Source of the DNA: Allacma fusca | Lineage: Eukaryota; Arthropoda; Collembola; Symphypleona; Sminthuridae | DNA: 64,000 bases | NCBI GenBank assembly: GCA_947179485.1 | Contig: OX359250.1 | Location: 13,560,539 to 13,624,538, forward strand | Direction of reading: 5' to 3' | Shown: positions 1 to 64,000 of the stretch, one piece after another | Layout: every line of letters begins with the position of its first letter | How positions within the stretch are numbered: the stretch's first letter is position 1 | The notes under the pieces: model-generated | What the model was told of the DNA's origin: nothing | The model's database searches: none | Seen by the model: only the letters and a program-made list of their open reading frames with translations | Translations under genes and position numbers: made by a program

Positions 1-3000
1 ATGAAATTCATATTTGATTTAGGGTTCGGAGAGTAAACTAATAATGTGCATAATTAAATGTTTTTACTGAGGCTGAATTTAATGTAATGTTGCAATGTTA
101 TAATAATAATTATTCAAACTGCCACATGCGGTTATTTATAATTGTCTTTATCTACATTGTCTTTATTCGGTTCATAAAGTATCTACACATTGCTGTGAGA
201 AGGTCACAACATAGAATTAAAGTTGTGTGTTAAAAATGTGCACATTACTGCGTTTTTGAAGATAATTGTATGAATCCCGTGCCAAATGTTTAAAGTGGCC
301 ACTCAATGAGAACTTTTAGCTTTTCCTATTCAAATTCAATAAACTAGGTTCTTTATTTGAGCGAACACACTTATTGTAAATCTTGCGCTTACATAAACAA
401 TATAATTACATAAATCTCTTGAAAAACAAGGAGGTATTCTAAATGAATACCAATAATAATAAAAGTGTGTGCTATCAGTTCTCTGGTAGAAGAAAGTTTG
501 ACGAGTTATTTTTGAGTGCTCCAGCTTCCTTCACCGTAGATTGTAGTGTATTCTTTCTCTTCAAATATTCAAGCAGTTCAAAAATATTTTTTTGGTTTCC
601 GAAAGCTGAGGACATCTTGTTCAAAGATGATCGGGGTAATGGTGCAAACATAAAAAGGCCTCCTGGTTTTATATATCTTGAAAAATGTTTTGACAGCCTT
701 CCCAGATATACTTCCTGAGAATAATAATAGTTCAATCTGTTAAAAATCAAGCGTCCATGGTTGATTTATTTCCACTTTCCAATTTTCCTTTATTTCCAAT
801 TAGTTTTACGTATAATATTCTCGACAATATGTACACAAGGGTGCCAAGAAATATTTCAACACCCCCAGTCTATTTCTGGAATCGTTCTTATGGTTACAAA
901 AATTAAATTCCCGTGTTTTAGGAAATCTTCTTCCAGATATTTTAACAATGGTTTTAGCCACCTTGCAAAAAACCAGGACAAAGGTCAAGGAAATGCAGCA
1001 AAGTCATAAGTAATTTATTGGGGGAAACAAAAATGTTTTCCAACAAGTACAACATGAGACCCCGTGCCGCTGAATTGTTTATAGGCACAGAAGGTAAAAT
1101 TGTGAAGCAATAACGTTCACCATGAAAATGGTAAACCAGTTTCATAAATCCAAATGTAAAAAAAAATATAGGAAAAATATTTATCAAAGCGCGTTTAGGC
1201 ATGAGGGGGAAGGGTCAATTCTAGACGAATCCTTGACGGAAAAAAAGTGGAAATGGTTGAACAATAAATTGATACTATTGATAGTAACGATTATCCTGCC
1301 AAAATATTTACTATGAATAGGAAATTTCAATCTAATTGAATAAAATCTGTAGGAAATACAATGCAGTATATTGCCTTAAAATGAGCTATTTACAATTTTC
1401 AAGTCCAAAGTTATGCAGCTTTTCGAATGGTTCTCGAAATTAGTTTATTTCGAAATTTTGAGCTCTAATCAACAGTAATTTGAATTTTTTAAATTTAAAA
1501 ACTTGCCGAAAAAAATTGCGAGTATTTACGGTAGATAAATGGTCAATTTTGAATACTCCTACAAAATTTTGACTACGATTTTGAAATTTTGCTTAGAATG
1601 ATTTTAATTTAGAGCAATTCAATAGCTTTTTAATGAGGTATGTATGACCGAGATACCTATACCACAATACATGTTTGCAGTTACCTCTTAAAGCTTATTA
1701 ATACTTTTTAATTTATTTATTTTCTTCACGAATCTTTGTAATTAATGCACTAATGAGCGGGTTATCAGTTAGTTATAAATGCAGCTTGCGTTAAAGCTTT
1801 AAATATTTTAAACCACCATGTGTTTGAAAATAGGGCTATGTATCATCACTCGAATGTTCTATATACAAGCATGTACAATCAAGAGAGATACATAATTTCC
1901 AATGAAAAACCTCAAAAAGAGGTGAAATACTTCTTACCTATTTTATATACATCCTAGAATTTTTTAAGTGCCTATCCTTTAATTCCCATTGTTCCTAAAA
2001 TTTAAGCTAGGCCATAATTCCTAGAAAGAAAGCAAAATTACTTCCTTGACTAGCCTATCCTATTTTCAGAGCTAAATTTGGTGGACCATATTTCCTTCTC
2101 TATTTTGTGGCCTATTTATAGGCAATATGGACATCTTTGATGTAAACCATTATATAATCATAAAACTTAGATGTATAACCTAATCTTAAAATCATACTGT
2201 TTACAAGGAGCAGAGAAACACCGTAGCAAATTATCTGTAATGTACCCTTATTATCCTCTAAAAACATCAGTGTACAATGAGTCTTGAATAATGAACAGTA
2301 GTTTATTGTTAGGCTCGTCAATCTGCATTTGTTTGTCGAGCCCTAAATTAATTAATCTTAAATCTAATTTTCTTACAAATTTCAAAAACAGAATTGTTTG
2401 CCTAAGTCAACCAATATTTTCAGAGGGGCCAAGGAATGAATCGAAATGTGTTTTTGTAAACAATTTTATTTTACTTCAAACTTGTTACTTCCAAAATAAA
2501 GTTTAAAATCTTCGTTTTGACAATTTTTTAAATTTTGGATCAATTTGTTTTTAAAAAGAAGGAACAACCAGCATATAGTAACCATTACAGCTAGGCGGAG
2601 GAGCGGAGATAATGCTTTTGCCCCATCAGTGTCAAGCTAGCCTTCTGTATGCATATAGCATTAGATTCATGCTGTAGACTATGTAACTCATAGTGCTAGA
2701 AGAAAACACATAGAACCGAAATGTCACAATATAATTTCCTCACATCCAGGAAAACAGAACGTCGAAACACGTGCACGCACCACAATATGCTTTTGATTGA
2801 TTTTTTGACAGCGGATAATAAAAATTTAGCACTACATAGTATATGTAAGCACGCAAAACTGTTTCTACCAAAGCAGTTAAACCCAACAAGGGTTGGAGGC
2901 ATGGTCTTCATTCTCCATTGTCAATTCAGTGTCCCAGGAAATGGAAAATTGCATGGACGAAAATAATCCTCCAGCCATGGAAGTAAGAATATATCTGGAT

Positions 3001-3189
3001 TTGAACATCCTTGTCCTAGTCTTACTTGCAAAGTTGCAATACAAATTAAATTACTAATAGCTATAGGCAAGCAAATGTTCATTTAATTATCATTAAAAAT
3101 TAAACTTAAATTAATTTTTCACATTTGAAAAGACTCCGGGTTTACTATCAGTATCTACTTAATATTACAAATGCTATTTATTGAGCTTG
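1..3189. other. Non-coding AT-rich DNA
   Basis: No convincing gene is visible. Open frames are short, have no recognisable domain and overlap on both strands as expected by chance. I saw no clear terminal repeats or RNA gene. Confidence 0.6.
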
Positions 3190-3400
3190 AATTACGGGCG
3201 TTATTCCCACACTGCCTCTCGGCACCATTGTTGGCCCGAGGTTGGGTCAACTAGAAATGATCTCTTATCTGTCTGAGGAATAGAACCCGCATAAAAAGTT
3301 TGGATTTGCCAACACGCGACCCACGTCTGCCGGGCCGCGTGGTAGGCTAATTGAATTTTTTTTCGTACCCTTCGAGTCATGTACACAGGGCTTAAAAATA
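3190..3400 (-). repeat. Possible tRNA-derived SINE relic
   Basis: This patch is clearly more GC-rich than its surroundings. Read on the minus strand it has a stretch resembling a pol III A box (TTAGCCTACCACGCGG, near 3341-3356) followed about 30-40 bases later by a degenerate B-box-like GTTGGCAAATCC. A second B-box-like GGGTTCTATTCC follows. This is the arrangement of a tRNA-headed SINE. No clean target duplication or A-tail was found, so the call is tentative. The 61-codon open frame across it is probably a by-product. Confidence 0.3.
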
Positions 3401-5734
3401 TAACGGAATCAACTGAATGCTTTCTCCCCGGATGCTACATAAACCCAGAGCGATAAAGTGTTGTTAAAAATTCAAAATTCACTGGTATTTATGGCGAAGA
3501 TAAATTTTTAAAAAGGGACTAAGTACCAATAAAAGCCCTTAAGCCCGACGTGACTTTCGCTCCTTATTGATACTCAGTACAGGGGCACTGATGCATAATA
3601 TTATGCTACACAGTAACACAACTCCAATGACACAAGTCACAAGTCACGTCACAAGTGCATTTCATTTTAAGGGAACTAATCTATCCCTCACAGCTATAGC
3701 AATGGCTATGACAAAGGCTGTACTCGTAAACAAAAATTAATAACTACATAGATACATTCAATGGACAATCAGTCAAAACGGACATGAGACTTGAAAGAGT
3801 CCTTTGTATAAATGCCTTTGTTTTTATCTCATTCATTTAGTTCCAGGATACTTTGTTGACTTGGGAGAATTCTTGGACGCTTAGCGGGCAAAATATGCAT
3901 ACTTACTTGGAGTAATTATTTTTACAAAAGGGCACTCGTACCAGAAGTTAGCACTACGTACATAAGTAGATATGCATTGCTCACTTTTTTTGTATTAAAG
4001 TGAGATTGAGTGAGGGAGTATAGTATTGAATAAATGCTCAGACTAACGATAGGAACGATAAGCATGGTGACATGAGATACAGGAACAGTAGCTTTAGTCG
4101 TTACAAATATGAAACCTTCCTTCTAATTCCCCATATATAAAGTTCAACCAACCAAGAACCTTTTGTGATTCCGTGTGCAAGCAAAATACATACTTCTCAC
4201 TGTATTCCGGCATCTTATGCACTGATGCACTCCCAGTTCCCCTCCCAACGTTTATATTAAGAAGTATTTACTTATACTTCTTTCCTGGTCTCTCCAGGAA
4301 GAGATAACCAAGTTTTGAGCTGAAAAGTTTCACACGACAACCCTATAGTGACTATAAGCTCGTCTGTCTGGAGAACGTTGATAAGGCCAAGGCGATGGAA
4401 TTGTAGACCTTCGCCTTTAGCATCTGTCAAAATGAGGCTCTAAATCATCCAATGCTTCCAAATCTGTACTAAACATAAACGAAAAATTGTTCAGCTCATA
4501 ACCAACCCTTGTTGACAAAACCAATGAAGGAGCTAGAATAACTTTGGGGGTGCGGGAAAAAATGCTATATCAATTGAGGTTAAAATAATAACAATAAAAT
4601 ACAGGATAAGCTCAATATGAGAGCACTCTTCAACGGGAGCAAAATTTTGACTCATACAATTTATTACCATCCTCTTGTAAGGGGAAAACTAAACTTTGGG
4701 GTGAAGGGAGACTAAATGTTATTGCTCATGTGAAGAAAATGCTCAAAATGAAATGCAGAAAAAAATGTGAAAAAAAGAGAAGGTATTTTAAAATAAGGGT
4801 GCAAACTAAATAAGCTTTAAAAAGTAAGTTTCATCGTAACTGAAAACATGAAATTCAAGTCAACAACATATATGTATACTTTATTCGGAGAGTTTATTAA
4901 AAACTCACTGTGAACACAAAAATTGTCAGCACACAAAAGTTATTTCCGGAATTGTACGCTTATAATTTATTACACACACATAAACTACGAAATAATAGAC
5001 CTTACCAAATGACGATACATTCTGAAGCTGTTTTTCTTAATTTTAGGATTCCACAACATTGAAATAATTCCCTTTTAACAATCAGCGGTTGCTCATCCAA
5101 ATTATTTTTGAAAAGTGGCTTCGTACACTTTATTGCTCATATTCTACGTCTGAACTGTGTTGGTACCACAATTAACTTGTAGTTAGAACTGTGAAGCCTT
5201 TTACGATAATCCCAGCTGTATTTCTCCTTCGGATATTTTTTTAATTACTCATTATGAGTCTGGCACTGGGCGCTTTCGCATTTTTTATATTCATTCCTCC
5301 CTCACTTTTATAATCCCAATTATTGTTGCACATAAATAAATATTTCATATTACAGCTAATAATAATAATCAATATTTTCCGTCACAACCGTAACCAATTC
5401 TGTAGGGTAGCAATTACGTCTGTGTTGCATTTATGGATACATACCTACATGCTACACAAGTATTTCCTCGAGATTAATTTGTGTCTCATTGTACCCCAAG
5501 TTATGAATCTAATTGATGTATTCGTTCGCTTCACATGTATGTAATTACATGTACTTACTATACACAGAGTAGAATTATTATACACGGGGGGGGGGATGCC
5601 ACAAGCCCTTACCTATAGATACTGATATTACAATATACTACACTGTAGCAATCGAGATGACTGAAAATAAGAAGATTGCCAAGTAGATCCTTGACTGGGT
5701 ACATTTTGACATTAAAATAGGAATAATTCAAAGT
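3401..5734. other. Non-coding AT-rich DNA
   Basis: Nothing gene-like was recognised. A run of nine G lies near 5587-5595. The part nearest 5734 is likely to include the 3' UTR of the bHLH gene. Confidence 0.55.
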
Positions 5735-6778
5735 TTAATCGGAATTAGTAGCATATGAAGTCCCACTCTCATCCCTTTCTCTCTTGACCTCCACTGGGAA
5801 CTCTGGGTTGTTATTAGGATGAACGGAGATACTATCACCGTTTGTACTTACTTTCCAATGTCTCTCCCGTCCATTCCGTCTGCAAGTACTGCTCAGAGAT
5901 GTTGAGGAGTTGGCATTCTCTCCAGCATCAACAATATGTTTCAGGGGGTGGGAGTCACACTCATCTCCGTAATAGATCCGGAAATTAAATGCATGTAACT
6001 GACTTGAGGTGATAGAGTGACGACTAATGCTTGAAGTTGATTTCTCTTGTACGTGACTGTCCTGCCATTCCAAAACCGAGGAGAGTAGGCGGATGTAACG
6101 AATGGCCAAGCGGAGGATCTCATTTTTTGACAGCTTCCTATCAGGAGGGTAGGTTGGGACAAGTCGCCGGAGTTCTGCGAAAGCTCCCGTAACATTTTGC
6201 TGTCGCCATCGCTCCCGAGTGTTTGTGAAGACTTTCCTCGGATGACGACCGATCCTCTCAATAGTGCAATTACTCTCGCACCCTTTCACCGAGGAGGAAG
6301 AACTACTGAATCTGTCCTCATGCAGAGACAGGTGCATGTAGGATGCCCCACGACCATCTTCCAGTGATTCTGAATGACCTTCCGAAGATTTTGAATGAAT
6401 CTGAAAATATGCCAATTTCTATATAAATACTGACTTGAATTATTTTTTTACACTCGGAACAGACCGTCGGAACCAATAATAATTCTAGAGAGGGGCTAAA
6501 TAGTCAAGGGTTTTTATTATCCAATCGAATGCCAGTGTACAAAATTTTATTCTTACGGAATTATTTCCTTTATTATGACCATCGGTAGGGAGCTTCAGTT
6601 CGGAGGATTTCCGATTCTCCTGGTCACTATTAGTCAAGTCAAAGTCTGCCTCGAAAGATATCTCAGAGTCTAGATCGTCAGATTCGTCCAAGTCAATATC
6701 TGAGGATAATTCGCTGTCACGTTCGGTTTTCAGTGCGAGAGAGGATTGGGAATAAGACATCCTTTTCGCTCCCATCAT
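5735..6778 (-). CDS. HLH3B: TAL1/SCL/HLH3B-type bHLH transcription factor
   Basis: Two coding exons: 6778-6557 (74 codons) and 6400-5735, joined in phase 0 across a GTAAGA...TTTTCAG intron, giving 295 residues. The bHLH domain lies at about residues 129-182. It starts with the basic run [16 protein letters not shown] and continues through [20 protein letters not shown] to [11 protein letters not shown]. The RERWRQQNV basic region, the [18 protein letters not shown] loop and the second helix are diagnostic of the TAL1/LYL1/HLH3B group rather than other class II bHLH proteins. The family binds E-boxes as heterodimers with Daughterless/E-proteins in the nucleus. The N-terminal exon is strongly acidic (Asp/Glu/Ser-rich, about residues 20-60), as expected of an activation region; the C-terminal third has no known domain. 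The start is the first ATG of a tandem pair (ATGATG). Upstream non-coding exons are possible but were not resolved. Confidence 0.88.
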
Positions 6779-9700
6779 ACTTTTTGGTTTTGGGTTGCTA
6801 ACAAAATTATTAGCAAAGTAACTTGATATTAAATATCTTTAGAGTTGGGACACGAAATTTAAAAAAAATTATATCTAGTGTGACTAACTTAATATGGAGA
6901 GAATAGTTTTGTTACTTCATGCCAATGAGTCCTTATTCTGACTGAGAGCTTATGCCCAGAGTTTGTGCTAAATATCAAGCCCTTTCTCTCCACCCGAGTT
7001 TTTCCTAGGTCCAGAAGCAAACCAATCCCAGTTCCGGAACATCTTATGAAACTCTCCACCCTTTTTCCCGTCCAGGCGGATCTTCCTCTCTCAAGTCCAA
7101 TGCGAGTTGGGATCCGTGCATTACTTTCCATCCTGTCATGCTATAGGTGAGCAAATTTCCTGTAGTTCCGGAGAGAAGATAAATTGAAGTATACTGCGCT
7201 ATGATACTGGAAGGATATGCACACATTTATGTATATATTTCTCTGTCAAATGAAATTTCAGCATTTTTCCTGCAGTTATTCGTTTTTTTTTCATGTAAAA
7301 CTAAATAAATGCTACTGTGCAGTAAGATGTGATTTTAGACAATGTTTTGGTGACATTCTCTTTCCAGCTCCAGATATGGTTTTGAACTGAGGAAATTTGA
7401 AAGGTTTTAAATGTGTGTAATGTTGCACTTTCTTTGGCTAGAGATTTCCTAGGCAAAATGGTACAGGATACGATAGAACTATGCATTTCGTGTCTTACTA
7501 ACAGAAAAGTAGATCTCAAATGACAAGGCACGTTACAGAATCTCTGGTATGTATGGTGGTGAGTAACACTGGTTTCTGAGAGGGTGACCATTGTACATAC
7601 TGTGTATGATTACAAATACATGAATAATACACGCACATGGCATGAACAATGGTTGAGGGTTCTACAGTGGGGCATAAAAATCTATGAATTTATTCATAAA
7701 AAAATAAATCCTCCAGGCACCAAAACGTGTGGAATAATTGTAGCAAAAATCGGCAGCTTCACGATTGAGCAACCACAAATAAGTAGTTGACGGATGCTGT
7801 GACGTTCGGCACACGACCGGCACATGAGGTGATAAGTAAAGTAATGCTCGGAGTAACCATCCGCTCAGGGGTAGATAAACCCAGACCACCGTCATTTATT
7901 CTTCATTGGCAAATGATTTTATTCATATGATCACTTGGAGTGTCATTTCCGAAGTGGTGTCAACTTCAACTTGTGGGACCTGTGACCGTAATGTATCCTG
8001 AATATCCAAATGTAGCCTATTTTTGTTAATGAATTCAAGTGGAAAATGTCAGTTTTGGGAGGGGTACGACAAGCTGATACTAAAAACTTGCTCCCTTTCC
8101 TTACATTTGATATTAGCAAAGAGTATCATATTCTCAATTTGTTACGCTGTTAAGAGGCATTATAAAGCCTGTTTGAAAACACATTAACCCATTTGAAGTG
8201 AAAAGGGACATCGGAAGGGAATTATGCAAAGTTCAGCTCGAAAATAAAATTCAGAGTCAACGATTTTGTGGTATGTTATTACTTTATTATTCATCAATAT
8301 TAGATATATATATACATATATATATATATATACATATCTACATGTACACCTAATTTTGAACGATTAACATTCAGCAATCTGCGCAGTAGTGGTATGGTTT
8401 TTAAGTTTTTATCGATACCTATACGGTTATAAAGATTTTTACGAGTTTGAAAATCTTAATCTTTAAATAGAATGCTTAGGGATTGACTTCAACTAAGGAA
8501 AACAACCACATCAGTACATACATACATACACACACTAATTTTAATACCACTGCACTGGCCGAATTGATAAAAATGTCGAAATCCCCATTTCAGGAACAAA
8601 TATGTGATGTAAACAGGGTCTACCGTTTATGCTACAAAGCATAATGTCTTACATTCAAAACAAATACACTAAAACAACTACAAAATACAGCTACATACAT
8701 ACATACTGGATGAGAGTTATTACTGACCAGAGTAAATCACATAAAAACTTATACGATAAATTTATTTAGGTAGTGTAGGACCAAATATTTCAGCTGATTT
8801 TTCTACCAGAACCATTCACACAACGAATGAGCTCACACATCCATCAGATCCAATGAAAATAAAAATTTAAGGAGACAGTCCCAAAGGATTGTAGCAGGTG
8901 GCAGAAGTATAAGCACTGTCTTACTCTGAGGATAATGAGATTTTTAGTTTCAAAAAATAAACGTACGCGTTTTTACAGATAATAGGTGAGTACGGAGACA
9001 TTTGATATTTCCTTCCGTTATGCTACACTGATTTTAAGCAGCGATTTAAAATTAATCCTTAATGTTTCAAACCGATCTATGTAACTACATTCTTGACAAC
9101 AACTTCAGTCACGTCACAATCATGCTTATACCTACAAACCTATTGAAGGGACAAGCTGAATTTCCCAATTCCCAATGTTTAAATAGTACACTACAATTTG
9201 CACTACGGAACAGCTATTTAGAGATCGATGGGAAACGGCCGGTAGTCCGATTTCATTCAACTTATTCTTTCATGTGTGTAAATCAAATATAACTGCGTTG
9301 TAGATTCTTTCGCAGACGCCAAATAATCCACAATTCCTCGTTAATTGTGAAGACGTATTTACATTGATCATTTACCTTAGCACTAATTACTATGTAGTAG
9401 CTTTCACTTTGTTTCAATGTGTCAGTATAATACTTACTTGATATTATGAGTTAGATCGTGTTGAGCAGCAACAACAACCATTAGATAATTAAGGAAACCG
9501 CTCGCATATTTATTTCTGCGTTCAAAAATTTCAACTGACACATAAAGAACCACAAATGAAAATCCGTTAGCCACTACAACGCGAAAAAAGCTGAACTAAA
9601 GTTGAAATTCAACCAATTTGTGCATAAATAGTAACTAGTTTTGTTTTCCGTAGAAGTGGTGCACTGAGGATGACCTGGTCCACACCCGTTCTTTGCACGT

Positions 9701-10514
9701 TTGGTTATTTATTGACTAATAACAACATATGTTTATTTATGCTTTAAACGTTTGACCCGTTGGGTTGGCTTCGAAACAACTGCAACAGCATCTGTATACA
9801 TTCCTTTCTAGAATGTAAGTCCAGTCAACCAGAGTCTTGGCACGAAACACTGTGCAACCGTTGCAAAGGAAGTTTCACCATCCCATAATTTATCTTAGAA
9901 ACTAAGTGTTCGACGTCACAATTTACTTTCACTCCTTTTCGTGCAGCAATGCACACTTGCGCTTCCATGGCATTCTCTGAAGATAATAGGTCTAACTGGG
10001 TGCATAACTGCAGGTAGGCAGGTACCACTTTTATATATAATTATAATATTCGATTTATTTAGCCGTGTATTGATCGGTTGTTCCTTCACGGCAAAGAAAC
10101 CCTAACCATGAATGCTTCATTTATTTGTAATGATGATACTTACCTCGAATAAAATTTGCTACTTTAGCACAAAACTACACCTATCGGCTGTGGTACCGAT
10201 ACTACCAATAACTTGATCAATAAAGGGGCATTCGGGAAGTAAATCCGCCATTGAGAACTCTAATTTCTGAGGCATTACGGCACAGCCACTGAATGCGGCT
10301 ATGATCCTTAACAATCGTTTTGCAACGTTCTCGTTCTAACGTTTTGCGAATAAAAATTAATCAAGACTATGTAAACAACGAGTGTGGACCTCAGTATACT
10401 ACCCACAACGAGAAGGGTACGTACGACCGAAAATATGACAGGGACGAAGAAATCGGACTAGCATTCCAGTACTGACTGGAGCAATCGCCGAATAATACTA
10501 CGAAATCATTCGTA
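6779..10514. other. Intergenic region, no gene recognised
   Basis: AT-rich. It contains an alternating TA/CA microsatellite around 8295-8345 and short ACAT repeats near 8515-8535 and 8690-8705. Small open frames (for example 9825-10028 minus) have no recognisable features. The part next to 6778 presumably holds the bHLH promoter. Confidence 0.55.
8295..8345. repeat. (TA)n/(CATA)n microsatellite
   Basis: About 50 bases of near-perfect TATATACATATA repeats, seen directly. No coding role. Confidence 0.8.
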
Positions 10515-13500
10515 TTAATTTTTCATCAAATGTCGGAGAAATTGTAAAGCATTTTCAGCAGCGTCATTTTTCGATTTTTGGCGGTTTTCTCCACTTCCAA
10601 AAAACACAAACATCGGATCCACTCCAATCGTTAAAAGTGTGTTGGCTTTAGACTCATCGACAGAACCCTGCAAATCCATCCACTCCACTTTCAAACTTTG
10701 TTCTTCCACAATCCCTCGAAGTAATCTCAGGGGTTCAACGCTTTTCAAAATGGTATGAATATTTTCGTTCTAAAACATTTTTAAAAGAAAATTAGTCCGA
10801 ATAAGAGACAGGAAAAGTTAAATCTATAATTTTGAAACAGAGTAAAAACGTTTTGTCACTGTAACTTACACGAATAACGTCCAGCTGCTTGCCACTTCGG
10901 CCTCTATATGCTTGGAAAACATCAGCTGCGTTTTTATACTGTTTTGATGCAAAACTAAGATTTGATAGTCTCTCCTCAATAGAAGCATCAACCTCATCAG
11001 CATTGTGTGGCTCGTTATTTTCTTGGTTCCGCATCATTACCATTATTCTTTGGAGCATTTTGTATGCAGCGACGCGTTTAGCCTGCTTTTTCGAACGTCC
11101 TCGTCCACGCTCAATCAATTTTGGTCCAAGTTTACATGTCACAGTGAAAACCCTTTCGTGAGGCTGTCCTTCCTCCCGTTCATCCTATATTCATGATCAT
11201 AATTTCCTCTGGTCATTCGACGATATGAAAACACAACAAAACCTTAGCATATTTTCATGAAATTTACCTCATATTCCGGGACAATTTTTTTTGCCCTTAA
11301 ACAAAACTCATTTAATTCCCCAACAGGATTTCCTGGTGCTTCAGGGTCGTATTCAGGTTGAATAACTTCTTCTTTTTTGGTGAATTTTACATCGAATTTA
11401 TCAATCAATCGAGCGTCCAACGTCAACAACAGTGACTTTGCAGCGTCTTGCTTAGCATCCTTTTTGGTTTTCCCAACTCCAGTCGCTGAAAATATAAAAA
11501 AACTTTGTAAATAGCTATTTTTTAACTGTATCCTATTTCTTGAAGCTCATTCATAATATCCATACTCAATTTCAAAACTCATTCAATGATATCCATCTCC
11601 AACTTCACAAATCATTTAATGTTAATTATTGAGCCTCCGACCTATCCCTCGTGAGAATAAGTATGTATTGTCAATATTGTAGCCAGCATGTATTGTATCA
11701 ATATGGAATTGTTGATGACATGCTGTAAGGAAGAGGTAGGATTCGGTGGACAAAGCGAAAGCAGGTTACAATTGACTAGTGTCTCATAAACCCAGACATT
11801 ATTAACCAACAACTGAATACCTGCGTTTCCATGATACTAATGTTTACTACAAAGTTTACAAGTTTAATGCATTAAAGTGCTAAAACAATGTAAGAATTTA
11901 TATTCATAAGAAACCAAATCCAATGATAATTTAACCCTTGCGAAGTTGATCGTTAAAAGCTGACAATCATTGTTTTAGGAACAGTTGTTGTGAGTTGTGT
12001 TGGGAGTAGTATGTGTCAGGCTTTCCATCTAACCTAACCCTTAAGTGAGCGCTTATACTTTCAAAATATATTATTATTACTACTATATTGTTGCGTTACG
12101 ATTAGCTCCGACTACTGCATCAGCGTATTGGAAATAACAATATTTATAGTTATGAGAAAAGTATATTTAGGAAATTATTTTTATTTAACTAATGCTTTGT
12201 AATGACTATTCTTTCCATGTTATTCTATGAGAGACGCTGCTAGTGTTCACTTAAATAACAAAGAGGACACTCTGGTTTTGATCATCAATCTGACCAGACG
12301 TATTCTCACTGCACTCTTTTTCACTGAGCCACCTTTCTGAGCTACGTTACCCTCTATTTTTAGAACTCATCAATATATTGTGATATTGATAAATATATTA
12401 TTAAATATAAATAAAGTATAAAACACAATAATAATCCTATGGATTGAAGTGACAGTGTAGGGATTCGTATATTTTAGAATACCAGAAAATGCTATAGCTG
12501 CATCCTACCATCACTCTTCTTTTATTTATTAATTAAGGAACGAGTTTTAGTAACATATCTGGATTGACATGACATACACATACGTACACATGAGGGACGA
12601 ATATCGTACCGTAGAATGAATTTTGAACTGATGGACAGATAAGGTTCAATGACCCCAGTTAAATTTGATCGGCAATTTAGCATTAGGTAATCCGACTAAA
12701 TACCTTTGACTTCCGTCCCTTGCCCTTCAGAGTCAACGCTCACTTGACACTCATACCTCCGATTGTGCACTGGACCATTTTCCGTGAATTCGAAACGGGG
12801 GGCCACTTTGGCTTTACTACACAATTCGTTCAGGACACTCACAGGAGTTGGACAATGTGACGGAGCATTCTCTCTCGCAGCATTCGCCTTCCTCTGACCA
12901 AAAGGGTTTACCAAGTTATTGGCAAACAGGGACAAATCTTGTGACATTGGTGCTGATGAAATTTCCCCCTGGGACATAATAAGAGCGATATTTTTGTTCG
13001 GTTGCATTCCAATAACCTGACAACAAACACACACAATACGTAAATTACTCCAGAATTATAACACACCTATCCCATTTAATTATTACACTTCAACCATTAC
13101 CAATCCCAATCACCCACACAAGCAAAATAGTCATTACTTCTCCAAACAACACTTTAAATCACCACCGCAGCTTATTCCAGGCACAATGTCCCAACACTCC
13201 CGATACTCCGAACTAAACCACAGAGTACTCAACACAAACTATCTACAATTCCATAACAATCCTTCATAGCCAAATCCAAAAACAATTCAAAAACTAATAA
13301 AAAACTAACTAAACCCCACAACACTGTCTCCACCAATAATTATAGAGAAATTCCCCCCGTTCAGGTCACACACTTGAGCTCTCCAGTACAACGATACAAA
13401 ACATCGTTGATCAAAAATCCTACCCACCCTACCGACCCAATTTTTAAAAGTCCCTGAGCTATTACTAATTGACTGTCAAACTTCTCAATATTATCCTAAG

Positions 13501-13700
13501 AATTTCTACGGACCAATAGCTGATCCCTCCAATTCCTGTATTTTATAAAAAAATATTAATGCAAAAAAAACCCACACAAATGAATGTTACTTTGAGGCAG
13601 TAGGGAATTCAGAAATGAGAAAGCATCTTACGTCATGACTTTGCATGCTTTTGTAATGAGAGCCCGACTGAGGCCTGATGTACTCATTGGAAGATGTCAT
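10515..13700 (-). CDS. Three-dsRBD Dicer-partner protein (PRKRA/TARBP2/Loquacious-like)
   Basis: Five coding exons: 13700-13632, 13016-12704, 11485-11268, 11184-10870 and 10769-10515. All joins keep phase, giving 389 residues (family usually about 310-470). dsRBD1 spans about residues 80-148 (starts PVSVLNEL, ends TGVGKTKKDAKQDAAKSLL), split by a phase-1 intron. dsRBD2 spans about 180-248 (NPVGELNEF ... FTVTCKLG ... GRGRSKKQAKRVAA). dsRBD3 spans about 317-387 and ends FGSGENRQKSKNDAAENALQ. Domains 1 and 2 keep the KKxAK helix that contacts dsRNA. Domain 3 lacks it, as in the type-B domains that bind Dicer in TARBP2, PRKRA and Loqs. By family, the likely role is loading of small RNAs with Dicer in the cytoplasm. 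Which paralogue it is (Loqs, R2D2-like or a PRKRA-type) cannot be settled here; the third domain argues against R2D2. The start was chosen because exon 1 ends at a consensus GTAAGA donor in frame with exon 2. Confidence 0.85.
11486..12703 (-). other. Long intron of the dsRBD gene
   Basis: A 1.2-kb AT-rich intron, much longer than the other introns in the window (about 80-200 bp). I see no embedded gene or clear transposon in it. The 615-base intron 13017-13631 of the same gene is also without recognisable content. Confidence 0.6.
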
Positions 13701-15290
13701 TTAAAACTTGTCTGCTCGTCTTATAAATAATATTTCAACGTCTGTATAAATTCCACGGACTTTTTCCAAGATGTCAACAAGACATCTACTCCCTTCTCGG
13801 TCTAGACCTTCTCACACATAGTAAGTACACACAAATAAACACCAGCCTTCTTCAATGGCAATGGCTCACACTAACCTTCCGGAATTTGATGACTTCCAAA
13901 TAAAAACTTGATGGAATTTAATTTAATTCCAGTCTCAGAAAATCCTGTCTCAATCAAAACAGACACTAGTGTAAGTAAGTAAGTACCTATACGGTTACAG
14001 TCGTAGTCTTACTTTATAGCTTACACAGAGCACCACCAAACGCCTTCAAAAATATTCCGTAATTCAACCAATCCTCGTATGTATATTATAAGCATGAGTT
14101 TATTAGAATTTTTGCTATATTTAAGTACTTACTTTTTAGGCTACGACACTTACACTACTACTGGCTTTGGGTTTATGGTAACACTTTACACGCATAGATT
14201 TATTGGCTAGTCTAGGAAATCAAACCCGGACCTTGGTTTAGTGTTTGGGGCTGTCGCAGGAAATAGACTGCCGTTGGCAGGGAGGGGGGGACTGCAGCAG
14301 TGTTTTTCCTTCCGACGTAAATAGTCCAATGCGATTTCCAATGCGAAACCTTATGCTGGTTACGGGGATTCTGATTCTGATGAAAGGTTTTTTTAGTTAA
14401 GTTATAGCGTGTTGTTAGAGTGAATTATTTTGTAATTCCCTTAATAATAAAGACACTACTGTTGCCGATTGTTATTGTCGTAGGATGAGTGTGTGTATTT
14501 GTGGTACAAAATACGGAGACACTGAATCAATGCAGAGGTAAGGATGTCAAGTAAGTGTCTTGAAGAGACGGGATGACAAGCACACGCAAGCAGACCTGAA
14601 AGTCAGGGTTCACCTTGCTCTTGCTAGTCATAGCAGGGTTACTTACATCCGGTTGTGTAATGAGAAGCATGTGTGTTTGAGACTTTTCCCGGCCGTTTTT
14701 ATTTAGGGATTTGTGTAAATGGGATGTGTAGTCATTTACATTTAGTAAAGGAGGATATATTGTAGAGGGTTATGACTTTAATATGGAACGCATTATGGGT
14801 TGGGCTAGGTTGTTGTGATGTGATGTTGTGAATTGTGAGTAATATTTTGGGATCAGTAGGGGTAGGGAGTTTTTAGGGGCGAAGTGAGACGAATTTGAGG
14901 ATGTCAGGTTTAAAGGTGGCCTGTTTGTCTGTAAACGCATTGAGTGTTGGAGCAATGAACCAGACTTATTGTGAGGGAGTAGGTAAAAAGTAAGAAGCCC
15001 ACTATTTTTGTGGGTAGGTGGGTCATTCATTGTAAGCCAGGTTATTAAATAGTGTTTGGATGGAAATGCGTTTGAATGCATTTGGGTCAAACGTGAGAGG
15101 TGCGCCACCTATCAACGGATTGATTTGCAGAATTTGTTTTTAGGGGTGAAGTAAATATGTGAGTTCGTATTGTGGATGTTGTGATGTCTGCTTGACTGTC
15201 GCCACTCTAAGCGCCGGGTCCATGATCCAGGAGATTCAGATTTTTTGCAGGGGTAGACTAAGTTGAAACTAAGAAGAGTAGTGTTTAAGG
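13701..15290. other. Intergenic region, no gene recognised
   Basis: Contains an (AGTA)n-like run near 13975-13986. A 112-codon minus-strand open frame (14770-15108) is Ser/His/Asn-rich with no domain and is not called. Confidence 0.5.
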
Positions 15291-15334
15291 CCTGACGATG
15301 ACAGTCTAGTAGCTGTCGAAAGCTCGCAAATAAA
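15291..15334 (+). other. Hammerhead-like hairpin next to a polyadenylation-type signal
   Basis: The segment reads CCTGACGATGACAG, an 8-base loop, CTGTCGAAAGC, then CGCAAATAAATT. GACAG pairs with CTGTC. The flanking CTGACGA and GAAA match the core of hammerhead ribozymes, with one unpaired U before helix II. An AATAAA hexamer follows directly. Similar hairpins are found near the ends of some retroelements, so this may be a retroelement 3' relic. Helices I and III and the cleavage triplet were not established. Confidence 0.25.
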
Positions 15335-17118
15335 TTAAGCTTGTCATTTTAATTTCCACGTAATCCAAAGGAATGGAATCGAATAAGAGTATTTGTTTTG
15401 AAGGAGATCGGGTCATGCGTTTGGTCTCGGAAAATTAAATTAGATCATGGAAATACATATGTACGGAGACTGGGAGGTAAAGGTTCTGCTATCTATTTCT
15501 GATTTGCTGTTTATATTAAAAACACAATTTGAATCACCCGATAGACGTCGCACGAACTCGTGCATACGGAATTTTACTTTGATTGCAAACATTTTTTAAA
15601 TTTTAGTGTATGTATACACCATACAATTATGCGCGTTGTATTTAATTAAGCGATATCGTTAAATCAATATAATACAAACTGCAAAATAGATCTATATGGT
15701 GTATGTATATGAGATTATGTAATTACGTTTATATGCACCGGTATGTATCAAAACATTTTAATGCGCAATGGTTAATGAGCACTAGTATATACACACATAT
15801 GTGAACGTTTTGGGGTATTACAGTTAACAGTACTTGCTTTTAAATCACATTGTGGTGCTTCGCCCCTAGTGAGGTAGTGCTAATTGTAAGTGCGGATCAC
15901 GTAAGATTTTTTTGGTACGTTCGTACATTCTTTTCTTGAAAGTTCTGTGAATGTAGATGCAATACACGGCAGTTAATCACCCTTGTTATTATGCTTCAGT
16001 GGGACACTTATTCCCTTCACCGAAGATTTCTCACTTTGAAACTTAAACATTTTAGCTCACTTGACAATGAAATGGTCATCTCATATCTAATAAGATTTGA
16101 TAAACCTTTTCTCGAAAAACTAGCCAGAAATTTTTAGCCTACTCACTAAGTCTAGTTGATTACATGCTCACGACACGGGTATGATTCATAGTTATGAATT
16201 ATTGAAGGGCTGCTGGTATTTTGCATTTTTATGCATATCTGTGACCTATAAGATACCCACACAAGTATGACTTTTCATCTTTATTACCACTTTGCGAATG
16301 TGTCTGTCTAATTTGAGCAGCCACTTATTACATTGAAGTCCAAGATATTTGCAAAATTAAATATTTAGTTTTTTGCACACCATTAATTTTGGGTATATTT
16401 AAACTGAGTATTGGCTCTAAGCGTTCCAAAAACAACAACGGCGAACTTTTATGAAGGATATGGAATTATTTAATTCTAATTAATTTGGGACATAACTGTA
16501 ATAAATAAATTCTAAATTATCTATCTAATAATTAAATTCAACTCATTTTATAGTCTCACGGTTTAATTAAATTTTCAATTTCCGAAAATTTGAAACCATT
16601 GACAAGGCATAATGAATACGCCTTGTTGGTAGTCAGCGATTGTTCATTTCACTCGATAATTCTTGCATTTTCATGAATGGCTCGTTCGAATGGCTCGTCT
16701 TTCATACAAGCAGCAGTCAGTGGTCCTGGTGAAGCAGTGACATTCAGAAAGTAACTGAAGATAAAAAACATAGCGATGTAGAGTCAAAGAAAAGAATGGA
16801 TTATTGGGACAGTGAAAAATACTGCCATGCAAATTTTTAATGACAATAAAATTTCACTTTCTTCAACACGCGCATGTTACTTTTAACCCAAATATTTTTA
16901 GAAGAGAATTAAAAGGAAATCAAATACAGGTTGACATTAAATTTCAGATTAACATACATACATAAGAGCTGATTGTATAATGAATGCCTTAAGTAAATAA
17001 TGTTGTGTTTGTCTCACCTTGTCCATAAAAAATTGTGTCGACAGTAATGTCATATGTATTTCGTTCATAAATAAAAGCAAGGAGAGTACCGTTTACAATT
17101 TTAATTAAAAGAGTCTAA
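15335..17118. other. Intergenic AT-rich DNA
   Basis: No gene, RNA or convincing repeat boundary was recognised. Confidence 0.5.
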
Positions 17119-17120
17119 TT

Positions 17121-17687
17121 CAAAGCTGGGCAAAAACATTACATATCCTAAATCATACATACATTTTATAGTTTACGAAGAGCATATATTTTGCATACAT
17201 AAATTTTTCCAGAAATTTAATCATACATATATACTGCACATGAATAAATTTATGCATAAATTTATGTACACGTGCCTATAAAAGTGTATGTTGAACGTTA
17301 TGAACCTTTATAAAAACTAAATAAAATGTATTATAGCAAAGTATAAATTATTAATTTCTAGTGTCGTAGGTTTCAGTCAAAACGTCCAGAAATCGTTTGT
17401 ATTGCGGCATAAAATTACAAATGCGAATACACCAATAGACACAGACCGTGCCAATAAAATACAGATGGAGCTCGCTGAACATACATGGTACATACATACC
17501 TAAATCTACCGGCCTTTTATACATACATACTCCTACATACCGTATTCACAGCATACATATGTCATACATTTTTTTAGTAGAAACTTGCAGCATACATACA
17601 TTGCATACAAAAATTCGAAAAATATGCAAGCATACATAAAAAACTGCGTATTTTTAAGCATAAATATAGGATATGTGCCCACCTTTG
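17121..17687. mobile_element. Putative hAT-like MITE with CATACAT-rich interior
   Basis: The left end reads CAAAGCTGGGCA and the right end, reversed, CAAAGGTGGGCA; both are followed within 15 bases by ACATATCCTA. The flanks carry GAGTCTAA on the left (17111-17118, with two extra T before the repeat) and GAGTCTAT on the right (17688-17695), close to an 8-bp duplication as made by hAT elements. The interior has dozens of TACATACAT motifs and no transposase. Ends are inferred from imperfect repeats. Confidence 0.4.
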
Positions 17688-17695
17688 GAGTCTAT

Positions 17696-18568
17696 TGATA
17701 ACGCTTACTTTATTCTTCAAATTATTCTGACAATTAGTAGCTTACATCGCTACAATTACTAACATGAGAAGAAGGCACAGGCATAAGATAACTAAAAGTT
17801 AATTGTAAGAATAATAAGAACCAAGGACCCCGATCCCGATTGCTTTTAGACTCTGGTCCCTGATCGTAACATGCATTTTTTCCAGAGGGTATTTCCCTAT
17901 GGATCATAAAGAGAATGCTGTTTTAGAGTTTGGAATATATCTGCTGTAAATCATGTGTAAAATTATATTATAAGTAATTAATTTTTAGAAAAACATTTTA
18001 ATGCGTCAAACGTTAACACTGTTACCAGGACTGCTTATAATTAACTTATCAAAAGCTTATTGCAAGGGCTATTCGCATTTCACATGTGAATGTAAAGTAT
18101 AACGCAAATCTATACAGTCTCGCAAAAAGCGGCTGAATAATAATTATTACTTTTAGACCACTGCATTTTTATAGATTTTTAACTTTGCCCCAATATCCAA
18201 CCACACATTTGTTTATTTCTGTTTATTGGTGTACTGTAATCTATAGTTTTGTAGCATTTCTTGTCCAAGTCTTTAAGTCTCGATCAATAAAATCAATAAC
18301 AAATGTTGAATTGAAAAACGAAATACAATACTCTGAACGTCTTCAATCAAAATACAATGTAGCCCAAGGAAAGATTATATTCCTTGACCACACAACTGCT
18401 CATTACATAAAGTACATTATTTAAAGCTCAGAATAACAAAATTTACTGTAGTATAATTACCAAAGTTAGCAAACCTTAAAAATTATTAGTAAAAAATAGC
18501 ATCATGCTATATACTATTATATATGAACAATCTATTTTGCATTAAAATGTTTCAAATTTGAAATACAG
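17696..18568. other. Intergenic AT-rich DNA
   Basis: No gene recognised. A 79-codon frame at 18185-18424 has no known domain and no splice context. Confidence 0.5.
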
Positions 18569-18570
18569 TA

Positions 18571-19375
18571 CAGTCAAATCTCTATATAAGGGAGTACTCT
18601 ATAAGGGAAAACTCACTATAAGGGACATAATTGGTTGGTCCCGGCAAAATGCCCATATAACTACATGCATAAGACTCGGCTTATAAGGGATATGTTTATA
18701 AGGGAAAACTCCCTGTAAGGGAACATATTTCAAGGTACGGTGGAGTGGTACACACATTCTATAACGGATTTTCAAAAAATAATTGGTATGTGTGCAGTCG
18801 TTTCCACCAGAATTTGGAAATAAAACGAAAACTGCATACTAAGTGTTTTTTTTGCACTTTAGTTTTCAGTTAACCACGATGTCTCGGGAGATTGAATGTG
18901 AACTATAACCGACAATATTGTACAAATTTATTAATATTTATTCACCACTAATTAAAATCAAGGAATACGTGACTTTAAAATGTGCAGCACTAAACGCAAA
19001 ACCTTGAATAATTTTTGAAATACAATCTGGCAAATAGGAGAGTAAAGTGTATTGAAAAAAGAATTTGTCAAGTTCTTTTTCAAGATTTTTGGAGCTGGAT
19101 TTCAAGAATTGAAGTGGTAACAACCGTTCAACAGATTTTTGGAGTTGGATATCAAGAATTGAAGTGGTTACATACCAAAAATTAACAAATCTACCAGCTA
19201 CATGTATTTTTAGTGATTTTTCAATTTTTCATAAGAATGTGTAGTTACTTTTTGGATAAGTAAGTGTGTTTTCTTTATAGTGGATTTAATTCCGTTATAA
19301 GCCTATAAGGGACAATCTTTATAGCGGACAAAATATGACAGTCCCCAGAATATCCGTTATAGAGAGAGTTGACTG
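18571..19375. mobile_element. Non-autonomous pogo/Tigger-like DNA transposon (805 bp)
   Basis: Both ends begin CAGTCAA when read inwards. The left end is rich in CTATATAAGGGA-type repeats; the right end, reversed, in CTCTATAACGGA-type repeats. A TA dinucleotide flanks each side (18569-18570 and 19376-19377), the target duplication of the Tc1/mariner-pogo superfamily. The sub-terminal CTATAAGGGA-like motifs recur several times and could be transposase-binding repeats. No transposase remains. A segment of about 50 bp (TTTTTGGAG..GGAT.TCAAGAATTG, near 19086-19173) is present twice in tandem. Confidence 0.65.
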
Positions 19376-19377
19376 TA

Positions 19378-20692
19378 CTACAGATATGAGGCTCACTGTT
19401 TAACAGTAATGTCACAAGTAACATTTGTACTTGTAGCATTACGGCGAGAAGAATAAATAAATGAAGTATAATAATAAATTATTCCTTTTCATTGGGAAAT
19501 GTGTAGCTTGGAGGGCTAGGCTAATTTGTGATATTTCACAAGAAAGGAGTATACAACTTCTTACAAAATCCTTTGCATTTGAAGTAAAATATTAGAAACC
19601 ATTTCATCTCTGAATGCGGGAAGGAATTCTGTTATGACCTTTGCGTAGGGTTATGTGAGAAAGCTGCTGTAAACTTCACAGAATTCCAAAACTAAAATGT
19701 CATGCTGCCAGGCCGCTCCACGAACGGCAATTATTTAATTCATCCTTCACATACTTCCTTGAGCATGAAAGAAATTGTAGGCCATTATGTGCTCTTTTAT
19801 TATTGTGTAGAAATGAAAGAAATGTTTGAAATTCGCTTATTATGATTTCAATTACCCTGAAATGGATTAGGTCCTTAAATTGATTAATACTCTTAAATTT
19901 TAACTCTTAAATATTATTACAAAAAAGAATTAGCCCTCTCAGGCGTGGAATGTGAGCACCATTGTAGGAATGTAGGAATGTAACAGTGAAATATGCAATT
20001 AAGTCCTTGCTGTGTGGATTTTTCTGTATAATATATTGGTTTTAAGTGGATCCACAGCATCTCATTGCACCCCACCATAATTCGTACCGGCTGGTGGAAC
20101 CCGGAATCGCTAGTCCTTACGTAAGAAAATTAGAGCATTCTAGCTTTTTTTGAGACCGCATAGAGAGGTATGTACGTAAGTTGTTGTGGCAATTCCATGG
20201 GTACAAGAATACCTACTGAAGGTTCACAACCCGTTTCATTTCTTCTTCCATTGAAAATAAGGGGAAAAGATTTGAGTGTACGAATGTGTCTTGTAATATA
20301 CTACCAGACAAGACGCACCTACGCAACAGATATTTTCATCTTTACCCAATGCCCTACTGAAGTCTCTTGTCAAGTCATGATTTTTACACATGTAGATACT
20401 TTCTTTACTATTACGATGAAATGAAACCCCATGTGTGCGAAAAGACTTATCGTGCTATTATTTTTGGATTGTGAAGCTAGCCAAAAACATCAGAAAAGTC
20501 GCTGCACTCCTACATAGATTCATTCTTTTGAAATAATAAAGAGCAAGACTACATTTGAATTGAGTAATTCAATAGAACTAAGATTTAAATTTATTTATTG
20601 TTACTGTGACCATCGTTCCTCATACCGGCATGTTAATTCGTGCTTGTGGTTAAATATTTGGAGAAAGTGAACTGTGCGAAACCAAAGGCATT
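19378..20692. other. Intergenic region upstream of the prolyl oligopeptidase
   Basis: No coding exon was recognised. It should include the promoter and 5' UTR of the peptidase gene starting at 20693. Confidence 0.5.
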
Positions 20693-23600
20693 ATGAAGTT
20701 ATTGTTGGAATGCCACCTTTCATTAGGTGTGCTGTGGTGTGTACTCTTTTGGATGAAGCTTACAGAGGCAAATCAGGAGCGAATTAAATACCCAACAGTA
20801 CGCCGAAATGAAACAGTGATTGAGTACATCCATGGGTATTCGGTAATTCTTGAATATAAAATTTACAATTAAATTGGCAGTAGGTATCACTGTTTCAAAA
20901 TCAATGATGCTTCCAACAATGTCGGAATATTCACTGAAATTTTTGAAATTGTGTAACTGTACCAAGGACTGTACTCCTTGGTACGTTCTCGAAAGAAAAA
21001 TATGGTAATTCACCCTTCAAATATTTTTAATATGCTGCAACAGATCAAAGATCCCTACCGTTGGCTGGAGGATCCGGACTCAGAGGAAACTAAAAAATTT
21101 ATACAGGAACAAAATCAACTAACTACTACATATCTGGAGGGTATTTTGGATAGAGAAAGGATAGGAGAGAAGTGTCAGGAGATTTGGAATTTTCCGAGAT
21201 TTCACACTGCCCCAGCAAAAGCGGGAGATTATTATTATTTTTGGAAAAGTTCTGGTTTACAGAATCAAGGGTAATTTTTCCCAAGTTAATGGAAAAAGAT
21301 ATTAATTGTTTGTCAGATGGTGATTTTAATTCCGCTACATTACATGTTTACTTCCGCAGAGTGATTTATTCTCTGAAGGATCCGAATGATGAGCCGGAAG
21401 TATTTTTTGACCCAAATACACTATCACCGGACGGGAGAATCTCTCTTCGGAACTATTACTTTTCCAAAAGTGGGAAAGTATTTGCTTATTGTCTGTCCGA
21501 AAATGGCACGGACTGGAAAGTTTGTCACTTCAAAAATGTTGAGACAGGTGTCCACTATCCAGAAAAACTGGAGGGATTAAAATTCTCCACGCTGCAATGG
21601 TGGCAGGATAATCAAGGCGAGGGATTCTTTTACACGGTAATTTGGCTCCTTGATAATTAATTATGCATCTACATAAAGGGCGATCGTAGACTTACTGGTA
21701 AATTCATAATCAGTGACAGGCGTCATTAATGTGTAAATTATTGGTAAATGCAAGTTTTTAAACTCAGTGGCCTCAACATGCTTTCCTTATGATTATTAGG
21801 CTTATCCAAAAGACACGAGTACGGGAAAGCGCAGATTGGATAACGAGCAGGGATGGTTCCATAGAATTGGAACCAAGCAGTCCGAAGACATTCTTGTCCT
21901 GTCATTTCCACAGCAACCTAATTGGTTCATGTAAGCTAAAGTTAACCTTACTAGTACGCTAATAATTCTTCTTTAACCAGCAAATCCAGATAGAGAATTA
22001 ATACTTTCTCTTGTGCAGCCATTTTATGGTGTCGGACTGTGGGAAATATTTGATGGCTTTTCCGAATGTGGATTTCAAAGCCAATGGACTGTACATGACA
22101 GGTTTGGGTTATGGAATCACTCCTGCCATGTTCTGGATACCAATGTTCACAAATGTGGCTGAAGCCAGTTACGAGGTAATTACTATGCACGTTACACAAG
22201 CATATGCTTGTGTTATTGCATGACATAAACATCGTGATTTGATGTCCAAAGAAATTAAAACGATCAACTCTATACATTTCCAGAGAAAAATAATACATTA
22301 TTAATTGCAGTATATAACCAATAATGGATCCCTGTTTTACTTCAAAACGGATAAAAAATCCCCACGGTTTCAAATTATTCAAATAGAGACGGAACGCACA
22401 AGAAATCCTCGATTTTTACACTACACAACATTAGTTCCAGAGCACCCCAGGAATGTTTTAAGCACTGTGAGAGCCGTGGCGGAGTAAATGTTTTTTCTAT
22501 TGCCGTTCCTTGCTTTACTAGTAGCTATTAATAATGCTCCTGTACTAAAGTACTGCTTGGTAATTTACGGGAATGTAAACTATTGTCATTTGGTTTTAAA
22601 CAGCAACAAACTCTTTCTGGTTTACATAGAAGACATGAAGAACAAAATCGAAGTGAGAAATCTAAAGGATGGTAGCATGTTTCAAAAGGTACCCTTAGAT
22701 ATGGGCACAGTATGGTCGATAAGTCGAAGGGTGAAAAATCAACAAGAGTTATTTTTCTTATTTGAGTCCTTTGCTACTCCCAGCAGAGTTCATCGTTGCA
22801 ATTTCACTGCCGATGATGTGGTTTGTGAGGTAACACATTCACTTGGAAAGTGTCGCACTCTTAAAATTAGAAATTGCATGCAAACCGTTGTACAAATTCG
22901 TATAATCATTCAGTCGTGTAAATTTACAGGTATATAAAGAAACGCAAGTTGCAAATTTGGATGTATCAAATATTGAGACGAAGCTGGTTTTCTATCCCAG
23001 CTTTGATAATACTTCAATTCCTATGTTTATTGTTCAAAAAAAGGTTCAGTAAAATTCTATGCAAATTAACATAAAAATTTACGAATGTATTGCAAGAATC
23101 AATAACAAGGATACTCTTCTCACAGGGAGTCGTTAATAATGGCACTTCACCGTTGCTACTATATGGTTACGGAGGATTCAATTCGAACACACAGACAATT
23201 TTCGAAATCGGTAATTTAATTTTCATCAAATATTTTGATGGGATATATGCCACCCCTGGTCTTCGAGGTGGAGGGTAAGAAAGTTTTCTGCAGGCCAAAA
23301 CAAATTCATTTAAAATAATAATATCTTTCCTAAGTACTGACAATAATTTTTCTCTCCCATGTTTTAGAGAATATGGCGAGGACTGGCATGCTGCTGGTTC
23401 TCTCTTAAACAAGAAAAATACCTTCCGGGATTTCCAGGCCGCAGCTGAGTACCTGATCAAAGAGAAGTACACATCTTCTTCGAAGTTAGTCGTTACTGGT
23501 ACCTCGAACGGTGGGTTACTTGTCGGGGCTGCTGTGAATAAGAAACCAGAACTGTACGCTGTGGCTATCGCCAAAGTTGGGTATAACTCTGTAATTTATG

Positions 23601-24396
23601 TGTTTTTTCCGATTTACATTTTAATTAATTTGGCACCTTTATAACATTTCAAAAACCTTCACAAATTCAATGCAGAGTGATGGACATGCTCAGATATAAC
23701 AAGCTAGGAGTTGGATTTTGGTGGACAGAGGAGTATGGGCTCCCTGAGATAAAGGAACATTTTGATAACTTGAGGAGCTACTCTCCGCTACACAACGTTC
23801 AGAAGTATGTTCTGGAGTCTGTGCAGTACCCGGCGATACTGGTGCTAACTGGTGACCATGATGATCGCGTTGTTCCAGCTCACTCTTACAAATACGCAGC
23901 GGAACTGCAGTATCGAATAGGAAACCTTTCCCAGCAGGTCAGCGGATATTCCAGTAGTAACAATAAACAACAGTAACAATAGTAACAACTAATTGCACGA
24001 AATAACTCATTTGAGAGGAAGCCTAACAGTAAAAATGTATAAACAACCAATGAATGGATTACAGAAAAAACCATTGTTGCTGAAAGTTGAAACCAACGTG
24101 GGTCACAGCCTAGGTCAAATACCTGCTCTGGAGGTGAGTTGCCAACATTTTACTTTTATAAAAAGCGCAAACCTCTATTGGAATTTGTTTAGCATTAAAA
24201 TAATATTAAGAAAGATGCCAAAACTATGTAGCATTTCTGAATTGTTTTTCAGAGCGAAGAGTGGGCGGATATGTTTGCATTCATTTCGAAAAACTTGAAT
24301 GTGGAGTTCAGCCATGCTTCCGGAAATTCTTTAACTATTTCTATCTTCTCAGTACTGACATTTGTCATTATAGGTTGTCTCAATTTATATACGTAG
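20693..24396 (+). CDS. Secreted/membrane-tethered prolyl oligopeptidase (S9A)
   Basis: Thirteen exons: 20693-20842, 21044-21270, 21360-21636, 21800-21930, 22019-22175, 22311-22483, 22604-22829, 22930-23043, 23126-23274, 23368-23580, 23676-23937, 24065-24133 and 24253-24396, phase-consistent throughout, giving 763 residues (classical enzyme about 710). The N-terminal hydrolase segment ([13 protein letters not shown]) is followed by the seven-bladed propeller region (about residues 95-450) and the alpha/beta hydrolase domain. The triad is intact: Ser581 in GTSNGG, Asp668 in [10 protein letters not shown] with the substrate-binding Arg670, and His707 in NVGHSLG. The family cleaves short peptides after proline. 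The oddity is at both ends. Residues 1-26 ([20 protein letters not shown]...) look like a signal peptide before the usual YPTVRRNET start. Residues 743-763 are a hydrophobic tail after a Ser-Gly-Asn-Ser stretch, suggesting a GPI-anchor signal or tail anchor. A polyadenylation hexamer lies at 24889. The exon 8 donor (GTTCAG) is non-standard but fits. Confidence 0.92.
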
Positions 24397-26373
24397 CCAA
24401 TTGAGGTATCCTAAACTTTTTCAGCTGGTCTTCCGGAGCTTATTAGAATTACACCATACAAGGCTTTTCTGTACATCTAACCATTTAATTTTTAAAGTTT
24501 GAATGAGATTTTTTCGAAGAACATAAATGCTGAATTGTTAGAGTATGTGGAAAAAACTATTTTTTTCCGCCGATTTAGTGTTTTTTGTATAAACTATATA
24601 TTTCTAAATGGGTGAAATTTTGCTGTACTTTTGTTAATACTCAATGAGCGTGCCGCTGTGTACGTCTCTGATTTCTTCTGAAACAGTTTAGTTTTCTTTT
24701 GTAACATTTTTGCTGTTCTTTCTAGACTGGGACTTTACAACGAAGAGCTTTACAGAAATAACCGAAATCGCAGCTTCAGCTGTTTGAACTTATAGCTTGT
24801 ACATCAAAGAGTACTGCCTGCATATATGAATATGGTGATTGTGGTTGAGTAGGAATAATCGCATCGATAAATTTACTATAAATTAGCAAATAAACACTTT
24901 TTACATTTTCAAGTCTAAAACACGGCTATCCAATTCGCTGGGTTTTGATGTGAAGTGAAAGAATGAAAATAAACTTTGAGCTGATGAACCATAATAAATG
25001 ATAAGCGTAAGAAAATGTGCTGGACACAAATCTACTTTTAGTTGGGTAAGTAGTGAATTGAGCAAATACAAAGTTTCAGTTTTCCGAAACATAATCTCCA
25101 TCATAAGTTGTTAGTTCACCAAACTATTGTAGGAGAAATCGTCGATGTTTTTCAAGACTAACTGACTAACAATAGGCAACTGTGCTATTATACATACGAG
25201 TTTAGTGTAATGTTAGTAGTTTAGTGAAAAAGTAATAACGCATTACACAGATTTTATTGAACGCAATGTAGCAGTAATTACATGCAATAAGGAACTCAAA
25301 GTCTAGATTAATCAGATTAATGTGTTAAAAATGTTATAATTACAAAATTATACATTTTGTAAAGATCTGCAGAATCTCAATGAAGATGTGACGGTAGTCT
25401 TGACATGAGAATTCATTGCATAAATGACAACCATTTTTTTACACTTGTCCAAAAAAATAATAGTTCAAATCTGTAACTGAACTAGAGTATAGAACGTGTT
25501 ATATTGTATTTGTAGTTCGTCGTGGAATGGAAGTCGATGGAAATACAGTAGCGGAAAGTCGAACCACTAAAAATTATGACTGTAGCTACTTAAACAATAT
25601 ACATTATAACAGATACGTGTTGCTGTACAACACTTTTCTAACTTGCATAAAATTTTTTGTAAAATAAATAGCAATAACCGTAACAGTGATCTAATTTGAA
25701 TCATTAAATTGAACAGAAGAACGAATACCACATACATTAAATTTATCTCGTATAGGTTAACTTGAAACCAACACGACTGAAAATGAAATTTACACGACCT
25801 ACAAAATTGAAAGTACATGCTGCTAATCACATCCTGCAATTGTGCGTAACCCGTATAAATTTTTTAATACAAAATTTTTAGTAAAAAGTAAAATTTCCAA
25901 ATCTGTTTCATCAGATTAGCTTACAACAATAGTGAACAAAATACAACAACTAGGCTACAAAAACGTCATTTCATTTTTATAAGCATCATTTGAGATTAGT
26001 TAGTTTCATATATTACTAGTAACAAGTAATGTAGCCAGTCAATGTCTTGACACCGTTAATCTATAACACAGTCAATTCGGTACTGAAATATTAAAGAATA
26101 CAACATACAACATCTAAAAAAAAGTTCATGATAACTTTCCTGTTATAATTCATTCTTAGAAGTACTAACTTTCATTAGACTCAGTACAATAATGTACACT
26201 TGAGTTTTCCTAGGTATAGCTGCTAGATATAATTAAATAATGTTCAAGTTCAGATAAGTTCAGCAAGATCCATCAATAAGATTCTGACATACAAAATGCA
26301 TTTTCAGGCCACAACTTGTGCTATGAAGGCATTTTTGGCACACAATTTGGTATAATTTGTAGATGTGGCATGT
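24397..26373. other. Non-coding, convergent 3' ends
   Basis: Lies between the 3' ends of the peptidase (plus) and the first cysteine-rich membrane protein (minus). It contains an AATAAA at 24889-24894 for the former. No further gene seen. Confidence 0.55.
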
Positions 26374-27245
26374 TTAAGCGTATTTAATACCAAGGAAGGT
26401 TAGACCACAAACCAGTAAACCTAGAACGACACCGAAGATAATGAAGATCATCATTGGAATGTTTACTCCGTAAACTTGATCCTTAAATGGTTTCACCACA
26501 CTGGTAGCTGGAAGAACGCAAAAATCTCGGTCGTAACACATGTCAGTGTATTTAGAGCAATGCTCCAGTTCCATGGAATGAAGCAAAGACACGCTGTTGT
26601 GAGCACTGCTTTGTGATGCAGTAATGTGGCACTTGTTGATCTCAACTTGTCTCTCCGTACTGTTCTTGACTCTTGGGTCAGTGTACTTGAACTTGATGAC
26701 CGTCGACTCCAACAGTTTTCGTCTGGCACATCCCATCACTGTTCCATAAGACGTCACATTGACATCAGTCGAAGCAACCTTTGTCACAACTTGGAACCTC
26801 CCAAGAACACAAGTGGCCTCATTCTCCTGCACAGCCCCACAAGCCACCGATGAGGGGTAGTTCGTCTGCATCATCATCCAAGACTCATCTTCTCCAGTTG
26901 ATAATGGACACTGTGGTAAAGTCGTATCGACATAATACAACTCCGGCAGTTGTGACATTACAAATGATCGGACTTCATTGCAAAACACAGTTTCTTCTGG
27001 ACAATCCAACGCCAGGCATCTATAGCACTTGAGGGAATGAAATCCTGCAACAAATAAACACATCAAAATCCCATCCAAACCCCCCCCACAAACACTTCCA
27101 ATAAGCATCAGCTTTCAGCCACATAAAAATGATTACACACTAATTATTTGAACAAAAAAAAACACTAACCAGATGGACAAAACACCAAGACAATGGAAAT
27201 CGTTGCAACAAGGCTGCCCAAAGAATATAAATGTCTTGACAACAT
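26374..27245 (-). CDS. Secreted cysteine-rich single-pass membrane protein, Ly6/uPAR-like (copy A)
   Basis: Two coding exons, 27245-27170 and 27044-26374, joined in phase 1 (GTTAGT donor), giving 248 residues. Exon 1 encodes a signal peptide (MLSRHLYSLGSLVATISIVL...). The ectodomain begins LKCYRCLALDC, the typical LxCYxC opening of Ly6/uPAR three-finger proteins, and has many further cysteines. It also has Asn-glycosylation sites (NVTS, NSTE), the motif YGTVMGCA, and a CYDRDFC pair before the membrane. A transmembrane segment lies at about residues 218-243 and the cytosolic tail is almost absent. The closest relative in the window is the gene at 53.9 kb, sharing the CYxCLxLDC, YYxDxTLPxCP and YGTVMGCA blocks. 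The ectodomain is longer than a single Ly6 module (about 80 residues), so the family assignment rests on the opening motif only. Function unknown. Confidence 0.82.
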
Positions 27246-29194
27246 CATTTAGTCAAAGAAAGGATTTTACCCAAGTAAAGTAAACCACCGATTCCCACAA
27301 TCTCGATCCCAACAGGTAATTACTTCTCGATCAATAACTGTCCCAGGACTTCAAAATAACTCAATATCCTCCACTTACTTACACCCCACCAGGAATCTGC
27401 ACAAATTAACAAGCAAAATCTCATTAAACAAAGCTTACACAAAATCTAAATACAAACTAATTGTCAATATTAAACTCATGAGTAAAGATCCTTCCTAAAT
27501 GGTCAGAGTACAAATTATTGTAACAGCACAATTACCCACAATTCAAAGTATCCCAGACACATTATCAATCCCCTCAATAAGAATTTAAAACAAATTCAGC
27601 ATGCTATTATTTTATTCCATAAATTATGATTCCAGCTAAATATAATTACAAACAAATCCATAAATAGTTTCAATGTTAAAAAATTCCGTATATACCGTAT
27701 TTAAAAGTTTTGGAACACTTGTTGCAGCCTTTAATAGGTCATGGCACCAGTCCTTCAAGAAGCTTTCGAATAAGTAAAAATAAATTGTAGTATTTAATAA
27801 TAATTGTGAAGATTTGAATTCCTACAAATTCAAATAACGTCAATGAACAACTATTGAGATAAATTTTGAGGAACAACACACAATCACTCCTCCTTCCCTG
27901 ACTGACTCACTCACTCCCTTGCACTGAACTGCAGTTGCCAGTTGCACTGGTTGTTGCACTTTTTGTGCGTTGTGCGAAGAAAGGGAGAAAGGTTTGTTTG
28001 GACTTTCCTTCTCTTAGCCTTCACGCAGTCTAAACCTCCCAGAAGTCCTAGAAGCTTAGTTATGTTCTTGCTAGGGAATAATACTAATCCGCAAATCCTT
28101 CCTGGATTTAACTCCATAAGGATGACAAGAGTGACGCCTCAGGCCAGTAAATATTTTATTTACGAAGAATCCATTATTTCCTTCCCTAGAATTTATTCCC
28201 AATCTATTTTTACATTCCTCATGATTTCTGATGAGTCAGTTGGTGGTTCGACAACTTTGTTTATGCAAGGAGTAGTGCTACTGCGAAAGGGTATAGCCTT
28301 GGATGAGGTTGGAGGTATACTAGAATTAATTATCACTATAAAGTGTTGCAATTTTTTCTCAAGATTTTTATTTCATTTTAGCCGTACGGAAGACAGTTAG
28401 TTTAGGGCGGATGTAGAGCATTTTATTTTATTTGGAAAAATTTTGTAGGTAGTTTGATCTTGCTTTTTCTTGGACAGGTTAATGGATATTCTGTTGCTGT
28501 GTCGTTGTTTACCTGAGATTTCGGTTTGTAATAGGTATTACGTATTTGTTTAGAAGTTGTAATCTATTTTTGAGTTAAAAGCACCAAAAAGGAATGTCAA
28601 AATTGAGTGAATAAATGCACAGCGCTAATTTATTGTGTGTGCAGGTAGCAAAGGTTTGGTGTACTTTGCAAGTGGACAATGAAATATGAATTTGAAGGAT
28701 TATGTTAGGACTCATGAGTGCTGATTGGTGATAGTTTTAATCCCTTTGTTTGCTGGATCTATTCACGTAGGAACATCTCCGGATGGAGATGGAGTGTGCG
28801 GAATGGATGAACCGGTCTTTAAAAATTTCATCTTTGTGTGGTCAAATTTTGTTATACGGGATCTGCTAATGATTTAATGAGAGATTTCTCGTCCTGCCCC
28901 CATGTCGGATGCACTGCTTGAAAGGGATATTTTTGAAGGGATAAGAACCTCCGGTTCCTTACGAATCTCTTACAACGAGATGCTACTGTACATGCGTTAA
29001 ATATGATTTGGTGTAATTTTCTACATTCACAGAAAATTCGGTAGAATTGATTTTGATGGTGCATTTTTTTTACAAGAATATTATAATAAAAATAAAAATA
29101 AAAATAACAAAGCCGCAAAATCTGTTAACAGCAAAGCAAAGACACAGCTGAAATACAAAACCGAAAAATGAGTAGAAATTTGTGTAGAGGTACT
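27246..29194. other. Intergenic region upstream of copy A, up to the LTR element
   Basis: No supported gene. A 152-codon plus-strand frame (from 27942) starts with TTG and has no domain. An (AAAAT)n run lies near 29091-29107. Confidence 0.5.
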
Positions 29195-29198
29195 GTAC

Positions 29199-29418
29199 TG
29201 ATAGTTACCGATGATGGTAACTAACTAACTTAACCTATAAATTAGTAAATATCCGAAGTCGGGAAAAATGCTCAAAATAATCAGGAGCGTGCTCCGACAC
29301 AACCATGCTGCTTCATTCTCTGATAACGACTTACTTGCTTTTATTCACGTTAGGCTGTCGCGTAGCGTGAGCCGGGGCTCTTCACATATTACCTCACGTG
29401 AGGGAGCCAACCCTCACA
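29199..29418 (-). repeat. 3' LTR (220 bp)
   Basis: Read on the element's strand it begins TGTGAGGG and ends AACTATCA. It contains AATAAA (plus strand TTTATT at 29340-29345) and a palindrome CCTCACGTGAGG (29392-29403) with a CACGTG core. I read it as identical to 41445-41664. Confidence 0.93.
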
Positions 29419-29432
29419 TCTTCCCCCCCTCA
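29419..29432 (-). other. Polypurine tract
   Basis: On the element strand GAGGGGGGGAAGA lies directly before the TGTGAG start of the 3' LTR. This is the expected position for the plus-strand primer of an LTR retrotransposon. Confidence 0.75.
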
Positions 29433-29696
29433 CCACGTTCACTGTCCCAGTGAAAGCGCGGAGGAGAAAATGTGGGGAAGGAAAAACAAAAAATTAATAC
29501 ATTATAGAATGGGGCCTAAGCCAAAATAAAATGTGAACAAAATATAGTACATATTTAGAAATAATAGTTATACAGATCGGCAGAAGCCTTAGACCTATAA
29601 ACACAGCACACAGATCAAATATTATGCACAGGCAATGCCTTGATCCCTCAAAACAAACAAAAAAATAACGCTGAAAAATGTTGTGAAGTCCGGCGA
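29433..29696 (-). other. Untranslated stretch between ORF4 and the polypurine tract
   Basis: AT-richer than the coding part of the element; no open frame of note on the element strand. Confidence 0.5.
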
Positions 29697-30326
29697 TTAT
29701 TCGGGGGTAGATGCAACGCAGGCGTCCGTCCAAGGAGCTAAAAAGAGGTCAAAGTAACTCTCCGAGTCCCGGCCCGGGTAAAGAGGACAATCCTCACCGC
29801 GATGAGCAGCCGTTGGATCCCGGCAACGGTAACAACCAGGGTGACCGCGGCACACGACGTAAGTGGCGGAGTAAAAACCGCAGACCGGGGTGGTGCGGAA
29901 TACTCTGCTGGGGAGAGCCCGGCGGTCCCAGCCGTAAATTACCTCAGTTTGGTCCCAGAAAGGCGCAATGGTGGTGGGTTTAGTAGGGCCATGATTACAG
30001 CCTCGAATACGATCCCGGAGCTGGTGAAGAAATTTCCGTATAGCAGGGACCTCCCCGAAGATACGTAACATGCGGACAGTAGTACCCGCGATTTTGGGGT
30101 CCAAAATAGCCGTGACCCTACTTGGGGCGGCGAAGGCTGAGAGAGCGTCTTGACGGTGCCCCGCCGGAGGAAAAGCTGCGTCCAGGTCTTCATGGGTGAA
30201 AACGTAAGCAGTGTAAACCGGCTGAAGCGTGACAGTGTCAGCCGTCGGTGGGCAAAATCCTCGACGCGTGTCATAGGTCCAGACCCCCCCACTTCTGGAT
30301 ATCCGGAGCCGATGGTTTGGGAACAA
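29697..30326 (-). CDS. Retroelement accessory ORF4, C-terminal part (zinc-knuckle protein)
   Basis: This frame continues the 30271-30945 frame at a +1 step. The two overlap over 56 bases containing a run of seven G on the coding strand (30284-30290). It encodes about 200 residues of unrecognised fold. The C-terminal part is cysteine-rich: CRGHPGCYRCRDPTAAHRGE is followed by DC, giving CX2CX6HX4C, a zinc-knuckle-like spacing. It ends shortly before the polypurine tract. I take it as the second half of ORF4. The step could be a real indel, a sequencing slip in the G run, or recoding. The listed 5' end is the overlap edge, not a proven start. Confidence 0.6.
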   Translation of the reverse strand: MFPNHRLRISRSGGVWTYDTRRGFCPPTADTVTLQPVYTAYVFTHEDLDAAFPPAGHRQDALSAFAAPSRVTAILDPKIAGTTVRMLRIFGEVPAIRKFLHQLRDRIRGCNHGPTKPTTIAPFWDQTEVIYGWDRRALPSRVFRTTPVCGFYSATYVVCRGHPGCYRCRDPTAAHRGEDCPLYPGRDSESYFDLFLAPWTDACVASTPE

Positions 30327-30945
30327 CCGGGCTTGACGGCTGGACGGGAGCAGGCAAAATGATTATAGATGGCTTGCCAGTAAATTCCGGAGACGGAGCA
30401 GAGGCAGGACCCGGTGTTAGAGCAGAGGCTGGATCCTGTGACGGAGCAGTGTCTGGATCCTGTGACGGAGCAGAGGCTGGATCCTGTGACGGAGCAGTGA
30501 CGGGGTCCGGGTGATGTCCAGTGGAGGGACCGGCGACGACCGTGGATGCGTAGAGAGATGCACTTGCTGCTAGACTCGCAGAGGTCGCTCGGTGACGTTG
30601 ATGGACGGCCCGATCCAAATTGAGGGACAATAAGTCGACAAGGGCCGTGAGGTGCTCGAGGATTATGAAGTCCGGATCCGACACGAGATCAGGTAAGAAA
30701 ACCAGATCGGCGATAATCGCATGAGCAATATGAACATCAGAACTGCGTGACCGGATTGGGTCCGCGAAGGCCAGAATCGGATGTGAAGGTACGTAACGGA
30801 AGACCCCCGTCCGGAGGAAACGGAGGCGTTCCCAGGCGTAGTCCATGTCATCAGACTGGAGTCCACTAAGGACCTCGCGGGCTGTCGACAGCATTGTATT
30901 CACATAGCCGGGATCCACAGAGCGGGAAGTTGAAGCCCCCGCCAT
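30271..30945 (-). CDS. Retroelement accessory ORF4, N-terminal part
   Basis: Begins with ATG (MAGASTSRSVDPGYV). The first 130 residues look helical and hydrophobic-rich without a known domain. A Pro/Ser/Ala linker follows, built from a tandem 24-base repeat (30418-30496 region) encoding variants of APSQDPAS. The frame then runs into TGA at 30271 while the downstream frame continues. It sits in the env position but shows no signal peptide, furin-like site or transmembrane segment, so it is not an envelope. With the C-terminal part it would make a protein of roughly 400 residues carrying one zinc knuckle. Confidence 0.6.
   Translation of the reverse strand: MAGASTSRSVDPGYVNTMLSTAREVLSGLQSDDMDYAWERLRFLRTGVFRYVPSHPILAFADPIRSRSSDVHIAHAIIADLVFLPDLVSDPDFIILEHLTALVDLLSLNLDRAVHQRHRATSASLAASASLYASTVVAGPSTGHHPDPVTAPSQDPASAPSQDPDTAPSQDPASALTPGPASAPSPEFTGKPSIIILPAPVQPSSPVVPKPSAPDIQKWGGLDL
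30418..30496 (-). repeat. 24-bp tandem repeat inside ORF4
   Basis: GGATCCTGTGACGGAGCAG recurs every 24 bases with alternating AGGCT / TGTCT spacers, three full copies and flanking partial ones. It encodes an octapeptide-like Pro/Ser/Asp/Ala repeat. Confidence 0.8.
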
Positions 30946-31728
30946 TACCTAAAGGAATAAAAAAATAGATATATAATTATGACAGTCGCAGGAAGGCCGG
31001 ACATTTTTTTAAACACACAAAGCACACACAAATCTCATCACTGACCGTTAGTTAGGTTAAAGAAAAAAAAATATATTGATGCACACTTACAATGCCGGTT
31101 GTTAACTAAATAATTCGGAAACCGACAATAAAAGAACCCGAAATACGTTGTTTGTGGTTAAGCGTGTGAAGGAACTAAGGAAGTGAGCGACTGTGGTGTT
31201 TGAAGCTGCAGACGTGAATGATGGAGCACGGTAGGTACTAAGTGCGTGGAGGTAGGAGGAAAGGTGGAGAAGCACGGACGACTGAAAATCGTTCCATGTA
31301 GTGTCCCCATATACAGTGCACTAAGCAAATAGGCGGCCACCGTGTTATGAGGATATGACTCCCTGCCAGTCGGGTGAGATAGCCGACACCCACTGTAGTT
31401 GTGCAAACTGTTACATACGTATATCCCCGACGCGAACGAATGAGAGTAACCGGATGCAAGTGCGTATGTATATGCCAAAGAAGTCACACAAGGCTGAAGA
31501 TACGAAGGAGATTACCTTTTCACTATAGAGGTTTAATGAACGGAATGAATAAATATATCATAAGGAAACAATAATGGAGAAGTTCGTGACAGGGTTGACC
31601 TGAACTTGCTAGGTGGCGCTTGAAGGGCAGAGAAAAAATTGCGACAGCCTCCCTCAAGTACACAAAAATTATATAGAACTGCTGGAGAGGAGGAAAAAAA
31701 AATATTATTGGAAAATCAACAGCGTAAA
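30946..31728 (-). other. Spacer between ORF3 and ORF4
   Basis: No conserved protein was recognised on the element strand. A 109-codon frame (31158-31487) is low-complexity Ser/Thr/His and not called. It may carry splice or initiation signals for ORF4. Confidence 0.45.
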
Positions 31729-32565
31729 TTAGGGGTTTATCTCGGCCGGTGGTTGGGCCGAAGCCGTTCCTTTCAACACGGAGTCCGTCGGAGCGGGTTT
31801 GGTGGGGAAATGCTTGATTCCCAAATGATCAAAGAGCGCGAGGGTCTCCTCGTAACTGTCGGGGGGAATGGAGACTTTTCCGCGATACAGAAATTGCCAG
31901 AGCAAATTTAGAGTTTCCGGGGAACAAGCTGGCCATTCAATTGCATAGGCGTCGGGGTGGGTTGATGGAGTGGTTTTCGCCAATTTCGCATGGAGTAACG
32001 GTAAGTGGGCAACCAACACCAACCGGTGAAATTGTTTTGAATAACCGCTCTGAACGGTGATGGTGACGTCAGGGACTGTGTTTCCCACGAGGGTGAAAAA
32101 ATCTGCGGATGATCTGTTGGAAGATCCAGGATTCGGCTCAGTGTCAGGAATGGACTCAAGAACGGCGATCTCCCGCCATGGGGTGGCCGGATCTGATTTT
32201 TTCGAGAGAAATGTTTCAGTCCGGAACACAAGATGTTGGAGACGAGCCAAGCGGTCTTGGAGTGTGTTCAACGCAAGGTCGTTGGCCGGTGCGTCGGAAC
32301 AATCCCTCTCCAAGTGGCCGAAAGAAGTGCAGTGGAGACAGAACTTCTCAGGAAGGGTCCGTTTGTTGAGCGTGAGGACGCGCGTTAGAATAACAAAACG
32401 GGGCCAGCCGGGATTTCCCATGTGATTGCGAAGAATCTCGAGATCCGTCAAGATCTCCTCGGTCCGATATGATGGATCGATGGGAAGGTCTACGCGGATA
32501 TCCATTATCCGGACATCAAACCGGATATGAGAATCCGTGTCAAGTAGCCGGAGGTAGAGTCCCAT
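31729..32565 (-). CDS. Retroelement accessory ORF3: CCHC zinc knuckle plus BTB/POZ domain
   Basis: 278 residues from ATG at 32565. The first 70 residues (DIRVDLPIDP...) are unassigned. A CX2CX4HX4C zinc knuckle lies at residues 76-89 (CLHCTSFGHLERDC), as in retroelement nucleic-acid-binding proteins. A BTB/POZ domain follows at about residues 160-260: PDVTITVQSG, FHRLVLVAHLPLLHAKL, SPETLNLLWQFLYRGKVSI and LALFDHLGIKH match the DVTxxV, hRxVLxxxSxxF, Yxgkv and lxLaDhLgI blocks of the fold. BTB domains mediate dimerisation and often recruit Cullin-3. The gene lies between pol and the 3' LTR on the element's coding strand. The same frame stays open upstream to 32793 apart from one TAA at 32581-32583, so the protein may be longer. 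The role in the element is unknown. Confidence 0.75.
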   Translation of the reverse strand: MGLYLRLLDTDSHIRFDVRIMDIRVDLPIDPSYRTEEILTDLEILRNHMGNPGWPRFVILTRVLTLNKRTLPEKFCLHCTSFGHLERDCSDAPANDLALNTLQDRLARLQHLVFRTETFLSKKSDPATPWREIAVLESIPDTEPNPGSSNRSSADFFTLVGNTVPDVTITVQSGYSKQFHRLVLVAHLPLLHAKLAKTTPSTHPDAYAIEWPACSPETLNLLWQFLYRGKVSIPPDSYEETLALFDHLGIKHFPTKPAPTDSVLKGTASAQPPAEINP

Positions 32566-32580
32566 CCACTCCTCTCGGTA

Positions 32581-32793
32581 TTACTGTAGGAGTTGACCTG
32601 AGGGACAAATTGTGGTTAGGTGATGCTGGACCGAGTGAAGAAGTTCGGAGCACTCCGAAGGACAATTTGGATCCGCGCGTTGGATAAAGTGCGGGTGAGC
32701 CTGAATCCGGGCAAAAATCTTGTCCTGCAAAAGTTTATTGCAGATTCTAGATGGCAGGACTGGGCTGCCCCTCCAAAGGACTTGTTGAGCCAT
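32581..32793 (-). CDS. Small ORF upstream of and in frame with ORF3
   Basis: Seventy codons from ATG to TAA, in the same frame as ORF3 and only 15 bases from its ATG. The ATG follows TTTTTCAACTTAG, which could be a splice acceptor for a subgenomic RNA. It has a Cys/His-rich end (CPSEC ... LLHSVQHH ... IC) reminiscent of zinc-binding segments, but no clear family. It could be the true N-terminus of ORF3 interrupted by a nonsense change, or a separate leader peptide. Confidence 0.4.
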   Translation of the reverse strand: MAQQVLWRGSPVLPSRICNKLLQDKIFARIQAHPHFIQRADPNCPSECSELLHSVQHHLTTICPSGQLLQ

Positions 32794-34193
32794 ACTAAGT
32801 TGAAAAATAACGGGGGTCTCAGAATGAACCTTATTTTAATTTATCCCGGCAAAGTCCGGCTACCACCAAATTAACGAAATTATTTCGTGTAGGGGTCATG
32901 GAGCCCCTAAATTACCTCTGACTGGCAAAAATAAAGTAAAAAGAGGTAATACTTACATGCCGAACTTTGTGTGTGAAAGTTTGAGGAAAGAGCCAAGGAG
33001 AAGAGTCCGAAGGGAACAGAGTGGCAGCAGTGAACTTTTGTGGAGAGAAAAATTGGAGACGACCACAAGGTAGCTCAGGTAAGTTTGGAATGAGTTATTA
33101 ATATTATGGAGGAGCCCAGGAGGACTAGACTTAGGAAATAAATTGTGTAGGATATTTCTTGGTAGGAAATTATTTACATAGAAATATCGTACGATGGGTA
33201 AGGACGTTGTGTGAGTGCCTTAGGGATTTTTAGAGATAAACGGTCCGGACAAAAGGTTCGACGACCGGCTTTATCTTGTAAGGTTGAAGTGGTAAGTTAT
33301 ATTGAAATTGGAAGGAAATTTTTCCGATTTGGCCCATTGAGTATTTTAGGCTCTTGTATTTTTAGGTAAATTAGTGGCGATAGCCACAAAAAGGTATTCA
33401 AATGTTAATAAAAATTAAATCGTAGTAAGGAATGTGGTCGTTCCTCTCCCTCTCCCCTAACTGTAGGGACGTTTCTACCGTCACACTATTCAGGACTCCA
33501 ATGTATTGAAGGTCAAGGTGAAGAAAGGAGAAGCCCCACCAAAGATAAATCCCCGAAAGGAAGGGAAGGATGACGCCGCACGCCGTATGACATGGCGGGG
33601 GCCATTAATGGTATACCTATACGGGAGGCTGGAGGATAGAATCCGGCCATTCGTAGGAGTGTACATGTATGTGTATGTACAAAAAAAATGTATGTAAATG
33701 AATATACACGTATTGTATAGTGTATAATGTGTATGGGGGCTATAGAGGAGCCCTAAATATGTGGAGCCTTGTGCTCTTTTAGGTTAAAGATTTATGTATC
33801 TTAATTATATTTAAAGAATAAAGCGACCGCCTAGCAAGGAGGGGCCAATCCAGACGTAGGGATATATGTTAATAATGTAAAAGGGAAATATATACAGCAG
33901 GCACTCTCGTTCGAATCGTGTATAGTCCCGGTGTTTGCCCGTGCCATTTATGTGAAATGAGGGACTTAAAAAAATGACCTTTAAGCCTGTAGGCCGTGGG
34001 AGGTAAACGTAAGCAGCGGGGACGTATCGAGAACGGTCGACCAGCGTGCCACTTTACAACACAGTCGCTCGCTCGAGTTAAGATCGGAGGGGACGTGTGT
34101 AAGGAGGTATAAGGGAATAAGGTATATAATTATAATAGTAAAAAAATAAAACCTTACAGATGATTCCCGATACACGAAATCAAGTTCTGAAGA
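32794..34193 (-). other. Internal spacer between pol and ORF3
   Basis: About 1.4 kb without a supported open frame on the element strand; AT-richer than the flanking genes. It may hold a second promoter, splice sites or packaging signals. Short TATG/TACA-rich runs lie near 33660-33730. Confidence 0.45.
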
Positions 34194-37100
34194 TTATTTA
34201 CGACCCGGCTGAAGCCTTTCTGGGGGCTTCCGGTTCCGACTCGGATATCTCCTGCTTTCAGGAGGACGAATATCAGATGACCCCGGGCTTTGCGAAAAGG
34301 ATTTTTTCGCAACGGCGGTGGAGGCTTTTCGGGGCGGTACTGTTGTCCAACCAAAATCCTCCGTTTCCGGATGAGCCACTTGGCCCGTAATTGCTGATTC
34401 TTGAGGCACCCTCTTTAATGGGGTTGTGCTCTTCAGTCCTGGCAATTTAGATGGGCGAGGAAGCTCCTCATGAGGACCCTTTACAGATACTCTGTGAGCG
34501 ACCGGGGGCACCGGCAAGGGTCTTGTTACCTCGGGGGGCGGTATTTCCGCCAACACCTTCGGCGCCTTTTTTTTGATGGGGAGCAGGGGCCTCCCTGGAA
34601 AGTGTACTACGGGTGACACACCCATTCTGGTCGGTGGCACCGACGATAATGTTTCGGGAACACCCGAACCTCCCCCTGTGGCGGGGATGAGTGCGTCCCG
34701 CACATTTGGAGCACCGATGGGTCCGTCGGTGGAAAGACCTGTGGGAATAAACAAAGAAGTACCCGAGTTAGATTTTTTTAGAGATAATGGAGCCAGACCT
34801 ACAGGATTTACAGATTTTCGAGGGCTCAAGAATGGATTGACGAGTGGGATGTCGCCTATGGTGACACGCCCACTCGTCAGCGAGTCGCCGGAGTGGGTAT
34901 GGGAAAGAAAAGAAATGTTAGAAATGGGAATTTTAGACGGGGTGCGGGGAGCATCCTGAGGAGACCGGAATAAATCCAAAATAGCATGACCCGGACGTGA
35001 AGTAGGATCCCTAAATTTTCCAACATGAGGAATTTCTTGTGATGACGTATACCCATGACTTTTAACAACCTCCGCAAAGGAGCGTTGAGATACATTACCC
35101 ATACCGGGGTCGGTAACTTCACCAACCGCTGTGGATGACGCAGCCGAGTCTGCGGTTGACGTGGCCTTGCGGTCACGTTTCCGTAATTTCTTTTTTTGCT
35201 TTTGCATGGCAACGGAATCCCGAGCGGAGTGTAAGCGGGATGTTGTCGGCTTTACCGTAGACTCGGAGGATGGTGGAGTTATGACTGTCCGTGGATTCGG
35301 TGGCAGCCGGTACGGTGAGTAGTCCATCCGAGGCGGGGTCAACGGTGACTGCTGTTGACCTGCGGGAGTAAAAATTAAAGGTGGATTAATTATTTCCTGA
35401 GGGCTCGATCGCCGCACGGGACTTTTATCCTCGGCAGGGGTAATCGGAGACTCCTGTAAAGAAGAGAGGTCATGAACATTAGTGTTTTGTTCAGAATGAG
35501 ACTTTGACAAGTTATGTGTGGATGAGTGAAATACTCGAGAGGGTATTATCTCGGAGGATTCGAGATGCCCAGACAGACCATGTGATGCGGTGAACATTTC
35601 GGAGCTTACCTGAGTCTCCAAAATGTTCGAAGGCATGTCAGGTGAGCGTGCCGGAGGCGATCTCCGGGAATTTCCGTGTGAGGTAAATTCAAAGGGTTGA
35701 AGACATACCGACGGGACGGGTGCAACCTGCTCGAGTTGTTTAAGAACAACCTCACACTCAGTCGGGCCTGTGGGTATAATGTTGTAATCAATACTCGCAG
35801 GAAATGGATAGTCATTTGTAGAGACAGTGGGAGTGGGACCCGGTTGATTGGGGTCAGCGAAGTAAAGTTCTTCGGCACTCCGGTTAAAAACCGGAGGGAT
35901 ATAATTGACTGGCTTAAAACTAATACGCCCAGGAGTCACGGACCTGACCGGAGGCTTTGCCGCCGTGGCACCGGGAAATGGCGGAGCCATAATATTTTGG
36001 TCACAGGTAGCGGAGACATTGGAAAAGCAAAAGGGTGTCGTGTCAGTTGTAAGAGGGGTAACTCGAACCTGAGGAGCGGATTTTACGGGAAATCCTAACG
36101 GAGAGTTGGGCGATAAAGACGGAGGCAGTTCCGCACCGCCGTTCCGGTTATCACCAAAATAAAAGTTTTCTACCGGAATTGACTCGTCTATCAACTGTGG
36201 AGCATTGGTGGGGCTAGGGATGTTGGTTTCCTCAGTCCGCTCAACAACAGTGGTTGGAGACGGTAGGGTGGGGGTAGCCGAGGGAAGTGAGTCGCCCACC
36301 TGCAGAAAAGAATTAGGCGGCCCTCCGAGCATATTATAGAAATGAGTGATGTTGTATACAGGGGTAGGATTACCTGTAGGAATTGGTATGGGATTAATAG
36401 TAGGAGGGGTCTCAACCGTTCCTGATTCCCGTCTCGAACGCAGGCGAGTGACGATCGGAGAGCGAACAGTATCCGCGCCTGTCGAGTGAGGAGGTAAATA
36501 GTCACCCTCGGAAGAGTGGTGGGTTAAGTCCCCTGACGGGGTACCTGAACCTCCAGAGCTCCGGGTACTATTATAAAAAGTACGAGACCGGATTGGTGAG
36601 TCGCATCCAGAGTCCTGGCTGTCCCCGTATTGGGAAATGACGTCCTTAACAACAGGTGCATACCGGGGTGGTTCCCGGACAATAGTACGCTCAGATGATC
36701 TGTGAGGATGGAACTCGGCCAGAGTTTTGTGTACGAATATATCATCGTACTGACCTTGCCAAGCTACCGGAGGAAGGTACGGCTTCAGCCGATGAGAATG
36801 GACATTTCTCTGGGTGTGGGCCGGACGGTTGTTTCCCCGATAAGCCACCGAGAAAGACGTTTCGCCGCGTACCTTGACAATCTGGTAGGGACCAATCCAA
36901 CGGAGGTCAAGTCCCGAGGCTTGGGTATCCTGAACCCAGACTAATTGACCTAAATAAAAATTATTAAGAGGTCGATTAACATTAAATTTTTTAGCCCTCT
37001 GTTCCTGTGACTTTGTCGTGTTCAAGTTGGCACGGAACACTCGATCCCGTCGAGTAGTCTCTAACTGGGACGGAGAGTTGGGGGATTCAATGGTAATCAC

Positions 37101-37604
37101 CGGGGTCATTAAGTCTAACTGAGTCTTCGGTTGGACAGCGTAGACAAGACTGAAGGGAGTGTATTGGGTCACAGCATGTACGTGCATATTGTGGCTTTTG
37201 CAAGCCTTACCTAAATGCTCATCCCAGTCATCCCTGTGGTATGAAACATATTTTTTTAAATATCGCTTAATTTCGAGGTTATTGCGCTCGACATTCCCGT
37301 TCGACTCGGGATGATGTGGCATAATACGGATATGTTGAACACCTTTCTTTTTTAGGTATTCGGTAAACACCTTACCGGTAAAATGAGGGCCGTTGTCTGA
37401 GACAATTTGGGGTACCACTCCAATCTGCTCAAAGATTAATTTTTTGAGCAATCGTACGGAGTCCTCCGTTGTAGCTGTAGGGGTAGCCGCCGCCCATGCG
37501 AACCTACTGGTGTGGTCGATTGCCACAAAAATATACCGGTTACCTGACCTGGACGTAATGAGGGGCCCGGCGTAGTCGATGAACATTGTCAGGAGGGGGG
37601 ACAA
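34194..37604 (-). CDS. Retroelement pol, second part: integrase core, GPY/F module and long Pro/Ser-rich tail
   Basis: A single open frame of about 1,136 codons, +1 relative to the upstream pol frame. The overlap 37540-37604 contains a run of six C on the coding strand (37595-37600). The integrase catalytic core is intact: D in FIDYAGPL, D in SDNGPHF and E in SNGNVERNN, with exactly 35 residues between the last two. A GPY/F-type module (GPYQIVKVRGE) follows. After it comes an extension of roughly 750-800 residues rich in Pro, Ser, Thr and Gly, with basic patches and a terminal RRYPSRNRKPPERL motif of the kind that ends other gypsy/copia polyproteins. Typical integrase tails are far shorter. 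No aspartic-protease motif is seen here (one QDSGC lacks the hydrophobic context). The listed 5' edge is a TTG at the frame overlap, not a proven start. Confidence 0.85.
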   Translation of the reverse strand: MSPLLTMFIDYAGPLITSRSGNRYIFVAIDHTSRFAWAAATPTATTEDSVRLLKKLIFEQIGVVPQIVSDNGPHFTGKVFTEYLKKKGVQHIRIMPHHPESNGNVERNNLEIKRYLKKYVSYHRDDWDEHLGKACKSHNMHVHAVTQYTPFSLVYAVQPKTQLDLMTPVITIESPNSPSQLETTRRDRVFRANLNTTKSQEQRAKKFNVNRPLNNFYLGQLVWVQDTQASGLDLRWIGPYQIVKVRGETSFSVAYRGNNRPAHTQRNVHSHRLKPYLPPVAWQGQYDDIFVHKTLAEFHPHRSSERTIVREPPRYAPVVKDVISQYGDSQDSGCDSPIRSRTFYNSTRSSGGSGTPSGDLTHHSSEGDYLPPHSTGADTVRSPIVTRLRSRRESGTVETPPTINPIPIPTGNPTPVYNITHFYNMLGGPPNSFLQVGDSLPSATPTLPSPTTVVERTEETNIPSPTNAPQLIDESIPVENFYFGDNRNGGAELPPSLSPNSPLGFPVKSAPQVRVTPLTTDTTPFCFSNVSATCDQNIMAPPFPGATAAKPPVRSVTPGRISFKPVNYIPPVFNRSAEELYFADPNQPGPTPTVSTNDYPFPASIDYNIIPTGPTECEVVLKQLEQVAPVPSVCLQPFEFTSHGNSRRSPPARSPDMPSNILETQVSSEMFTASHGLSGHLESSEIIPSRVFHSSTHNLSKSHSEQNTNVHDLSSLQESPITPAEDKSPVRRSSPQEIINPPLIFTPAGQQQSPLTPPRMDYSPYRLPPNPRTVITPPSSESTVKPTTSRLHSARDSVAMQKQKKKLRKRDRKATSTADSAASSTAVGEVTDPGMGNVSQRSFAEVVKSHGYTSSQEIPHVGKFRDPTSRPGHAILDLFRSPQDAPRTPSKIPISNISFLSHTHSGDSLTSGRVTIGDIPLVNPFLSPRKSVNPVGLAPLSLKKSNSGTSLFIPTGLSTDGPIGAPNVRDALIPATGGGSGVPETLSSVPPTRMGVSPVVHFPGRPLLPIKKKAPKVLAEIPPPEVTRPLPVPPVAHRVSVKGPHEELPRPSKLPGLKSTTPLKRVPQESAITGQVAHPETEDFGWTTVPPRKASTAVAKKSFSQSPGSSDIRPPESRRYPSRNRKPPERLQPGRK

Positions 37605-39948
37605 TTTTCATATGTCCAGGAGCTTTTGTTGTACGGGGATTTCCAGCCTGGCAGGTGGTACATCCTTTAATGTACTCCAAGATGTCCTCTTTCATGCGAC
37701 GCCAATAATAGCGTCGGTAGAGCTTTTGGTAGGTCTTATATAGACCTACGTGACCTCCATCCAGTCCGTCATCATGATCCAACTTGAGGATAGGTCCCCG
37801 AAGCGTCGGTGGGATGACGAGTTTATAAGGCTCGCAAGAGGAATTATCTATGCGGAACAAAAGATCAGAGATTAGTGCAAATTGTTTAGAAAATTTATTA
37901 CCCTTAAGTCCATCATTTTGACCATTAATTTTGAGATCGTCAATAACAGCTTTTAGGGCGGCGTCCTTCTGTTGGTGCTCAACGAAAGCCTCCACATTCC
38001 CACCGAGGACCGCCTGAATTACTGGTTCGTCCTCCGTAATTTGATGTCGGGTTAAATATGGGACTGGGAGCGTGAGCGACCGAATCGGATAGCGTGAGAG
38101 ACAATCTGCGTGAGGAATCTGTTTTCCTGGCACGTGAATAATGTTCTTCTCTTGTTGCGCCAAAAAGAGCTGCCACCGAGCAATACGGGAGTGAGGGTCC
38201 TTCATTGTGCAGAGGGACGTTAAAGCCGCATTGTCGGTCCTCACCTGGACCCTTCGTCCATAAACATAGGGGCGGAATACCTGAAAAGCATTCACAATGG
38301 CAAGGCATTCCTTTTCGGGGTTGGAATAATTTAATTCAGCCCCTTTTAACAGTCTAGATGTAAAAGCAATGGGCTTCCAGATTTTACCATCTCTGGATTG
38401 TTCGCAAGCCCCACCAATGCGGTAATAGCTGGCATCGGTTACCAAACGGATTTCGGCCTCGGGGTCGAAAAAATCCAGGACGGGGGTGGACGTCATAGCA
38501 GTTTTTAAGGACTGGAAGGCCTCCTCCTCCTCGGGGCCCCAGTGAAATGGGACTTCTTTCCGGGTGAGAGCGTGGAGGGCCTTAGCCTTGCCGGCAAAAT
38601 CATGGACAAAATTTCTGTAATAATTACAGAATCCCAGGAAGGATTGAACGTCCTTCAGGCTCTTGGGACTGGGAAATCTGGAGACCGCCTGGATTTTTGC
38701 AGGATCCGGTCGAGTGCCTTCCCAACTGATGACATGTCCTAAAAAGTGCAATTCCTGATACCCAAAAAAACATTTTTTTAATTTAAAAGTTAAATTAAAT
38801 GAGGAAGCACGTTGCATCACTAGGCGGAAACGTACGAGGAGTTCCGCGAAGGTTTTCGCAAAAATCAAGACATCATCAATGTAGATTAGACATATAGTAT
38901 TTTTAAGATCACCCAAAATAACATCCATCATGGCCTGGAATTCCGCGGGGGAATTTTTGTAACCGAATGGAAGTCGGTTATAACAAAATTTCCCCTTCGG
39001 GGTGGAGAAAGCAGTCTTAATTTTGCTTTCCTCCGAGAGTTCCATTTGAAGGAAACCGGAGAGGGCATCCAATGTTATGAAATATTGGGAACCTGCGAGG
39101 TGGTCCAAGCAGTCATCGATGCGTGGGATGGGATAGGTGTTCTGTTCCACCTTGCTGTTAAGCTCACGCATATCGACGCAAACCCGATGTTGCGCAACGC
39201 CGGAGTCGTCCGGTTTTTTAGAAACCACGATGACTGGGGAGTTATAGGGGGAAACACAGGGCTTAATTACCCCTAGTTTCAGGTTTCGAGCAACATGCTC
39301 CTCCAAAATTTGTCGTTCGGTGTGAGCCAGACGGTACGAGTACTTATGGAATGGTTTACTATCCCCGGTGTTAATCACTACCGGAGGATAGTAAACCACA
39401 CCCAACTCGTCGTCAGATCTAGCAAAATTGGGGAGATATGAGTTAATTACAGCTAAGAGGGCATACCTCTGATCACAGGTGAGGTTAGATCCTAAATGGA
39501 CCTCCTCCTCCTTAAAAGGAAGTTTAAAGGGAGTAATATCCGGATCTGGGAAGCGAGTAGGGTTAGAGTTATGTCTCATTTCGGTACCCGTAAAAGGTTC
39601 GATTTTCCCTATATATATAGAGGCTGCTTGGTCTGAACGTCCCCGCACGTCAGACCTAGCAGTTTCCCTGATTTTTGGTAGATTGGGGCTGAGTAGGATC
39701 AGCGCCCGCATTTTGTTGTGGGGTCGGTGGCGCCCAAGAGCCTTGTTGGGGCGGCGGCGGTTGTGAGGCCGGCATCTGGAAAGGCCGGTACTGCTGACCG
39801 TCCCAAAAAAATAGAGGAGGACTAACAGCCTGATGAGAAGGGTAGCCACAGGGGTAGTTACCCGGAGGTGGGTAGTAACCGGGATGACTGTTCGGAGGGA
39901 ACTGATCCTGGCGACCGAAATTCCCGCGTGGGTTACGGGAGCCGCCAT
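37540..39948 (-). CDS. Retroelement pol, first part: reverse transcriptase, RNase H, integrase zinc finger
   Basis: 802 codons overlapping gag by 293 bases and lying +1 to it, so expression by frameshifting is likely. The first ~95 codons overlap gag and are probably not translated as such. RT blocks are clear: KPCVSPYNSPVIVV, CVDMRELNSKVEQNTYPIPR, FITLDALSGF, RLPFGYKNSP and the catalytic YIDD (near 38871-38883). RNase H is next: DASYYRIGGA, PEKECLAIV, RTDNAALTS. The integrase HHCC finger follows: HDDG..GGHVG, CTTCQ. Between the gag end and the RT there are only about 70 residues with no DTG/DSG triplet, so the pepsin-like protease usual at this place is missing. The frame ends at 37540 just before the integrase core, which continues in the next frame. 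Confidence 0.9.
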   Translation of the reverse strand: MAAPVTHAGISVARISSLRTVIPVTTHLRVTTPVATLLIRLLVLLYFFGTVSSTGLSRCRPHNRRRPNKALGRHRPHNKMRALILLSPNLPKIRETARSDVRGRSDQAASIYIGKIEPFTGTEMRHNSNPTRFPDPDITPFKLPFKEEEVHLGSNLTCDQRYALLAVINSYLPNFARSDDELGVVYYPPVVINTGDSKPFHKYSYRLAHTERQILEEHVARNLKLGVIKPCVSPYNSPVIVVSKKPDDSGVAQHRVCVDMRELNSKVEQNTYPIPRIDDCLDHLAGSQYFITLDALSGFLQMELSEESKIKTAFSTPKGKFCYNRLPFGYKNSPAEFQAMMDVILGDLKNTICLIYIDDVLIFAKTFAELLVRFRLVMQRASSFNLTFKLKKCFFGYQELHFLGHVISWEGTRPDPAKIQAVSRFPSPKSLKDVQSFLGFCNYYRNFVHDFAGKAKALHALTRKEVPFHWGPEEEEAFQSLKTAMTSTPVLDFFDPEAEIRLVTDASYYRIGGACEQSRDGKIWKPIAFTSRLLKGAELNYSNPEKECLAIVNAFQVFRPYVYGRRVQVRTDNAALTSLCTMKDPHSRIARWQLFLAQQEKNIIHVPGKQIPHADCLSRYPIRSLTLPVPYLTRHQITEDEPVIQAVLGGNVEAFVEHQQKDAALKAVIDDLKINGQNDGLKGNKFSKQFALISDLLFRIDNSSCEPYKLVIPPTLRGPILKLDHDDGLDGGHVGLYKTYQKLYRRYYWRRMKEDILEYIKGCTTCQAGNPRTTKAPGHMKIVPPPDNVHRLRRAPHYVQVR

Positions 39949-40894
39949 TGTTATTGTTTGTCGGGTGTCGACCAGACATTGGCAAGGCCGCCCGCTGCTG
40001 TTGCGCTTGAGACTGTAACGAAAGAGAATTAGTTACCAAATTATTTTGTAGAGGAAGACTGACCTCAGTAGTGCCCTGTTTCCCAGCGTTGACGATAGCA
40101 GTCAGACGTTGTGTGTTACCCGCGGTGACATCCCGCAGCATTGTCCGACATTGAGACATGATGTGGTTCTGGCGACCGCAGTAGTCGCAGGTGACCACCG
40201 TCATCGCACGGACGGATACAGGTCCTAATTGGGGGGCCTGGTCCACAGAGGACTGGGTAGGGACGGTCCTGATAGCGGGGTTAAGTTCCGGATCCTTAAG
40301 GAGTCCCTTAAGGTTCTTCGCCAGATCCCGAAGGTTCCTTGATGGAGTGATGGCCAAGGATTCCATCCGGAGTGGAAGTTTCCCACGAGCCTTCTCCACA
40401 ATGTCTTCTTCTTCCATGAGAGGATCAAGGTCCCAACAGAGTTTCTGGAGACCAGCGACGAAGGAGTGAGGGGTCATGCCGGACCGATACCGGTATGCAT
40501 CCAGATCGGCCTGCTTCTCAGCCTTCAACCGGTCGTGGTCGAAGCGCTCCTTCAATTCGTCGCTCACGTAGTCCCAGATCTCCTGTGATGACTTCGTCTT
40601 CCTGTCCAGAAACATCCGGATCCGGGGGAAGATGGACTGGAACCACTCCCGTACGTCCCTGTCCGGAGAATCCAGGAAGAGGCGGGACAGGTTCCGGATG
40701 ACCATGTCGTGAGTGACGAAGAGGTCCGCGGAGAAATGGTTCACGGCATCAATAAAGGATGCTGGGTTCTCTTGGCTGGAGTACTGGCGTACTTCCAGGC
40801 GGAACTTGTCCAGCCGCCGGTATTTTTCATCGGATTCCCTAGACCGGAGGAGCCGATCCTTTTTCTCGTCCTCGGTCTCATTATGGTCGGCCAT
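39656..40894 (-). CDS. Retroelement gag
   Basis: 412 residues from ATG at 40894 (the open frame extends ten codons further up only with a TTG). The N-terminal half is highly charged. It is followed by a helical capsid-like region resembling Retrotrans_gag (WFQSIFPRIRMFLD ... ELKERFDHDRL ... LQKLCWDLDPL). A CCHC knuckle CDYCGRQNHIMSQC (CX2CX4HX4C, near 40148-40189) follows. The C-terminal 150 residues are Pro/Gln/Asn-rich with Gly-Arg patches, typical of nucleocapsid tails. It stops at TAG 39656-39658 inside the pol overlap. Gag packages the RNA in virus-like particles. Confidence 0.88.
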   Translation of the reverse strand: MADHNETEDEKKDRLLRSRESDEKYRRLDKFRLEVRQYSSQENPASFIDAVNHFSADLFVTHDMVIRNLSRLFLDSPDRDVREWFQSIFPRIRMFLDRKTKSSQEIWDYVSDELKERFDHDRLKAEKQADLDAYRYRSGMTPHSFVAGLQKLCWDLDPLMEEEDIVEKARGKLPLRMESLAITPSRNLRDLAKNLKGLLKDPELNPAIRTVPTQSSVDQAPQLGPVSVRAMTVVTCDYCGRQNHIMSQCRTMLRDVTAGNTQRLTAIVNAGKQGTTEVSLPLQNNLVTNSLSLQSQAQQQRAALPMSGRHPTNNNNGGSRNPRGNFGRQDQFPPNSHPGYYPPPGNYPCGYPSHQAVSPPLFFWDGQQYRPFQMPASQPPPPQQGSWAPPTPQQNAGADPTQPQSTKNQGNC

Positions 40895-41425
40895 GAGAAG
40901 TCGAGCAGAAAAACTATACACCAAAGTTTAACAATGGGGTTAATTAAAGTAACGAAGGGAGACTCACACAAGGCTGGTAAAAATCCGGAGCTCCCAATCC
41001 AAAACTATAGTATAAGGATATTTATTCAGTGTCAATGAATGCAAATAAATTAAACCAAACTATTTTTCTACATTTTTTACAATGGTTTGTAACTACCCCG
41101 ACGATACACTTTGCTCAAGAATCTGCACCAACATATGCAGTTAATATTGACACTACCGTAATTTCTCTGTTCCCGTTCCTCTACTCCCGTTCTGGCTACT
41201 ATTGCCATTACGGCTACTTTTCCCGTTCCCGTTCCTCTATTCCTGTTCCTCTGTTCCTGCTTTTAGCCATCTTGTTCCTTGTTCCTACCTGTTCCTGGTT
41301 CCCCCTTTTATCTCAAGCCTATGTTACTTCCACATCCAAGGTCGGAGAGCCACGCGGTGAGCTGTAAAAGCCGGAAAGTCCGGGTGTGGGAGGGGAAAAA
41401 CTTGGCGAAATGAGGAGGGGAAAAG
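40895..41425 (-). other. Retroelement 5' leader
   Basis: Untranslated region between the primer-binding site and gag. It has a GTTCC-rich repeat tract at about 41171-41306 (coding-strand GGAAC repeats), which could fold or be a packaging signal. Confidence 0.5.
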
Positions 41426-41443
41426 GTCTCGCACCTCCACCAG
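41426..41443 (-). other. Candidate primer-binding site
   Basis: On the element strand TGGTGGAGGTGCGAGACC begins one or two bases after the CA end of the 5' LTR. It starts with the TGG expected for pairing to a tRNA 3' CCA. I could not assign the tRNA isotype from memory. Confidence 0.6.
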
Positions 41444-41444
41444 A

Positions 41445-41664
41445 TGATAGTTACCGATGATGGTAACTAACTAACTTAACCTATAAATTAGTAAATATCC
41501 GAAGTCGGGAAAAATGCTCAAAATAATCAGGAGCGTGCTCCGACACAACCATGCTGCTTCATTCTCTGATAACGACTTACTTGCTTTTATTCACGTTAGG
41601 CTGTCGCGTAGCGTGAGCCGGGGCTCTTCACATATTACCTCACGTGAGGGAGCCAACCCTCACA
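41445..41664 (-). repeat. 5' LTR (220 bp)
   Basis: Same 220 bases as 29199-29418 in direct orientation; no difference was found on reading. Flanked by the second GTAC. It should carry the element's promoter. Confidence 0.93.
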
Positions 41665-41668
41665 GTAC

Positions 41669-41902
41669 CGTGACAGTAAAAAATGTCAAAATTTTTTAGA
41701 AAAGGAAATTTTCTCAGTGGGAAATTTCCAAGCAAAACTATCAATAGGCCCTATGTTTAAAAAGTCCATTCTTTCGAAGACGATATTAAATTCACCTTCA
41801 AGCAATGAATTCAAAGAATATTATATGGAGGGAGATAACTAGATTTTCCTGCTAAAGATGAAAGGAGAGATCACTGAATATTAACTCACTCATGTATTGC
41901 AT
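41669..41902. other. Flank between the LTR element and the peritrophin array
   Basis: About 230 bases, AT-rich, no feature seen. Confidence 0.5.
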
Positions 41903-42376
41903 GGCATAGAGCTGGGGACAATATGATTGTTTCTTCATGGATGGTGTTACAAGAATACACTACAGCAGTGCAGTGGACAAAGTATATTACTGATAGAATT
42001 ATTAGCAGGTTGTGTCATTACAATGAATGAGGTGCATGAATACCGATTGTTATCGTCCTATCGAGTAGGTAATGAAGAGATTGTAATTTGAAACTCACCC
42101 GAAATAACTGATTCATGACATAACAGGAAACGTTGGCTGTAAGGACAGGTACAGGATGTCGACCGTCATTTGCCTTTCATATGAAAAAATTAAAGTGGCA
42201 ATAGTCTCGACGATCCGAACAAGAAAGAACGGTACTACTGTAAGAATCAGAGGGCTAAACAGTGTGAATCAGTGATGCTAAAAGGAATGAAATTTATTAG
42301 AAACAATGAAATGTTGGTTCAGATTTTATAGAAGGAAACAATTTTGTAATAGATTTCGAAGAATTTTAAAAATTAT

Positions 42377-43184
42377 TTAAACTCGAGCGAATATTGAATT
42401 CAACTGAGAGGAGCAACCTTCTGGGCATTGGAATGCAAATGAGCAGGTTTTAATAGATTGACACCACAAGTCAGTTCCAGGGGCGCAATCGAAGTCGTGC
42501 CGAGTTAAGCTGTTATCTCTTTCGTCAAGAACACATCTGATGAACTTCTTACAGTCTGCTGGATTAGGGAAGAAACCTTCAGCAGTGCAACCATCGGTGG
42601 GTGGCGCTTCGGTTTCTGGATCAACAGGTTCTTCGGTTCCTGGGTCTACTGGAGCATCGGTTTCTGGGTCAGCTGGAGCTTCGGTTTCTGGTTCCACTGG
42701 TGCCTCGGTTTTTGGTGCTCCTGTTGTCGGTTTTGGACGTCCAGTTGGTAAGGTCCAGCGTCCAGTTGGTAAGGTCCATCGTCCAGTTGGCAATGTTGGG
42801 AGTTTAGTTGGGAAGGTCCAACGTCCAGTTGGGAATGTAAAATGTCCAGGTTGGTTAACAAGTTCTCCGTCTACGCACAATCCATCAATGCATTTTCCTT
42901 GAAGGAAGTATGTTCCTTGTTCGCAGGATGTTTCTTCCGCCACAAGCTCATTTCCGATAGTAATAATGCACTTGACGTAACTCGTGCATCTGGTTGGATG
43001 TTGGAAAACTCCATTCTCCGTACAGATGAATTCGGTTGCTTTGCTCAGATATACTGAGGAAAGAATCTGGAAATGAGAATTCAATGTTAGTAAGACATAA
43101 AAACTCCTCTCTCTTGGTCTCAATTTCAAACCGCAAAATCTTCAAAATTTTATTTACCAGGATAAAAGCTGCTAAGTTCCTCAT
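42377..43184 (-). CDS. Secreted peritrophin-like protein with two chitin-binding domains, copy 1 (short)
   Basis: Exon 1 43184-43158 (nine codons, MRNLAAFIL) joins in phase 0 to exon 2 43066-42377, giving 238 residues. The spliced N-terminus MRNLAAFILILSSVYLS is a good signal peptide, which neither exon supplies alone. A CBM14/peritrophin-A-type domain opens the mature protein (FICTENGVFQHPTRCTSYVKCI ... C ... GKC). A Pro/Thr linker (PTGRWTLPTGRW, then ETEAPVDPE-like) follows. A second, C-terminal domain (DGCTAEGFFPNPADCKKFIRC ... FQCPEGC) closes it. Such proteins bind chitin in the gut peritrophic matrix or cuticle. A polyadenylation hexamer lies about 80 bases downstream (TTTATT at 42293, plus strand). 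The MITE separates the ATG from the predicted core promoter. Confidence 0.88.
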
Positions 43185-43223
43185 GTTTGCTGTTTTTCCT
43201 TTCCAGTTTGGAATGGTTGTTAA

Positions 43224-44098
43224 CAGGGACGGGATATCGGAAACATATGGATTTAAATACTGATTCGAATACTTTCTAATTTCGATTTCAATTTTAATTA
43301 CTTTTTTTAATACTTAAAAATTTGAATTCCGATACGAATTCTAATATATTTGAATACTTCTGGAATTTGGATTCCGATTCAAATACTTTTTGGATATTCT
43401 TACAAAAAATGGGAATTTATTTAAACGAACAATTTAATCGCAAAAACATAAGCTATACATAGCGCATCAAGCGTTTCTAAGCTAAATTACCACGCAAATC
43501 ATTTAAGATAATTTAAACGCAAAAAACACACGCTCAAGAGAAATTTGAGTAATCGGAAAAGCAAGGAGTGATTCCATAACATTTCTAAAAAATTCGGAGC
43601 AATCTGTTAACCTGCCTGACTACTTCATACTACATGATGAGATCAAAAAGTAAGGAGGAACTTGATTCACTTAATAGTCCTGTAAGACAGACACCATACG
43701 GCTATCTCATCCTGTTTGTAAGAATTTTTGCAAAACGGACTTCATCTCACTGCCCATTAACAAGCAAACACTTTTCGTTTGCCAAACGTTCGTTACTTAG
43801 CCTTTGGATTTTATAATAATTGCATATTGCATGTGTGCGGCTTCAAAAAATGCTTCCTATGAACATTTTATCGCACGTGGCAGTATAAAACCCAATGAAA
43901 TCGATACTTTATTGGAATCGGAATTCATAAAAAAATATTCGAATACCGATTCGAATACCCTTGTTTTTATTACAATCCAATTTTGGATAAAAATACCTTT
44001 GTGAATTTTTTTCCGATTCCAATATCGATTCGGATACCCAAATTTTTTGAATATAATTCCAATTCTAATTCCGATTCGAATTCGAATTCCCGTCCCTG
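43224..44098. mobile_element. hAT-type MITE (875 bp), copy in unit 1
   Basis: Terminal inverted repeats CAGGGACGGGA / TCCCGTCCCTG and an 8-bp duplication GTTGTTAA on each side (43216-43223 and 44099-44106), the signature of hAT. The interior is AT-rich with many GATTCGAAT-like motifs and no transposase. Unit 3 has a single uninterrupted GTTGTTAA at the same place, proving the insertion. It sits 39 bases upstream of the ATG. Confidence 0.92.
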
Positions 44099-44106
44099 GT
44101 TGTTAA

Positions 44107-44144
44107 GACTGATGAAATTTTGCAACCAATTTTGCCATTTTATA
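44107..44144 (-). promoter_or_regulatory. Core promoter (TATA + initiator) of copy 1, displaced by the MITE
   Basis: Same TATAAAAT (44137-44144) and TCAGTC initiator (44107-44112) as in unit 3, but now about 920 bases upstream of the ATG because the MITE lies in between. Confidence 0.55.
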
Positions 44145-44682
44145 GTTGTTGCAATAAGTTGGCAGAAAGTGAAGTAGCTTCATAGTTATGTTTGATTTAG
44201 TAATCTAGGGCATGGAGCTGGGGAAAATATGATTGTTTCTTCATGGATGGTGTTACAAGAATACACTACAGCAGTGCAGTGGACAAAGTATATTACTGAT
44301 AGAATTATTAGCAGGTTGTGTCATTACAATGAATGAGGTGCATGAATACCGATTGTTATCGTCCTATCGAGTAGGTAATGAAGAGATTGTAATTTGAAAC
44401 TCACCCGAAATAACTGATTCATGACATAACAGGAAACGTTGGCTGTAAGGACAGGTACAGGATGTCGACCGTCATTTGCCTTTCATATGAAAAAATTAAA
44501 GTGGCAATAGTCTCGACGATCCGAACAAGAAAGAACGGTACTACTGTAAGAATCAGAGGGCTAAACAGTGTGAATCAGTGATGCTAAAAGGAATGAAATT
44601 TATTAGAAACAATGAAATGTTGGTTCAGATTTTATAGAAGGAAACAATTTTGTAATAGATTTCGAAGAATTTTAAAAATTAT

Positions 44683-45490
44683 TTAAACTCGAGCGAATAT
44701 TGAATTCAACTGAGAGGAGCAACCTTCTGGGCATTGGAATGCAAATGAGCAGGTTTTAATAGATTGACACCACAAGTCAGTTCCAGGGGCGCAATCGAAG
44801 TCGTGCCGAGTTAAGCTGTTATCTCTTTCGTCAAGAACACATCTGATGAACTTCTTACAGTCTGCTGGATTAGGGAAGAAACCTTCAGCAGTGCAACCAT
44901 CGGTGGGTGGCGCTTCGGTTTCTGGATCAACAGGTTCTTCGGTTCCTGGGTCTACTGGAGCATCGGTTTCTGGGTCAGCTGGAGCTTCGGTTTCTGGTTC
45001 CACTGGTGCCTCGGTTTTTGGTGCTCCTGTTGTCGGTTTTGGACGTCCAGTTGGTAAGGTCCAGCGTCCAGTTGGTAAGGTCCATCGTCCAGTTGGCAAT
45101 GTTGGGAGTTTAGTTGGGAAGGTCCAACGTCCAGTTGGGAATGTAAAATGTCCAGGTTGGTTAACAAGTTCTCCGTCTACGCACAATCCATCAATGCATT
45201 TTCCTTGAAGGAAGTATGTTCCTTGTTCGCAGGATGTTTCTTCCGCCACAAGCTCATTTCCGATAGTAATAATGCACTTGACGTAACTCGTGCATCTGGT
45301 TGGATGTTGGAAAACTCCATTCTCCGTACAGATGAATTCGGTTGCTTTGCTCAGATATACTGAGGAAAGAATCTGGAAATGAGAATTCAATGTTAGTAAG
45401 ACATAAAAACTCCTCTCTCTTGGTCTCAATTTCAAACCGCAAAATCTTCAAAATTTTATTTACCAGGATAAAAGCTGCTAAGTTCCTCAT
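44683..45490 (-). CDS. Secreted peritrophin-like protein with two chitin-binding domains, copy 2 (short)
   Basis: Exons 45490-45464 and 45372-44683, giving 238 residues, the same sequence as copy 1. The signal peptide, both cysteine-rich chitin-binding domains and the short Pro/Thr linker are unchanged. Such near-perfect identity over 2.3 kb means either a very recent duplication or ongoing gene conversion; a collapsed or duplicated assembly must also be considered. Promoter arrangement as in copy 1, with the MITE between initiator and ATG. Confidence 0.87.
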
Positions 45491-45529
45491 GTTTGCTGTT
45501 TTTCCTTTCCAGTTTGGAATGGTTGTTAA

Positions 45530-46404
45530 CAGGGACGGGATATCGGAAACATATGGATTTAAATACTGATTCGAATACTTTCTAATTTCGATTTCAATTT
45601 TAATTACTTTTTTTAATACTTAAAAATTTGAATTCCGATACGAATTCTAATATATTTGAATACTTCTGGAATTTGGATTCCGATTCAAATACTTTTTGGA
45701 TATTCTTACAAAAAATGGGAATTTATTTAAACGAACAATTTAATCGCAAAAACATAAGCTATACATAGCGCATCAAGCGTTTCTAAGCTAAATTACCACG
45801 CAAATCATTTAAGATAATTTAAACGCAAAAAACACACGCTCAAGAGAAATTTGAGTAATCGGAAAAGCAAGGAGTGATTCCATAACATTTCTAAAAAATT
45901 CGGAGCAATCTGTTAACCTGCCTGACTACTTCATACTACATGATGAGATCAAAAAGTAAGGAGGAACTTGATTCACTTAATAGTCCTGTAAGACAGACAC
46001 CATACGGCTATCTCATCCTGTTTGTAAGAATTTTTGCAAAACGGACTTCATCTCACTGCCCATTAACAAGCAAACACTTTTCGTTTGCCAAACGTTCGTT
46101 ACTTAGCCTTTGGATTTTATAATAATTGCATATTGCATGTGTGCGGCTTCAAAAAATGCTTCCTATGAACATTTTATCGCACGTGGCAGTATAAAACCCA
46201 ATGAAATCGATACTTTATTGGAATCGGAATTCATAAAAAAATATTCGAATACCGATTCGAATACCCTTGTTTTTATTACAATCCAATTTTGGATAAAAAT
46301 ACCTTTGTGAATTTTTTTCCGATTCCAATATCGATTCGGATACCCAAATTTTTTGAATATAATTCCAATTCTAATTCCGATTCGAATTCGAATTCCCGTC
46401 CCTG
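45530..46404. mobile_element. hAT-type MITE (875 bp), copy in unit 2
   Basis: Same terminal repeats and GTTGTTAA duplication (45522-45529 and 46405-46412) as in unit 1, exactly 2,306 bases away, so it was copied with the unit rather than inserted independently. Confidence 0.92.
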
Positions 46405-46412
46405 GTTGTTAA

Positions 46413-46450
46413 GACTGATGAAATTTTGCAACCAATTTTGCCATTTTATA
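46413..46450 (-). promoter_or_regulatory. Core promoter (TATA + initiator) of copy 2, displaced by the MITE
   Basis: TATAAAAT at 46443-46450 and TCAGTC at 46413-46418, upstream of the MITE relative to the gene. Confidence 0.55.
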
Positions 46451-46988
46451 GTTGTTGCAATAAGTTGGCAGAAAGTGAAGTAGCTTCATAGTTATGTTTG
46501 ATTTAGTAATCTAGGGCATGGAGCTGGGGAAAATATGATTGTTTCTTCATGGATGGTGTTACAAGAATACACTACAGCAGTGCAGTGGACAAAGTATATT
46601 ACTGATAGAATTATTAGCAGGTTGTGTCATTACAATGAATGAGGTGCATGAATACCGATTGTTATCGTCCTATCGAGTAGGTAATGAAGAGATTGTAATT
46701 TGAAACTCACCCGAAATAACTGATTCATGACATAACAGGAAACGTTGGCTGTAAGGACAGGTACAGGATGTCGACCGTCATTTGCCTTTCATATGAAAAA
46801 ATTAAAGTGGCAATAGTCTCGACGATCCGAACAAGAAAGAACGGTACTACTGTAAGAATCAGAGGGCTAAACAGTGTGAATCAGTGATGCTAAAAGGAAT
46901 GAAATTTATTAGAAACAATGAAATGTTGGTTCAGATTTTATAGAAGGAAACAATTTTGTAATAGATTTCGAAGAATTTTAAAAATTAT

Positions 46989-49857
46989 TTAAACTCGAGC
47001 GAATATTGAATTCAACTGAGAGGAGCAACCTTCTGGGCATTGGAATGCAAATGAGCAGGTTTTAATAGATTGACACCACAAGTCAGTTCCAGGGGCGCAA
47101 TCGAAGTCGTGCCGAGTTAAGCTGTTATCTCTTTCGTCAAGAACACATCTGATGAACTTCTTACAGTCTGCTGGATTAGGGAAGAAACCTTCAGCAGTGC
47201 AACCATCGGTGGGTGGCGCTTCGGTTTCTGGATCAACAGGTTCTTCGGTTCCTGGGTCTACTGGAGCATCGGTTTCTGGATCAACTGGAGCATCGGTTTC
47301 TGGGTCAGCTGGAGCTTCGGTTTCTGGATCTACTGGAGCTTCGGTTTCTGGGTCTACTGGAGCTTCGGTTTCTGGATCTACTGGAGCCTCAGTTTCTGGG
47401 GCCTCCGTTGTTGGTCTGGTTGGGCGTCCGGTTGGTCTGGTTGGGCGTCCAGTTGGTCTGGTTGGGCGTCCGGTTGGCCTGGTTGGGCGTCCGGTTGGTC
47501 TGGTTGGGCGTCCAGTTGGTCTGGTTGGGCGACCGGTTGGTCTGGTTGGGCGTCCAGTTGGACGTGTTGGTCTTGGTGGTCTGGTAGATGCAGCTTCAGT
47601 GGTCTCTGGATCCTCAGGCTCTGCTGCTTCAGTGGTCTCTGGGTCAGCTGGAGCTTCGGTTTCTGGGTCAGCTGGAGCTTCGGTTTCTGGGTCTACTGGA
47701 GCTTCGGTTTCTGGGTCTACTGGAGCTTCGGTTTCTGGGTCTACTGGAGTTTCGGTTTCTGGATCTACTGGAGATTCAGTTTCTGGCGCCTCCGTTGTTG
47801 GTCTGGTTGGGCGTCCAGTTGGCCTGGTTGGGCGTCCGGTTGGCCTGGTTGGGCGTCCGGTTGGTCTGGTTGGGCGTCCAGTTGGCCTGGTTGGGCGTCC
47901 GGTTGGTCTGGTTGGGCGTCCGGTTGGTCTGGTTGGGCGTCCAGTAGGTCTTGGTGGTCTGGTAGATGCAGCTTCAGTGGTCTCTGGTTCCTCGGGCTCT
48001 GCTGCTTCAGTGGTCTCTGGGTCAGCTGGAGCTTCGGTTTCTGGGTCAGCTGGAGCTTCGGTTTCAGGGTCTACTGGAGCTTCGGTTTCTGGATCTACTG
48101 GGGCCTCAGTTTCTGGCGCCTCCGTTGTTGGTCTGGTTGGGCGTCCAGTTGGTCTGGTTGGGCGTCCGGTTGGTCTGGTTGGGCGTCCGGTTGGTCTGGT
48201 TGGGCGTCCGGTTGGTCTGGTTGGGCGTCCGGTTGGTCTGGTTGGGCGTCCGGTTGGTCTAGTTGGGCGACCGGTTGGTCTGGTTGGGCGTCCAGTAGGG
48301 CGTGTTGGTCTTGGTGGTCTGGTAGATGCAGCTTCAGTGGTCTCTGGTTCCTCGGGCTCTGCTGCTTCAGTGGTCTCTGGGTCAGCTGGAGCTTCAGTTT
48401 CTGGTTCAGCTGGAGCTTCGGTTTCTGGGTCAGCTGGAGCTTCGGTTTCTGGATCTACTGGAGCTTCGGTTTCTGGGTCAACTGGTGCTTCGGTTTCTGG
48501 GTCAACTGGTGCTTCGGTTTCTGGGTCAACTGGTGCTTCGGTTTCTGGATCTACTGGAGCTTCAGTTTCTGGGGCCTCCGTTGTTGGTCTGGTTGGGCGT
48601 CCAGTTGGTCTGGTTGGGCGTCCAGTTGGCCTGGTTGGGCGTCCGGTTGGTCTGGTTGGGCGTCCAGTTGGTCTGGTTGGGCGACCGGTTGGTCTGGTTG
48701 GGCGTCCAGTAGGTCGTGTTGGTCTTGGTGGTCTGGTAGATGCAGCTTCAGTGGTCTCTGGTTCCTCGGGCTCTGCTGCTTCAGTGGTCTCTGGGTCAGC
48801 TGGAGCTTCGGTTTCAGGGTCTACTGGAGCTTCGGTTTCTGGTTCCACTGGAGCCTCAGTTTCTGGTGCCTCCGTTGTTGGCTTGGTTGGTCGTCCAGTT
48901 GGTCTGGTTGGTCGTCCAGTTGGTCTGGTTGGTCGTCCAGTTGGCCTGGTTGGTCGTCCAGTTGGTCTGGTTGGACGTCCAGTAGGGCGTGTTGGTCTTG
49001 GTGGTCTGGTAGATACAGCTTCAGTGGTCTCTGGTTCCTCGGGCTCTGCTGCTTCAGTGGTCTCTGGGTCAGCTGGAGCTTCGGTTTCTGGTTCTACTGG
49101 AGCCTCAGTTTCTGGGGCCTCCGTTGTTGGTCTGGTTGGGCGTCCAGTTGGTCTAGTCGGGCGACCGGTTGGTCTGGTGGGGCGACCGGTTGGTCTGGTA
49201 GGACGTCCAGTTGGGCGTGTTGGTCTTGGTGGTCTGGTAGTTGCAGCTTCAGTGGTCCCTGGTTCCTCGGGCTCTGCTGCTTCAGTGGTTTCTGGGTCAG
49301 CTGGAGCTTCGGTTTCTGGATCTACTGGAGCTTCGGTTTCTGGTTCCACTGGAGCTTCGGTTTCTGGTTCCACTGGTGCCTCGGTTTTTGGTGCTCCTGT
49401 TGTCGGTTTTGGACGTCCAGTTGGTAAGGTCCAGCGTCCAGTTGGTAAGGTCCATCGTCCAGTTGGCAATGTTGGGAGTTTAGTTGGGAAGGTCCAACGT
49501 CCAGTTGGGAATGTAAAATGTCCAGGTTGGTTAACAAGTTCTCCGTCTACGCACAATCCATCAATGCATTTTCCTTGAAGGAAGTATGTTCCTTGTTCGC
49601 AGGATGTTTCTTCCGCCACAAGCTCATTTCCGATAGTAATGCACTTGACGTAACTCGTGCATCTGGTTGGATGTTGGAAAACTCCATTCTCCGTACAGAT
49701 GAATTCGGTTGCTTCGCTCAGATATACTGAGGAAAGAATCTGGAAATGAGAATTCAATGTTAGTAAGACATAAAAACTCCTCTCTCTTGGTCTCAATTTC
49801 AAACCGCAAAATCTTCAAAATTTTATTTACCAGGATAAAAGCTGCTAAGTTCCTCAT
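46989..49857 (-). CDS. Secreted peritrophin-like mucin with two chitin-binding domains, copy 3 (long)
   Basis: Exon 1 49857-49831 joins in phase 0 to exon 2 49739-46989, giving 925 residues. The signal peptide and the two terminal chitin-binding domains are as in the short copies (one Ile missing in SYVKCITIG, Lys to Glu in YLSEAT). The linker is enormously expanded: six macro-repeats, each with an acidic block of ETEAPVDP/ADP units, a TTEAAEPEEPETTEA segment, a STRPPRPT hinge and a basic block of 4-9 RPTRPTG units. Dense Thr/Pro suggests heavy O-glycosylation, as in peritrophic or salivary mucins, and the alternation of acidic and Arg-rich blocks would give charge-striped segments. The whole expansion is in frame. 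The core promoter lies directly upstream. Confidence 0.9.
47262..49380 (-). repeat. Coding minisatellite: 21-bp and 24-bp units in six macro-repeats
   Basis: On the plus strand the 21-base unit GGTCTGGTTGGGCGTCCAGTT (or CCGGTT) and the 24-base unit around GGAGCTTCGGTTTCTGG recur in alternating blocks. Blocks differ in copy number, the pattern left by slippage and unequal exchange. Both strands are open through it. Confidence 0.92.
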
Positions 49858-49888
49858 GTTTGCTGTTTTTCCTTTCCAGTTTGGAATG

Positions 49889-49896
49889 GTTGTTAA
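49889..49896. other. Empty hAT target site (GTTGTTAA) in unit 3
   Basis: A single GTTGTTAA at the position where units 1 and 2 have the MITE flanked by two copies. It shows the pre-insertion state. Confidence 0.9.
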
Positions 49897-49934
49897 GACT
49901 GATGAAATTTTGCAACCAATTTTGCCATTTTATA
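49897..49934 (-). promoter_or_regulatory. Core promoter of copy 3: TATA box and initiator
   Basis: TATAAAAT (49934-49927) and the arthropod-type initiator TCAGTC (A at 49900) are about 34 bases apart. The ATG follows 43 bases after the initiator A. Predicted from motif and spacing only. Confidence 0.6.
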
Positions 49935-49998
49935 GTTGTTGCAATAAGTTGGCAGAAAGTGAAGTAGCTTCATAGTTATGTTTGATTTAGTAATCTAG

Positions 49999-52900
49999 TC
50001 GTTATCAAATTCCTGGGATTAAATTTGGGGATCAAGTAAGAATCCATTGTTTATGAGAAGGGCCTTCCACTCGTTGAAGAAAATCATTTAATATCAATGT
50101 GGACATTGATTCTTCCCACAAACCAACACCTAATTACTAATTCGACGTCAACAAGTGGGCTGAAAGGTTTTTGCATAATTCTATGAATTTGATTCTGATG
50201 ATGCTGTAAATCATTTAGCTCATTACTACGGACAGGTGAACTATCGGACTTTCCGTGTACTCAAATTCGTAGCTTAATCCAATTCACGTTTATGGACAAT
50301 GATATATCAATCTTCAAATGCTTATATCAATTTTCAATGCGGAACCACAACTTGTCATCTAGAACTTCAACCCCAGAGAAATCATGATGCAATTATATTA
50401 TTTAAAATAACAAATCATAATTACTCATCAGCATCGTCGCTACAAACTATGATGCAATGAGTCTTTTTCAAAGAACATTATCATCACCTTTGTTCAAGTT
50501 CCAATTAATTTCAAGAGCCAGTTCAATTGACTAGACTATTTTGTAGTTTAAAATTCTTGAAATAAAGAATAACACTGAATGCGTAATAATGAAACATTCG
50601 AGGAAATTATGCTTACCTGTCCCAATAAGCCATCATTAGGTTCAAAAAGCTACAAATCACACCATCAATTCCTTATGAATTGTCAAATGCAGTATGAATT
50701 ACAGAACTGCATGATCGTTTTGCTCTAATAATTATTGTTGCCTTCTGAAAATTCAGGTTGGATTAGTTTTGAAACTTCCAAAGGTATCGTTCATTTTTCG
50801 TACAGACAACTTAAACCCCTAATTTCATCTTTACTCCCGTTAAGTTAATTACATATTCATAAAATAAAGGATTTGGTTACCCTTATGTAAAAATTTTCGT
50901 CACGAGGCACAACTATTGAAAACATATTGAGTATCTTGAAGTGACACTCCTTCGGTCACATTCGGCTTTAAGTTCCTTGATGTTCTTGCCCGTTCATTTT
51001 CTATTAAATTTGGATTCATAACGAGTGCTTTCCTGTCCATCAACCTGTCGACGAGGCATTGTTTCATAGCTCGTGATTTTAAATTAAATCCTGGGTATTG
51101 TAACATGAGATTACTGGATTTATGCAGTAAATGTAACGAAGGGACAAGCGAACGCATGACTTTCTAACGTTTTTGGCTCCATCGGCCACATATGTTATGA
51201 CAATGTTCCATGGAAAGGATTTGCAGATATACGGAAATTATTTAGAGACTATACGTTGACACAACTGCGAGATTTTATGTGACGTAATTATCATTTAATC
51301 AGATTCACGCTTCACTGTAGTGCTCAGTTGCTTATGCATTGGTTCTACGTTCCACGCTACTCAGGAAAGTCAGGAAACAGTAGGAAGGTTCAAGGAAATT
51401 TAATTTCGAGGGCACAATTTGATGAATAATGATTCATAATAATAACAAACATGTACTTATTGTAGTCTACTTTTTCAAGAAATTAATATTTTTGCTATAC
51501 TTTGCCACAAATGTATTTTGATCCTTGTCGCATGTTTCAAAAGGCACATAAGCTTCTTATAATACCCATTGCTATTTTGATGCAGTTAGTTATTAGAAAA
51601 GATTAATGAAATATTATGGGTTGTTAAAATGTCTACAAGATAATTCCCAACTTATTTATGCCCGCAGATCCTGGCCAAACCATATTGCCACTTGTGTTTC
51701 ATTATGAGTTACATATGTACTATATTTAAATTTGCTCTGTATATATATCCCACATTGGGTTGTTAAAGAATTAAGATTTAAAGTCAATTTGGGGCAATCT
51801 AGTATTTGCCATTCAGGCTTAGTTTTTATAATGCCATGTAATTATTATTTATCTCCATTGCAGTTTGAAGTATAGCAATGCTTTTAATTTCCATGAAAAA
51901 TTATTATGTTACTGCACAAACCCACAATTTCAACTTACCCCTGGTTTCCAACATTTATAAACCCAGTATTAGCTTAAATGGCAGAGCTCGAGCTCACAAT
52001 CAGTAAGCTCTATGATTATTTTATAATTTATTAGCTAGAATGAGCATAAACACAACGTACTCCCGAAATTGGAATCCTACTAGAACATAAAATAAATACA
52101 AATAATTTTGTGAATATAATACTACCATGAAATAACAATCAGCGGGGACCAAAAGAAGAGATGGTGGGTCAGGTTGTCGTCAAGTTTGCCAATACAATGA
52201 AAAAACTGGGAAAAATAAGTGACTTGAGCAAATTAACAGTTTATGTTAGAAGTGAGAAGCAACACATTTATTTGTAACTAAATTAAATCCATTGCTGAGC
52301 TCTTTACATAACAATTGACAATATCAACATTTATAAGTAGTTATATAGATATATCAGGCGGACCTTCCAAAATATCCTTACACATACATATACTTAAGTG
52401 TAACTATGTACCGCTTCGATTTTGCAGTTCTACAAAACCCGTAATAACAACGTCGTACTGGATTAATACACTATTTGATTTGTACAAAATGGAACGTTAA
52501 GTTAATTAATTTATTACATTTTGGGATGTTGCAGTTGAGAATATTCAGAAGAATGAGCGAGACATCAGAATTGAAGATTACAATGTCACACATGAGCTCA
52601 TGTGCTCAAATTTAAGCTTATGATGCACACACACAAGCAGACGCTAAATCCGTGATCATTGACGCATACAATAATTACTACAATTAGTTGCAAAATTTTT
52701 ATCAAAGTACTAGCAGATTCTCACGTTCGAGGAACACATTCAAACATCATCAATTTTTGTGCGTTTCATTTAATAATACAAAATTGATGGAAAAAACTAC
52801 TAATAAAAATTACAAGGGAAGTCCTAAAAGTATAGTACCATTTAGATAAATAGCTACTTGGAATTTTGCATTTGTGATTATTTACTGTGATTTTCGTACT

Positions 52901-53894
52901 TTATTTTGACCACCTTTAGATTATTGTACGCTATCAGCTATTGATACACCTGAAAATAGTCTATCAAGTTTGAATGCTTGCTCCCCTCCACATAAGACAA
53001 TTATTGATAATACTACAGACAATGAAATCCAGTCCATCCATGTTAGTTCTAACTCGGAGACGTACAAAGTTGTTAGTAGAGTTGCTTGTGTAGACATCTG
53101 TCAAAGTGTAGATTAACGTAGCAAAATACTTGAGTTCGCTTTATAGCAGAGCGAACGTGCATGAAATGGAATTAAATATTTGAGCAACGCATGTACAGTA
53201 ATAATAATTATAATAAATGAGAAAAATGTATTGTCTGGAGTTGTTGGAGTAAAAGGTTTTCGTGTTGGGGAATAGCATGCAATATTTTAGCTATGGAGCT
53301 TACACAAAGTTGTTATAGAAATAATCAAACGTATGGGATTGTCACGTAACCCATGAGCACTCGCGTACCCTCGTCGGTTTAGTTTTAACAAGTGACGAGG
53401 AAATCCCTTTTGGCATCTTTGATTCATACAATATAAAAAACGTCAAGTGCCTGCTGCTGCGGAATCTCCAGAAGGTTTAGGTTGAACGTTCGTTGTCATG
53501 TTACCATACAGATATTGGGAGCGAACCGGACATTGATACTAACAGAGGGATTAATTTCTTGAGTATAGCAAGATGATGTGCTGCGAAATTACAAAATCGA
53601 GAACTTTGCCTCGTTGGCTGATTTGCTATCGTACCTTTGCCTGTCATTGGTCATTACTGAATACATACGATTGATTGTCACTGGACGTGACTTGACGTAA
53701 GGCATGTACAATTGAACACATCCGTTGATTTGGACATACTTGAGGTTGTAGTACAGAAAGACCGCATTCAAATGTCAGACTTTAAAAGTTGCTACAAGGT
53801 TTTTTAAAAGTTTGGGAAATTTTCAGAATCGGAAATAATTCATTGACTGTATTTTGAAAATTTTTGGAAGAAAATTTTGAACTGGAAGACCCTC
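49999..53894. other. Intergenic region, no gene recognised
   Basis: Nearly 4 kb, AT-rich, with only short open frames lacking domains or matching splice sites. The first part probably contains upstream regulation of the long peritrophin; the last part the 3' UTR of the next gene. Confidence 0.5.
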
Positions 53895-54803
53895 TCAAAT
53901 TCTACCTTCTTCGGAAACAATATTGACCTGCTGGTCACTGACGCGATATGTATTCGACGCCCAGCTCATGGGCGTACGGCAGAGAGATGCCAAAATTAGA
54001 GCAATCACAATGACCAGGACAAGTGCAATGATACCAATGACCACTCCGGCGTCAAAGCTGTTGTCCCTGCGTGTGGGTTTGAACGGCCGAACAATACTTT
54101 GCAGGGGATCTATGCAAAAGTCTTTTGTACAATAGTCCGTCCTGATATGGCACGTCTCAACTTCATAACTAAACTTGAGACCTTTCTTCGCCGATGTGAC
54201 ATTAGTTCCAACCAGAGCACATTTCATACTCCTGTTAACTTCTATATTTGTTTTGATAGCGTTGAGGAGATTCACATTAGCACAACCCATAACCGTTCCG
54301 TACAGTGTCATACGAACATCGTCGTCCAGCTCGGTTAATATTTGAATTCGACTTAAAGCACAAGTTGCATACTCTCGTCGTATGGAGTAACTGCAAGCTG
54401 TTGTTCCAATTTGCATAATTTTCCAGGATAATGAATCCTTCGGATTCGGACATTTTGGCAGAGTAAGGTCAATATAATACAGGTTCCGTAATTCTTGTGT
54501 GATGAAGTCCCGGACATCATTGCACAATTTGGGAGGAACGCTGTCAGACTCCTCGCAGTCCAGTCGCAAGCAGTTGTAGCACAGTAAAGTGTTACCTGCA
54601 AACAAATAACATAATTATGTATCCGTTATTGTAACCTTTTAAAACCAAATAGCAAGCAGCAAAGGCCTGAATCAAGTACAGGTCATCAAACCGAACGCAT
54701 CCAAATGTAAAAATTAATACTTACTCATTGGAAGCAGCTCAAAGAAGATAGCCACACTCAGGAGAGCATAGAGAAGGCCGGAACGTCTGTGAAAGCTGGT
54801 CAT
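53895..54803 (-). CDS. Secreted cysteine-rich single-pass membrane protein, Ly6/uPAR-like (copy B)
   Basis: Exons 54803-54725 and 54595-53895, joined in phase 1 (GTAAGT donor, TTTGCAG acceptor), giving 259 residues. Exon 1 supplies a signal peptide (HRRSGLLYALLSVAIFFELL). The ectodomain opens LLCYNCLRLDC and shares with copy A the CNDVRDF / CNEVRSF block, YYIDLTLPKCP, YGTVMGCA and the membrane-proximal paired cysteines (DYCTKDFC). A long hydrophobic segment (GVVIGIIALVLVIVIALIL) follows. Unlike copy A there is a cytosolic tail of about 30 residues ending in acidic/basic residues. Intron position and phase are the same as in copy A, so the two derive from one gene. Function unknown; a surface receptor or adhesion role is only a guess. 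Confidence 0.82.
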
Positions 54804-57650
54804 TTTTAAAGGTGCAAAAATTTGTTTTCTGAGATCTTTAAAATAGCTCTGTAATATTAAAAACCCATTTTTACACTAAATTTTTTTTTGTGAACATAAA
54901 AATATATACTCCCACCTATACACCCTCCTAACGTGAGCTAGAATGTCAAGTGTCGATATTATTGTTTCTGTTTGTCCAAAATAACAATTATTTAGTGGCA
55001 AAAAACAACTTTCTCTTGCTAAAAACTTACTTTTTTGCCGCTACTACGTTCGTAGTACAAATACGTAGGAATTAAAGACTTACATGTGAGTATAAATACG
55101 AATTAGAAGAGTCTATGTGAACTCTTGTTTATACATTCTGTCAGAGTTTATGACATGTCCATGTCAGGCTGTGAATGGTATTTAGTAAAATGTTGCTTTT
55201 GCCATCATGCAAGTGTATGTACTGTGCTGACATGACTACTAAATGTTTCTTCTAAAATAAATGTTTGTTATAAAGTGACAACTCTCATTTAGGGCCTGAT
55301 TTAGAGGACCTAACGGGATAGGGTTTATGGCATTAAGTGTCTTTTAAGTACAACAAACATGTGAGATACAGATGTTTGTACATACATATGTACACATGTT
55401 TTAAAAATAATTCAGGTTCCTTCCTGCGCTTCACCGTTCGCCAGTGACTTTTGACAAGCAGGCACATTTTTCCCGTTAGGAACATTCCGGATTACAATGC
55501 TGGTCACACTTATTGTTAGCATGAACTAAATTCAAGTAATTTGTCAGTGCCAAGTGAAAGTCACCTTTTCCTGGCTTTTGATTAAATCTTTGGGTCATAT
55601 TTTTGGGACAAAATATCCTTGCAACATAATTTAATATTTCTCAAGATTTTCTTGACATGAAAAGTTTAACTTCCGTTGCATTTCAGATGATGAAAAAATA
55701 GAGGAAATTTTTAAAATAACAGTACATATTTTGACACAACCAAATAACCTTTTATCTGTCAAAATGAAACTGTACAACACACACATTGAAAGTCAAGTTG
55801 CTGAACATGTAAAGGCTTATCTGGACATTTACTATGAACTACAGAGATAATAAATCCCCTTGGAATTTTTTGAATATACACTATAGCTTTAAGGTAAATA
55901 ATTCGTAAGTGTGAAACGCAGTGATAAAAGCACTGACAGGCAAAAAATATTGCATAAAAATCTACGCATTTGCAAGTATCGTACAAATAATACAACATTC
56001 CCGGTTCGAACATTAATCTTTCCTTGTACAATTTAATGCGCTTTGGTAACAATGATAAAGTAATAAAATATGCAAGACTACTTTAATTACATACCCGAGC
56101 GTCAATTACTCCTCGATTGGTTTATGTCCAGGACATGGTCTAAAAACCCAAGACCATGTTTATAAAATGAATACTAGCGGCCACGAATATTAATTTTAGT
56201 GAGGGTTACTCTGGAAAGAAATGGAAATGTGTTGTTGTTGTCACTGGGTTAGATTTTGCAGCACCTCTCATCTGTGTTCGTTACTCTTGATTAAGGATGA
56301 AGAGTCAACCTGAGATTACACAGAGTTCCTCGAGTAGCGAGATGAGTAATGAGTCTCCAAGAATTGAAGCTAAGTGTAATTCCATCTGAGTAAGTGTGTG
56401 ATGCTCTCATCCCAATCAGACGCCTGCAAGATGTATTTTCTACGACCACAACCACGTTATGTTCAATTTTTCTGCATCGCTCCTGCATGTTCTATAGCAC
56501 ACTGGAAACTGCACAGAGACACCATGTACAGTGGTTTACAACTTGTTTAATAAATTCCTTTCCTGTTTTGTGCATGGCCTCAAACTCATATGCACAAAAC
56601 AGACCCTCCAATCCCATATGGACCTGACCATGAGATTCCGAAGGAATAGTATATAGAAAAAGACTGCTTTTGCCCAAGGGGAAATGCAGGGTAAGAAATA
56701 CGTCCACTCTTGTGCAGCACATTTGTGTAGCATAAAGATATATTTACCCAAGCTGCCGAGAAGTTAAGCCTTTTGGAAGCTAGGCTTTCTCATCCCTTAC
56801 ACCCTTAGTAGCAAATAGTAGCAACAAATGTAGCTTCGCGGAAAGTATTGACCATCTTTGCATTTCTGGTATTGTGATGGTCAATCTGGTCATAATAATT
56901 GCTCGGATATTTCATGAATATTTATTTAGTCAATTTTATGTCATCAACTTCTGTAATGATTAGATAGAAGATAGAAGAGACAGATAGAGAGACTCGCCTA
57001 CAGAGAGGATGATTTACTATGTGGAAGAGTGGAGAGTGCAATTGTTTGAAAAAGGAGAAGAAATGGATTAACCCAAAATACATTGGGATTAAAAACAACC
57101 CAACTAACAATAAGTAGACATGGTCAAATGATAAGATAAGGACCAGTTTGCTGACGCTACTTGCGACCTTGTCATGAGGGGAAGTACAAAGTTTAATATC
57201 TGACGATCAGTGAATCACAAAATCACGTAAAGAAAACGATTCTTTCAGTGGTGTTTCATATCCTGCCAAAACCTCGAAGCATGATTCCGTGGTTTTGCAG
57301 GTAGAACAAAATAAAATCATTGCGAATGATTCATTGTAGGTTAATTTACTTCGATTTAGGTTTTGGCGAAATATAAGAAACTTAGAGTTTCCGTAAATGA
57401 AATTGCAGAAAATCGGAATTACAAACAAGGAGTGTAGCATTGCTTTATTTTGCCGTTTAAAGGATTAAATGCACATTGTATAAAGTTGGCGAACCATAAC
57501 TCGAATACAAACGAAAAAAGGTTTGAAAACAGTACGTACATAATAAGCGTAATAAGCCTTTTAGAGTAAAGTAAACAACATAGACATCCGCATTATGTCG
57601 ATATGTTCCTGATTGGAATGCAAACATTCCTGCAAACAAATGACTGGGTT
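54804..57650. other. Intergenic region, no gene recognised
   Basis: AT-rich, no supported exon. A TTTATT (minus-strand AATAAA) at 57443-57448 may be the TMEM63 polyadenylation signal. Confidence 0.5.
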
Positions 57651-60600
57651 TCACACGTCCGTTGGCCGCACTCCACTTGTACTTGCAAGTTGTACATCCG
57701 TCACCATGATTCGAGGTTGTTTCTTGGAGTTGGAACTCTCATTACGACTAGTTTCTTTGCCAACATGAGAGCTTAGGAGTTGACTAGGAGCGACCGGCGT
57801 AGGTGCTATGGACTGTCCATTTGAACGTAGAATTTTCGGATAATATCTACCCATTTGTTCATTATCTAAGTATATTTTCCGAGACCCCCTACAGACCGGT
57901 GGTGCGACTGGTTCGGCCGTGCTAGCAGTAACTGGAACATTTGATTCTAATGGGGTTATTTCACTGGGCTCACCAGTTGTCCCTGCTTCATCATCCTTTC
58001 CCTTATCTACGGTGTCCATTTTCTGGAAAACATAAAGTAATTAAAAACTTTAAATACTTCCCAATTACGTTAATAATTGTAGTATACTTCTCATTTATTT
58101 AACCGCTAACCTTACCTGATAAGAAATTGGAGAGAAGTTGGTACACATATTGAAGAAAACCTGGCCAATAAAAAATGATGTAGTGATGCAAAAGCCAAGG
58201 ATAGAAAAAACTTGAAGTAATTTATTTGAATCATCCTGTTTCGTGTTGACGTAGGCTAGCATAATTATTTGCAGTAAAAACATAGTGACAACGACGAAAT
58301 TGATCGCGGTAACGTGCACCTCCTTCTCAACTTTGCAAGGTGCGTAGGCGAAGTAAACATTGTAACGATCCACATAATGCTTCATCACAGTGTACAAAAG
58401 ACCTGTAAATGTTCCAACACAAATAGCATCATGAACTGAACCTCTCAACTTGACTAAATGACATAAATACAGACAAAATCAATTGTTCAAAAAGTAATTT
58501 CGGAAAGAAGTACCAAAAGGTGTGATGATAGGACATATTAAACTGAAAACAATGAACATGGTAAAATTCAGCATTGTCCAAGCATACTGTGCTCCGAATT
58601 GAAAATCCCACAGTACGGATTTGCGAATGCTGTCCATTTCTGCGGAGGACTTGGCGAAACATAACTTAATTGCATAGCAAAATAACTCCGGAAGGCGCAT
58701 CAATTCCGACGTAGTTCCTAGGAAGGATGAAGTTATCACATAGTTGACGAAGAAAATTGAGTTGCCAGTGTAAAAAATGCAGTTCAAATTCAGGTCAGTT
58801 CCAGTGAAATAGGCAATAAAGCTACAAGACACAGAGACAATTAAACTGAATAAAAATGTTCGGCAAATTATTCCAGTAACTATTATTCCAATTAAAAGTA
58901 TAATTACCTTTGAGATCCTAGAGATGGTAAAATGATCACCATGAATAGTAAAAAAGTAAATGTTTTCACCATTCTTGATCTATTTTCAGCTGTTTTAGTC
59001 CAAAATCCTACGGCTCTGTCTGAGACAGATACCAGACTTGGCAGACTGACGGCAGTAATCCATAGCAGCATAGTTGGGACAGTATCGGTAAGTCCAACAG
59101 CTGCGAACATGCCCTGAAAACCAGAAAAAGAAACATTCCTGTAGCAAATATCCTGTACAAACAGCTACAATCAAAACATGTAGCATACGTTTTTGTGCTA
59201 TTGCAAAATTGCCGTGCTATACAATATTCTGTCAAAAACAACAAGTTTAACAAAATTAACTTACCAACTGGACAAAATTTTCTTTTATTGCTAATTTTTT
59301 GTTGATTCCATTCAGGATGAAAACCGGTGTGGAATAAACGATCACTAGAAGAATCAAAACGACGTTGACCAGAATGGCTTTGAAGTACCAAGCTTTGTAG
59401 CTTAGTGCAAGATTTTCCCTGTGTACAAAAATATCAATATCAAAAATTTGCCAAAGACTACAAAAATAACCCAGTCCAAGTAGGCTGTACAATATTTTCA
59501 CCAGATTTCAGAGGGTTTACCAATAAATGTCTTCTGGCAGCGGAGCGTAATTGACAATCCAATGGCTTGATTTTAGTTTCCGGCTAAAACTGGACGTGGG
59601 TCGCTGCTTCAAACATTTCGCTGTCAAGCGGTACTCAGTGACGACCCGATGTGCCATGTCCACAGATCTATAGGTGATAAACGCGATTCCTAATGGTCGA
59701 GCTAGAGCTCGTTTTCTTTCCAATTCCACAAATCTCCCATAGCGTTCCTCTTCTTTGTGGTAATATTCTATAGCATCAGACTGCAACCAAAAATATTGTA
59801 TTTAGACGTTTTTACATGCCCCAGAATATAAGCACTACTTAATAGAATTTAAAGTTCCAGTACAAACCGATTTTAGCCCACAAATTGAGCAGCAGCATAA
59901 CAGTTTGCCACAAGTATAAGGTCTCATCCGTGGTCTTTTCCCCTTTCTCTCGCAGTAATTTTCCCAGTATAGTCGAGCGCTGGATGCAGCATTCCTTTAA
60001 ACATAAATAATTCCCATGAAAATAGAAATAACAGCTTAGGGAATTTCTAATAGGGATCATGCATCAAAGTATTACACTATTATATAATTGTACGCATTTG
60101 CATTCATACTTTGAAAGTTCCGCGTTTCTCAGCCTAGAAATATTGTAGGCAAAGCTAATTTCTTCAATCTCAACGTCTGGATAAATTTCACTGCATGTAC
60201 AGACAAAATCAATTAGCTTATAGGGTACATAAGACTTAAGAAAACAAACTTAATTAAATTTAATTCATTGGTGAATACATACAGAAAATGTCTTTCAAGT
60301 TTATCGCACTGAGAATTTCTTTTCGCGATTCTAGAAATCATTACAGTTCTTGACATCACAGGATCTCGCTCAGCAAAAGCTAAACTTTTGGAAAAATGCC
60401 TCAAGACAGCCACTGTCACAATCAAATAGACGATCGTTAGTGAAACGTGGACCCAGAGCAGCTTTCCTCTGCAAGTATGGAAAAAGAAAAGTTATGAATA
60501 AATTGCATAGAAGCTACTGTAAAATTACTATAAAATACTAATTTTGACACTTGATATAGCTTTGAAAAATGAAATCAAGAATACCTCTCCCCTAAGTTTC

Positions 60601-61636
60601 TTATGGTTAGGCTCTGAAATTCGGTCAGATTACTTGCAGGGTTTCCTTGCGCATTTATAGGCAGAACTATCACAATCGAAACCACCATGATGACACAGCC
60701 AATGAATATTAAATGACGCTGGAAAGATAAGTAGTAAACCGCGTCGGGTCCACTCTTTGCCTCGATCTGAGCATCTCTGTACTCAAAAAACATTAATTAA
60801 TATGGAATCTGTGATACACTAACTTCACTGGAAAATTGCTTTCGAAAAGTTTTTACGTTAATCTTAATGTGGTAAGTATCCAACTGAACATCCCGCTGTC
60901 ATCAATAACAACTTCTAAAGGAGACCGTTGAACTTGCTGAGGATTTCTAGACCTTGCAAGTGAGTGCGGTGGTGCCTCACTGGTAACACCTCCAAATAGG
61001 ACGTCTTTATTGCTACACCAGAAAATAAATCAATTGTAAGACATGCACACACATTTATAAACCTTGCATTGCAACCGTTTCTAACCCACAATCGGTATTA
61101 ACATTCACTCTGCCTAATAATTTTATTGACAGATACAGCCAACATTTCACTATTTCTATATTATAAAATATTATGGAGTAGCAAACAATCATTCCAGTTG
61201 CTGAAAAGTTTTTAATACCTGTGACTGCCATCGCTAACTCCAACTTGCTGTACGAACGCAATCCGACCATAATTCCAAGCTTTTTTACGAATACACGAAA
61301 AAAGTAAAATCATGGACTGTAAAGAAAAACACCCAAACTTGAGCCAAAATTTAATTTCTATTACCTGAACAGAAGCAAAGAGCAACCTTTTAATTCAAAA
61401 ATGTAACTTTAATTTGATTTAACACGAGATTACAAATATTAAAATAAACTTACTACTGAACCAATAACATTCAGAATTATATGCTGAGGAATCCCTTCAT
61501 AACCAAAATTAACACCCTGAATTAATGTTTTGTTTGAAGAGGTATTTTTCCATCCCAAGTAAATAAAACACTTCTCTTCATTCGACGACTGTTTTGCCAT
61601 TCCTCGACCAACTCGTCCTTCCCCTCCGCCGCCCAT
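57651..61636 (-). CDS. Tmem63: TMEM63/CSC1-like (OSCA family) cation channel
   Basis: Thirteen exons: 61636-61454, 61316-61219, 61012-60857, 60776-60585, 60468-60283, 60190-60110, 59994-59868, 59780-59521, 59418-59265, 59113-58908, 58821-58514, 58402-58116 and 58022-57651. Every junction keeps phase, giving 869 residues (family about 800). Landmarks: WNYGRIAF (75-82) after the first membrane helix; VYYLSFQRH (159-167) at the second; the cytosolic loop with HFLEIYPDV, the RPYTCGKLLCCCSICG cysteine cluster (about 325-339) and SDAIEYYHKEEE; then PLGIAFITYRS. The pore-forming helical bundle runs from about 430 to 735 (ENRSRMVKTF, FFVNYVITSSFLG, DFQFGAQYAW, ICPIITPFG, HYVDRYNVYFAYAP). The family forms osmosensitive/mechanosensitive cation channels in plasma and lysosomal membranes. 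The last exon (123 residues) is a hydrophilic, less conserved tail. The first exon is Gly-rich and less certain; upstream non-coding exons are possible. Confidence 0.93.
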
Positions 61637-64000
61637 TTACTTCACGTAATATGCCTGTCGATCTAAAAATTCAAGAAGAATTTACTTTAAACCCCGTTCC
61701 TTTCAGTTACACATTTCTCAGCTGGTACTATGAAACAAAACCATAAAAATAATACAAACAAGTAATAATGCCGCATAAAATGACTAGTATTTTCACTAGA
61801 AACAACATGAATTACTGTAATGACATGGTTACCTGCTTATGTGATGTAACAGACATGCTGCTGTGAGGTTTGGTATTGCTGAAATCCGACAAAATCAATC
61901 AATCAAACCCATATTCGCTATGTACATTTGTATTTTCACAGTGCACAAAATCACACCATTTCTTCAGTTCTTCTTTCATACCATCACCGACCGGCCGGGT
62001 CCTCTTGACTGTCTCCACCTCTTCACCTACAAGATTCTCCTCTCCAAAAAGGAATCAAAACAGGTCCCCTTCCAGGATCCACGAACGCTGAATAAAAATT
62101 GGCAATGAGAGACTTTTCCCCCCTTCAAAATCTACATTTTCTACACTCCTTCTAGACGCGTTCACCAAAACTCCAGCTTAATCTGCAAAAACCAATTAAA
62201 TGCTAGTTCACTACGCACAAATCCATACAAATAACATATACATACACTGTCAGCTGTAAATGGGTGCAATCAAAATAATCAAACCGCATCACACCTATCG
62301 ATCGACGAGGTCTTTCTAGGACACTAATCTATACCCCATAATCTCAAATACTTCAAAAATACAAGATACAACTCCAATTAAAGTCTCACTCACGTTGGCA
62401 TGTCCCCACCACCACCACCACCACCAAGATCCTCCCAGATTTCCAGATGACCTTAAATCAGCCCCAACTCACTCGGAACTGTCTCCCCTCCTTCAATGAG
62501 TAACTAATATACAAAGCTACAAAATACTCCCAAAGGCTCTATAGTGCCACAAAAAATTATTATTTTGTATGGACGTTAGTTCGAATATGCGGCTAAGGCT
62601 CTTCTTGTTATTATTGCTCCAATCGATTCACTCCCAGAACGGAAATTGTCCCAAACGATGAATCCATACCGTGGACGAATTTTTTTTTTGAGACTCAAAC
62701 CCCAAGTCCTCCGACAATTCAAAACAATTGTATCCGGAACTACTCACAATAGAAAGCACACAACACAATATAAACACGTCCATTCAAAATACAACTAATA
62801 CTTCCGAAAGTTGGAACGACCTCCAGAGCAACGTAATCTCAATTATAATTTACAAGTCTCACATAGACCAGAAATTCAGGAAACATTAGACTGGGCTCAA
62901 GTTATACAAAAACACAATGATCATATATCCTGATCCTTCCCACGAACCTCCAAACATAAAAATGACTGGCTAAATTTCACATTTTTTTTTGGCATACTTA
63001 CACTTTTTTTTTTTTACTTGACTGTTTTGATACAGCACTGCTGTCTCACAAATTATGATTACTTGATGCAAACACGAGTATTTGGTTACTATTATTTAGC
63101 ACTCTGCACAATCCTGACTCACTCCTCATATAATTATTACATACGGAAGGAACAAAAATAACTATTATTATATCCTATTACATAAATTAAAAGTCCATCC
63201 TCAAGACGAGATGACTCAGACATACTCGGAGCTCCGAGGCTTTTAACAAAAAAAAATTTAGATTATTGAGTACAAATACATGAATTACCGCCACAAAACA
63301 CAACAAGGAAGTCTACCTGAACGCAGCTTCCGGTGTGGAGTGCTACGAGAGGTTCCAGTTCCTCCAACCCATTACAGATAGATATGTAATATAGTTTTGT
63401 GTGTGTGTGTGTGTGTTGGGGGGACGGACTGGTCTGAGAAGGTTCCTCCGTGGAAATAGGTTACTCAACAACTGGCCGTCTCACGTCTCACTGTGTAAGG
63501 CCACCCCTTAATTCATGCGTGCTCTCCTCACCGAACCGAATCCGTCAGAGACGGGCGTCTAAATTAAAAAGTCTAGGCCGGAACCTTCTATTTTTACACC
63601 GAACTAAATTCTTAATCATTCCACTTCGGACGGAATATTCTGTCTAATTAGTCCCGGAAAGAAAATACCAGTTTTACTCTAAAATAAATTAGGAGCTCTA
63701 TATGTACACAATAAGGCTAGGATAGGAGATATTACATATCAAGCGAAGCGTCAGCCGCAAATACGGTATATGAAACCGCATGCAGAAGTCAAGTACTAGT
63801 AAATCCATGTATAGTTTTTACCTCCCGGGTAAAATTTATTATAAGAGTATGTGTATACAGTATTAAACTCCGGGTCCGGGGTAGGCCGAGCTAGGGAGAT
63901 GGAATCATTACACTGGCATTGATTATGTGTATAGTAATGATTGTAGACACTTCTTGTGTCTTACTAATATAATAAGGCCAGACTCACCTTATTAACACAA
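61637..64000. other. Upstream of TMEM63, no gene recognised
   Basis: Likely promoter and 5' UTR region of TMEM63. It contains an (ACC)n run near 62407-62426 and a (GT)n run near 63402-63417. Small open frames at 61.9 and 63.5 kb lack domains. Confidence 0.5.
63402..63417. repeat. (GT)n microsatellite
   Basis: Eight GT dinucleotides in a row followed by a G run, seen directly. Confidence 0.85.

What the first reader, a model, noticed from the sequence alone, without database searches (positions are those of the whole stretch)
31729..32565. An LTR retrotransposon that carries a BTB/POZ domain gene
ORF3 lies inside a flanked, LTR-bounded Ty3/gypsy element, on its coding strand, in the env position. 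It couples a retroelement-type CCHC knuckle with a well-formed BTB domain (DVTITV, FHRLVLVAHLPLLHAKL, SPETLNLLWQFLYRGKVSI, LALFDHLGIK). I know of no described gypsy lineage with BTB. BTB proteins dimerise and often act as Cullin-3 adaptors. One hypothesis is that the element uses it to redirect host ubiquitination, for example against a silencing factor, or to oligomerise its RNA-binding protein.
Basis: partly seen in the sequence, partly recalled or inferred. Interest (0 to 1): 0.88.

Follow-up and report, generated by a model that had tools for sequence, protein, structure and literature searches.

The report
Springtail jumping genes carrying BTB domains
A family of virus-like jumping genes in the genome of the springtail Allacma fusca carries an extra gene that joins a zinc knuckle, of a kind that often binds nucleic acid, to a BTB protein-pairing domain, and that gene is kept by selection and swapped between copies, so it probably does something useful for the element.

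Summary
A 12.5-kb Ty3/gypsy element (identical 220-bp LTRs, 4-bp target duplication) carries, between pol and the 3' LTR, a sense ORF with a CCHC-type knuckle and a BTB domain (Pfam E=2.4e-10). It is not a one-off: the host genome (Allacma fusca by database names) has 109 ORF3 matches, fragments included. ORF3 lies downstream of 26 of 41 close RTs and 14 of 15 more distant ones. Among 17 relatives, median dN/dS is 0.18 for BTB and 0.68 for the tail. Copies 99% identical lie on four contigs. ORF3 is exchanged as a module: one pair has RT dS 0.05 but ORF3 dS 0.5-1.5. The coordinates given are a damaged fragment: intact relatives start 76 codons upstream and a stop interrupts the window copy. The CUL3 idea is not supported (phi-x-E in 2 of 18, no 3-box). 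All 13 inspected copies without ORF3 reach an LTR 1.2-1.3 kb after pol, so ORF3 is dispensable in cis. Most likely it is an accessory nucleic-acid-binding adaptor that oligomerises through BTB. A second gypsy lineage has a BTB-only ORF, probably captured separately. No structure or function was confirmed.

The parts
29195..29198 (.). target-site duplication GTAC, left copy
   Evidence: read
29199..29418 (-). 3' LTR (element is on the minus strand), 220 bp, TG..CA
   Evidence: 100% identical to 41445-41664; purine tract just upstream, read
29697..30326 (-). ORF5: C-terminal part of the second accessory gene, Cys/His-rich end; by coordinates it is in frame with ORF4 in L006, L022 and L025, not in the window or L024
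   Evidence: no Pfam match
30271..30945 (-). ORF4: N-terminal part of the second accessory gene with a 24-bp repeat tract
   Evidence: tblastn match (E<=0.01) in 28 of 30 ORF3 loci, the window's own included
31729..32565 (-).
31807..32076 (-). BTB/POZ domain of ORF3
   Evidence: Pfam PF00651 E=2.4e-10, residues 164-253
32299..32340 (-). CCHC-type knuckle of ORF3 (residues 76-89)
   Evidence: read directly; weak profile match to CCHC knuckles
32566..32793 (-). upstream part of ORF3 as defined by intact relatives (start MAQQ..), interrupted in the window by TAA at 32581-32583
32795..32796 (-). AG one base before the upstream ATG, possible splice acceptor; same place in 10 of 13 related copies shown
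   Evidence: read; no control computed, copies not independent
34194..37604 (-). integrase core plus a long C-terminal extension; not in frame with the preceding ORF in this copy
   Evidence: Pfam rve E=3.6e-13; RT matches elsewhere lie in open frames of about 2400 aa, long enough for gag-pol (inferred)
37540..39948 (-). pol: RT, RNase H, integrase zinc-binding domain
   Evidence: Pfam RVT_1, RT_RNaseH, Integrase_H2C2
39656..40924 (-). gag-like ORF
   Evidence: position; Retrotrans_gag E=0.043 and zf-CCHC E=0.57, both under their cut-offs
41445..41664 (-). 5' LTR, followed by a primer-binding-site-like TGG.. sequence
41665..41668 (.). target-site duplication GTAC, right copy
   Evidence: read

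Best explanation
ORF3 is a mobile accessory gene of a Ty3/gypsy family in the springtail Allacma fusca. Its protein has a family-specific N-terminal module ending in a CCHC-type knuckle, then a BTB domain. Shown: the domain content, its place in many elements, constraint on its sequence, recent spread, and exchange between elements as a module. Inferred: the BTB was taken from a host gene; the protein is made from a separate, probably spliced, RNA; the knuckle binds element RNA or DNA; the BTB makes dimers or higher oligomers, with itself and possibly with host BTB proteins, so that the element's nucleic acid or preintegration complex is gathered or tethered, most likely at nuclear chromatin. 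It helps the element but is not needed in cis for copying, since copies that lack it have multiplied.
For: BTB: Pfam E=2.4e-10; 7 of 7 aligned BTBs, window included, hit Pfam BTB at E<=1; profile comparison with six other BTBs of the same genome, probability 97.3, pairwise E=2.5e-11; a BTB profile finds ZBTB17 (best E=3.5e-7, from two weak domain hits in a fusion), KBTBD4 (5.1e-6), ZBTB7A, BCL6 and SPOP in the PDB. Linkage: ORF3 within 15 kb downstream, same strand, of 26 of 41 window-type RTs and 14 of 15 distant RTs. Selection: median dN/dS N-terminal 0.13 (118 of 136 pairs kept), BTB 0.18 (89 of 136), tail 0.68 (107 of 136), among 17 copies. Recent spread: L012-L015, on four contigs, are 99.1-99.8% identical over 3.4-3.8 kb. 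Modular exchange: L004 against L010 has RT dS 0.051, ORF3 N-module dS 1.5, BTB dS 0.54. No membrane segment: highest 19-residue hydropathy 0.94, against 2.85 in a control.
Against: No RNA, protein or binding data. Structure prediction gave no usable model; Foldseek matches, though mostly BTB in the 50 listed, have E of 0.6 or worse. The knuckle is weak by profile and lacks its histidine in L034. 15 of 41 window-type RTs have no ORF3; 13 of these 15 were inspected and are short forms. L028-L030 share a frame change that cuts the last BTB helix, and two further genomic matches end at the same profile position, so damaged versions were propagated. The splice acceptor is read by eye. Recombination between copies violates the assumptions of the dN/dS estimate.
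Confidence: 0.55

Rival explanations
1. ORF3 is a substrate adaptor that recruits Cullin-3 to a host silencing factor.
For: BTB proteins include many CUL3 adaptors (recalled); KBTBD4, KLHL11 and SPOP are among the PDB matches.
Against: The phi-x-E motif (recalled from the CUL3 literature) is found in 2 of 18 parsed sequences (a nineteenth row was not parsed). No BACK match in Pfam; the tail after BTB is short and weakly constrained.
Confidence: 0.12
2. ORF3 is an envelope-like or cell-to-cell transmission factor, as its place between pol and the 3' LTR suggests.
For: Env position; absence from some copies and exchange between copies recall env; a possible splice acceptor just before the ATG.
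Against: No hydrophobic segment in ORF3 (maximum hydropathy 0.94; ORF4 1.57; ORF5 0.80; control 2.85); BTB domains known to me are cytoplasmic or nuclear (recalled).
Confidence: 0.07
3. The BTB is a passenger: a host exon carried by chance, without function for the element.
For: Short forms without ORF3 multiply; some copies have a cut BTB.
Against: Median dN/dS 0.18 with a weakly constrained tail as internal control; BTB kept in lineages whose ORF3s are only about 30-41% identical to the window's.
Confidence: 0.1
4. ORF3 works inside the particle: an auxiliary nucleocapsid-like RNA packaging or assembly protein whose BTB only self-assembles, with no host partner.
For: Knuckle in ORF3; second accessory ORF with a Cys/His-rich end. 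The ORF in the same place in the second lineage has a KH match (E=0.0063) and a CCHC match (E=9.4e-4), both under their cut-offs.
Against: No similarity between the ORF3 module and gag outside the knuckle (probability 1.2); not needed in cis.
Confidence: 0.16

Closest known systems
LTR retrotransposons with additional sense ORFs between pol and the 3' LTR (reviewed for plants in PMC7264820; passages seen)
   Same: Extra sense ORF in the env position, carried by many copies.
   Different: There the sense ORFs are described as env-like, some with transmembrane domains; BTB does not occur in the text (0 occurrences). Here the ORF is a knuckle plus BTB with no membrane segment, in an arthropod.
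Drosophila MDG1-group gypsy elements with accessory sORF1 and sORF2 (PMC11952523; outline with abstract, and section 7 seen)
   Same: LTR elements of an insect with accessory genes; the paper says that low nonsynonymous/synonymous rates suggest function, and that two members have deletions in one of them.
   Different: Those ORFs lie upstream of gag and are about 110 and 70 aa; sORF1 has a potential helix-turn-helix and is subnuclear, sORF2 is a membrane protein likened to fusogens. No BTB in the parts I read.
Drosophila gypsy insulator complex with the host BTB proteins Mod(mdg4) and CP190 (starts of abstracts in a search listing: PMC4638101, PMC10648081, PMC13217776)
   Same: BTB proteins act at the insulator named after a gypsy retrotransposon.
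   Different: There the BTB proteins are host genes; here the element itself encodes the BTB. The link is an analogy only.
Host BTB-zinc-finger proteins (ZBTB17, ZBTB7A, BCL6)
   Same: Among the PDB matches of the BTB profile; L033 (lineage D) has a BTB followed by one C2H2-like finger (E=0.089, under the cut-off).
   Different: The window ORF has no C2H2 finger by Pfam; ORF3 begins with a module found only in these elements so far, and a knuckle.

Membership tests
Ty3/gypsy LTR retrotransposon (Metaviridae) | paired LTRs with TG..CA ends and a short target-site duplication | tested here: met
   220 bp, 100% identical, GTAC on both sides
Ty3/gypsy LTR retrotransposon (Metaviridae) | domain order RT - RNase H - integrase on one strand | tested here: met
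Ty3/gypsy LTR retrotransposon (Metaviridae) | gag and aspartic protease | tested here: inconclusive
   gag by position and an under-threshold Pfam match; no protease match reported
Ty3/gypsy LTR retrotransposon (Metaviridae) | RT placement in a named gypsy lineage | not tested
   only a tree within this genome was made
BTB/POZ domain | significant sequence match to the family | tested here: met
BTB/POZ domain | BTB fold | tested here: inconclusive
   AF2 mean pLDDT 34.5 and 48.7; Foldseek E 0.6 or worse, mostly BTB entries among the 50 listed
BTB/POZ domain | dimer or oligomer formation | not testable with these tools
   needs purified protein
CUL3 adaptor | phi-x-E motif before the fourth strand | tested here: not met
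   2 of 18 parsed sequences; motif definition recalled
CUL3 adaptor | 3-box or BACK region after BTB | tested here: not met
   no Pfam BACK match, short weakly constrained tail
Retroviral/errantiviral env | transmembrane segment | tested here: not met
   hydropathy scan
BTB-zinc-finger transcription factor | BTB with C2H2 fingers | tested here: not met
   no finger in the window ORF; L033 of lineage D has one under-threshold C2H2 match after BTB

The most novel reading that the evidence does not exclude
In this springtail, gypsy elements have captured host BTB domains at least twice (the ORF3 family and a second, distant gypsy lineage with a BTB-only ORF) and use them as exchangeable modules that bind host BTB chromatin or insulator proteins, so that the element tethers itself to, or interferes with, the host machinery that organises or silences it.
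Probability: 0.2. Interest if true: 0.85.

Novelty: new variant of a known kind. Interest (0 to 1): 0.62.

Why it matters
BTB domains are a common pairing module of animal chromatin and ubiquitin-adaptor proteins. A retroelement family that has taken one up, keeps it under constraint and trades it between copies gives a direct way to ask what a retroelement gains from a host protein-interaction domain: find its partner. The contrast of long (with ORF3) and short (without) forms in one genome makes the question testable by comparing their expression and copy number.

Tried and rejected
Homologues outside the host: none with the window ORF3 (709 candidates, none at E<=1); three with an ORF3 alignment, all named Allacma fusca (only the 7998 candidates sharing most words were scored); one with the lone BTB exon, again Allacma fusca (6 candidates). 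So spread beyond this species is unknown; other springtail genomes could not be searched.

Structure: the window ORF3 with three database relatives and the window BTB alone gave unusable models; the Foldseek list is not counted as evidence of fold.

ORF3 module as a copy of gag: only the knuckle aligns. Pfam for the N-terminal module: only stray weak hits (Sec20 0.019, DUF2387 0.026, DUF745 0.17, one member each of 6). ORF4 and ORF5: no Pfam match.

Gain or loss of BTB in lineage E: the RT tree, rooted on the distant second lineage, places E beside B/C/D with weak support (69), which would favour loss in E. But window ORF3 is closer to B/C than to D while B/C RTs are closest to D, so exchange cannot be excluded. 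Not decided.

Donor of the BTB: a 118-aa BTB protein at C8:47020537 (P0004) is nearest to the element BTBs in a 22-sequence tree (element BTBs split off at 99; joined with it at 89). Host donor or co-opted element exon: not decided. The 'host' labels in that tree are mine and unverified.

Genome-wide count of ORF5: the search did not complete.

Full report
What is there. The window lies at G000:C9:13560539-13624538 of a 392.7-Mb assembly. Database names of the closest proteins point to the springtail Allacma fusca. The element is on the minus strand, 29199-41664: two 220-bp LTRs, 100% identical, TG..CA ends, GTAC on both sides, a TGG.. primer-site-like sequence after the 5' LTR and a purine tract before the 3' LTR. 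Inside: a gag-like ORF (weak Pfam support), RT, RNase H and integrase, then ORF3, then a second accessory gene seen in this copy as two frames, ORF4 and ORF5. ORF4 has a tblastn match in 28 of 30 ORF3 loci, the window's own included. From the coordinates, ORF4 and ORF5 share a frame in L006, L022 and L025 but not in the window or L024.

The observation. ORF3 (31729-32565) has a BTB domain by Pfam at E=2.4e-10. Seven aligned BTBs, the window's among them and 27-88% identical to the first, hit Pfam BTB in 7 of 7 cases with the listing open to E=1; the weakest lineage, L033, scores 21.0 bits against a cut-off of 20.5. A profile of these BTBs matches solved BTB domains (best ZBTB17, E=3.5e-7, made of two sub-threshold domains; KBTBD4 5.1e-6 as one stretch) and a profile of six other BTBs of the same genome (97.3%, pairwise E=2.5e-11). 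The knuckle is a direct reading with weak profile support. The listed coordinates are not the whole gene: relatives with an MAQQ start and an uncut end run 353-362 aa; the window copy has a TAA at 32581-32583 and its pol and integrase ORFs are out of frame, whereas many RT matches elsewhere lie in open frames of about 2400 aa (longer in some distant lineages). With identical LTRs the copy is young, so these faults either came with the copy or arose at insertion; I did not resolve which.

Not a one-off. The window ORF3 has 109 matches in the genome, fragments included. I sort the long ones into lineages: A (62-100%), B and C (about 36-41%), D (about 30-34%) and E (about 30%, N-terminal part only). 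The one E copy that I read in full, L034, has the N-terminal module and an under-threshold C2H2-like end (E=0.025) but no BTB; twelve other places match it to its C-terminal end (residues 323-325) at 37-96%, which I take as the same build without having read them. L032 (C) has, by eye, an N-terminal half unlike L031 (B) but a nearly identical BTB half, a mosaic. Database proteins P0001-P0003 resemble D.

Linkage to RT. Of 56 RTs scored (of 2449 candidates), 41 are 91-100% identical to the window pol, and 26 of these have ORF3 downstream on the same strand within 15 kb, 24 of them at 4.8-5.3 kb; of 15 more distant RTs (66-70%) 14 do. Of the 15 window-type RTs without ORF3, 13 were inspected (two, eleven): in all 13 an LTR-like match follows the end of pol after about 1.2-1.3 kb, and in the eleven tblastn found no ORF3. 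The short-form spacer matches the window element just before ORF3 (74% over 800 bp) and at the junction with the 3' LTR (83% over 151 bp), so short forms look like deletion derivatives that lost ORF3 and ORF4/5. Two were not inspected.

Selection. Among 17 A-lineage ORF3s, NG86 gives median dN/dS 0.126 for residues 1-189 (range 0.04-0.66), 0.37 for the linker (0.16-1.77), 0.178 for BTB (0.08-0.52) and 0.68 for the tail (0.27-1.87). The 13 other loci of the 30 were left out: the window copy, copies with stops, cut or partial copies (L007, L019, L020, L023, L025, L028-L030) and duplicates (L011, L013-L015). Pairs with dS outside 0.05-2 were dropped, leaving 118, 91, 89 and 107 of 136. Some of the 17 are partial or close to each other (L012 and L017 are 99% identical), and L017 has an unrelated N-terminus that inflates the first figure. 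Recombination between copies also violates the method's assumptions, so the values are indicative.

Recent spread and exchange. L012-L015, on four contigs, are 99.1-99.8% identical over 3.4-3.8 kb. RT and ORF3 histories disagree: L004 and L010 differ by dS 0.051 in RT but 1.5 in the ORF3 N-module and 0.54 in BTB; L003 and L004 have RT dS 0.27 but N-module dS 0 (there the L010 row uses the RT of its near-identical neighbour L011, the L012 row that of L014, and L006 gave no RT estimate because of a stop). ORF3 therefore moves between elements as a module, partly in halves.

A second capture. L068 is a different gypsy lineage (RT 44-46% identical to the others) whose region after integrase holds a BTB-only ORF (Pfam E=3.6e-13) just after a T-rich stretch ending in CAG, then a 480-aa ORF with under-threshold KH and CCHC matches. 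Its BTB has seven matches at 79-100%, a short fragment at 92% and three at 32-37%. In a 22-sequence BTB tree the A/B/D BTBs are split from all others at 99 and the second lineage's BTBs lie elsewhere, so separate capture is likely, though BTBs are short and support inside the tree is mixed (42-100).

How it may work. Shown: domain content, linkage, constraint, spread, exchange, dispensability in cis. Inferred: host origin of the BTB, separate RNA (AG one base before the ATG in 10 of 13 copies shown, by eye, copies related), nucleic-acid binding by the knuckle, oligomerisation by BTB, host BTB partners. Against a CUL3 adaptor: the motif in 2 of 18 and no BACK/3-box. Against env: no membrane segment. 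L028-L030 share a cut of the last BTB helix, and two more genomic matches end at the same place, which shows that damaged forms are carried along, perhaps in trans.

Literature. Six searches with BTB and retrotransposon terms, each requiring all its terms, found no paper on such an element (with none; with one review whose only BTB passage is a table row on the host factor PLZF). The library lacks most subscription papers, and repeat databases were not available, so this is not proof of absence.

Verdict. A real, multi-copy, constrained accessory gene with a domain for which I found no described gypsy precedent: a new variant of the known kind 'LTR element with additional ORF'. The mechanism is open.

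Noticed in passing
L068:4186-4485 (G000:C1:27511685-27511984) and copies: A second, distant gypsy lineage carries a BTB-only ORF followed by a 480-aa ORF with KH and CCHC matches under the cut-offs.
   Followed up: partly
L067:4945-5313 (G000:C8:47020444-47020812): A 118-aa BTB protein (P0004) sharing TLMGNQP with lineage B; possible donor or co-opted exon.
   Followed up: partly
L035, L036, L075-L085: Short elements without ORF3 and ORF4/5 that look like internal deletion derivatives.
   Followed up: yes
G000:C5:41416085 (+) and 41420551 (-), L010 and L011: Two ORF3 copies in inverted orientation about 4.5 kb apart, 99.9% identical over 3.7 kb; nested insertion, inverted duplication or assembly artefact.
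   Followed up: no
L032:4364-5446: Mosaic ORF3: N-terminal half unlike L031, BTB half nearly identical to it, by eye.
   Followed up: partly
L028, L029, L030: Three copies share a frame change that removes the last BTB helix, and two more genomic matches stop at the same position; a damaged form was propagated.
   Followed up: no
window 42377-43129, 44683-45435, 46989-49802 (-): Three repeated ORFs with the same cysteine-containing ends; the third has a large Thr/Pro-rich repeat tract also open on the other strand (47152-49578).
   Followed up: no
window 26374-27108 and 53895-54605 (-): Two cysteine-rich ORFs that look related by eye, each with a C-terminal hydrophobic segment; no Pfam match for the first, the second not scanned.
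   Followed up: no
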